Virus record (IMG/VR): IMGVR_UViG_3300006802_000313
Span: 1 to 32,001 of that record
Direction: 5' to 3' (one strand)
DNA length: 32,001 bases
Origin: a virus
Under the pieces are notes generated by a model. That model was not told the DNA's origin and did no database searches. It was given only the letters and a program-made list of their open reading frames with translations. This document shows positions 1-32,001 of this stretch, in pieces. Numbering within the stretch: position 1 is the stretch's first letter; each line of letters opens with the position of its first letter. Both the position numbers and the translations under genes were made by a program.

Positions 1-1
1 G

Positions 2-325
2 GACAAGCGTGATTTGGTGGAGCGCCTGCGGGATGACGCGCAAGGCGAAGACTTGGGCGCGGATGGCGTGGGCTGGAGCCCGGACCCTGCACTGAAGCGA
101 GAGGCAGCCGACGAAATCGAGCGGCTGCGCGCTGAGAACGCGGCGCTCAAGCGCGAGGCGCACACCTGGAGCAAGGCGGCAGAGCACTACGCGAAGCCCC
201 TGCAACCGCTTGACCCGCTGGACGTGGAACAGCTATGGGACGTGGCGAACGCCGACCCATACGCAGACGAGGTGCATCACGAGTTCGCGCGGCTGCTTCA
301 GCGCAAGCTGGGGATTGGGGCCTAA
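2..325 (+). CDS. Partial hypothetical coiled-coil protein of cassette 1
   Basis: The frame is open from the window edge, so the true start may lie outside; TTG (14) and GTG (17) are possible starts inside. A stretch rich in Glu, Arg, Leu and Ala (EIERLRAENAALKREA) looks like a short coiled coil. The C-terminal part is acidic and hydrophilic. Small proteins with this layout are common in phage early regions, but I do not recognise a family. The TAA stop (323-325) is supplied by the R'' core of the attC that follows, as is usual for compact integron cassettes. Function unknown. Confidence 0.6.
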   Translation, partial: DKRDLVERLRDDAQGEDLGADGVGWSPDPALKREAADEIERLRAENAALKREAHTWSKAAEHYAKPLQPLDPLDVEQLWDVANADPYADEVHHEFARLLQRKLGIGA

Positions 326-387
326 CGATCGAAGTAACGCGGGGCCAGCGCTTGCCGCTGGACCTCGTGTTGACTGAGGGGTTGGGC
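320..387 (+). other. attC site 1
   Basis: R'' GCCTAAC (320-326) and R' GTTGGGC (381-387) flank arms around GCCAGCG / CGCTGG with imperfect pairing. R'' supplies the stop of gene 1. The crossover point is the G/TT of R', so cassette 2 begins at 382. Confidence 0.85.
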
Positions 388-416
388 GTCAGTTTCCGAA
401 GCGAAAGGAACGTGAA

Positions 417-869
417 ATGAGCTACTGCCGCTGGAGCAGCATGAACTGGATGTGCGACGTGTACGTGTACGAGGACGTGGGTGGCGGCTGGACCACGCAC
501 GTAGCCGGCCAGCGCCGCGCAATCCCGCCGATTCCTGATCTGCTGTCGGGCTCGCTGTCGATGGCGCTGCACCGCTGGTCTGGTTGCTATTGGGAGCGCG
601 AGAGCCGGACCATCGTGTACCCGCTGCGCTGGCGCGGCATGGCCTACCGGCTGTGGACCCGCCTGAGCACGTTCTGGCACAACCGAGTGCACATGGGCAG
701 CCTGCACCTGATCCCGCTGCGGCCCATCGGCCTGCCACACGACGGCGAGAGCTTCAACGACCCCAGCCCAGCCGATTGCGCCGACCGCCTGGAGCGGCTG
801 CGCGCCCTGGGCTACAAGGTGCCGCAGCGCGCGATTGATGCGCTGCGCGGTGAAGTGGTGGCGGACTAG
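417..869 (+). CDS. Phage-type hypothetical protein of cassette 2
   Basis: 150 residues. ATG 417 has a purine-rich ribosome-binding site (AAAGGAA) about 8 bases upstream and lies wholly inside cassette 2. The N-terminus (MSYCRWSSMNWMCDVYVYED, then GGGWTTHVAG) matches a style of small protein I know from phage genomes, with an aromatic and Cys-rich beginning and a Pro-rich middle. There is no signal peptide or membrane segment. The C-terminal third contains an ADRLERLRALGYKVP segment, probably helical. The stop is a few bases before R'' of attC 2. I know no biochemical function for the family, so a phage accessory role is inference from similarity of style. Confidence 0.75.
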   Translation: MSYCRWSSMNWMCDVYVYEDVGGGWTTHVAGQRRAIPPIPDLLSGSLSMALHRWSGCYWERESRTIVYPLRWRGMAYRLWTRLSTFWHNRVHMGSLHLIPLRPIGLPHDGESFNDPSPADCADRLERLRALGYKVPQRAIDALRGEVVAD

Positions 870-874
870 ATGAC

Positions 875-974
875 GCCCAACGTTTGAGCTAACCGGACAG
901 ACCCGGCGAGAAAACCATGACAGACGAACAAACGACAAACGCCGGGGCTGGTCCGGTTGAGCGAGGGGTTAGGC
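875..974 (+). other. attC site 2, with a start codon in its loop
   Basis: R'' GCCCAAC (875-881) and R' GTTAGGC (968-974). Left arm GCTAACCGGAC pairs with right arm GTCCGGTTGAGC, leaving one unpaired G on the right. The first bases of cassette 2 (GTTGGGCGTCA) are complementary to its end (TGACGCCCAAC). The loop carries ATG 917, in frame with the next gene. Confidence 0.9.
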
Positions 975-1222
975 CCCGCGCGTGGATGGCGATGCACTGC
1001 GGCAATCCTGCGCAGGCGACCACTGATGAGCCGACCGCGATGCGCTGGCGCAAGGCTGGCGGCGATGTGCGGCCATTGTTCGAGATACCGCAAGACCTGC
1101 CCGACATGATGCTGCGCCAACTGCAACGTGAGCGCGCCATGCTTGCCGGTTTCACGAAGCTTGGCAACGAGATCGCCCGGGCAAAACGCTTGGATGAATG
1201 GATTTCTTGCCTCGGGGCCTAA
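917..1222 (+). CDS. Hypothetical protein of cassette 3, probably starting inside the upstream attC
   Basis: 101 residues from ATG 917 or 78 from ATG 986; neither has a strong ribosome-binding site. I list the longer form because other genes in this array clearly start inside attC loops and read across R' in the same phase (GTT as Val). The first 18 residues, a hydrophilic MTDEQTTN... peptide ending in PVERGV, would then be encoded by attC 2. The cassette-encoded part has a helical region rich in Arg, Leu and Glu (LRQLQRERAMLAGF). TAA at 1220-1222 comes from R'' of attC 3. No family recognised; an unknown phage-type protein. Confidence 0.6.
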   Translation: MTDEQTTNAGAGPVERGVRPRAWMAMHCGNPAQATTDEPTAMRWRKAGGDVRPLFEIPQDLPDMMLRQLQRERAMLAGFTKLGNEIARAKRLDEWISCLGA

Positions 1223-1311
1223 CGCAGAGGTAAGCGGCTGCCTGCGCGCGCCGATGCCCGAAGATGCGCCAAGGACTGCCGCAGGCAGTCCGCTTGACCG
1301 CCCAGTTGGGC
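1217..1311 (+). other. attC site 3
   Basis: R'' GCCTAAC (1217-1223), R' GTTGGGC (1305-1311). Arms GGTAAGCGG and CCGCTTGACC pair with one unpaired G. A further inner pairing CTGCC/GGCAG is shared with other sites of this array. Cassette 3 begins GTTAGGCCCCG and ends CGGGGCCTAAC, an 11-base complement. Confidence 0.9.
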
Positions 1312-1330
1312 CTGTAGCCGGAGCGTGACC

Positions 1331-1708
1331 ATGGAAGACCTACTCAGAAGCATTCAGCGCGCGACATCGGGCCAGTTCCCGGAGGATTACACAGCGGCCG
1401 ACCTGCTGCGGCTGTTGAGCGATGCTGAAGACGCACTGAAGGTGGCGCAGCCACCTTTGAATGCAGACAGCGCCACTCGCTTTGCAGCCTTTCGGGCCGC
1501 CCTGGATGATCTGTGCACGCGCCACGGCATTCAGCTCACGACGAGCCAATATGACGGCCTGCAAGCGTGGCCGCTGCACGCAGGCGAAACGCCGGTTTAC
1601 TCGGCAGGCTTTGAGAACTGCATTCCAGATGGGCCCAACGTGCCCATGAGCGGACCCCAACGGCCCGCACGAAAGGACGAAGATGGAACAGAACTCACCA
1701 GCCGTTGA
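1331..1708 (+). CDS. Phage-type hypothetical protein of cassette 4
   Basis: 125 residues from ATG 1331, with GGAG (1319-1322) upstream; GTG 1325 is an alternative. The segment around residues 61-83 (CTRHGIQL... YDGLQAWPL) resembles a motif I have seen in small phage proteins (a Cys, then HG, then YDGLQ and WPL); function unknown. The frame does not stop before the attC: it reads through R'' (GGG CCC AAC) and the loop and ends at TGA 1706-1708 in the right half. Its last 25 or so residues are therefore attC-encoded and overlap the start of the next gene (1683) in another frame. Confidence 0.7.
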   Translation: MEDLLRSIQRATSGQFPEDYTAADLLRLLSDAEDALKVAQPPLNADSATRFAAFRAALDDLCTRHGIQLTTSQYDGLQAWPLHAGETPVYSAGFENCIPDGPNVPMSGPQRPARKDEDGTELTSR

Positions 1709-1734
1709 GGGTCCGCTCGATGGGCGTGTTGTGC
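1633..1734 (+). other. attC site 4, overlapped by two reading frames
   Basis: R'' GCCCAAC (1633-1639), R' GTTGTGC (1728-1734). Left GCCCATGAGCGGACC pairs with right GGTCCGCTCGATGGGC, with one extra G on the right. The loop carries a ribosome-binding site (AAAGGA, 1672-1677) and ATG 1683. The previous gene also ends inside the site. Confidence 0.85.
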
Positions 1735-1934
1735 CGCTGGAGCCGGAGCGCGACAGAACATGCGCGCAGGGTTGCAACGGCTGCGACGACTGCACGGACT
1801 ACTGGGACGGCGACGACGGCCCGGAGCGCGACCTGACGTGCACGCACTGCCACGGCACAGGCGGCGACCCGTGGAACGACGGCATTACGCCGTGCGAGCA
1901 CTGCGACGGCGAGGGGTACGAGTGGTGGAACTGA
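1683..1934 (+). CDS. Small DnaJ-type zinc-finger protein of cassette 5
   Basis: 83 residues. Two CxxCxGxG motifs (CTHCHGTG and CEHCDGEG) near residues 57-80 form a DnaJ-like zinc-binding hairpin; an upstream Cys cluster (CAQGCNGCDDC) may bind a second metal. Small phage and bacterial proteins with this motif are usually of unknown function. ATG 1683 has AAAGGA five bases upstream, both inside the loop of attC 4, so residues 1-16 are attC-encoded and the frame crosses R' as GTT GTG. GTG 1731 is a fallback start. The stop overlaps the start of the next frame in the same cassette. Confidence 0.75.
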   Translation: MEQNSPAVEGPLDGRVVPLEPERDRTCAQGCNGCDDCTDYWDGDDGPERDLTCTHCHGTGGDPWNDGITPCEHCDGEGYEWWN

Positions 1935-2194
1935 ACGAGCACGACGCCGCCATTCTGCGGAACACGCGCCGCCGCGTGAACCGGGCGCGCAACTTTCCCG
2001 AGAACACCTGCGCCGCCTCTCGGCACTTGCATCTGATGGCGAACCAACTGGCGAGCGGGCAGCCGTACCCGATGCTGCAGGAAGAGCCGACGCACTGCGC
2101 CATGACGATGCTAGCGGTGCTTGAGTCGCTGTGGAAGGCGCGCACGGAGCTGGCGCGCCTGAAGCGGCACAACTTTGGAGGTAACCGGACATGA
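1922..2194 (+). CDS. Hypothetical helical protein, second gene of cassette 5
   Basis: 90 residues from GTG 1922, which has GAGGGG about 7 bases upstream and overlaps the stop of the preceding gene, suggesting coupled translation; GTG 1925 is also possible. The protein is basic near the N-terminus (NTRRRVNRARNF) and helical at the C-terminus (ESLWKARTELARLKR). No family recognised. The frame enters attC 5 and ends at TGA 2192-2194, overlapping ATG 2191 of the next cassette's gene (ATGA). Confidence 0.55.
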   Translation: MVELNEHDAAILRNTRRRVNRARNFPENTCAASRHLHLMANQLASGQPYPMLQEEPTHCAMTMLAVLESLWKARTELARLKRHNFGGNRT

Positions 2195-2269
2195 CCGGCG
2201 ACACAGAACACACTGAAAGCGGCACTGCGCCGACCGCCGGGCATGGTCCGGTTGACAGACTGGTTGGGC
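2167..2269 (+). other. attC site 5, with ribosome-binding site and start codon
   Basis: R'' GCACAAC (2167-2173), R' GTTGGGC (2263-2269). Arms GTAACCGGAC and GTCCGGTTGAC pair with one extra G. Cassette 5 begins GTTGTGCCGCT and ends AGCGGCACAAC, an 11-base complement with a non-standard core. GGAGGT (2177-2182) lies 8 bases before ATG 2191 within the left arm and loop. Confidence 0.9.
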
Positions 2270-2550
2270 GGCCGGTGGAGCAGCGCGACATTGTTTGCGA
2301 GCTTGAGCGTGCGCTGGCGCGACTGGCGACGGGTGAAGCCATGACCGAAGGCGAGCTTTGGAGCTGGGTGCGCAGCGTGATGTGCCAGGGCGCCGACATT
2401 CGATGCGACTACGAACTGGGCTTGCACAAGGGCTATGAAGCGTACAGCGCCCGGCTTGACATGGCAGCGGCAGAACGCGCAGACCAGATGCTGGCCCGCC
2501 TGAAGACGCCCAACAATCAAGGTGAGCCGGGGGCCACGAAAGATGACTGA
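2191..2550 (+). CDS. Hypothetical protein of cassette 6, started inside attC 5
   Basis: 119 residues. ATG 2191 has the best ribosome-binding site in the array (GGAGGT, 8 bases upstream) and both lie upstream of the crossover point in attC 5, so about the first 26 residues (MTGDTEHTES... ending PVDRLV) are encoded by the upstream site. The body has helices (DIVCELERALARLATGEAMT and DMAAAERADQMLARLK). No family recognised. It reads through R'' of attC 6 and ends at TGA 2548-2550, overlapping ATG 2543 of the next gene by 8 bases. Cassettes 5, 6 and 7 thus look translationally coupled. Confidence 0.7.
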   Translation: MTGDTEHTESGTAPTAGHGPVDRLVGRPVEQRDIVCELERALARLATGEAMTEGELWSWVRSVMCQGADIRCDYELGLHKGYEAYSARLDMAAAERADQMLARLKTPNNQGEPGATKDD

Positions 2551-2593
2551 GAAAACGAAACTCCAACCCCTCGGCTCGACCGCAGGGTTAGGC
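2508..2593 (+). other. attC site 6, with a start codon in its loop
   Basis: R'' GCCCAAC (2508-2514), R' GTTAGGC (2587-2593). Arms GGTGAGCCG and CGGCTCGACC pair with one extra G. Cassette 6 starts GTTGGGCG and ends CGCCCAAC. ATG 2543 lies in the loop. Confidence 0.85.
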
Positions 2594-2872
2594 TTGGAAT
2601 TTGACGAAGCTGACTACCTGAGATTCGACCCTTGCGAGGGCGATGAAGGTGAGATTACTTGCCGAACTGTGAAGCTGGTGCGCGCCAGAAAAGAGCACGC
2701 TTGCTTTATGGGTGCCGGGCACTACGGAGACGGCCACACGATTAAGCCCGGCGACCTGTACCGAAATGAGACGGCGCTGGTGGACGGAGATTTTTGGGGG
2801 CAGTACCGCGTGTGCGTGCCGTGCATGAACAAGTGGCTGCACGAGATACACGGCGATGAAGATGACGCCTAA
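2543..2872 (+). CDS. Hypothetical protein of cassette 7
   Basis: 109 residues from ATG 2543 in the loop of attC 6; there is no ATG between the crossover and the conserved-looking body, although GTG 2522 and TTG 2594 are possible. The body contains KLVRARKEHACFMGAGH, then IKPGD..R.E.. and CVPCMNKWL. The spaced Cys and His residues could bind a metal, and the layout recalls small phage proteins of unknown function. TAA 2870-2872 comes from R'' of attC 7. Unlike the other loop-started genes it crosses R' in a different phase (GGG TTA GGC). Confidence 0.65.
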   Translation: MTEKTKLQPLGSTAGLGLEFDEADYLRFDPCEGDEGEITCRTVKLVRARKEHACFMGAGHYGDGHTIKPGDLYRNETALVDGDFWGQYRVCVPCMNKWLHEIHGDEDDA

Positions 2873-2924
2873 CGTTCGTATTGAGCCGCAGCCGTAGGCT
2901 GTCGGCTCGAATACGGGGTTAGAT
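2867..2924 (+). other. attC site 7 (compact)
   Basis: R'' GCCTAAC (2867-2873), R' GTTAGAT (2918-2924). Left GTATTGAGCCG pairs with right CGGCTCGAATAC with one unpaired G; the inner hairpin contains CCGTAGG. A classic short attC of 58 bases. Confidence 0.95.
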
Positions 2925-2949
2925 GGCTGGTGGAGAAACGGGACCAAGT

Positions 2950-3972
2950 ATGAACCGCGTGGTTTTTGGTGACTGCCGCGACACGATGCGCGACCTGAAG
3001 GCGCAGGGCGTGCGGGTGCAGTGCTGCGTGACCAGCCCGCCGTACTTCGGCTTGCGCGACTACGGCCACCCCGGGCAGATTGGCCTGGAGAAGACCCCGG
3101 CCGAGTACGTGGCCGCGCTAGTGGAAGTGTTCGACGGCGTGCGCGAACTGCTGGCCGACGATGGTGTGCTGTGGCTGAACCTGGGCGACAGCTACGCTGG
3201 TGGCGGCGGCGGCAACTACAGCAAGAGCGAGAAGCAAACACCACACGGCGAGCACATCACGAACGTGCGCAACAAGCCGGGTTGGCTTGACGCCGCTGGC
3301 ATGAAGCCGAAAGACTTGATGGGCATGCCATGGCGCGTGGCTTTTGCCTTGCAGGCTGCCGGCTGGTACTTGCGCCAGGACATCATTTGGCACAAGCCGA
3401 ACCCGATGCCCGAGAGCGTGACCGACCGCTGCACCAAGAGCCACGAATACCTGTTCTTGCTGACCAAGAGCGAGCGGTACTACTGGGACGCCGAGGCGAT
3501 GCGAGAGCCGGCCGTGGCCACCGACATTGGCGCAATGGATGGCGGCGCACAGCGGCTTCCCGATGGCGGGAACGCCAACGATGGCCGGAACTTCCGAAGC
3601 AAGCGCGACAGCTTCAAGCGGCAGAACAGCAAGCGCGCGCAAGCCATTCCCGGCCAGGCTGTGGGCACGCACCGAGCGCAGCGCGAGGAAAGCGGGTACG
3701 ACACTTTCACCCGCAACCGACGCAGCGTGTGGACGGTGCCGACGCAGCCCTACAGCGGCGCGCACTTCGCGGTATTCCCTGCTGCGCTGATTGAGCCCTG
3801 CGTGTTGGCCGGCAGCCGGCCCGGTGACGTGGTGCTCGATCCGTTCATGGGGTCCGGGACGACCGCCCAGGTGGCGCAGGCGCTGGGCCGGCAATGGATC
3901 GGGTGCGAACTCAATACCGAGTACGCGCCACTACAGCAGGCACGCACGGCGCAGGCCGCGCTTGCCATCTAA
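2950..3972 (+). CDS. Site-specific DNA methyltransferase, beta-class (N4-cytosine or N6-adenine)
   Basis: 340 residues. The catalytic motif TSPPY (residues 28-32, within VTSPPYFGLRDYG) comes before the AdoMet-binding DPFMGSGTT motif (about 297-305). That is the beta-class order of the N4/N6 methylase family (PF01555), which methylates an exocyclic amino group of DNA. TSPPY rather than DPPY often goes with N4-cytosine enzymes, but the target base cannot be read from sequence. I chose ATG 2950 (MNRVVFGDCRDTM, the usual family beginning, with a weak GGGA upstream) over ATG 2923, which overlaps R'. No restriction enzyme is adjacent, so it is a solitary methylase, probably anti-restriction or epigenetic. 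TAA comes from R'' of attC 8. Confidence 0.9.
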   Translation: MNRVVFGDCRDTMRDLKAQGVRVQCCVTSPPYFGLRDYGHPGQIGLEKTPAEYVAALVEVFDGVRELLADDGVLWLNLGDSYAGGGGGNYSKSEKQTPHGEHITNVRNKPGWLDAAGMKPKDLMGMPWRVAFALQAAGWYLRQDIIWHKPNPMPESVTDRCTKSHEYLFLLTKSERYYWDAEAMREPAVATDIGAMDGGAQRLPDGGNANDGRNFRSKRDSFKRQNSKRAQAIPGQAVGTHRAQREESGYDTFTRNRRSVWTVPTQPYSGAHFAVFPAALIEPCVLAGSRPGDVVLDPFMGSGTTAQVAQALGRQWIGCELNTEYAPLQQARTAQAALAI

Positions 3973-4024
3973 CGCTTGAGCTAACGGGCTGCCGCAGGCA
4001 GTCCCGTTGAGCGAAGTGTTATGC
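3967..4024 (+). other. attC site 8 (compact)
   Basis: R'' ATCTAAC (3967-3973), R' GTTATGC (4018-4024). Arms GCTAACGGG and CCCGTTGAGC pair with one extra G; inner hairpin CTGCCGCAGGCAG. Cassette 8 begins GTTAGATGGC and ends GCCATCTAAC, an exact complement. Very close in sequence to attC sites of aadA-type cassettes. Confidence 0.97.
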
Positions 4025-4052
4025 GTGTGGTTGAAGACGAGGAAAGGTAGGC

Positions 4053-4727
4053 ATGAATGAGTTGGCTCTTTTCGCAGGCGCTGGTGGCGGAATACTTGCA
4101 GGCAAGCTGCTCGGGTGGCGCACTGTGTGCGCAGTTGAGCGAGACGCCTATGCCGCATGTGTACTCGCCGCCCGCCAGAACGATGGAATTCTCCCGCCTT
4201 TCCCGATTTGGGATGACGTGCGAACCTTTGACGGCAGACCTTGGCGCGGGCGTGCTGACGTGGTTTCTGGGGGGTTTCCCTGCCAGGCATACAGCACGGC
4301 GGCTGCGGGCGCGAACAATGCAGATGACCTCTGGCCGGAAATGCGACGGATCGTGGCAGATGCAGCTCCCCGGTACGTATTTGCCGAGAACGTTGCCCGG
4401 CGAGCGATTGACGCAGCGGCCGACGACCTCGAAGCGATGGGTTACGAAGTCCGATGCACTGCCGTTGCGGCGCGCGACGTGGGTGCAGACCACATACGGC
4501 AGCGGTATTGGCTTCTTGCATACGCCGACGACCGCCGCGAACTATTGCGCGCCTTCAATGATGAAGCACGCATGCGCCCGCGCCTTCAAGTCGGTGTTTG
4601 GGGAAGCGAGCCCGAGCGCGCACCTGTGGCTGATGGGATGGCCGGCGAGGTGGACGAGCTTCGCCTCACTGGCAACGGACAGGTTCCAGCAGTGGCAATC
4701 GCAGCACTGCTTGAGCTTTGCGAATGA
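4053..4727 (+). CDS. DNA (cytosine-5-)-methyltransferase, compact
   Basis: 224 residues, short for the family. Motif I LFAGAGG (6-12) binds AdoMet; motif IV GGFPCQAYS (73-81) holds the catalytic Cys77; motif VI ENV (112-114); motif VIII IRQRYW (148-153); motif X GNGQVPAVAIA near the end. Together these identify a C5-cytosine methylase (PF00145). The target-recognition region between motifs VIII and X is very small, as in some phage enzymes. ATG 4053 follows GGAAAGG. The overlapping + frame at 4057-4740 has none of these motifs and is a shadow. Solitary methylase, no partner endonuclease. Confidence 0.92.
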   Translation: MNELALFAGAGGGILAGKLLGWRTVCAVERDAYAACVLAARQNDGILPPFPIWDDVRTFDGRPWRGRADVVSGGFPCQAYSTAAAGANNADDLWPEMRRIVADAAPRYVFAENVARRAIDAAADDLEAMGYEVRCTAVAARDVGADHIRQRYWLLAYADDRRELLRAFNDEARMRPRLQVGVWGSEPERAPVADGMAGEVDELRLTGNGQVPAVAIAALLELCE

Positions 4728-4734
4728 TGAACAC

Positions 4735-4792
4735 GCATAACGCTGGAATTCAGGCGCGGCCGTAGGCCGTCGCCTGGAATGACGTGTTAGGG
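4735..4792 (+). other. attC site 9 (compact)
   Basis: R'' GCATAAC (4735-4741), R' GTTAGGG (4786-4792). Left ATTCAGGCG pairs with right CGCCTGGAAT with one extra G; inner GGCCGTAGGCC. Cassette 9 begins GTTATGCGTGT and ends ACACGCATAAC, an 11-base complement. Confidence 0.95.
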
Positions 4793-4812
4793 CACTTCTT
4801 GGTGGAGAACAG

Positions 4813-5829
4813 ATGAAGTCAGTAGCAGGCACCCTGGCGGCACCGTTCCCGTACTTTGGCGGGAAGTCGCTGGCGTGCGAGACAGTGTGGGCCGCGCTGG
4901 GCGACCCGGAGAACTACGTGGAGCCGTTTGCGGGCTCGGCCGCCATGCTGCTGGGCCGCCCCAACGTGGGCAAGGTTGAGACGATCAACGACGCGGACGG
5001 GTTTGTGGCGAACTTCTGGCGCGCTGTTTCGCTGGATGCCGCCGAGGTGGCGCGGCATGTGGACTGGCCGACCAACGAAGCCGACTTGATTGCGCGACAC
5101 TCTTGGCTGGTGCGCAACGCACCCGGCCTACTGCAACGCCTTGAAGCCGACCCGGACTACTACGACGCGAAGGTGGCCGGCTGGTGGTGCTGGGGCGCAT
5201 GCAACTGGATCGGCAGCGGATGGTGCAGCGGCACCGGGCCGTGGCAACACGATGGCGAGAAGCTAGTGGACGCCCGGAAGCTGCCGCACCTTGGAGACGC
5301 GGGCCGGGGCGTGAACCGGAAGCTGCCGCACCTTGGAGACGCGGGCCGGGGCGTGAACCGGCAGCTGCCGCACCTGGGCAACGCGGGCCAGGGCCGCACG
5401 CACTACATCTACGAGTGGTTCGGCGCGCTGCAGGATCGCACGCGGGGCGTGCGGGTTGCGGTGGGCGACTGGCAGCGCGTGGTTACCGAAAGCGTGACCG
5501 TGCGACACGGCCTGACAGGGGTTTTCCTAGACCCGCCGTACACCAAAGGCGCGATGGACTATGCGGCCGGTGGCGTAGGCGGCGAGCTGGCTGACAAGGT
5601 GCGCGCGTGGTGCGCGAAGAACGGCAACGACAAGCGCCTGCGGATCGTGCTGTGCGGCCACGCTGGCGAGCATGACGAACTGCTGCAGGCGGGATGGCAC
5701 ACGCGGGCCTGGGCGGCGCGCAAGGGCTACGCCAGCACCGACGAGGCGGTGGAGAACAGCGCCTCTGAAACCCTGTGGTGCAGCCCCCACTGTGTGCCGG
5801 AGAGGCAGAAGCAGGAGGCGCTTTTTTGA
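4813..5829 (+). CDS. DNA adenine methylase, Dam/D12 class, with internal 14-residue repeats
   Basis: 338 residues. PYFGGK (13-18) and EPFAGSAA (37-44) form the AdoMet site and LDPPY (239-243) is the catalytic motif, in the alpha-class N6-adenine order (PF02086). Three consecutive 14-residue units (RKLPHLGDAGRGVN, the same again, then RQLPHLGNAGQGRT) occupy residues 155-196, in the part of the protein expected to recognise DNA. ATG 4813 has GGAG upstream and lies inside cassette 10. It is the third of four methylase cassettes. Probably protects phage or mobile DNA from restriction; target sequence unknown. Confidence 0.92.
   Translation: MKSVAGTLAAPFPYFGGKSLACETVWAALGDPENYVEPFAGSAAMLLGRPNVGKVETINDADGFVANFWRAVSLDAAEVARHVDWPTNEADLIARHSWLVRNAPGLLQRLEADPDYYDAKVAGWWCWGACNWIGSGWCSGTGPWQHDGEKLVDARKLPHLGDAGRGVNRKLPHLGDAGRGVNRQLPHLGNAGQGRTHYIYEWFGALQDRTRGVRVAVGDWQRVVTESVTVRHGLTGVFLDPPYTKGAMDYAAGGVGGELADKVRAWCAKNGNDKRLRIVLCGHAGEHDELLQAGWHTRAWAARKGYASTDEAVENSASETLWCSPHCVPERQKQEALF
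5275..5400 (+). repeat. 42-bp in-frame tandem repeat, three copies
   Basis: Two identical 42-bp units (5275-5316 and 5317-5358) and a third diverged unit (5359-5400) within the Dam-type gene. The unit length is a multiple of three, so copy-number change keeps the frame. Confidence 0.9.
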
Positions 5830-5833
5830 AGTG

Positions 5834-5954
5834 CCCTAACGCCCGAGCTAACCTGACCGACACAGCGCGATGACCCACCAAGCAACCCAGGACGCACCGA
5901 CCGACGCCCAGCCAAGGCCCGCTGTGGCGGGTCAGGTTGAGCGAAGTGTTAGCC
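5834..5954 (+). other. attC site 10, long loop with start codon
   Basis: R'' CCCTAAC (5834-5840), R' GTTAGCC (5948-5954). Arms GCTAACCTGACC and GGTCAGGTTGAGC pair with one extra G. Cassette 10 begins GTTAGGGCACTTC and ends GAAGTGCCCTAAC, a 13-base exact complement. The roughly 75-base loop carries ATG 5870. Confidence 0.92.
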
Positions 5955-6724
5955 GGCAACCAGCGGCGGCGGCCCTGCCACGGCCGTACTACGAAGACGA
6001 GGCGGTGACCCTGTACCACGGGGACGCACTGGCACTGCTGCCGCTACTGCCCAAGGCTGACGCGGTGGTGACTGACCCGCCTTATGGTGAAACCTCGCTG
6101 GAGTGGGACAAGTGGCCGGATGGCTGGCCCGCGGTGGCTGCGCTGGTGGCGCCGCAGATGTGGTGCTTTGGAAGCATGCGCATGTTCTTGGACAAGCGCG
6201 CCGACCTGGCCGACTGGAAGCTGGCGCAAGACATCGTGTGGGAGAAGCACAACGGAAGCAGCTTTCACGATGACCGCTTCCGTCGCGTGCATGAGTTCGC
6301 GCTGCACTTCTACCGGGGCGACTGGAACGCGCTGCACCGCGAGGTGCCGAGGCATGGCGAGGAACAACGAAAGCAGCGCATCCGGCGCGGTAAGACGCCG
6401 CACCTTGGAACGGTGGGCGCAGAGGCCACGATTGAAGGCCAGCGGATCATGACTTCGGTGATCTTCGCGGCAAGCTGCCACGGCTACGCGGTGAACGAGA
6501 CACAGAAGCCCGAAGACATTGTGGCCCCGCTGCTGCAGTACAGCGTGCCGCCCGGCGGGCTGGTGGTGGACTGCTTCGCAGGCAGTGGCACTACTGGCGC
6601 CGTGGCGCGCAAGACCGGGCGCCGGGCGATCTTGATTGAGAAGCGCGAGTCACAGTGCCAGGCCATCGCGGCGAGGTTGGCACAGGGTGACTTGTTGACG
6701 GCTAACGTAGAAGTAACCGGCTGA
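5870..6724 (+). CDS. Site-specific DNA methyltransferase, beta-class, started inside attC 10
   Basis: 284 residues. TDPPYG (68-73) is catalytic and DCFAGSGTTGAVA near residue 236 binds AdoMet: beta-class order, N6-adenine or N4-cytosine (PF01555). The family normally begins just before the YYEDEAVTLYHGD segment seen here at residues 40-52. The cassette has no ATG upstream of that segment, so the only ATG is 5870 in the attC 10 loop. About 30 residues (MTHQATQD... QVERSV) are then encoded upstream of or at the crossover. The ribosome-binding site is weak. The frame also reads through R'' of attC 11 and stops at 6722-6724. Solitary methylase. Confidence 0.88.
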   Translation: MTHQATQDAPTDAQPRPAVAGQVERSVSRQPAAAALPRPYYEDEAVTLYHGDALALLPLLPKADAVVTDPPYGETSLEWDKWPDGWPAVAALVAPQMWCFGSMRMFLDKRADLADWKLAQDIVWEKHNGSSFHDDRFRRVHEFALHFYRGDWNALHREVPRHGEEQRKQRIRRGKTPHLGTVGAEATIEGQRIMTSVIFAASCHGYAVNETQKPEDIVAPLLQYSVPPGGLVVDCFAGSGTTGAVARKTGRRAILIEKRESQCQAIAARLAQGDLLTANVEVTG

Positions 6725-6771
6725 CGTAGGGCGTCAGCCCGTAGGCAGTCCGGTTGACTGCCATGTTAGGC
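6700..6771 (+). other. attC site 11
   Basis: R'' GGCTAAC (6700-6706), R' GTTAGGC (6765-6771). Arms AGTAACCGG and CCGGTTGACT pair with one extra G. Cassette 11 begins GTTAGCCG and ends CGGCTAAC. R'' is inside the coding frame of the methylase. Confidence 0.9.
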
Positions 6772-6801
6772 CCCGTGTGGCCGAAGAAAAAGGAAGATGG
6801 A

Positions 6802-7065
6802 ATGCCGACACCTGGACAGATGGCCGCTGGCCAACAGAGCACGATCCCGCGCGAACTGCTGGAGCAGATGCCGCAGCAGCGCGGCGCGATCATGGGCGCT
6901 GGGCACGCGATGACGCAGAGCGAAGGCGTGATGGCCGCGCGCTTAGCCGAACTGAGCGCCGAGGTGCGCGAACTGCGCCAGATGCTTGCGCCGCCGAGCG
7001 CTGTGATCTTGACTGGCGCTGAGGTGGCCGAGCACTTCAGGCGGCTGCGCGAGGGCGGGGCCTAA
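6802..7065 (+). CDS. Small hypothetical coiled-coil protein of cassette 12
   Basis: 87 residues from ATG 6802, preceded by AAGGA about 7 bases upstream; an in-frame ATG at 6763 overlaps R' of attC 11 and is less likely. The N-terminal half is Gln, Gly and Met rich. A predicted coiled coil (ARLAELSAEVRELRQML) is followed by a short helical end (GAEVAEHFRRLREGG). No catalytic motif, signal peptide or membrane segment. TAA (7063-7065) is supplied by R'' of attC 12. Function unknown. Confidence 0.65.
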   Translation: MPTPGQMAAGQQSTIPRELLEQMPQQRGAIMGAGHAMTQSEGVMAARLAELSAEVRELRQMLAPPSAVILTGAEVAEHFRRLREGGA

Positions 7066-7150
7066 CGGTTGAGCTGAACGGCCCGCGCGCTCGGGCCTTC
7101 GAGACACGAGAACGGTGCCGGCGCGGGTCCGTTCGAGCGAAGGGTTCGGC
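7060..7150 (+). other. attC site 12
   Basis: R'' GCCTAAC (7060-7066), R' GTTCGGC (7144-7150), an unusual core with C at the first variable position. Arms GCTGAACGG and CCGTTCGAGC pair with one extra G. Cassette 12 begins GTTAGGCCCCG and ends CGGGGCCTAAC. Confidence 0.9.
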
Positions 7151-7171
7151 CTCACGGCCGTGGAGAACGAG

Positions 7172-7582
7172 ATGCACCAAGACCGATGCGTTGAGCTTGC
7201 CCGCGAGGCCGCGGTGGCCTGCGGTGAGCGGCACGACTACATGCCCGCCACCGACCTGCTGGCCGAGACATGGCAGCCGCACCGCTGGGTGGTGGACGCG
7301 ATGCTTCTGGCGACCGACGAAGCCGAGCGCGACCGAGACGCCTACAAGGCGGGGAACACCGAGCTGCTCGAACTGCTGATGAAGCTGCACGCCGGGCAAC
7401 ACGAATCGATCCTGCCGCGCGTGCGCGAGATCCTGGCCGGCGCTGGCCTGGTGAACGAGGACAACACGCTGAACTGGGCCGCGCTCGAAGCCCGCAAGCC
7501 GAAGCCGATCACCTGGGCGCAGGCGGTGAACGAGTGCGTGACGGACCCCGAAGCCCGCGCACGCCTGCTGGCAATGGAGTGA
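7172..7582 (+). CDS. Phage-type hypothetical protein of cassette 13
   Basis: 136 residues from ATG 7172, with GTGGAG 6 bases upstream. An earlier in-frame start at 7115 would lie inside attC 12 and is less convincing here. The segment QPHRWVVDAMLLATDEAERDRD (split here as QPHRWVVDAM and DEAERDRD) recalls phage proteins containing a PHxWV-I/V-DA motif. The C-terminal part has a helical region (ESILPRVREILAGAGLV) and a terminal WAQAVNECVTDPEARARLL helix. No function known. The stop is immediately before R'' of attC 13. Confidence 0.7.
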   Translation: MHQDRCVELAREAAVACGERHDYMPATDLLAETWQPHRWVVDAMLLATDEAERDRDAYKAGNTELLELLMKLHAGQHESILPRVREILAGAGLVNEDNTLNWAALEARKPKPITWAQAVNECVTDPEARARLLAME

Positions 7583-7583
7583 G

Positions 7584-7683
7584 GCCGAACGTTTGAGCTA
7601 ACCGGAAAACCCGGCAGCTACAGACGACGACAGGCACCACGGTGCCGCCTGCCGGGGTTTTCCGGTTGAGCGAATGGTTGGGC
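7584..7683 (+). other. attC site 13
   Basis: R'' GCCGAAC (7584-7590), R' GTTGGGC (7677-7683). Long arms GCTAACCGGAAAACCCGGC and GCCGGGGTTTTCCGGTTGA pair with an extra G. Cassette 13 begins GTTCGGCCTCAC and ends GTGAGGCCGAAC, a 12-base complement that preserves the unusual core. Confidence 0.95.
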
Positions 7684-7705
7684 GGCTGCCGCCCGGAGCG
7701 AACGA

Positions 7706-8044
7706 ATGCTTACTGACCACGACATTGCGCAACTGATGAACGCACACAGTCTGCAAGGCGGCAACAACGACAGCCCGTGGTGGCTGACGTTTGCGCGAGC
7801 GGTAGAGCGAAACGCGGTGACGGACGCGCACTCCGATGCGACTGCTGACGCCGTGCGATTCCGCTGGCTGTGCCGCTACCCGGACTGGCATTTCATCGAG
7901 CACCTGTGCCGTCAGACAACGGCTAGCACAAGCGCCGAATTCTTGGCCGACTTGCGCCGCGTGATTGACGCTCGGCGCTCGGTTGAACTGGGGTCGCTGG
8001 AGCAGCATGTGCCGCCCAACGGCCAGGCTCAACGGCTGCCGTAG
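7706..8044 (+). CDS. Phage-type hypothetical protein of cassette 14
   Basis: 112 residues from ATG 7706, with GGAG upstream. The central DAVRFRWLCRYPDWHFIE segment matches the DA-x-R-[FY]-RWL pattern of a small protein type that I associate with phage genomes; the end of the domain (AEFLADLRRVIDARR) is also typical. Function unknown. The frame reads through R'' of attC 14 (CCG CCC AAC) and stops at TAG 8042-8044 inside the site, so the last dozen residues are attC-encoded. Confidence 0.72.
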   Translation: MLTDHDIAQLMNAHSLQGGNNDSPWWLTFARAVERNAVTDAHSDATADAVRFRWLCRYPDWHFIEHLCRQTTASTSAEFLADLRRVIDARRSVELGSLEQHVPPNGQAQRLP

Positions 8045-8070
8045 GCAGTCCGTTGCAGCCGTTGTTGGGC
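8014..8070 (+). other. attC site 14 (compact)
   Basis: R'' GCCCAAC (8014-8020), R' GTTGGGC (8064-8070). Arms GGCTCAACGG and CCGTTGCAGCC pair with one unpaired base; inner hairpin CTGCCGTAGGCAG matches sites 8 and 3. Cassette 14 begins GTTGGGCGGC and ends GCCGCCCAAC. Confidence 0.93.
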
Positions 8071-8117
8071 GTTGGTGGCTGACGCTGAACTTTACATTGT
8101 GGGAAGTACGAAAACAC

Positions 8118-8146
8118 TAGACAAAGCGCATTTGTGGCAGTACATT
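8118..8146 (+). promoter_or_regulatory. Probable sigma-70 type promoter inside cassette 15
   Basis: TAGACA (8118-8123), a 17-base spacer, then TACATT (8141-8146), within an unusually AT-rich stretch of cassette 15. It lies upstream of gene 8190. No comparable element was seen in the other cassettes. Confidence 0.5.
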
Positions 8147-8189
8147 AATACCACTGCAGCAAGACGCCGCAGCAACCCAGGAGAGCAAC

Positions 8190-8444
8190 ATGAGCAAGCG
8201 CCAATTCATCAAGTACACCGTCACCAGCGCCACGATGGGCGATGCCACCGACGAAGACGCCAACAAGTACGCTGCTGCCCTGCAAGCAAAGCTGGAAGCC
8301 ACCTACCCGGAACACGACATTGAAGTGATCGTCAACAACCGCATCAGCAGCAGCCAGTGCGACAGCAGCGACGACCTGGGCGACTACGAAGTTGAGCGTG
8401 TAGCGCAAAACCTGTGGGACAGCGGCGACTGGTGGACGGCATGA
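8190..8444 (+). CDS. Small acidic hypothetical protein, first gene of cassette 15
   Basis: 84 residues. ATG 8190 has AGGAG about 7 bases upstream and follows the probable promoter by about 40 bases. The N-terminus is MSKRQFIKYTVTSATMGDAT; a helical region (NKYAAALQAKLEATYPEH) and a strongly acidic Ser and Asp stretch follow. No family recognised. The TGA overlaps the ATG of the next gene (ATGA), so the two are probably co-translated. A role as one half of a toxin-antitoxin or regulatory pair is speculation from the layout. Confidence 0.7.
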   Translation: MSKRQFIKYTVTSATMGDATDEDANKYAAALQAKLEATYPEHDIEVIVNNRISSSQCDSSDDLGDYEVERVAQNLWDSGDWWTA

Positions 8445-8623
8445 ATCAAGCCCCGGAAAAGGCCAAGCCGGGGCGCAAGCCCTTGGCCGATGGCGAAGGC
8501 AAGACCGCCCGCGTGCAACTGAAGCTGACGCCGGCCGACAAAGCCGACTGGCTGGCAAAGGCCGCCGCTGCCGGTTTGACGCTGCAGGCGTGGGTGGAGA
8601 AGCGATGCAACGCCAAGCGGTGA
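8441..8623 (+). CDS. Ribbon-helix-helix-like small protein, second gene of cassette 15
   Basis: 60 residues. ATG 8441 overlaps the previous stop by ATGA. A basic Gly and Pro-rich start (AKPGRKPLADGEGK) leads into a short strand (ARVQLKLTPADKADW) and two helices (LAKAAAAGLTLQAWVEKRC). The strand-helix-helix pattern resembles Arc/MetJ-type DNA-binding proteins. No catalytic residues. The stop is just before R'' of the truncated attC. It could be an antitoxin-like regulator acting on the promoter of its own cassette, but that is inference. Confidence 0.6.
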   Translation: MNQAPEKAKPGRKPLADGEGKTARVQLKLTPADKADWLAKAAAAGLTLQAWVEKRCNAKR

Positions 8624-8624
8624 C

Positions 8625-8631
8625 GCCCAAC
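8625..8631 (+). other. Truncated attC (R'' only) at the array edge
   Basis: GCCCAAC (8625-8631) closes cassette 15, whose start GTTGGGCGT is complementary to ACGCCCAAC here. No matching right arm follows; a GTTAT at 8636-8640 is too close to form a hairpin. The rest of the site appears lost. Confidence 0.7.
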
Positions 8632-8648
8632 AAGTAGTTATCGCAACC

Positions 8649-9020
8649 ATGCACAGTCACCGCCACAACCGCAGCCGCTGGGCGCATGTGAACACGCCAG
8701 ACGGCCTGCGCCGCCGCCGCGCCGCAGCGGATGCCAAGCGCGAGGCCCTGGCCGCCAGCCTGCCACCGGCCGCAGAAGCACCGCGCCCGCTGTCGCACTG
8801 GCAGCGCATCGTGCTGGACCTGTACGTGCCGACCACCGGCCGATGCGACCAGCATGCCGCCGTTATCGACGGCCAGCGCGTGGGCCTGCTGTCTGCCACG
8901 CAGATCGGCGTGCTGGTGCGCGGCATGATCCGCAGCCGGCCCAGCGTCAGCCTGCTGGCCGATGCGCAGCGGGATGTGCGCGCATCGGCGCGCGATGACC
9001 TGGACGCGGCCAGCTGCTGA
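8649..9020 (+). CDS. Phage-type hypothetical protein at the edge of the array
   Basis: 123 residues from ATG 8649. The N-terminus is rich in His and Arg; the Ala and Arg-rich region (residues 20-45) is probably helical and basic. The C-terminal half (LPTT-like region, GRCDQHAAVIDGQRVGLL, then IGVLVRGMI) looks like a folded domain I have no name for. There is no visible ribosome-binding site, and the upstream bases are the remnant of a truncated attC, so its native leader may have been replaced. It is followed after 1 base by the helix-turn-helix gene, suggesting these two were an original phage gene pair. Confidence 0.6.
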   Translation: MHSHRHNRSRWAHVNTPDGLRRRRAAADAKREALAASLPPAAEAPRPLSHWQRIVLDLYVPTTGRCDQHAAVIDGQRVGLLSATQIGVLVRGMIRSRPSVSLLADAQRDVRASARDDLDAASC

Positions 9021-9021
9021 C

Positions 9022-9288
9022 ATGCTCAAGGCGCCCCAAGTTGCCACCATCCTGGGCATCAGCGCCCGCGCGGTCTATGACCTGGCCGACAAGGGCATAC
9101 TGGCCCACTACCGGCTGGGCGTCGATGGTGGCGCGGGTGCGGCCAGCATGGGCCAGACCTTGGTGCCGTCCAGGCCCACCACCTCGCCGCTCAGGACGTG
9201 CGGCACGGTGGGCGCCGGCTGCAGCATCACCCGCTGCGCTCGTCTTTGCGCTGGCTGCTGGCGCTACTGCCCAGCCAGAAGCCGGTGA
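9022..9288 (+). CDS. Excisionase-like helix-turn-helix protein, probably truncated
   Basis: The first 38 or so residues (MLKAPQVATILGISARAVYD, then LADKGILAHYRLG and VDGGA) are a winged helix-turn-helix of the MerR/excisionase type (HTH_17-like), which normally continues with a -RF...DV..- strand and helix. Here the similarity ends at about 9135. The rest of the frame is rich in Cys, Arg and Ser and is antisense to the late-operon genes, so it is probably not native. The family acts in excision control or as a small transcription regulator. The coordinates give the full open frame; the real remnant is about 9022-9135. Confidence 0.55.
   Translation: MLKAPQVATILGISARAVYDLADKGILAHYRLGVDGGAGAASMGQTLVPSRPTTSPLRTCGTVGAGCSITRCARLCAGCWRYCPARSR
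9108..9227 (-). CDS. Last frame of the late operon, short and probably truncated
   Basis: 39 residues (starts MLQPAPTVPHVLSGEVVGLD). The ATG at 9227 overlaps the stop of the upstream membrane-protein gene (TGATG), the usual spacing in this operon, so translation is plausible. The last 9 or so residues lie in DNA that is antisense to the helix-turn-helix gene. Together with the short length this suggests the native 3' end was lost at about 9130-9145. The N-terminal piece has no recognisable domain. Confidence 0.4.
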   Translation of the reverse strand: MLQPAPTVPHVLSGEVVGLDGTKVWPMLAAPAPPSTPSR

Positions 9289-9439
9289 CGGCGCCCAGGC
9301 CGCCGCTGACGACGGCGCCGACCACCATGGATTGCACCTCGACGCCGAAGGGGCCGGTCAGCACGCGCCAAGTTACCCAGTACACCAGCGGCAGAATGGC
9401 GGCAGTCACGGCTGCGCTGTACCAGGCGGCGGGCTTCAT
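9227..9439 (-). CDS. Small membrane protein, holin-like
   Basis: 70 residues. Two hydrophobic segments (about 8-28, starting SAAVTAAILPLVYWVTW, and 36-58, VQSMVVGAVVSGGLGAVTGF) are followed by a short charged tail (SQRKDERSG), the usual shape of a class II holin, which makes membrane lesions so that endolysin can act. ATG 9439 overlaps the previous stop (ATGA). The position after the tail genes fits a lysis module, but no endolysin is recognised next to it. Other small two-helix phage membrane proteins cannot be excluded. Confidence 0.55.
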   Translation of the reverse strand: MKPAAWYSAAVTAAILPLVYWVTWRVLTGPFGVEVQSMVVGAVVSGGLGAVTGFWLGSSASSQRKDERSG

Positions 9440-9780
9440 TGCAGTTTCTCGACCAGGTGCGCCACAGCCACGGCACCCACTGCCAGAAATGCCGCGATGG
9501 CGCTGAATCGCTGCGCCCACTCGGCCCAGGTCTTGACCGCGCCTTGCACGCTGCCGTTTTCCACCTGCTGGCGCAGCACCTCGACATCGGTGCGCAGCGC
9601 CCGCACATCATCGTGGGTTGCATACCCATCGAACTTGCGGGACAGCTCAGCGATGTCTGCCTTGGTCGCCATGTTGGGCATGGCCTCGACCAGCTTGCGC
9701 ACCTCGACGCGCATGTACCGCAGGTGGATGTCGATTTCGCCCAAGCTGGAGGCGGCCGGTAGGTCTTGAATGTCGCTCAT
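9436..9780 (-). CDS. XhlA-like coiled-coil protein with C-terminal membrane anchor
   Basis: 114 residues. A long coiled-coil region (residues about 15-80, with ATKADIAELSRKFDG and DVRALRTDVEVLRQQVEN) is followed by one hydrophobic segment at the end (FSAIAAFLAVGAVAVAHLV). This is the layout of haemolysin XhlA-type phage proteins, which act with a holin in lysis or anchor to the inner membrane. ATG 9780 follows the upstream gene closely. Assignment rests on architecture, not on a specific motif. Confidence 0.6.
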   Translation of the reverse strand: MSDIQDLPAASSLGEIDIHLRYMRVEVRKLVEAMPNMATKADIAELSRKFDGYATHDDVRALRTDVEVLRQQVENGSVQGAVKTWAEWAQRFSAIAAFLAVGAVAVAHLVEKLQ

Positions 9781-9788
9781 TTTGCGCG

Positions 9789-10196
9789 CTACTTGTGATT
9801 GCGAAACCTGTAAGAACTGACAGGCGATGCCCGCAGGGCGAACCATGCCGCCGCCAGCAGACCCAGCGCCCCGAGATCGAACCCGACGCGGGCGCTGCAG
9901 ATCCCCTGTCCAGGCGGCACGGTCCACGGCTCGGCCATGTACGCGCAGGCACAGAGCAGGGTCTGCAGTGCGCTCCATGCGCCATAGGCCATCGCCGCCG
10001 TCAACCAGCCCGAGCGCGGCGACAACCGCCACACAGCGGCCAGCAGCACCAGCACCAGCAGCGCGCCGAGGCCCTTGGATGCCATGCCCTGCAGCTCGAC
10101 TGGGAACCATGCCCACGCAACCTCGCGCAACACCAGCGCAGCCATGACGACTGCGGCCAGCGCATCAGGCCGGCTCGTTGGGGCCACCGCCGCCAC
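9789..10196 (-). CDS. Multi-pass membrane protein of the lysis region
   Basis: 135 residues from the start at 10196, or 118 from ATG 10145, which avoids a 32-base overlap with the preceding gene. Three to four hydrophobic segments can be seen (AALVLREVAWAWF, GLGALLVLVLLAAVW, TAAMAYGAWSALQTLLC, LGALGLLAAAWFAL). The C-terminus is short and basic. Comparable membrane proteins lie beside holin genes in phages of beta-proteobacteria, so a lysis-accessory role is plausible but unproven. Confidence 0.55.
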   Translation of the reverse strand: MAAVAPTSRPDALAAVVMAALVLREVAWAWFPVELQGMASKGLGALLVLVLLAAVWRLSPRSGWLTAAMAYGAWSALQTLLCACAYMAEPWTVPPGQGICSARVGFDLGALGLLAAAWFALRASPVSSYRFRNHK

Positions 10197-10347
10197 CCAA
10201 GCCTGGCCGGCGGGCAGCAGCTGCTGCTGCGTTGGTCACCGCCTCATCCATGCGCCGGTGCGCCCGATACCGCACCAAGGCCACGCCGGCCAGAGCCAGC
10301 AGGCCAAGCACGGCCAGGGCGCCCAAGATCATGCCGATCAGTTCCAT
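10165..10347 (-). CDS. Small single-span membrane protein
   Basis: 60 residues. An N-terminal hydrophobic segment (MELIGMILGALAVLGLLALA, continuing to about residue 25) is followed by a basic stretch (RYRAHRRMDE) and a low-complexity Ala, Gly and Pro tail. It could be a lysis regulator or a small holin; the sequence does not decide. ATG 10347 lies 4 bases after the stop of the preceding gene. Confidence 0.5.
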   Translation of the reverse strand: MELIGMILGALAVLGLLALAGVALVRYRAHRRMDEAVTNAAAAAARRPGLGGGGGPNEPA

Positions 10348-10351
10348 GTGC

Positions 10352-10690
10352 CTACCTCTTGATCAGTTCGGCCGTGATGTGGACATTCCACCAAGACGCG
10401 GCCACGGCGCCGCTGATGGTCCCGTAGATGCCGATCTCGCACGACAGGCCAGACACCACCTCGAAGATGCCGCGCACGGTCTGGCTCAGGCGCCCCGTGC
10501 TCATGGGCACGGCCGTGGCGTTGGTGGTCGTGCCGTCCTGCGTGCAGAAGGCGTGGCTGGTGAAGCTCGACCCCCAGTCGCTGCCGTCGGTGCCCTGACA
10601 GTCGTAGTTGATCGTCACCACCAGCGTGCCGTCGGCGTCTGGCGTGAAGGTCTCGCTGTGAACGATGCCGCTGCTGCTTCCGCTTGCCAT
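10352..10690 (-). CDS. Tail-tip associated hypothetical protein
   Basis: 112 residues, rich in Ser, Thr and Gly, without charge clusters, as expected for an all-beta virion protein. ATG 10690 sits 2 bases after the stop of the gpJ-like gene. Features include FTPDADGTLVVTINYDCQG, two further Cys, and a C-terminal HITAELIKR. Phages with a gpJ-like gene often carry a small protein in this place, sometimes a receptor-binding tip or its chaperone. No domain recognised. Confidence 0.55.
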   Translation of the reverse strand: MASGSSSGIVHSETFTPDADGTLVVTINYDCQGTDGSDWGSSFTSHAFCTQDGTTTNATAVPMSTGRLSQTVRGIFEVVSGLSCEIGIYGTISGAVAASWWNVHITAELIKR

Positions 10691-10692
10691 GG

Positions 10693-13600
10693 TCAGAGGA
10701 TGTTGCTGCGGGTGATGGGGCCGGCCTCGACGTCGAAGTCGTACACCTTGGTGACAGCGTTGGCGGCGATGTCGGCGGTTTCCGCCTGGCCAATGATGTT
10801 CACCCCGAACGCCGCGCCGTAACTGCCAGGCGCCAAGGTGCCAACCGCGATCCAGTCGACATCGAAGTCGTCCGACGAGCTGCCGCCCAGGTCGAGGCGT
10901 AGCTGGTCTATGGTGCTGCTGGTCCAGTCAGACCCGCCGGCGGTCAGGGCCGTCATGTCCCACTCCAGCACCACCCACTCGCCGGTCAGCGTGGCATCGG
11001 CGATCTCCTTGTAGTAGCTGCCGCTCATGCCGTGGCCGCTCTCGGTGGCATAGAACAGGTGGCCCAGCCAGCCCGACCCGCCGGTGCGCCGCACACGCGC
11101 CCGCACCAAGGTGAAGCCGGCCCCGTAGATGCCAAGGCCAGCCGGCGACGCAATGGCCGGGTTGGCGCCGATGGCCTGCACGTCGATGTACGACGGCTGC
11201 ACGGTGATGGTGGCATCGCTGCCGGCGGCCCAGCTCTCTGCCGAGTTCTGGAAGTTCCAGGCGCGGCCGGCCACGTACTGCGTCTGTCCCGAGTAGGCCG
11301 CCGCGGCCAGGGCGGCAATGCTCTCGATGAGGTCAGCGTCGGCCACCGTCACCGACGCGCTGGCCGACGTGGCGCTGTAGTTGCCGCTGGTGTCGTAGTG
11401 GCGCAGATAGCGGGTGACGCCACCCACCGAGCTGACCGGCTCCGACCAGTCCGACGCCGTGCCGCGCCACAGCGGCGGCGTGGCCGGGTTGCCCCAGCCT
11501 GAGTTCGCGCTGCGCACCTCGCTGTGCGAGTAGTCCACCTCGGCCGATGGCGTCCAGGCCCAGACGATGCGGCCCTTGCTGATGGTGCCGCTGAAGCTGC
11601 TGGGCACGGCCGGCGCCGCGGTCTTGCCCACCACGGTGTGGGTGGCCGTGTCTGACGCCCCGCGGAAGCCCAGCGCATTCTGCGCCCAGGCCTCGATCAC
11701 CAGGCGGTCACCGTCCACCACGCCGGTCAGGTAGGTGCCGCCGTCGTCTGCGGCGGCCACGGTCTGCTGCCAGTCGACATCGGGCCCCACCCGCCGCCAG
11801 CGCACCACCACCCTGGCCTGGCCGTCTTGCAGGTACGCGCCGGTCAGCGCAGACCAAGACACCCAGACGCGCGTGCTGATGGTGCCGTCGCCAGCGGCCA
11901 CCAGGTGGTTGGTGCCGCTCTCCGGCGTGCCCAGGGTGATGGCTTCCACCAGCCACGGGCTGGGCAGCCCAGTGTTGGGCGTGGGGTCGGCGTCGACAGC
12001 GTCGACGGTGTCGTAGGCGTCGGCCGCGTCCTCCTGCAGGCGCAGCGTGACAGGCGACAGCAGGCCAAACTGCCAGTCCGTCACCCTGAAGGTCTTGGCG
12101 CTCCAGCCGTACTCGGTGCTGGTCACCGTCACGCGGTCGCCCACCTGCAGCGGCCAGGCGCGCAGCTTGGCCGGGTAGGTGATCACCAGGCCGTTGCGGC
12201 CCCGCTCGACCAGCACGCGGGCGATGTTGGTGCAGCCCGATGCGGTGTTGGTGTAGGGCAGCGCCACGTCTTGCCAGTAGGGCTCGCCGTCGGCGGTGAC
12301 GAAGGTGCTGTTCTGGTAGGGAGGGAAGTCGCTGCCGGTGGCGCTGGTGCTGGCCACGTAGGTGCCGCGCACGCCGTTGACCAGCTCGTCGATGCCGGCC
12401 CCAGCCTGCACCACCTCGATCTGGCCGACCAGGTCGTCATCGGTCAGCGCCATCACCGGCGACGACCAGGCGCCGGCCATCATCTGCCACTGCGCGCCGT
12501 ACACCGCGAAGCCGGCCATGCTGTCGGCCAGGTCGTCCAGCACCTGCTCGCGCGACAGCTCGGTGGTGGCCACGCCGTTGCACCGGTACATGGCCAGCGT
12601 CACGTCAGGTGCGCCGCCGATGCTGACGTTGTAGGTGACGTCGCAGGCATTGGCCGCGGCGATGGTGTAGGCGTCGTCGACGTCGGCGTCGTCTGCCGCC
12701 ATGCCGTACTCGCCCACGATCCAGTCGCGCACGGCCAGCGCCGGGTTGTCACTCCAGGCCCAGGTGCTGGGGTCGTCGGCGCGGTGGCTGCCGCTGCCGC
12801 CGTTGGTGCTGTCCAGCCGCGGGTCATACAGGCGCTTGCCCTTGACGGTGGCGGTGATGTTGGGCGGCCCGGCCTGAAACCGCGGGTCCTCGAGGTCCAG
12901 CGTGACCACGATGTAGGCGATGCCGCGCAGGCGGTGCGTGCTGTCCCACTCGGTGGGCTTCACGCTGTTGAGGTAGGTGTCGACCGTCTGGCTGTCGGTG
13001 CCCAGGTGCTTCTGCACGCGGATGACTGCGGGGTTCACGGCGGCCCTGTAGACCACCGTCACCGGTTCAGACCCGAGGCCATCGGTCACCGTCAGCGTGA
13101 GCCCGCCGCCGCTGATGGCCACGGTGCGGTCCACGTCGTAGGTGTTGTTGTTGCCGCCCAGCGTGGTGGCGCTGACGATCGAGGTGGCCGGGGTCGTCAG
13201 CGACGTGCTGCTGGAGAACGTGACGGTGACCAGCCGCTCGGCCACGCCGGTGGTCCAGTCGGCGCTGGTGCTGTAGCCGCTGCCGTCCAGCGTGCCCAGG
13301 CTGACGCCGTCCACGTAGATCGTGCCAATGCTTTCCACCTGGTGGCTGGCCAGCATGATGACCAGGTGCTTCAGCCCGTCGGGCTTGGTGCCGGCCGCGC
13401 CTGATGCGCTGACGGTGGTCTTGTCGCTGCTGAAGATGGCCACGATGTCGCCACCGGTGATGCACTCGCCGTAAACGATGCGCCAGGGCGGCGTGGCGCG
13501 CAGCGCGGTGATGCTGCGGTCGACGACCGAGGCGTTGTACCGGCGCGTGGCGTCACGCGCGGCGGCCTTGGCGCGGCGCCGTGCGTCGATGCCACCGTAG

Positions 13601-13800
13601 ATGTTGGCCGCCAGCAGCACGTAGCCGCCGTAGGTGGCCACCGCACCCACCACCAGGGCCGCGGTGCCGGTGAAGCCCAGCGCCACGCCCGCGGCAATCA
13701 ACCCGATGGGGTCGGCGCGGGCGGTTGCCGGGCACAGCACGGCCACCGCGGCCGCTGCGGCCACCAGGCGCGGGGCAAAGCGCGGCCAGCGGCGCATCAT
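10693..13800 (-). CDS. gpJ-like tail tip / host-specificity protein
   Basis: 1035 residues from ATG 13800, which overlaps the previous stop (ATGA). A hydrophobic N-terminal region (about 10-65, including IGLIAAGVALGFTGTAALV) precedes a basic segment and the WRIVYGECITGGDIV motif typical of gpJ-family proteins (a G-x-V/YG turn after the hydrophobic part). The large middle part (about 110-640) is the tail-hub region. A fibronectin type III-like domain follows (about 715-820), then a beta-sandwich with WNFQNSAESW (about 850-980), which may bind a surface glycan. It sits at the tail tip and determines host contact. The AxA-like N-terminus resembles a signal peptide but the region is usual in this family. 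Confidence 0.85.
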   Translation of the reverse strand: MMRRWPRFAPRLVAAAAAVAVLCPATARADPIGLIAAGVALGFTGTAALVVGAVATYGGYVLLAANIYGGIDARRRAKAAARDATRRYNASVVDRSITALRATPPWRIVYGECITGGDIVAIFSSDKTTVSASGAAGTKPDGLKHLVIMLASHQVESIGTIYVDGVSLGTLDGSGYSTSADWTTGVAERLVTVTFSSSTSLTTPATSIVSATTLGGNNNTYDVDRTVAISGGGLTLTVTDGLGSEPVTVVYRAAVNPAVIRVQKHLGTDSQTVDTYLNSVKPTEWDSTHRLRGIAYIVVTLDLEDPRFQAGPPNITATVKGKRLYDPRLDSTNGGSGSHRADDPSTWAWSDNPALAVRDWIVGEYGMAADDADVDDAYTIAAANACDVTYNVSIGGAPDVTLAMYRCNGVATTELSREQVLDDLADSMAGFAVYGAQWQMMAGAWSSPVMALTDDDLVGQIEVVQAGAGIDELVNGVRGTYVASTSATGSDFPPYQNSTFVTADGEPYWQDVALPYTNTASGCTNIARVLVERGRNGLVITYPAKLRAWPLQVGDRVTVTSTEYGWSAKTFRVTDWQFGLLSPVTLRLQEDAADAYDTVDAVDADPTPNTGLPSPWLVEAITLGTPESGTNHLVAAGDGTISTRVWVSWSALTGAYLQDGQARVVVRWRRVGPDVDWQQTVAAADDGGTYLTGVVDGDRLVIEAWAQNALGFRGASDTATHTVVGKTAAPAVPSSFSGTISKGRIVWAWTPSAEVDYSHSEVRSANSGWGNPATPPLWRGTASDWSEPVSSVGGVTRYLRHYDTSGNYSATSASASVTVADADLIESIAALAAAAYSGQTQYVAGRAWNFQNSAESWAAGSDATITVQPSYIDVQAIGANPAIASPAGLGIYGAGFTLVRARVRRTGGSGWLGHLFYATESGHGMSGSYYKEIADATLTGEWVVLEWDMTALTAGGSDWTSSTIDQLRLDLGGSSSDDFDVDWIAVGTLAPGSYGAAFGVNIIGQAETADIAANAVTKVYDFDVEAGPITRSNIL

Positions 13801-14207
13801 GCAGCCCCCACGCGCCACGCCACCGACGCGGCGGCCATCGGCACATGCTGCGGCCCCTCGTGGCCCAGCAGCACCGCCGTGCGGCCGGCGCAGATGCCCA
13901 CCGCCTGCCTAGCGGGCCAGTGCAGCCCCACCACCAGCACCAGGTCGCCCGGCCGGGCCTGGCTGCCAGCCAGCGGCGCGCGGTGCAGCGCGCGGGTCAC
14001 CGCCTCGCGCAACGAGCCGCCGCGCCGCGCAATGTGGCGCTGGGCCTCGAGCGCGCCAGATGCGCCAGGTGCAGCGGGGCCGGCGCCCTCCACCTCGCGC
14101 ACCCAGGCGGCCGCGAACTGGCAGCAGTTGTGGCGCTGCCAGTCGAATGCCGGGCAGCGGCGCAAGTAGTCGTCCAGCCGTGATGGGATGCTTTGTGCCA
14201 TGGTCAT
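13797..14207 (-). CDS. DUF6950-like protein of the tail-tip region
   Basis: 136 residues; ATG 14207 overlaps the previous stop (ATGA), and ATG 14201 is possible. RHNCCQFAAAWVREVEG (about residues 23-39) carries a Cys in the place of the NlpC/P60-type nucleophile, and a GDLVLV segment about 45 residues before the end and a VGICAGR segment follow, as in DUF6950 proteins found upstream of gpJ. In related tails this position holds a peptidoglycan peptidase used during entry. Whether this one is catalytic is not clear, because the His partner is not obvious. Confidence 0.65.
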   Translation of the reverse strand: MTMAQSIPSRLDDYLRRCPAFDWQRHNCCQFAAAWVREVEGAGPAAPGASGALEAQRHIARRGGSLREAVTRALHRAPLAGSQARPGDLVLVVGLHWPARQAVGICAGRTAVLLGHEGPQHVPMAAASVAWRVGAA

Positions 14208-14797
14208 CGCTGCTGGAAGGCCTTGCTCAGCCACACGGCCGGGGTGTCGATCAGAGCCTGCACGTACTGCAGGCCGTTGTCGCCGGCGAACCGCAGCACC
14301 TGCTGCTGGTGGGTGTGGCGCAGGCCGGTGCCGGCGCGCGCCCGGTTGGCGCCGGACCTGGCGCACACCAGCTCGATGGCGCCGCCGCTGGCACCCTCGC
14401 CAGCCGTGCGGCGCACGCGCACGCGGTCCATGTAGCCGGCCCACAGCGCCACCGGTGCGCCGGCCGGCTGGTAGGTGTCGCCGACCATCTGCAGGTAGAT
14501 GCGGGCGCGCCGGCCGCGGTAGCCCTCGGCGCTGGCGATCGACGCCGCCAGCAGCGCCTGCGACACCACCGACAGTGACAGCACGACGTCGCCGTTGGCG
14601 CCGTCTTCGGCCTCGCGCAGGCCTTCCACGCCGACCAGGTCGCCGTAGGCCAGCCAGGTGTAGCCCAGCGCGGTGATGGGCACGGCGTTGGTGGTGTAGC
14701 GCAGCATGCCCGACGCGAAGTCGAGCTCGACCAGGTAGTGCGCGCCGGCCACCGTGGCGGCGGCCGCGGCCAGTGCGGTGCTGTCCAGCGTCCTCAT
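14204..14797 (-). CDS. Distal tail / hub-region protein
   Basis: 197 residues. It begins MRTLDSTALAAAAATVAGAH and continues YLVELDFASGMLRYTTNAVPITALGYTWLA (shown here in part), a pattern of tail proteins that start with a short helix and then strands ending in a W- or Y-containing turn. ATG 14797 overlaps the previous stop by 4 bases. Its place between the Dit-like and DUF6950-like genes is conserved in related siphoviruses. Probable role in joining tail tube to tip; no enzymatic motif. Confidence 0.6.
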   Translation of the reverse strand: MRTLDSTALAAAAATVAGAHYLVELDFASGMLRYTTNAVPITALGYTWLAYGDLVGVEGLREAEDGANGDVVLSLSVVSQALLAASIASAEGYRGRRARIYLQMVGDTYQPAGAPVALWAGYMDRVRVRRTAGEGASGGAIELVCARSGANRARAGTGLRHTHQQQVLRFAGDNGLQYVQALIDTPAVWLSKAFQQR

Positions 14798-15873
14798 TCC
14801 TGCCAGGTCTCCAGCAGGTCGAGCGCCAAGCCCGACGTCACGCCGCCGCTCTGCATGTACTGCCAGCTGGTGGCGTCGCCCTGGTGGCGCAGGTACACCA
14901 GCGGCTTGTCCCAGGCGACAGCCGTAGCACTGGCGATGCTGGCGCGCGTGGGGGGCTCGATGCTCACGGTCATGGCGCCGGCCTCGTTCGCCGAGGCGTC
15001 ACCGACCACCATGCAGAAGTGGCTGCCAATGCCTGTGCCGATCTGCAGCCAGTCGCCATCCAGCAGCGTGGCCACGCCCGCCAGCTCGGTCGCAGTCGGC
15101 CCGAGCTCGAGCTGCGCGCCCCAGGCGGTGCACCCATGCGCACCGCCGCTGAGAAACGCACACGGGTACACCCGAACATTCACGCAGCTGGCCGGCACTG
15201 TGAAGGTCACCGACATGCGCACCCAGTCGATCAGATTAATGCTGCTGTAGTAGCTGGTTGCCGCGACGATGTCGGCGTTGTTGGTGTCGTCATAGACGCG
15301 ATATGCCACAGCAGTGTCTGCTGATCGTTTGGCGTACCAGCTGAAGGTGTACTGAGCGCCGGGCGTCACACTCTTGTACTGGAATACACCCGAAAACGAT
15401 GTTGCCTGCAGCGTGTCGGCTGACAGGGTTCCATCCGGCGCCGTGGCCGTGTTCGCGGTCACGGTCGCGTTGCTCTTTGTCCAGGCAGCGTTGTCGAACT
15501 GGAACGGGTAGCGCAGCAGGTTCTTGCCCGGGTAACAGCCAGACATGACGATCGAGGTGGCGCCGGCTGCAGCCGTGGCGCTGAGCACAGGGCTGCCACG
15601 CAGCGTGCCGCGCGGCTGGGGCCGGGCCTTGTCCCAGGCCGCCAGCACGTTGGCCCGGCCGCGCAGCTTGGCCACCAGCGCCTGCCAGCGGCCGGCCTCG
15701 GCCGGCGACAACCACGCGGGCTGGATCAGGCTCATGGTCCAGCGCGGCGGGGCCAGCAGGCGCACCTGCTGGCTGCCCGTGCTGTCGCTGGTGCCCACCA
15801 GGTCATAGCGCTGCTGGCCCATGCCGCTGCCGACACCGACCCGCAGATCCTCGGGCAGGGTGATGATGGTCAT
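14794..15873 (-). CDS. Distal tail protein with an inserted carbohydrate-binding-like domain
   Basis: 359 residues. Residues 1-115 and about 266-359 together look like a phage tail protein family I know (W-x-A/S...L.PAEA..W.ALVA.LRG...P.GT..GSPV, later LLDGDWLQIG and a final GLALDLLE). Between the two halves is a segment of about 150 residues starting NLLRYPFQFDNAAWTKSNAT, with repeated aromatic residues and Thr and Ala-rich strands, resembling carbohydrate-binding modules of phage tails. The inserted part is visibly less GC-rich than its flanks (about 15080-15520). Likely role: tail-tip baseplate with an added glycan-binding module. Confidence 0.65.
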   Translation of the reverse strand: MTIITLPEDLRVGVGSGMGQQRYDLVGTSDSTGSQQVRLLAPPRWTMSLIQPAWLSPAEAGRWQALVAKLRGRANVLAAWDKARPQPRGTLRGSPVLSATAAAGATSIVMSGCYPGKNLLRYPFQFDNAAWTKSNATVTANTATAPDGTLSADTLQATSFSGVFQYKSVTPGAQYTFSWYAKRSADTAVAYRVYDDTNNADIVAATSYYSSINLIDWVRMSVTFTVPASCVNVRVYPCAFLSGGAHGCTAWGAQLELGPTATELAGVATLLDGDWLQIGTGIGSHFCMVVGDASANEAGAMTVSIEPPTRASIASATAVAWDKPLVYLRHQGDATSWQYMQSGGVTSGLALDLLETWQE

Positions 15874-17957
15874 ACAACCCGCCTGTCACGCAAGGTTTGC
15901 CACATGTCGGCCTGGCTCTTCTGCAGTGCCGCCGCCACCAGCTGCGCCACCTGCGCCTGGTCAGACCTGGCGTCGATGCGGATGCTGGGGGCCAGGGTGA
16001 TCTGCAGCTGCTGGCCACCGATGGCGTGGTTGGGGATGACGGTGCCGGCCTGCCGGCCCATGCGCAGGATCTCGGGGCCGCGCTCGCCCACCAGGTAGGC
16101 CTCGCCCGGCATCACGTCGCCGCCCATGGCGCGCTGGCCGGCCAGGCCCGCCACGGCGTTGTAGTCGCCGAAGCCGGTACCGCCTGCCAGCAGGCTGGCC
16201 GGCGTGCCGCCGAACAGGCTGCCCAGGCCGCTGAGCAGCCCGCCGAACAGATTGGCGCCGCCGCTGCCGGATGCCGGCCCAAACACGGCCGTGAGCATGG
16301 CGTCGGCCAGGCTGGCGCTGACCCGCTGAAACACGATGTTGCCCAGCGCGTCGCCGAAGGCCTTGATGGGGTTCTTGCTGTCGCGGAAGGCGGCGGCCAG
16401 CGCGTCGCGGGTTTCTTCGCGCGTGACCAGGGCGGTGTCCTTGGCGAACTTCTGCGCCGTGGCCGCCCGCTTGGCCTGCACCGCCGCGTCGGCCGCGGCC
16501 TCGGCATCCACCCGGGCCGGGCTGTTGCCGTAGATGGCCTCGATCTGCGCCTGCAGGCGCTTGCGCTCCAGCGTGATCTGCGCCTGGGCGCGCTGCTGGT
16601 CGTCGACGATCAGCGCCAGGTTGGCGTCCTCGTTGGCCTGCACCAGATCGGCCAGCAGCTTCTCCTGCGCCTCGCGGCGCTTGCGGATGCCCACGTCGGC
16701 CGCGGCGTTGACGGCCTCGGTGCTGGCCAGCTCGCTCTGGCGCAGGTCGCGGAAGTTGATCTCGTACTCGGGCCCGACCAGCAGCCCGAGCGGGTTGTAG
16801 TTCATCAGGCTGGGGTCTTTGGCCGGCCGGCCACCACGCGCACGCTCAGCCTCGCGCAGCGCCTGGATCTTGGCGCGCTCGCGGGCGGCCGATTCCGATA
16901 CCGCGATGGCGTTGGTCGACTCACGGTCGGCCATGCGGATCAGTCGCAGCTGCTCGTCACGCAATGCCTGCCGCTGGGCGTTGATGGCCGCCAGGCGCTC
17001 TGCCGACACCATCGAGTTCGGTCCGCCGGGCAAGTTGGCGTCAAACGCTGCCAGCTGCCGCGTGACCGACTCCAGCAGCTCCTTGGTCGTCTTTTCGCGG
17101 CCGATGCCCAGCATGAACTGCCAGGCTTCGCTGGCAGCTTTGCCGACCTTGACCCACGCCGACTCCAGCGTGCCAAGCTGCTCAGCCTGCGCCTTGTGCT
17201 GCTCGACCACCCGCTCGCTGACAAAGATTGCCGCCTCTTCAGCCTTGCCCTGGTCCTGCAGGCGCTTGATGTAGGCGTACTGCTCGGCCGTGATGAAGTT
17301 CCAGGCCTTGTTGTGCTCGGCTGCCCAGTCGGCGACGTTGGCGCCCATGCGGGCAAAGTCCTTGGCCACCTCGGCCGCGCTGCGCCCGCTGACGTCGGCC
17401 ACGCGCTGGGCGGCCAGGGCCATGCTCTCCAGCACGCCGGCGCTGACGGTGCCCTCGGCGGCCAGGGCCAGCACGATGTCACGGGCGCCGCCCACGCTGG
17501 CGCGGCTGCCGGCGGCCACCCGCCCGGCCAGGTCCTGCAGGCGGTCAGCCGTCAGGCCCGCCGCGTTGCCGGTCAGGGCCAGGGTGTCGCGCAGCTTGTT
17601 GGCGTCGCGCTCAGCGGCCACCAGCACGCCCGCCAGCGCGGCCAGGCCAGCCACACCCAGCGTGGCCGGGCTGATCAGGCTGCCGATGCCGCGCAGCGCG
17701 GCGCCGATGCTGCCGAACTGGTCACGCACCTGGCCGCCCTGCTGCAGCAGGATCAGCAGCGGGTTCTGGCCGCCGGCCAGCTGCGTGGCCACGTCAGTGA
17801 ACTGGGCCGGCAGGCTGCGCATGGCGGCCTTGATCTGGCCGGCGCTGACGTCGCCCGCCTGGCCCACCTTGCCGATGGCCGTGGCGGCCTGGGCGGCGGC
17901 CTGGTTGTGCTGGACAGCGTCCAGCCGCAGGACGGTGACGGCCTCGTTGCGGATCAC
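15870..17957 (-). CDS. Tail tape measure protein, lambda gpH type
   Basis: 695 residues from GTG 17957, which has GGAGG upstream. The N-terminal SLPAQFTDVATQLAGGQNP (48-66) and LLILLQQGGQVRDQFG (67-82) match the beginning of lambda-type tape measure proteins (PF06791). Hydrophobic segment 96-115, long helical middle with many Ala, Glu and Arg, then a Gly-rich C-terminal region with GEAYLVGERGPEI and VIPNHAIGG, a signature of this family. It sets tail length and is ejected during infection. By the usual rule of about 0.15 nm per residue the tail would be near 100 nm, an estimate only. Confidence 0.92.
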   Translation of the reverse strand: MIRNEAVTVLRLDAVQHNQAAAQAATAIGKVGQAGDVSAGQIKAAMRSLPAQFTDVATQLAGGQNPLLILLQQGGQVRDQFGSIGAALRGIGSLISPATLGVAGLAALAGVLVAAERDANKLRDTLALTGNAAGLTADRLQDLAGRVAAGSRASVGGARDIVLALAAEGTVSAGVLESMALAAQRVADVSGRSAAEVAKDFARMGANVADWAAEHNKAWNFITAEQYAYIKRLQDQGKAEEAAIFVSERVVEQHKAQAEQLGTLESAWVKVGKAASEAWQFMLGIGREKTTKELLESVTRQLAAFDANLPGGPNSMVSAERLAAINAQRQALRDEQLRLIRMADRESTNAIAVSESAARERAKIQALREAERARGGRPAKDPSLMNYNPLGLLVGPEYEINFRDLRQSELASTEAVNAAADVGIRKRREAQEKLLADLVQANEDANLALIVDDQQRAQAQITLERKRLQAQIEAIYGNSPARVDAEAAADAAVQAKRAATAQKFAKDTALVTREETRDALAAAFRDSKNPIKAFGDALGNIVFQRVSASLADAMLTAVFGPASGSGGANLFGGLLSGLGSLFGGTPASLLAGGTGFGDYNAVAGLAGQRAMGGDVMPGEAYLVGERGPEILRMGRQAGTVIPNHAIGGQQLQITLAPSIRIDARSDQAQVAQLVAAALQKSQADMWQTLRDRRVV

Positions 17958-17973
17958 GCGCGCACCTCCACGG

Positions 17974-18309
17974 TCAGCCCTTGCGGTGCCAGGCGATGAG
18001 CTCGCGCTCCATCACCCGCAGGTTGTCGAATGCCAGCGCGGCCTGCTTGGGCTTGAAGCCCAGCCGCTGCTCGACCACCGGCAGCGCGGTGTAGTCGAAG
18101 CCCTCCACACCCTTTAAGCTGTAGCGCAGCTGCGTCTGCATCGCGGCAAATAGCCGCACGGCGGGCCAGTTCTCGGCCCACACGTCCAGCGGCGCCGGCT
18201 CGGTGCTGCCCATGTCGGGCAGCGCCAGGCCGAAGGCATGCGCAGCAGCCTCGAGCTCGGGGCCGGCTGCCTGCGTGGGGCCTTGCAGCACCGCGCGGGC
18301 AGCCGCCAT
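17974..18309 (-). CDS. Tail assembly chaperone, downstream (GT-like) part
   Basis: 111 residues from ATG 18309, or fused to the upstream chaperone by -1 frameshifting at 18312-18318. Its frame is open at the slip site, so the fusion product would read G-K-L-M-A-A. The sequence (DMGSTEPAPLDVWAENW, TQLRYSLKGVEGFDYTALP, LAFDNLRVMERELIAWH) is of the DUF1799 type, which lies between tail chaperone and tape measure in many phages. It would act in folding or loading the tape measure protein before tail assembly and not remain in the virion. Confidence 0.75.
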   Translation of the reverse strand: MAAARAVLQGPTQAAGPELEAAAHAFGLALPDMGSTEPAPLDVWAENWPAVRLFAAMQTQLRYSLKGVEGFDYTALPVVEQRLGFKPKQAALAFDNLRVMERELIAWHRKG

Positions 18310-18671
18310 CAGTTTCCCGCGCGTGCATGGCCGAGCTGCTGCGCATAGCGGCGCACGATCTCGGCGCCGGCGGCCGGGAAGGCCTGGATCAGCTGGGCCA
18401 GGTTGGCCGGCGTGTACGGCAGCGGCTTGCTGTCGGCGCCCACCACGCCGATCCAGCCGTCGACCACCTCGGCCACGTAGGCCGCGAACTGCTCCTGGGC
18501 GTCGGGCGCATCGGCCTGCATGGCCACATCGACAGCACGCGCCTGGTAGGCGGCCAGCTCGGCGCGGTTCTTGTGCTTGAAGGTGATCTTGATGCTGATG
18601 GATTTGTCGCTGCCAGGCACCGACAGCGGCACATCACACGTGAAGGTGGGGTTGGGGACGATGCAAAACAT
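18309..18671 (-). CDS. Tail assembly chaperone, upstream (G-like) part
   Basis: 120 residues from ATG 18671; the longer open frame to 18698 overlaps the tail tube gene and lacks support. After an MFCIVPNPTFTCDVPLSVPG start there is ISIKITFKHKNRAELAAYQA, a beta-then-helix pattern typical of phage tail chaperones, and a helical C-terminal half (AQEQFAAYVAEVVDGWIGV). It ends GGA AAC TGA, so the slippery heptamer is the last sense sequence. Position between tail tube and tape measure supports the role. Confidence 0.75.
   Translation of the reverse strand: MFCIVPNPTFTCDVPLSVPGSDKSISIKITFKHKNRAELAAYQARAVDVAMQADAPDAQEQFAAYVAEVVDGWIGVVGADSKPLPYTPANLAQLIQAFPAAGAEIVRRYAQQLGHARAGN
18312..18318 (-). other. 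Probable -1 ribosomal frameshift site (G GGA AAC)
   Basis: On the - strand the heptamer GGGAAAC is in the correct register (GCG GGA AAC TGA) for tandem slippage to GGG AAA. It is the last sense codons of the upstream chaperone, and the -1 frame runs straight into the downstream chaperone. Tail chaperone pairs joined this way are known from lambda gpG/gpGT and many siphoviruses. Confidence 0.75.
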
Positions 18672-18694
18672 GGCGCCGATGAGTGCTGGTGCAA

Positions 18695-19672
18695 TCACCG
18701 CGACACGATGCGCAGCTCGTCATTGCCCGAGGTGGGCAGCAGGCGCAGCGCATAGGTGTGCAGGGCGTTGCCGTTCAGGTCTTCGACGCCAGGGTTGATG
18801 CGCTGGATCTTGGGCGCATGCAGCACCACGGTGTTGCCGGCGCTGGTGCCGTGCGTCAGGCCCATGCCGGTGGTGGTGTTGGCCAGCACGTCCGACATGG
18901 CCGTCACGGCCTGGGCGGCGGTCAGGTCCAGGCTGATGCTGCCGGTGGGCTCGCGCTGGGTCAGCTCGACGGTCTCGGCGCCCAGCAGCGGCTGGAAGAC
19001 CACATTGTTGGCAACGTCGATGCGCACCCCGCGGCTGGTGAACGACGAGCCGCCGCTGAGCACACCGGTGGATGCGGTGTAGGTCAGGCTGCCCAGCGTC
19101 AGATCGCCGCTGTTGGTGTCGGTGACGATCAGGGGCGTGCGCCAGGCGGTCAGCGTGGGCGTCGCGTTGGCGGCAGCCGTCAGGCCGCCGTTCTTGCCGA
19201 TGAAGCGGAACCGCAGCACCGGCTTCTCGCCGATGGCCGCCTCGATGCTGAAGGTGCCCCGCGCGCCCAGCAGCTTGTGCAGCTGGCCGTCGAGGTAGTA
19301 GTAGATCGTCAGCGAGGTGTTGGTCACGCCACTGATGCTGCTGATGGGCGTGTAGTCGACGCTTGCGGTTTGCGTGGTCTCGGCGAAGCCGCAGGCCTTG
19401 AGCAGCTTGCCCCAGGCCGGCGCCGTGGTGGGCGTGCCGCTGCCGGCCAGCTCGACGTCGAAGCTGCACTCGACGTAGGCGGTGCCGACCAGCTGCTCAG
19501 AGCTGCCCAGGTAGCCGATGACGTTGGCGCGGTCGACGTTGTTGGCCACCAGCGGGTTGATGCTCTGGTTGCTGATGAGCAGGGCATCGGTGCCGCCGAC
19601 GGGCGACGAATCGGTGCCGTAGGTGGTCTCGAGCTTGGCGAGGATGACGGTATTGCGGATCGGGCGGCCCAT
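18695..19672 (-). CDS. Major tail tube protein
   Basis: 325 residues. The start MGRPIRNTVILAKLETTYGT and the segments SSEQLVGTAYVECSFDVELAGSG and LLKACGFAE (given in part) follow the pattern of siphovirus tail tube proteins with a beta-barrel fold, and later GSISLDLTAAQAVTAMSD and TYALRLLPTSGNDELRIV are typical of the C-terminal domain. It polymerises as hexameric rings around the tape measure protein. ATG 19672 is the first start after the gpU-like gene; a 30-base gap separates them. Rather long, so an extra Ig-like domain is possible. Confidence 0.8.
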   Translation of the reverse strand: MGRPIRNTVILAKLETTYGTDSSPVGGTDALLISNQSINPLVANNVDRANVIGYLGSSEQLVGTAYVECSFDVELAGSGTPTTAPAWGKLLKACGFAETTQTASVDYTPISSISGVTNTSLTIYYYLDGQLHKLLGARGTFSIEAAIGEKPVLRFRFIGKNGGLTAAANATPTLTAWRTPLIVTDTNSGDLTLGSLTYTASTGVLSGGSSFTSRGVRIDVANNVVFQPLLGAETVELTQREPTGSISLDLTAAQAVTAMSDVLANTTTGMGLTHGTSAGNTVVLHAPKIQRINPGVEDLNGNALHTYALRLLPTSGNDELRIVSR

Positions 19673-19702
19673 GGTGGTGGTCTCCGGTGCGGTGTTGCGG
19701 GG

Positions 19703-20146
19703 TCAGGCGGCCAGCGCCAGGCTGCCGGGGGCGGTGCGAAGGGACACGGTGAGCAGGAACTGCCAGGCCGCCACGGGCGTGGCCGCCTCCAGCACGTCCA
19801 GCTGGCCGCGGAAGGCCTGCAGGCCAACGATGCCGGCGGGCAGCGACATGGCCGTCAGGCGGGCGTACACCTGCTCCATGATGGGATCAATGGCCGCCAG
19901 GGCGTCGATGGCATCGGTGCCGCGGGCGCGGATCTCGACGCCGACATCGACGGTCCAGTCGGTGGGCCCTGCGGTCAGCGTGAACGGCGCGCCGTCCGGC
20001 ACCTGCAGGGTGATGTTGACGTCGCTGGCCTGGTCGAGCGCGGTGGTGGTGTCACGGCCAACGGCGACGCGGCCACCAGCGACAGCAGGCGACGCCAGCA
20101 GCGCCGCGCTGACGGTGTCGATCAGGGTCTTGAAGGCGGTGGTCAT
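19703..20146 (-). CDS. Tail terminator, gpU-like
   Basis: 147 residues. An N-terminal helix (TAFKTLIDTVSAALLASPAVA), then alternating strands (VNITLQVPDGAPFTLTAGPT, DWTVDVGVEIRARG), then a helix (DAIDALAAIDPIMEQVYARL) and final strands, the layout of lambda gpU-like tail terminators. ATG 20146 overlaps the previous stop (ATGA). Located between the head-tail joining gene and the tail tube gene, as expected. The protein caps the growing tail tube and joins it to the head. Confidence 0.65.
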   Translation of the reverse strand: MTTAFKTLIDTVSAALLASPAVAGGRVAVGRDTTTALDQASDVNITLQVPDGAPFTLTAGPTDWTVDVGVEIRARGTDAIDALAAIDPIMEQVYARLTAMSLPAGIVGLQAFRGQLDVLEAATPVAAWQFLLTVSLRTAPGSLALAA

Positions 20147-20430
20147 GCGGCCACCTCGGTCAGGCTGAGCAGGCTCAGGCCGGTGCCGTCAGGCTGGTGC
20201 TCACGCACCTTGTACGTGCCAGCGCCGCGGCCGGTGCTGATGATCAGCGTGGCGCTCTTGTAGGCCGCCGGCACGCTGGCCGTGGCGATCTGCACCTGGG
20301 GGGCCTCGATCGTCATGCCGTTGGACACGCCGCCAGGGCCGTCGAAGATCACGCGCACGGCATCGCCGGCCAACGTGGCCGCGTCGCCGAAGTCGGCGAA
20401 ATAGGGCGTGAGATCTTCGGTGAAGGCCAC
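20143..20430 (-). CDS. Head-tail joining protein, FII-like
   Basis: 95 residues. The beginning MAFTEDLTPYFADFGDAATL, with AVRVIFDGPG, and the later APQVQIATASVPA, then GAGTYKVREHQPDGTGLSLL, follow the pattern of lambda gpFII-like proteins (FADFG, then a VIFD turn, a paired strand domain and a final aromatic or hydrophobic strand). These attach to the portal complex and accept the tail. Position directly before gpU supports this. Confidence 0.65.
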   Translation of the reverse strand: MAFTEDLTPYFADFGDAATLAGDAVRVIFDGPGGVSNGMTIEAPQVQIATASVPAAYKSATLIISTGRGAGTYKVREHQPDGTGLSLLSLTEVAA

Positions 20431-20449
20431 GGCTGCTGCTCGGCTGAGA

Positions 20450-20701
20450 TCAGGCCTCGACCTTGGCGGTCTTCTTCAGGGCAGCGCGGATGGCGGCCAC
20501 CTGCTCGCTGCTGGCCGTCCAGCGGCCGGGCGCGTTGCCGCGGGTGGTGGGGTCGTCCTTGGGCTCGACATACAGGCCCTTGCCAGACTCCACCACGCCG
20601 CGCGCCGATGCAGTCTCGAGCTCGACCAGGCTGTGGGCCGGCAGGAAGGTGGGCCCGTCCATCGACGGGGCGAACGTGTCTTGGGTGACGATGAGCTTCA
20701 T
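20450..20701 (-). CDS. Small head-region hypothetical protein
   Basis: 83 residues from ATG 20701. The first half (MKLIVTQDTFAPSMDGPTFL) is strand-like and the second ends in a Lys and Ala-rich helix (SSEQVAAIRAALKKTAKVEA). It lies between the capsid gene and the FII-like gene, where other phages have a small head-completion or decoration protein. No known motif. An in-frame start at 20731 would extend into the spacer with a Pro and Cys-rich peptide and is unlikely. Confidence 0.6.
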   Translation of the reverse strand: MKLIVTQDTFAPSMDGPTFLPAHSLVELETASARGVVESGKGLYVEPKDDPTTRGNAPGRWTASSEQVAAIRAALKKTAKVEA

Positions 20702-20768
20702 GGTGCAGTCGGGTGATGGTGGCGGGCACAACCCGGGGCCCAGCGGGCCCCAGGTTGCGGGCGGCGCA

Positions 20769-22733
20769 TCAGGTGCGCAGCGCGTCCAGCATGGCGGCGA
20801 AGCTGCCGGCGCGGCGGACCTTCACGTCCACGTCCTGCAGCGCCACGATGCGGCGGCCGCCGGCAGTGGCCAGGGCGTAGGGGTCGAGGATCAGATCCAG
20901 GCCGCCCCACATGCCCACCATCAGGTCGGCCCAGTTGCCGAAGGCGATGGCCGAGCAGGTGCCCGACGCGGTGCCCTTGGTCAGCGTGCTGGGCATGCCG
21001 TTGGTGGCCACGGCGGCGTAGCCGTTGACCTCGTTGCCCTGCCAGACCGGGGTGCCGTTGGTGGACGCGAAGACCTGCGTCAGCTTCAGCTGGGCGCGCA
21101 TCTTGGCGTTGGTCACGTAGGCCAGGCTGCCCATGTCGGCGTTGGCGATGGCCACCGCCTCCTCCAGCGCCACCATGTTGGCGTAGGTGGGGGCCGCGCC
21201 GTTGGTGCCGCCGGCCACCGCACCGATGCCGGCGGTGTTGATCACGCCGGTGGGCTCGGCGCCGCTGCCGCTGCCGGCCAGGCCCACGCGGTCGATCTCG
21301 TGGGCAATGCCGGCCGCCAGGTCAGCGCGGATCAGCGCCTCGATCGACGGCGTGGTCTGCAGCAGGGTCTTGCGGCTGTAGTCGGTGAACATGCCCACCG
21401 TCTTCGGCGCCATGGTCACCTGGCCGAACACGGCCTGGCTTTCGGTCACGGCCGTGGCCTCGGCCACCCAGTAGGTGCTGGCGCCGGCCGTCATGCTGGG
21501 GATGGCGATGTTGCCGACCAGGCCGTCCAGCATGGTGATGCCCAGGCCACCCAGCACCATGCGGGCGCGCAGCAGCTCGATGAAGCTGGCTTCGAGCAGG
21601 TTGGTGGCCACCAGGTTGCCGCCAGCGTTGGCGGTGCCCACGCTCATGTCGCGCTGCATCATGCGCTGCATCAGGGCGCGCGTGGCCTCGGCCGAGCTGG
21701 TGAGCGGCGCACGCAGCACGTCCAGCGGGATCTTGTAGCCGGCAGCGCGGTGGCTGGCGTGCAGCGACTGCTCGTCGATGGGGCTCTTCTTGCGGGCCTC
21801 GACCGAGCATTCGATCTCGAAAGCCGCGGCGCGCTGGGCGGCCTTGTCGTTCGGCTCCAGCAGGGCGTACATCAGGCGCGTGACGCTGTACTGGCGCTGC
21901 TCCTTCTCGCTCAGGCCCAGGCTCGGGTCTTCGGCGGGGGTGACCTTGCCGGCGGTGACCAGGCGCTCGAGCACCGTCTTGCGGAAAGCGTCGACGGTGG
22001 CGCCACTGGCCACGGCGGCCTCGGCTTCGGCGTCGAGCTTGGTCTCGCGGCCGATGGCGCGGATTTCCTGCGCGCGGCTGCGCTCCTGCTGGGCGGCGTC
22101 GCTCTGGATGACGCGGATGTCCGGCTGCTGGGTGGCGGCCGGGGCGGCGGTGGTGGTATCGCTCATGGATGGCTCCTTGGTTTGAGCGGTGGGGGCCCCG
22201 GGGGCCAGGGAACGGCCGACGCCAACAGTGGCATCAGCCGGAACGGGAACGATGGACACCTCGTAGGGTGTCCAGGCAGTGACGCGGTAGGTGGCCTCGG
22301 TGTCGTTGCGGCTTTCGAGCACCATGTCGTCGATCGAGTAGCCGACGCTGACCAGCTCGCGAATGCCGTCGACGACGTCGCGAAAGATCTCTTCGCCGAG
22401 CTGGCTGCGGCTGAATCGCACCGTCGCGCGGCACTTGCGATCGGCGTCGACCCAGGCACGCTCCACCACGCCGATCTGGTCGTCGGTGTCATGGTTCAGC
22501 AGCAGCGGGTGCCGCGCGTTCAAGCGCTGCAGGTTCACTGCGGCGGGCGTGCAGTCCAGGATCTCGCGGCCCCACCAGCGGCTGTAGGGCTCGTCGCTGG
22601 CAAAGGCCAGCTCGACGGTGCGCTTCTCCTCGTCGATGCCGGCGCGCTGCACCGTGGCGGCACGGTACTGGCGCTCGGACGTGGCAGTGCGCACGGCTGC
22701 AGGGATGGGGTCGCGGGTGGTGGTGTCGCTCAT
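20769..22733 (-). CDS. HK97-type prohead protease fused to major capsid protein
   Basis: 654 residues. Residues about 30-175 are an HK97-family prohead protease (PF04586-like): LLLNHD with His81, and ELVSVGY with Ser129, are the expected catalytic residues. Residues 190-654 are an HK97-fold major capsid protein (PF05065-like), with an Ala, Glu and Arg-rich helical segment (about 205-310), probably the scaffold-like delta domain, before the coat domain. The two are in one frame with no stop between. A good internal start (ATG 22166) may make separate capsid protein. ATG 22733 follows the portal stop by 10 bases. The head is assembled by coat polymerisation with proteolytic removal of the N-terminus. 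Confidence 0.88.
22166..22178 (-). promoter_or_regulatory. Internal ribosome-binding site and start for capsid protein
   Basis: AAGGAG (22173-22178) is 6 bases upstream of ATG 22166 within the protease-capsid gene. The internal start begins MSDTTT, like the first start at 22733, and it is far better placed than that start. A 465-residue capsid protein would result. Confidence 0.65.
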
Positions 22734-22743
22734 GGTGTGGCTC

Positions 22744-24402
22744 TCAGTCGTCGGAGCGCGTGGCAATCAGGCGCATGCGCTGGTCTTTCTGGCGGGCAGC
22801 AGCCGCGGCGCCGCCGTCACCACCAGCGGCGGGCGCTGGCTGCGCCTGCTGGCCAGTGGCAAGCACCGGCGCCGGCAGGCCCTTGGTCTTCTCCTGCCAG
22901 TCCAGCAGCTCGGCCAGCACCTCGTCGGGGTCGTCGCCGTTGGCCGCGATTTCGCGCTGGGGGCTGCTGAGCCGGCCGTCGATAGCGCTGCGCTGGCCCT
23001 CGATGTGCTTCAGGCGGTCCAGCGGCGACCACCGATGGCACTGCCAGTAGGCCGCGTCGGCGTACTGCTCGAGCCGGTCATACGACAGCGTGGCAAGCTG
23101 CGGCGCAGCCAACAGCGCATAGCGCAGCCAGTGGCGGTGCAGCACGGCGCAGAAGTCCTCTTCGGCGAACGTGGCCTGGATGGTCTTCCACAGCGTGCGC
23201 TCGTCCTCGAGGCCGAGCTGGCCGCTGCTGTAGTTGACCGACTCCAGGTCATTGCCCAGGGTGATGTAGGCGCACTCGAAGGCGCTGGCCACATTGCGCA
23301 GGCAGTCCTTGATGAACTGGCCGTACTCGATGTTGGGGTAGTCGCTCTCGAAGGCCTTGGCGGTCAGCCCATACGGCAGCTTTTCCCAGGTGCCATCCTG
23401 CAGCGTCTGAAACGGCGTGCCAGCTGCGTCCTGGCCATCGGTGAGCGTGTCGACGGCGGTGTTGCCAGCCGGCCCCGAGGGCTGAGCGTCGGCGTCTTGC
23501 TCGAGCCAGCCGCCGCGCTTGGCGCTCTCGCGCGCCTTGTTCAGGCCGGCGCTGGCGAAGTCTTGCGCCTGATACGCCGGCTTCAGGCCGGCGGCCATCC
23601 AGGGCACGCCGCGCAGCTGGCCGGCCTGGTCGGCCACCATCAGGTGCAGCATCTCTTCGGCTGGCACGCGCTTGAGCCCGCGGGGGCTTTCGGTGGCCTC
23701 GAAGACGCCAAGCGGGTCGGTGGCGGCGTCCTGTGTGCGCACGTAGTAGGCCAGCACGCGCCCCTCGGCATCCACCTCGACGCCCTGCCGAACGCGCCGG
23801 CCGTTGGCGAGATCCTGCCGGCAGTTCAGCGGCACCATCTCGGGCGGGATCACCTGCACCTGGAAGGCGTGCGGACCGCGACCCGGCAGCAGCCGGATAA
23901 AGGCCTCGCCGTCGACAACCCAGTGGCGCAGCGCCAGGCGCTGCACCTGCCTCCAGGTGTAGCGGCCGGTCACGTCACACGCGCCGCGCTTGCCCCAGGC
24001 CTTCCAGGCCGCCTCGAGCTTGGCATTGGCGCTGGCGTTCAGCTCGCCGGTGCTGCCGATGCGCACGCGGCTCTGGTAGCCCACGCCCTTCGGGCCCAGC
24101 ACATTGCGCACGACCATGCCGACGAAGCGCTTGGCCCATGGGTTGTTGACAGCCGCGTCGCGGCTGCGCGCCCGGGTGACGGCCAGGCCGGACTCGGTGC
24201 TGGCGTTGACGTGCAGGCCATCAGCTTGCCAGCTGGCGGTGTCGTTGGTGGTAAGCGATGCCAGCAGGGTGCGGCGCTGAGACACGGCGCCGGCCAGCGC
24301 GTGGCGTGCACCGGCCAGCTGGGCGGCCTGGACCTGCTGCGCAACAGCACCGGCGGGCACGAAGCCCAGGCGGGTGGCGAGGCGGTCGAGGAATGCTGGC
24401 AT
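22744..24402 (-). CDS. Portal protein, lambda gpB type
   Basis: 552 residues from ATG 24402 (MPAFLDRLATRLGFVPAG). The open frame extends to GTG 24471, which sits inside a repeated ribosome-binding module, so the true start is uncertain. RARSRDAAVNNPWAKRFVGM and VVRNVLGPKGVGY (about 75-110) match the lambda portal family (PF05136), as do DVTGRYTWRQVQRLALRHWV and the C-terminal QEKTKGLPAPVLATG region. Portals form the dodecameric DNA entry channel at one capsid vertex. It stands before the protease-capsid gene in the standard order. Confidence 0.88.
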   Translation of the reverse strand: MPAFLDRLATRLGFVPAGAVAQQVQAAQLAGARHALAGAVSQRRTLLASLTTNDTASWQADGLHVNASTESGLAVTRARSRDAAVNNPWAKRFVGMVVRNVLGPKGVGYQSRVRIGSTGELNASANAKLEAAWKAWGKRGACDVTGRYTWRQVQRLALRHWVVDGEAFIRLLPGRGPHAFQVQVIPPEMVPLNCRQDLANGRRVRQGVEVDAEGRVLAYYVRTQDAATDPLGVFEATESPRGLKRVPAEEMLHLMVADQAGQLRGVPWMAAGLKPAYQAQDFASAGLNKARESAKRGGWLEQDADAQPSGPAGNTAVDTLTDGQDAAGTPFQTLQDGTWEKLPYGLTAKAFESDYPNIEYGQFIKDCLRNVASAFECAYITLGNDLESVNYSSGQLGLEDERTLWKTIQATFAEEDFCAVLHRHWLRYALLAAPQLATLSYDRLEQYADAAYWQCHRWSPLDRLKHIEGQRSAIDGRLSSPQREIAANGDDPDEVLAELLDWQEKTKGLPAPVLATGQQAQPAPAAGGDGGAAAAARQKDQRMRLIATRSDD

Positions 24403-24468
24403 GCTGCGCAGGATGCCCAGCGGGGCGGAACTTGCGGCGGCCAGTTGTTCCGGTGCGGTTTCTATCCG

Positions 24469-24489
24469 CACCTATGGGGGATGGGATCA
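24469..24489 (-). repeat. Inter-gene ribosome-binding repeat, copy A
   Basis: Identical over 21 bases to copy B (24715-24735). It starts with the TGA stop of the 24487 gene and ends in AGGTG upstream of the portal gene. Copy A lacks the short-spaced ATG found after copies B and C. Confidence 0.85.
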
Positions 24490-24708
24490 GGCGGGCGAGG
24501 CCGACACGGTTGCCACCGTCACGGTCCACTTCTTGTCGCCGCCTTCAATCTCGAAGGTGCCGCCGTGGAAATCGGCCTTCTCAATCACTGCGCGCAGGAC
24601 ATCGCTGGTCACGTCTCGCTTTTCACCGATGAAGGCATAGCCGGCTTTGTTGACGCGCCCTTGAAGAATGCGGCCGGTCAGCGGGGAGCATGCAATGCGA
24701 GTGGTCAT
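24487..24708 (-). CDS. Small hypothetical protein of the pre-portal cluster
   Basis: 73 residues from ATG 24708, which has AGGTG 7 bases upstream inside repeat copy B; an earlier start at 24717 is less likely. The sequence begins MTTRIACSPLTGRILQGRVN and contains a Gly-flanked strand turn (GGTFEIEGGDKKWTVTVATV). No catalytic motif or membrane segment. It lies in a group of three small genes separated by the same repeat. Possible moron (accessory gene) of the late operon. Confidence 0.55.
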   Translation of the reverse strand: MTTRIACSPLTGRILQGRVNKAGYAFIGEKRDVTSDVLRAVIEKADFHGGTFEIEGGDKKWTVTVATVSASPA

Positions 24709-24714
24709 GGGTGT

Positions 24715-24735
24715 CACCTATGGGGGATGGGATCA
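24715..24735 (-). repeat. Inter-gene ribosome-binding repeat, copy B
   Basis: Contains the stop of the 24733 gene and the AGGTG that serves ATG 24708. Identical to copy A and closely similar to copy C (24973-24992). On the - strand it reads TGATCCCATCCCCCATAGGT then GACACCCATG. Confidence 0.85.
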
Positions 24736-24966
24736 GGTGGCAAGCCGCTCAGCGATTGCCAGCGTGCGCTCTACCCATGCGTTATGGGCATAGAGGTCAA
24801 CCTTTGCGCAGGGGGCGGCATGGTTGGTTGCATGCACGCACCGCTTGTCCCCGCAGTGCGGGCACACGATCATCTCGGACAGCATGCGCGGCATTCCGTG
24901 CACGGTTTCGCCGCGCTCCTTGATGCAGCGCCGGCAGTCGCAGGGCTGTTCGGTCGGGTCGGTCAT
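24733..24966 (-). CDS. Small Cys-rich zinc-finger-like protein
   Basis: 77 residues from ATG 24966, preceded by AGGTG from repeat copy C. Cys pairs are CDCRRC near the N-terminus and CPHCGDKRC in the middle, with a further Cys and His residues (HATNHAAPC) after, so one or two zinc sites are likely. Short helices follow (NAWVERTLAIAERL). No known family; phage small zinc-ribbon proteins of this size are common and of unknown role. Member of the repeat-separated trio upstream of the portal. Confidence 0.6.
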   Translation of the reverse strand: MTDPTEQPCDCRRCIKERGETVHGMPRMLSEMIVCPHCGDKRCVHATNHAAPCAKVDLYAHNAWVERTLAIAERLAT

Positions 24967-24972
24967 GCGTGT

Positions 24973-24992
24973 CACCTCTGGGGATGGGGTCA
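24973..24992 (-). repeat. Inter-gene ribosome-binding repeat, copy C
   Basis: A diverged copy (about four differences and one base shorter) of copies A and B. It begins with the TGA stop of the 24990 gene and supplies AGGTG for ATG 24966. Confidence 0.75.
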
Positions 24993-25202
24993 GACCTCGC
25001 GCACCACCAGGTACTGGCCGCCGTGCACGTGGGCGTCCACCATGTCGGTCGGTCGGTTGATGGCGTACTCGGCGGTCATCTCGTCGGGCGCCTGATTCGT
25101 GCCGCCCAGCCCATCGGGCATGGCTGCGCCTTTTTGCCAGACCTGCACCACCAACTTGTGATCGCTGGTGTCGGCGTTTTCGATGCGTACCTTCTTGGTC
25201 AT
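24990..25202 (-). CDS. Small hypothetical protein of the pre-portal cluster
   Basis: 70 residues from ATG 25202, with GAGGAA 6 bases upstream; an in-frame start at 25265 lies close to the hairpin and is unlikely. MTKKVRIENADTSDHKLVVQ, then VWQKGAAMPDG and MVDAHVHGGQYLVVREV, gives a beta-sandwich-like pattern with a final strand typical of small phage proteins. No motif for enzymatic function. First of three small genes between the terminator-like hairpin and the portal gene. Confidence 0.6.
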   Translation of the reverse strand: MTKKVRIENADTSDHKLVVQVWQKGAAMPDGLGGTNQAPDEMTAEYAINRPTDMVDAHVHGGQYLVVREV

Positions 25203-25274
25203 TTCAGATTCCTCGTTTAAGATCGGCTCGCCACCACCTAGGGCTTTGCGGGCTTCGGCCATCACTGTCCATCC

Positions 25275-25313
25275 AAAGCCGGTCGTCTTCGCAGGACGGC
25301 CGGCTTTTCCTTT
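25275..25313. terminator. Terminator-like hairpin within the late operon
   Basis: On the + strand AAAGCCGGTCGTC (25275-25287) pairs with GACGGCCGGCTTT (25295-25307), 13 bases with one G-T wobble, loop of 7, then TTTTCCTTTT. The T-rich tail is on the + strand side; on the - strand only TTT follows. It may act in either direction or reduce read-through. Region 25203-25343 has no other feature. Confidence 0.5.
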
Positions 25314-25343
25314 TGTGGCGCGTGCACCGGCAGGGGCTTGGAA

Positions 25344-27080
25344 TCACAGCGGCACCAGCGACCCGCCGACGATGGTGCCGTTGTTGGCCGCGTTGACGGT
25401 TGCCGCCAGCGTGGCGCCCCGGGCGTTGCCGGCGTCCCATTCCTCGGCCAGGCCGGTGGTCACATCTGCGTAGGCGGTGGACTGCTGGGCAGCGCGGGCA
25501 TAGCGGGCCGCCACCTGTTCAGCGGTCAGCGCCACGCTGTAGACCCGAGCCAACATGAAATTCACGCGGCCCGGCTTCAGGTAGTTTGTGCCGTCCCACT
25601 GCGCGCCGATGACAGTTCGGTGGCCGGTGCCGCCGGTGATGCCGACAACACCCGAGGAAACCGGCATGTTGCGCTGCTTGACCAGCACGCCGTTGCGGTA
25701 CAGGTTGCATTCCTGGGCCGCGCCAGCCAGGCCGGTGCCGCTGACGGTGTAGACCCAATGGTCGAACGGGTTGCCTCGGCGCGGAAGGATGCCGGTGCGC
25801 CAAAGATAGCTGCAATGCACCGGGTTCAGCTGCAGGTCCATGAACGACGACGTGGTGGTCATCATCTGCGGGCCGGGCCAGCCCTGGGCGCTGGTGCCCT
25901 GGTTGCGCACCATCGCCATTGCGAACGAGAAATTCCCACGCGTGTCGGGGCTGGCGGCCGGGCCGGTGACACCAGCACTGCGGGCGATCAGCCACAGCGG
26001 ATCGGCTACCGTGGCATCGGCGCCGGCACCGTACTTCGTCTGCCCCATCCACTCGATGCTGATGGTGCCGTCGATCTTCAGCGTGGCATCGCTGTTGCCG
26101 CAGTCGATGCGCGAGGCAACCCCACGGCCGGGCAGCACGATGGCCTTGCGGCCGCGCGTGATGACAGCCGGCGCGCGGGCTCCCTGCTCCGCGATGGCAG
26201 TTTCGTTTTCCTCGTACCAGACCAGAGCGGTGTAGAGCCGGGTGCTGGTGTTCAGCCCGGCTGATGCCGGAAGGATGAAATTTGACCCGGCCAGCGTGAT
26301 GTTGTCGGTAGGCAATGCCACCGGCTTGGCGGTGGCGACCAGTGCGCCCGCCATTTCTTGCGTTTTCAGTCGGGGACCGCCGGTGCCGTCCGCAACCTGG
26401 GCAAAGATCGCCTTGATCGTGCGGCTGTCCCCGGTAGTGATGGTCCGATTAGCAGTGCCATTTCCCGTCCACTGAATCATGGTCAGATTTGTGGACCCAG
26501 GGAAGAATGCCAGGCAACTAGTGCCCTCGCCGCTGCCGGTGTTGTACTCGTTAACGCGAATGTCGGCAGACAGGGTGAACGAGCCCACGGCGGCTGACTG
26601 CACATAGGCCGTCTGGCTTTTCTGGCTGCTGCTGTCCATGAAGGTCGCCCAGCCGCTGACGGATTCCCAGAACACGCCCGAAGCGCCGGAGTCGCGCTTG
26701 AAGATCGCAGCCAGCGGGGTTTTCTGCGTCTTGAGACGCAGCACTCGCCCAGATGCGCCGCTGCCCATGTAGTCGGCGGTCTCGATGCTGGAGCCGTCCT
26801 CCACAGATGGCGCAAGCGCCATCCAGTAGATTGTGGCGCCCGCCTCGTTGACGCCCACCAGCGAACCCACCTCGAAACCGTCGTCACGAATCTGGATTCC
26901 CGACTGCGCAGCAGCCAGGTTGTGGAATGCGTCCGTGCGCTTGCACCACATATCCTCGCAGTGGTAGTGCATGGAGCCGTTGGAGGTGGCGGTGCGCGCC
27001 ATCACAACCGTGGGCTTCCAGCCCACGGTAATGCGCTGAAAGTCGCCGTTGCCAGTAAAGGTGCCGGTTTGAATTTTCAT
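25344..27080 (-). CDS. Large beta-rich virion protein with a C-terminal LamG-like domain
   Basis: 578 residues. The N-terminal 250 or so residues contain repeated FTGNG / WTGNG-like turns (GTFTGNGDFQRITVGWKPT near residue 6 and MIQWTGNGTANRTI near residue 205) separated by similar lengths, suggesting repeated beta domains. The C-terminal 250 residues look like a LamG/concanavalin-type domain (W and G-rich strands, DATLKIDGTISIEWMGQ and the final NFMLARVYSVALTAEQVAARY). Such modules bind glycans. Its place between head genes, rather than in the tail-tip region, suggests a capsid-surface or head-fibre protein. The A+T content is visibly higher than in the flanking genes. Confidence 0.6.
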   Translation of the reverse strand: MKIQTGTFTGNGDFQRITVGWKPTVVMARTATSNGSMHYHCEDMWCKRTDAFHNLAAAQSGIQIRDDGFEVGSLVGVNEAGATIYWMALAPSVEDGSSIETADYMGSGASGRVLRLKTQKTPLAAIFKRDSGASGVFWESVSGWATFMDSSSQKSQTAYVQSAAVGSFTLSADIRVNEYNTGSGEGTSCLAFFPGSTNLTMIQWTGNGTANRTITTGDSRTIKAIFAQVADGTGGPRLKTQEMAGALVATAKPVALPTDNITLAGSNFILPASAGLNTSTRLYTALVWYEENETAIAEQGARAPAVITRGRKAIVLPGRGVASRIDCGNSDATLKIDGTISIEWMGQTKYGAGADATVADPLWLIARSAGVTGPAASPDTRGNFSFAMAMVRNQGTSAQGWPGPQMMTTTSSFMDLQLNPVHCSYLWRTGILPRRGNPFDHWVYTVSGTGLAGAAQECNLYRNGVLVKQRNMPVSSGVVGITGGTGHRTVIGAQWDGTNYLKPGRVNFMLARVYSVALTAEQVAARYARAAQQSTAYADVTTGLAEEWDAGNARGATLAATVNAANNGTIVGGSLVPL

Positions 27081-27081
27081 T

Positions 27082-27588
27082 TCAGATCACCTCGAAGCGC
27101 AGGGTGGCGGTGCCGGTGATGGTCGCCAGCAGGGCATTGACGAACGGCAGGCCATCGCCTGGAAATGGGATCAGCTCACCCGCAGTGAGTCCGGCATAGG
27201 TCGCAATGGTGCGGATGCCAGATGTTCCAGCGCCAGCGCCATCGGCAAGCGCAAGGTCGCAGGTGCCGGACAGCACCGTGACAGCGGACAGCCGGCCTGG
27301 CATGCCGTGCACCACGCCCGTGGCCGTCAGCGTCACAGCGTCTGTGAACTCGTCTGGCGGAATCTCATACTCTGACACCAGGGACACAGCCGCCCGGCCC
27401 TCTGCGCCACGGTTGAACTCATCGCGCTGCGTGCTGGTGGCCACAGCCCTCGATCCACTGACCTCGACGGCAGCGTTGTCGCCGATGAACTGCAGCGCCA
27501 GGTCGTCGGCGACCTCGTAGGTGCTGCCGGCTACATAGGACAGCGCACCGCCCGCGGCGAAGCGGCTGGCAAGCATTCGGATTTGCAT
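27082..27588 (-). CDS. Hypothetical head-region protein
   Basis: 168 residues. The first 45 residues (MQIRMLASRFAAGGALSYVA, then GSTYEVADDLALQFIGDNAA) resemble short phage proteins that end an N-terminal strand with a Y-V/E-V pattern; the rest is Thr, Ala and Gly-rich with alternating strands, ending TATLRFEVI. Stop and start of the neighbouring 578-residue gene are one base apart, so they are probably co-translated. No known domain. Possibly a partner or linker for the downstream large protein. Confidence 0.55.
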   Translation of the reverse strand: MQIRMLASRFAAGGALSYVAGSTYEVADDLALQFIGDNAAVEVSGSRAVATSTQRDEFNRGAEGRAAVSLVSEYEIPPDEFTDAVTLTATGVVHGMPGRLSAVTVLSGTCDLALADGAGAGTSGIRTIATYAGLTAGELIPFPGDGLPFVNALLATITGTATLRFEVI

Positions 27589-27607
27589 GGCGTCGTTCCT
27601 TCAGTTC

Positions 27608-28168
27608 TCACATGCGCACGACAAACCGCGCGCGGGGGTTCTGCCCTGCCGCGATGCGGGCAGCAGCGTTCTCGGCCTCGACGTCACGCGCCGCGGCATT
27701 CAGTGCGGCCAGCAGCTCGGCCACGGTGCGGTAGGTCATGCGGCGGCCGTTGACCGTGTACTCCTGCACCGTGAACGACCCGCTGGCCAGGTAGGCGCGG
27801 TAGGCCGTCTGCAGGGTCTCGAAGGCCACCAGCGCCGCGCTCTTCAGCGATGCCGCGGTGGTGCCCGTCACCGTCGGGTCGGGCAGCACCTTCAGCGTGC
27901 CGGCGTCCTCTGACGCCCTGGCGCTGGTGGCGGCCTTGGTGTAGACGGCCCGCATGGCGTAGCTGCCAGCCGCCCATTCAGCAGTGACGGCTGCCGTGGC
28001 TTCCACCACGTGGTCGGGGCCGCTGGCCGAGCTGTTGAGCGTGATGCGCACCGGCCCGATCAGCACGAGCTGCGCAACCCAGCCATCTGCGGCGCTGTAG
28101 GTGGCGCCGTCGAACCTGGCGGTGAAGCTGTCGCCGGCGACGTGCTGGGTGGGGATGGACTGGCTCAT
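27608..28168 (-). CDS. Head-completion-like protein with gpW-like C-terminus
   Basis: 186 residues from ATG 28168; the open frame starts 4 residues earlier. The C-terminal 70 residues (LQTAYRAYLASGSFTVQEYT, then VNGRRMTYRTVAELLAALNA and ending RARFVVRM) match the pattern of lambda gpW-like head-tail joining proteins: helix, two strands with a GR-x-x-Y/F turn, helix, basic tail. The N-terminal 100 residues are an Ig-like beta domain (FTARFDGATYSAADGWVAQL). In lambda gpW lies between terminase and portal; here it is likewise between terminase and portal but fused to a second domain. Confidence 0.6.
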   Translation of the reverse strand: MSQSIPTQHVAGDSFTARFDGATYSAADGWVAQLVLIGPVRITLNSSASGPDHVVEATAAVTAEWAAGSYAMRAVYTKAATSARASEDAGTLKVLPDPTVTGTTAASLKSAALVAFETLQTAYRAYLASGSFTVQEYTVNGRRMTYRTVAELLAALNAAARDVEAENAAARIAAGQNPRARFVVRM

Positions 28169-28227
28169 GCGCGCCAGCATGCCGGCGCGGCCGGAACTGC
28201 TGGCGCCGCGTTGTTCCGCCCGTTGGG

Positions 28228-28515
28228 TCAGGACTCAGGGAACCGCAGCAGGCTGACGACCTTGCGTGCCCAGCGGTCGCTGATGGCCAGTCGCTCGGCA
28301 ATCTGGGCGGTACTCAGCCCTTGTTCCGCAAGCTCGATGATGCGCACTTTGGTGGGGACAGGCTGAACACGGTTGATGTAGTGCATGCCGCCACCAAGTC
28401 GGCCGCGCAGGGCTTTCTCCGCATCGTGCAGCTTGTCCTGCAGAGCATCTGGCGGCGCGCCGCTGGCCTCGATGGCTTCACGCACTGCACGCAGGATCAA
28501 CGAAAGGGCGTCCAT
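28228..28515 (-). CDS. Mor-like transcription regulator
   Basis: 95 residues from ATG 28515; GTG 28521 is possible. The start (MDALSLILRAVREAIEASGA) is helical and is followed by LGGGMHYINR, then VRIIELAEQGLSTAQIAERL and AISDRWARKVV, a helix-turn-helix with the L-GG-x-x-Y-I element before it. This is the layout of the Mor/C middle and late activators of Mu-like phages (PF08765-like). Within a morphogenesis operon it could feed back on late transcription. Inference from layout. Confidence 0.6.
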   Translation of the reverse strand: MDALSLILRAVREAIEASGAPPDALQDKLHDAEKALRGRLGGGMHYINRVQPVPTKVRIIELAEQGLSTAQIAERLAISDRWARKVVSLLRFPES

Positions 28516-28517
28516 GC

Positions 28518-29387
28518 TCACACGGCCCCTTGCTTGGCGGCCCAGCGGCGCAGCTGGTCCTGCATGGCGTCGTCGATCTCGGCGTCGACGCTGCGGCGGT
28601 AGGCCAGCTCGCTGACGTAGTGGAAGTCGTAGCGGCCGGCCTCGTACTGCGCGCTGTTCACAAAGATCAGCACCGGCCTGGGGTCGGTGCGGCCGAAGCC
28701 CGTGCTGCGCACCTGGTAGATGCCGGCGCGCAGCTTGCCGCGGCCCTGGGGGAAGGCCACAAACTGCCCACCGGCCCGCTTGTAGGCGCTGTCGACGCGG
28801 CGCACCTTGAACCGGGCCACCTTGATGTCGGTGCGGGCTGCGGGGCCGGCCTTGCGTGTCGCTTGCCCGGCAAGCCTGCGGTCGGCCCGCGACACGGCCG
28901 GCAGCGCGCTGGTGGCGCCGCTGCTAAGCTCGATGCGGAGCTGGCTCAGGATCTGCCGGATCTGGCCGGCGCTGATGTTGCCGAATGCGTCCAGCCTGGC
29001 GAACTTGCCCGGCACGGTGCGCATGTCGTCGGGCAGCGCACCGGCGCGCATCAGGGCCCGCTCGTAGGCCTTGGGGGTGCGCTGGCCGCCGTTGATCTGC
29101 CAGCGCAGCCAGCTGATGGGCGCGCGGCCGCGGCCGCCTGGTGCGTTGGCGATGCCGACCCGGGCCTCGAGCTTGTCAGCCCGCGCCCGGTCGACGAACA
29201 CGGCGCCCAGCGTGTAGGGCGCCGGCCGGTCGAACACGTCGCGCATTTCGGCCTGCTGGGCCTGCTTGATGGCCTGCGCGGTGCGGGTCAGTGCGGTGGC
29301 CAGGCCGGCGGCGAAGCGGCGGTCACTGAAAGCGGCGTAGCTGCGGCGCAGCTGGTCCACCTGGCGGTTGTCGAGGGTGAAGTTCAT
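28518..29387 (-). CDS. gpZ-like minor tail / head-tail connection protein
   Basis: 289 residues from ATG 29387, one base after the terminase stop. MNFTLDNRQVDQLRRSYAAF, ALTRTAQAIKQAQQAEMRDV and FDRPAPYTLGAVFVDRARAD are like prophage minor tail protein Z (lambda gpZ, PF06763) and related proteins that connect head and tail. The C-terminal part has strand-rich segments and YDFHYVSELAYRRSVDAEID. It is upstream of the portal here, unlike lambda gpZ, so an HK97 gp10-like joining protein is the alternative. Confidence 0.55.
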   Translation of the reverse strand: MNFTLDNRQVDQLRRSYAAFSDRRFAAGLATALTRTAQAIKQAQQAEMRDVFDRPAPYTLGAVFVDRARADKLEARVGIANAPGGRGRAPISWLRWQINGGQRTPKAYERALMRAGALPDDMRTVPGKFARLDAFGNISAGQIRQILSQLRIELSSGATSALPAVSRADRRLAGQATRKAGPAARTDIKVARFKVRRVDSAYKRAGGQFVAFPQGRGKLRAGIYQVRSTGFGRTDPRPVLIFVNSAQYEAGRYDFHYVSELAYRRSVDAEIDDAMQDQLRRWAAKQGAV

Positions 29388-29388
29388 C

Positions 29389-31431
29389 TCATCGCCTTCT
29401 GGTTCGCATGCGCTGGATGCGCTGCATGTAGGTTTCGCCACTTTCCGGCGGAGCGGGCCTGTCGTACTCGGCCGCCGCCACCAGCAAGTCGATAGGCGCC
29501 TGTGGCGCGCTCGGCTTGATGGTTTGCGCAAACAGGTCAGCCGTCGGCGGCTGCACGGCTGCCGCCAGTCGCTCCCACTCGCGCTGCGTGCGGGTATGCA
29601 GGCCCAGCGCATGCGTGCAGAACAGCGCGTAGACGGTGCAGTCCAGCGGCTCGTTGCGGGCGCGCTTGGTGTTGACCCAGCGATAGTCCAGCCCGCGCGC
29701 CGTGCGCACCGGCACGCGGCTTTCAGCCGTCAGGCCAGGGTAGAACGTGGCCGGCAGATCTTTGCTGAAGTGCACGTAGCCAGGGCCCGGCTGCGTGACC
29801 ATCAGCCGGCCATAGATCAAGTCCTTGGCTGTGTCTGTTCCCACGTACCACAGGCGCACGCCGCGCTTGAGAACCTTGCCGCGCCAGTTCACGTCCTGGA
29901 TGGTGGCCTTGCCCTTCACCATCTTGCTTGGCTGCGGGTCGCCGCGCACGGCAAACACCTTGCGCCGCTCGCGCGTGCGGCAGTAGTTGTAGGCCTGGTG
30001 CGTGAAGTGGCCGCCGGTGTCGATCGCCGCGGCCTCGATCTTCAGCGCCTGCCCGCTGGCGTGCTGAAAGATGGTGTCCAGGTACGGGTCGAGCTTGTCG
30101 CCCCAGTCGCGCTCATCGGCCGGGTTGGCATAGATGACCGAGTAGTCGACGCACCACATCTCTTCGCCCTGGCCGATGGCCCAGGTCACGGCCTCGAAGC
30201 GGTCGTCCTGCACGTCGATGCCGGTCACCAGCACCAGCCCACCCATGGGCACGGTGAATCGGCGGTAGTCCTCGGCCCGGCGCGCCAGGGCGTGCTCGTC
30301 TGCCTTCTCGAACTTCTCTTCCCACAACTCGCCCAGCGTTTCGTTGATGAACGTGATCAGCGGACCGTTCTGCCCCTCGCCGGCCTTGCGCTTGGCCTCC
30401 AGGAACTCGCGCACGATGTCGCCCCAGCTGCGCTGCGGGCTGTAGGCCGTCCAGACGTGAAACGCCACATGCCTGGGCGGGGCGCGCGGCGCGCCTGCGG
30501 CGTCGCGCCACTGGCCGTCTGCGCCGTAGCGGTAGTCGCCGCATCCGCTCACCCAGACGCCGTCAGCCCAGACGCGCAGGTAGTCGCCCTGGTTGATGGC
30601 GCCCAGGCAATGCGGGCAGACATGGCGCACCGGCGACGCATCACCGCCCAGGCCGCCACCCTTGAACCCGTGCTGCGATTCTTTGCCGCCCCACAGCAGC
30701 GGGTGCTCGGCCTGGCAGTGCGGGCACGCGATGTGGAAGCGCATCAGCGCGTCGGCATTGGCCTCGCGGGTCTCGATGTGGTCGATGCCCTTCACGCGCG
30801 GCGTGCTGCCGGCGATCAGCTTGGGGAAGGCAGCCCCCTCAAGGCGTCCGCGGGCACCTTCCACCGGGTCGATGCTCTTCTCCACCACCAGGTCGAAGGC
30901 GCTGGCCTCGTCCAGCATCGACACGGCCACGGTGATGCGCCGGAAAGCCCGCGCCGCCTTGCCGCCCAGCGTGTGCAGCACGCTGCCCTTGAATTGCTTA
31001 AGCTTGAGCGTGTCTTCTTTGCCCTTGAGCAGCACCGGCCGCATGGCGGCCACGTCGCGCAGCATCGGGTCGATCTCGCTCTTGACAAAGCTGTCGCGGT
31101 CGTCGTCGGTGGGCTGCCACAGCGCCTGCTTGCGCCGGCGGTGCGCCGCGTTGTAGGCGATGAAGGCGACCAGGGTCTTGGTGTAGCCCACGCGCTTGGC
31201 CTTGCGCACCGTCACCTCTTCGATGGCGTCGTTGCTGAAGGCATCCATCCAGCCGCGCTGGAACGGGTAGGCATCCCACTGGCCCTGGCTGTGGCTGCTC
31301 TCGGCACTCAGCTTGAAGTGCTCGGCCGCCCACGCGCTCAGCGTCTGCGGCGGGTCAGCGCGCAGCGGCTGGAGGCCGCTCAGCACGGCTGCCAGCACGG
31401 TGCGCTGGGTTTCAGTCGGGGCGCGGCTCAT
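29389..31431 (-). CDS. Terminase large subunit, lambda gpA family
   Basis: 680 residues from ATG 31431, which overlaps the small-subunit gene by 20 bases. Walker A variant KAKRVGYTKT (77-86), as in lambda gpA (KSARVGYSK); Walker B SMLDEAS with Asp174 and Glu175; a zinc ribbon (CPHC at 236-239 and CPHC at 272-275); nuclease acidic motif GIDVQDD (404-410). It is PF05876 (GpA) by all motifs. The enzyme cuts concatemeric DNA at cos and pumps it into the prohead, powered by ATP. A cos-type packaging mechanism is implied by family. Confidence 0.95.
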   Translation of the reverse strand: MSRAPTETQRTVLAAVLSGLQPLRADPPQTLSAWAAEHFKLSAESSHSQGQWDAYPFQRGWMDAFSNDAIEEVTVRKAKRVGYTKTLVAFIAYNAAHRRRKQALWQPTDDDRDSFVKSEIDPMLRDVAAMRPVLLKGKEDTLKLKQFKGSVLHTLGGKAARAFRRITVAVSMLDEASAFDLVVEKSIDPVEGARGRLEGAAFPKLIAGSTPRVKGIDHIETREANADALMRFHIACPHCQAEHPLLWGGKESQHGFKGGGLGGDASPVRHVCPHCLGAINQGDYLRVWADGVWVSGCGDYRYGADGQWRDAAGAPRAPPRHVAFHVWTAYSPQRSWGDIVREFLEAKRKAGEGQNGPLITFINETLGELWEEKFEKADEHALARRAEDYRRFTVPMGGLVLVTGIDVQDDRFEAVTWAIGQGEEMWCVDYSVIYANPADERDWGDKLDPYLDTIFQHASGQALKIEAAAIDTGGHFTHQAYNYCRTRERRKVFAVRGDPQPSKMVKGKATIQDVNWRGKVLKRGVRLWYVGTDTAKDLIYGRLMVTQPGPGYVHFSKDLPATFYPGLTAESRVPVRTARGLDYRWVNTKRARNEPLDCTVYALFCTHALGLHTRTQREWERLAAAVQPPTADLFAQTIKPSAPQAPIDLLVAAAEYDRPAPPESGETYMQRIQRMRTRRR

Positions 31432-31948
31432 CGTCCAGGCCCACCAGTTCGGGCTCGTCGTCGCCGGGCTGCTCCAGGCTGGCCGACACCAGGGCCACCG
31501 TGCTGCGCACCCACTCATTGCGCGCCGACGCAATCGACGCCATCACCTGGTCGACGGCAGACGGCGGCAGATCGGGGCAGGCCTTGCGCAGTTGGCCCGG
31601 CAGGTGGTCGAAGCGCTCGGCCACCGCCTGGCTGGCCGTGGCCAGCACCTCGCTCAGCAGCTCGACGGCGGCGTAGTCGCCGCGCAGCACTGCATTCTTA
31701 ATGGCGATGCCCATGCGCTGCTCGCGCGCCAGCGCGGCGCGCTCCTGGGCCAGATCGAGCCCACCTTCGACACTTCCCAGGCGGCCGGCAGCCTGTTCGC
31801 GCAGCCGGCCACAGTAGGCCAGCAGCCACACCCGCAGCGGCGCGCCGTCTTCCAGCACCCCGCGGCTGACCAGATCGCTGACGGCCGGCTGCCCGATGCC
31901 GACCAGCGCCCCGAAGTCAGCCTGTCGGATGGGCTGATCAAGGGTCAT
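31412..31948 (-). CDS. Terminase small subunit, Nu1-like
   Basis: 178 residues from ATG 31948, with AGGGGG 7 bases upstream. The N-terminal helix-turn-helix (RQADFGALVGIGQPAVSDLV) and the following RVWLLAYCGRLREQAAGR match lambda gpNu1-like proteins (PF07471), which bind cosB. The long helical C-terminus has acidic ends (GDDEPELVGLDDEPRPD), probably the contact to the large subunit. A short frame that ends ATATGA just before it runs off the window at 32001 (17 codons visible); it may be the end of an upstream gene. Confidence 0.88.
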   Translation of the reverse strand: MTLDQPIRQADFGALVGIGQPAVSDLVSRGVLEDGAPLRVWLLAYCGRLREQAAGRLGSVEGGLDLAQERAALAREQRMGIAIKNAVLRGDYAAVELLSEVLATASQAVAERFDHLPGQLRKACPDLPPSAVDQVMASIASARNEWVRSTVALVSASLEQPGDDEPELVGLDDEPRPD

Positions 31949-32001
31949 ATCACCCCCTTAGCAGACCCATGAAACAGTCCGCGATTGGGGCCCGAATTAC
32001 C

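Follow-up and report, generated by a model that had tools for sequence, protein, structure and literature searches.

The window, by which we mean the whole 32,001-base stretch of the virus record IMGVR_UViG_3300006802_000313 analyzed here, is bacteriophage DNA by its terminase, portal, major capsid and tail genes. The morphogenesis genes (tail fibre, tape measure, major head, portal, and large and small terminase) lie on the minus strand at 10693..31948. A cassette array with attC-like sites occupies the plus strand from position 1 to about 8,080 and was assigned to the phage genome because of these morphogenesis genes. The integron integrase domain PF13495, the sole domain searched, is absent from the record, which may be incomplete; with at least two attCs and no integron integrase nearby, the array is a CALIN. 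Megablast searches for relatives of the morphogenesis genes of the window or of the arrays L009 and L011 (L numbers are our own sequence labels) found no isolated phage.

The usual view of an attC is of a non-coding 3' tail that makes the next cassette harder to translate. The sites in the window are attCs by their paired R''/R' boxes (RYYYAAC/GTTRRRY) and L''/L' arms with spacers, and two boxes deviate from the consensus by one base, R'' at 2167 (GCACAAC) and R' at 1728 (GTTGTGC). Bottom-strand DNA of all six sites tested folds into a hairpin with an unpaired centre and extrahelical bases; in the five sites with a long apex, the fold consists of an R-stem, the unpaired centre and an L-stem with a single-base bulge. 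The fold energy beats that of shuffled sequences at 875, 1633, 2167 and 2867 and does not at 2508 and 5834. The corresponding z-scores are -2.9 (875), -6.0 (1633) and -3.7 (2167), with weak values of -1.25 at 2508 and -0.31 at 5834. The observed junctions fit a crossover at R', and from them we infer recombination by an integrase.

Five attCs of the array (875, 1633, 2167, 2508 and 5834) carry an ATG from which the reading frame stays open across L' and R' and enters the next gene, and we refer to them as start-donating. Between this ATG and the gene body of the next cassette they hold a leader of 14-26 codons. In the remaining attCs of the window the apex is short and palindromic or a start is lacking, and the genes after them mostly have their own RBS; examples are the short-apex site at 320..387, followed by a gene at 417 with its own RBS and ATG, and the ordinary short site at 2867..2924, followed by a gene at 2950 with its own RBS. 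All features of the array described here are on the plus strand. In the site at 875..974, ATG 917 is located in a 31-nt unpaired apical loop and reads in frame 0 through R' (968-974); the ORF begun there (917..1222; MTDEQTTNAGAGPVERGV, then RPRAW...) also contains ATGs at 986 and 992 as possible internal starts. The site at 1633..1734 bears AAGGA and ATG 1683, in frame 0 through its R' (GTTGTGC). It opens an ORF (1683..1934) for a small zinc-ribbon-like protein with a weak match to the DnaJ CXXCXGXG motif, under the Pfam cut-off. The same cassette has a second ORF (1922..2194) with a GTG start; its true start is uncertain, the frame being open also from ATG 1760, and its TGA stop overlaps the next start as ATGA inside the following attC. 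This attC (2167..2269) has GGAGG in the R''-L'' spacer (2177-2181), ATG 2191 and a crossover R' of GTTGGGC (2263-2269), and starts the ORF 2191..2550 (MTGDTEHTESGTAPTAGHGPVDRL, then VGRPVEQ...) in frame 0; a homologous attC start precedes another gene in L065. The site at 2508..2593 combines a weak SD and a weak bottom-strand fold with ATG 2543, which reads in frame +2 through R' (GTTAGGC, 2587-2593) into the ORF 2543..2872 (MTEKTKLQPLGSTAG, then LGLEFDE...), overlapping the upstream stop by 8 nt. The last one, at 5834..5954, has ATG 5870 in frame 0 and starts a DNA methyltransferase (N6_N4_Mtase; 5870..6724). No 4-base SD match was found ahead of the ATG at 875, 2508 and 5834.

The first-pass annotation of this DNA had described translational coupling of neighbouring cassettes at 1915-2600. 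The three ORFs concerned (1922-2194, 2191-2550 and 2543-2872) are all present, as are the ATGA overlap (2191-2194) inside the attC-like site 2167-2269 and the 8-base overlap (ATGACTGA, 2543-2550) inside the attC-like site 2508-2593. The feature extends beyond that interval, the attCs at 875-974, 1633-1734 and 5834-5954 behaving alike. The accompanying argument that recombination would break the overlap proved wrong. The attC belongs to the preceding cassette, so that the stop of gene n and the start of gene n+1 are on one cassette; the crossover at R' (GTT) falls 72 nt after the start codon 2191 and 44 nt after 2543, and since stop and start both lie upstream of R', they travel together in recombination. 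What the R' crossover separates is the start codon and leader, in the attC, from the body of gene n+1, in the next cassette.

Arrays for comparison came from viral contigs scanned with attC half-site patterns and from one scan of bacterial genomes. Among 243 attCs in 69 viral array loci, 52 had an SD and ATG with a frame running at least 25 codons past R', compared with 0 in reversed sequence; 52/243 is not an estimate of prevalence, because this enlarged set includes loci picked by a start-containing pattern. In long apices of viral attCs, an SD with an ATG occurred in 41/111 on the sense strand versus 3/111 on the antisense strand (Fisher 3e-11), and the frame ran for at least 40 codons past R' in 29 of these 41, versus 24/82 for the other two frames of the same sites (Mann-Whitney 2.5e-5), counts that overstate independence because attC families are related to one another. 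Starts with their own RBS were more common after short attCs (38/59) than after read-through attCs (9/29; p=0.006). Single-linkage grouping merged the attCs into two groups through their shared arms, and the family count derived from it was set aside.

The reading frame is restricted. Read-through starts with SD and ATG comprise 33 in frame 0, with GTT in phase, 16 in frame +2 and 0 in the third frame. A frame-free pattern scan, counted over sites with an attC, gave 14, 5 and 0, with all 19 frames open through R' and 16 of them for at least 40 codons. The attC arms themselves close the third frame, with a TGA in L' (GGTTGA) and a TAG in R' (GTTAG), and the two open readings of L'-R' are ..GTT GAG CGA xGG GTT AGG and ..CGG TTG AGC GAA GGG TTA GGC. 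Nearly all leaders have between 10 and 29 codons, and despite this variation in length they keep to these two phases. The leader residues are not conserved, and a codon-position test for selection on the leader peptide saw none: 22 changes were synonymous and 109 non-synonymous, and because the changes fall about equally on all three codon positions, the leader looks like a linker.

Stronger evidence than these counts comes from attCs and gene bodies that have changed partners. L011 and L012 contain attCs with 96-99% identity to the one at 5834, while the genes flanking these sites on either side align no better than the random baseline; the three downstream genes differ, and all three are in frame 0. 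Other pairs likewise share an attC with unrelated genes on both sides (L343/L347, L336/L347, L083/L119, L002/L107 and L323/L357), the identity of the shared attCs across pairs being 91-99%. As the genes on both sides are unrelated, it is the attC alone that is shared and not a cassette together with its attC. The reverse also occurs: over the 150 nt after R', the window methyltransferase body shows 83-88% identity to those of L020 and L021, whereas the three attCs in front of it, each start-bearing, are unrelated; all three joints are in frame 0. A second cassette body is found behind differing attCs in L010 and L011.

These exchanges run against a stable or selected order as the main explanation of the overlaps, as first proposed, since one start-bearing attC stands before different genes and one body behind different attCs. 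The original proposal was said to fail if the cassettes turned up elsewhere in another order and with other starts; the methyltransferase cassette is literally such a case, and it speaks against a stable order and for a modified form of the alternative offered with it, a stop-start module in the attC able to couple any neighbours. The start part of that module (SD, ATG and leader codons) does stand before different neighbours. The stop part held less well. Among 51 sites, the upstream stop and the attC start overlap exactly as ATGA in 7 and are within about 10 nt of each other in 15; in 36 the stop is more than 10 nt away, often in R'', which makes the stop-start overlap a sub-feature. Stop-start coupling thus applies to a minority of sites, including the two first noticed. 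The mode of coupling needs the same amendment, because the outcome read from the open frames would be an in-frame N-terminal fusion across the crossover and not only reinitiation. We also considered a self-consistent circular-cassette scheme, in which each start-less cassette would have a start in its own attC; the window does not bear it out, since the 1683 and 2191 cassettes fit it and those of 2543 and 5870 do not.

Some gene bodies appear to have lost their native start. In the window methyltransferase, no ATG, GTG or TTG occurs between R' and the conserved PYYEDEAVTLYHGD. Free-standing homologues (L023, L025, L026, L030 and L031) begin with M(K/N)PYYQDD, their start being directly before the conserved PYY motif, and the CDS of an annotated Mycobacterium prophage homologue starts three codons before the residue that matches P39 of the window ORF. 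The codon at this start position is CTG in the window and L020 and TTG in L021, and no ATG or GTG is found from R' to the motif. For this reason the methyltransferase body appears to have lost its own start and to rely on the attC, unless a near-cognate codon is used. Start loss is also possible in the PAPS-reductase-like cassette of L009: two relatives have annotated starts that coincide with the R' codon or follow it closely, but here a GTG a few codons after R' is an alternative. Against start donation, the CTG, the TTG of L021 and the GTG of L009, all downstream of R', could act as weak starts.

In the predicted mRNA, R'' pairs with R' and L'' with L', leaving the SD-ATG region in or near the apical loop. 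The mean predicted unpaired probability is highest at the ATG, 0.70, versus 0.22-0.28 in the arms. According to the account in PMC8876359, attC hairpins in mRNA hinder ribosomes, and short ORFs within attC can relieve this by termination-reinitiation. A start placed in the apex would be a more radical solution to the attC hairpin than such reinitiation ORFs.

We consider it probable that a sub-class of attCs in integrase-less phage arrays donates a start codon and an N-terminal leader to the gene of the next cassette. Read from the sequence, this draws on the anatomy of the sites, their frame restriction and enrichment, the reuse of attCs and of gene bodies, the decay of native starts and the predicted accessibility of the start. 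In the proposed mechanism, the apex between L'' and L' would carry the translation-initiation region (SD, ATG and leader codons), and ribosomes would initiate there. Translation would run through the crossover box into the next cassette, L'/R' being open in two of three frames, and the next gene body, often without its own start, would receive its start codon and N-terminal leader from the attC. The joints may have been made, or could be remade, by a host integron integrase. The presumed benefit is a start that recombination cannot disrupt and the attC hairpin does not block, and in a minority of sites the ATGA overlap would add termination-reinitiation coupling.

The apex might instead encode a short peptide that ends near R' and keeps ribosomes moving, the next gene reinitiating at its own start, as is known for ORF-11 of attI1 and for short ORFs within attC in the account of PMC8876359. 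Such sites seem to occur: at 4946-5040 of L011, a leader with SD and ATG, read in the third frame, is ended by the TAG of R', and the next gene has its own RBS, an apparently ORF-11-like arrangement within an attC that a few third-frame sites fit, and a frame-0 ORF of the window ends 2 bases before ATG 1331. As an account of the main class this is nevertheless unlikely. There the frame crosses R' and continues for a median of 76 codons, where an ORF-11-type leader would end near R' and leave initiation to the cassette gene's own start, and bodies such as the methyltransferase have no ATG or GTG start after R' (a TTG in L021 only).

Less likely still is ordinary compact gene overlap in a frozen array, where the places at which stops and starts overlap would coincide with attC relics only by accident. 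Compact phage genomes often have ATGA overlaps, the record has no integrase, and 15 of the 51 sites do have a stop within about 10 nt. Most starts are nevertheless not near an upstream stop. One attC can precede unrelated genes and one gene can follow unrelated attCs, the frame being kept each time, and because of this reshuffling of attCs and gene bodies a frozen order with incidental overlaps was rejected. Chance open frames in GC-rich DNA, with coincidental apex ATGs and true starts downstream, are the least credible account. Two of three frames are open through L'-R' in any case, and one repeated attC family in the bacterial arrays sampled also has AAGG..ATG, but these bacterial ATGs do not read into genes, 3/23 reaching at least 40 codons past R' versus 29/41 in the viral set, and the sense/antisense and reversed-sequence controls also argue against chance.

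Start donation by the attC has partial precedents. ORF-11 in attI1 of class 1 integrons (Hanau-Bercot et al. 2002, as presented in PMC8876359) likewise has an SD and start in a recombination site upstream of the crossover and a frame that crosses it, and it also helps cassettes without their own initiation region (PMC8876359). In that account ORF-11 ends at a stop from the GTTAG core of the cassette, acts by reinitiation and concerns only attI1 and the first cassette (PMC8876359), whereas in the phage arrays the start is in the attC, could serve any cassette, and its frame continues as the protein N-terminus. The short attC ORFs of Jacquier et al. 2009 (in section 3.2 of PMC8876359) share translation begun inside attC that helps the downstream cassette, with ATGA-type coupling; as described there they end and the next cassette uses its own start (PMC8876359), whereas here the frame is open through R' and the own start may be lost. 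Phage-borne attC clusters with methyltransferase cassettes and no integrase were reported by Qi et al. 2023 (PMC9892861), and some of those attCs recombine with attI1; the abstract and section 3.4 of that paper make no mention of start codons in attC (PMC9892861). Fused cassettes such as blaGES-1/aacA4 also link translation across a cassette boundary, but that fusion arises by loss of the attC (PMC4670013), whereas here the attC is intact and itself start-bearing. A full-text literature search, with subscription papers and preprints outside its scope, found no description of an attC-encoded start becoming the N-terminus of the next cassette. Relative to ORF-11 in attI1 and the reinitiating short ORFs in attC, which are known already, the apparent novelty is an attC frame that becomes the downstream N-terminus.

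A large terminase was present in 14 of 26 records tested (25 related viral records and the window), 4 of the GpA and 10 of the Terminase_6N family; these two terminase families are unrelated, so more than one phage lineage is involved. None of 14 bacterial genomes with similar attC halves (0/14) had a start-donating attC. Among 401 genomes of one bacterial family, 11 matched a loose start pattern, and two of these (L271 and L278, both small pieces) look real by inspection and are possibly prophage or viral sequence. On these figures, bacterial chromosomal integrons were rejected as the source; specific half-site patterns were used to select both the genomes and the viral sequences, and the absences hold for those samples. 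Of the phages in Qi et al. 2023, Tetrasphaera phage TJE1 has short attCs only, none with a start, and MW202573 yielded no confident attC with the detector used.

We further regard it as fairly probable that phages evolved start-donor attCs whose apex is a universal RBS-start-linker adaptor of fixed frame, joined by recombination to a start-less body. If the sites work in this way, a start codon and a gene body on opposite sides of a crossover, kept compatible by a frame convention, would form a natural portable expression adaptor. Integron-type recombination would then amount to N-terminal protein fusion, and the attC hairpin would turn from a hindrance to ribosomes into their landing site. 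It would suggest how the cassettes of long arrays, which are promoter-less and separated by hairpins, come to be translated, and would account for the start-less genes in phage arrays that gene callers annotate wrongly. Synthetic biology would gain a natural precedent for protein-coding attC linkers.

Several further features of the cassettes were observed. Self-starting cassettes share near-identical 5' leaders right after R' (for example GGCTGGTGAACGAAGGCACGAAAGGATG) while their genes differ (L001, L003, L072 and L102; L011 and L047; L040), as if leader and attC formed a frame into which genes swap. Start-less bodies often open with codons reading LEPER (CTGGAGCCGGAGCG), at 1735-1752 of the window and in L006, L355 and L078; these codons look like the decayed SD leader of a once self-starting cassette. 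Four methyltransferase cassettes lie at 2950-6724 of the window, two N6/N4, one C5 that matches only the N-terminal half of its family, and one related to phrog_56, which suggests an anti-restriction cargo. In the methyltransferase ORF at 4813-5829, a 14-residue unit (KLPHLGDAGRGVNR) occurs three times in tandem at 5278-5400.
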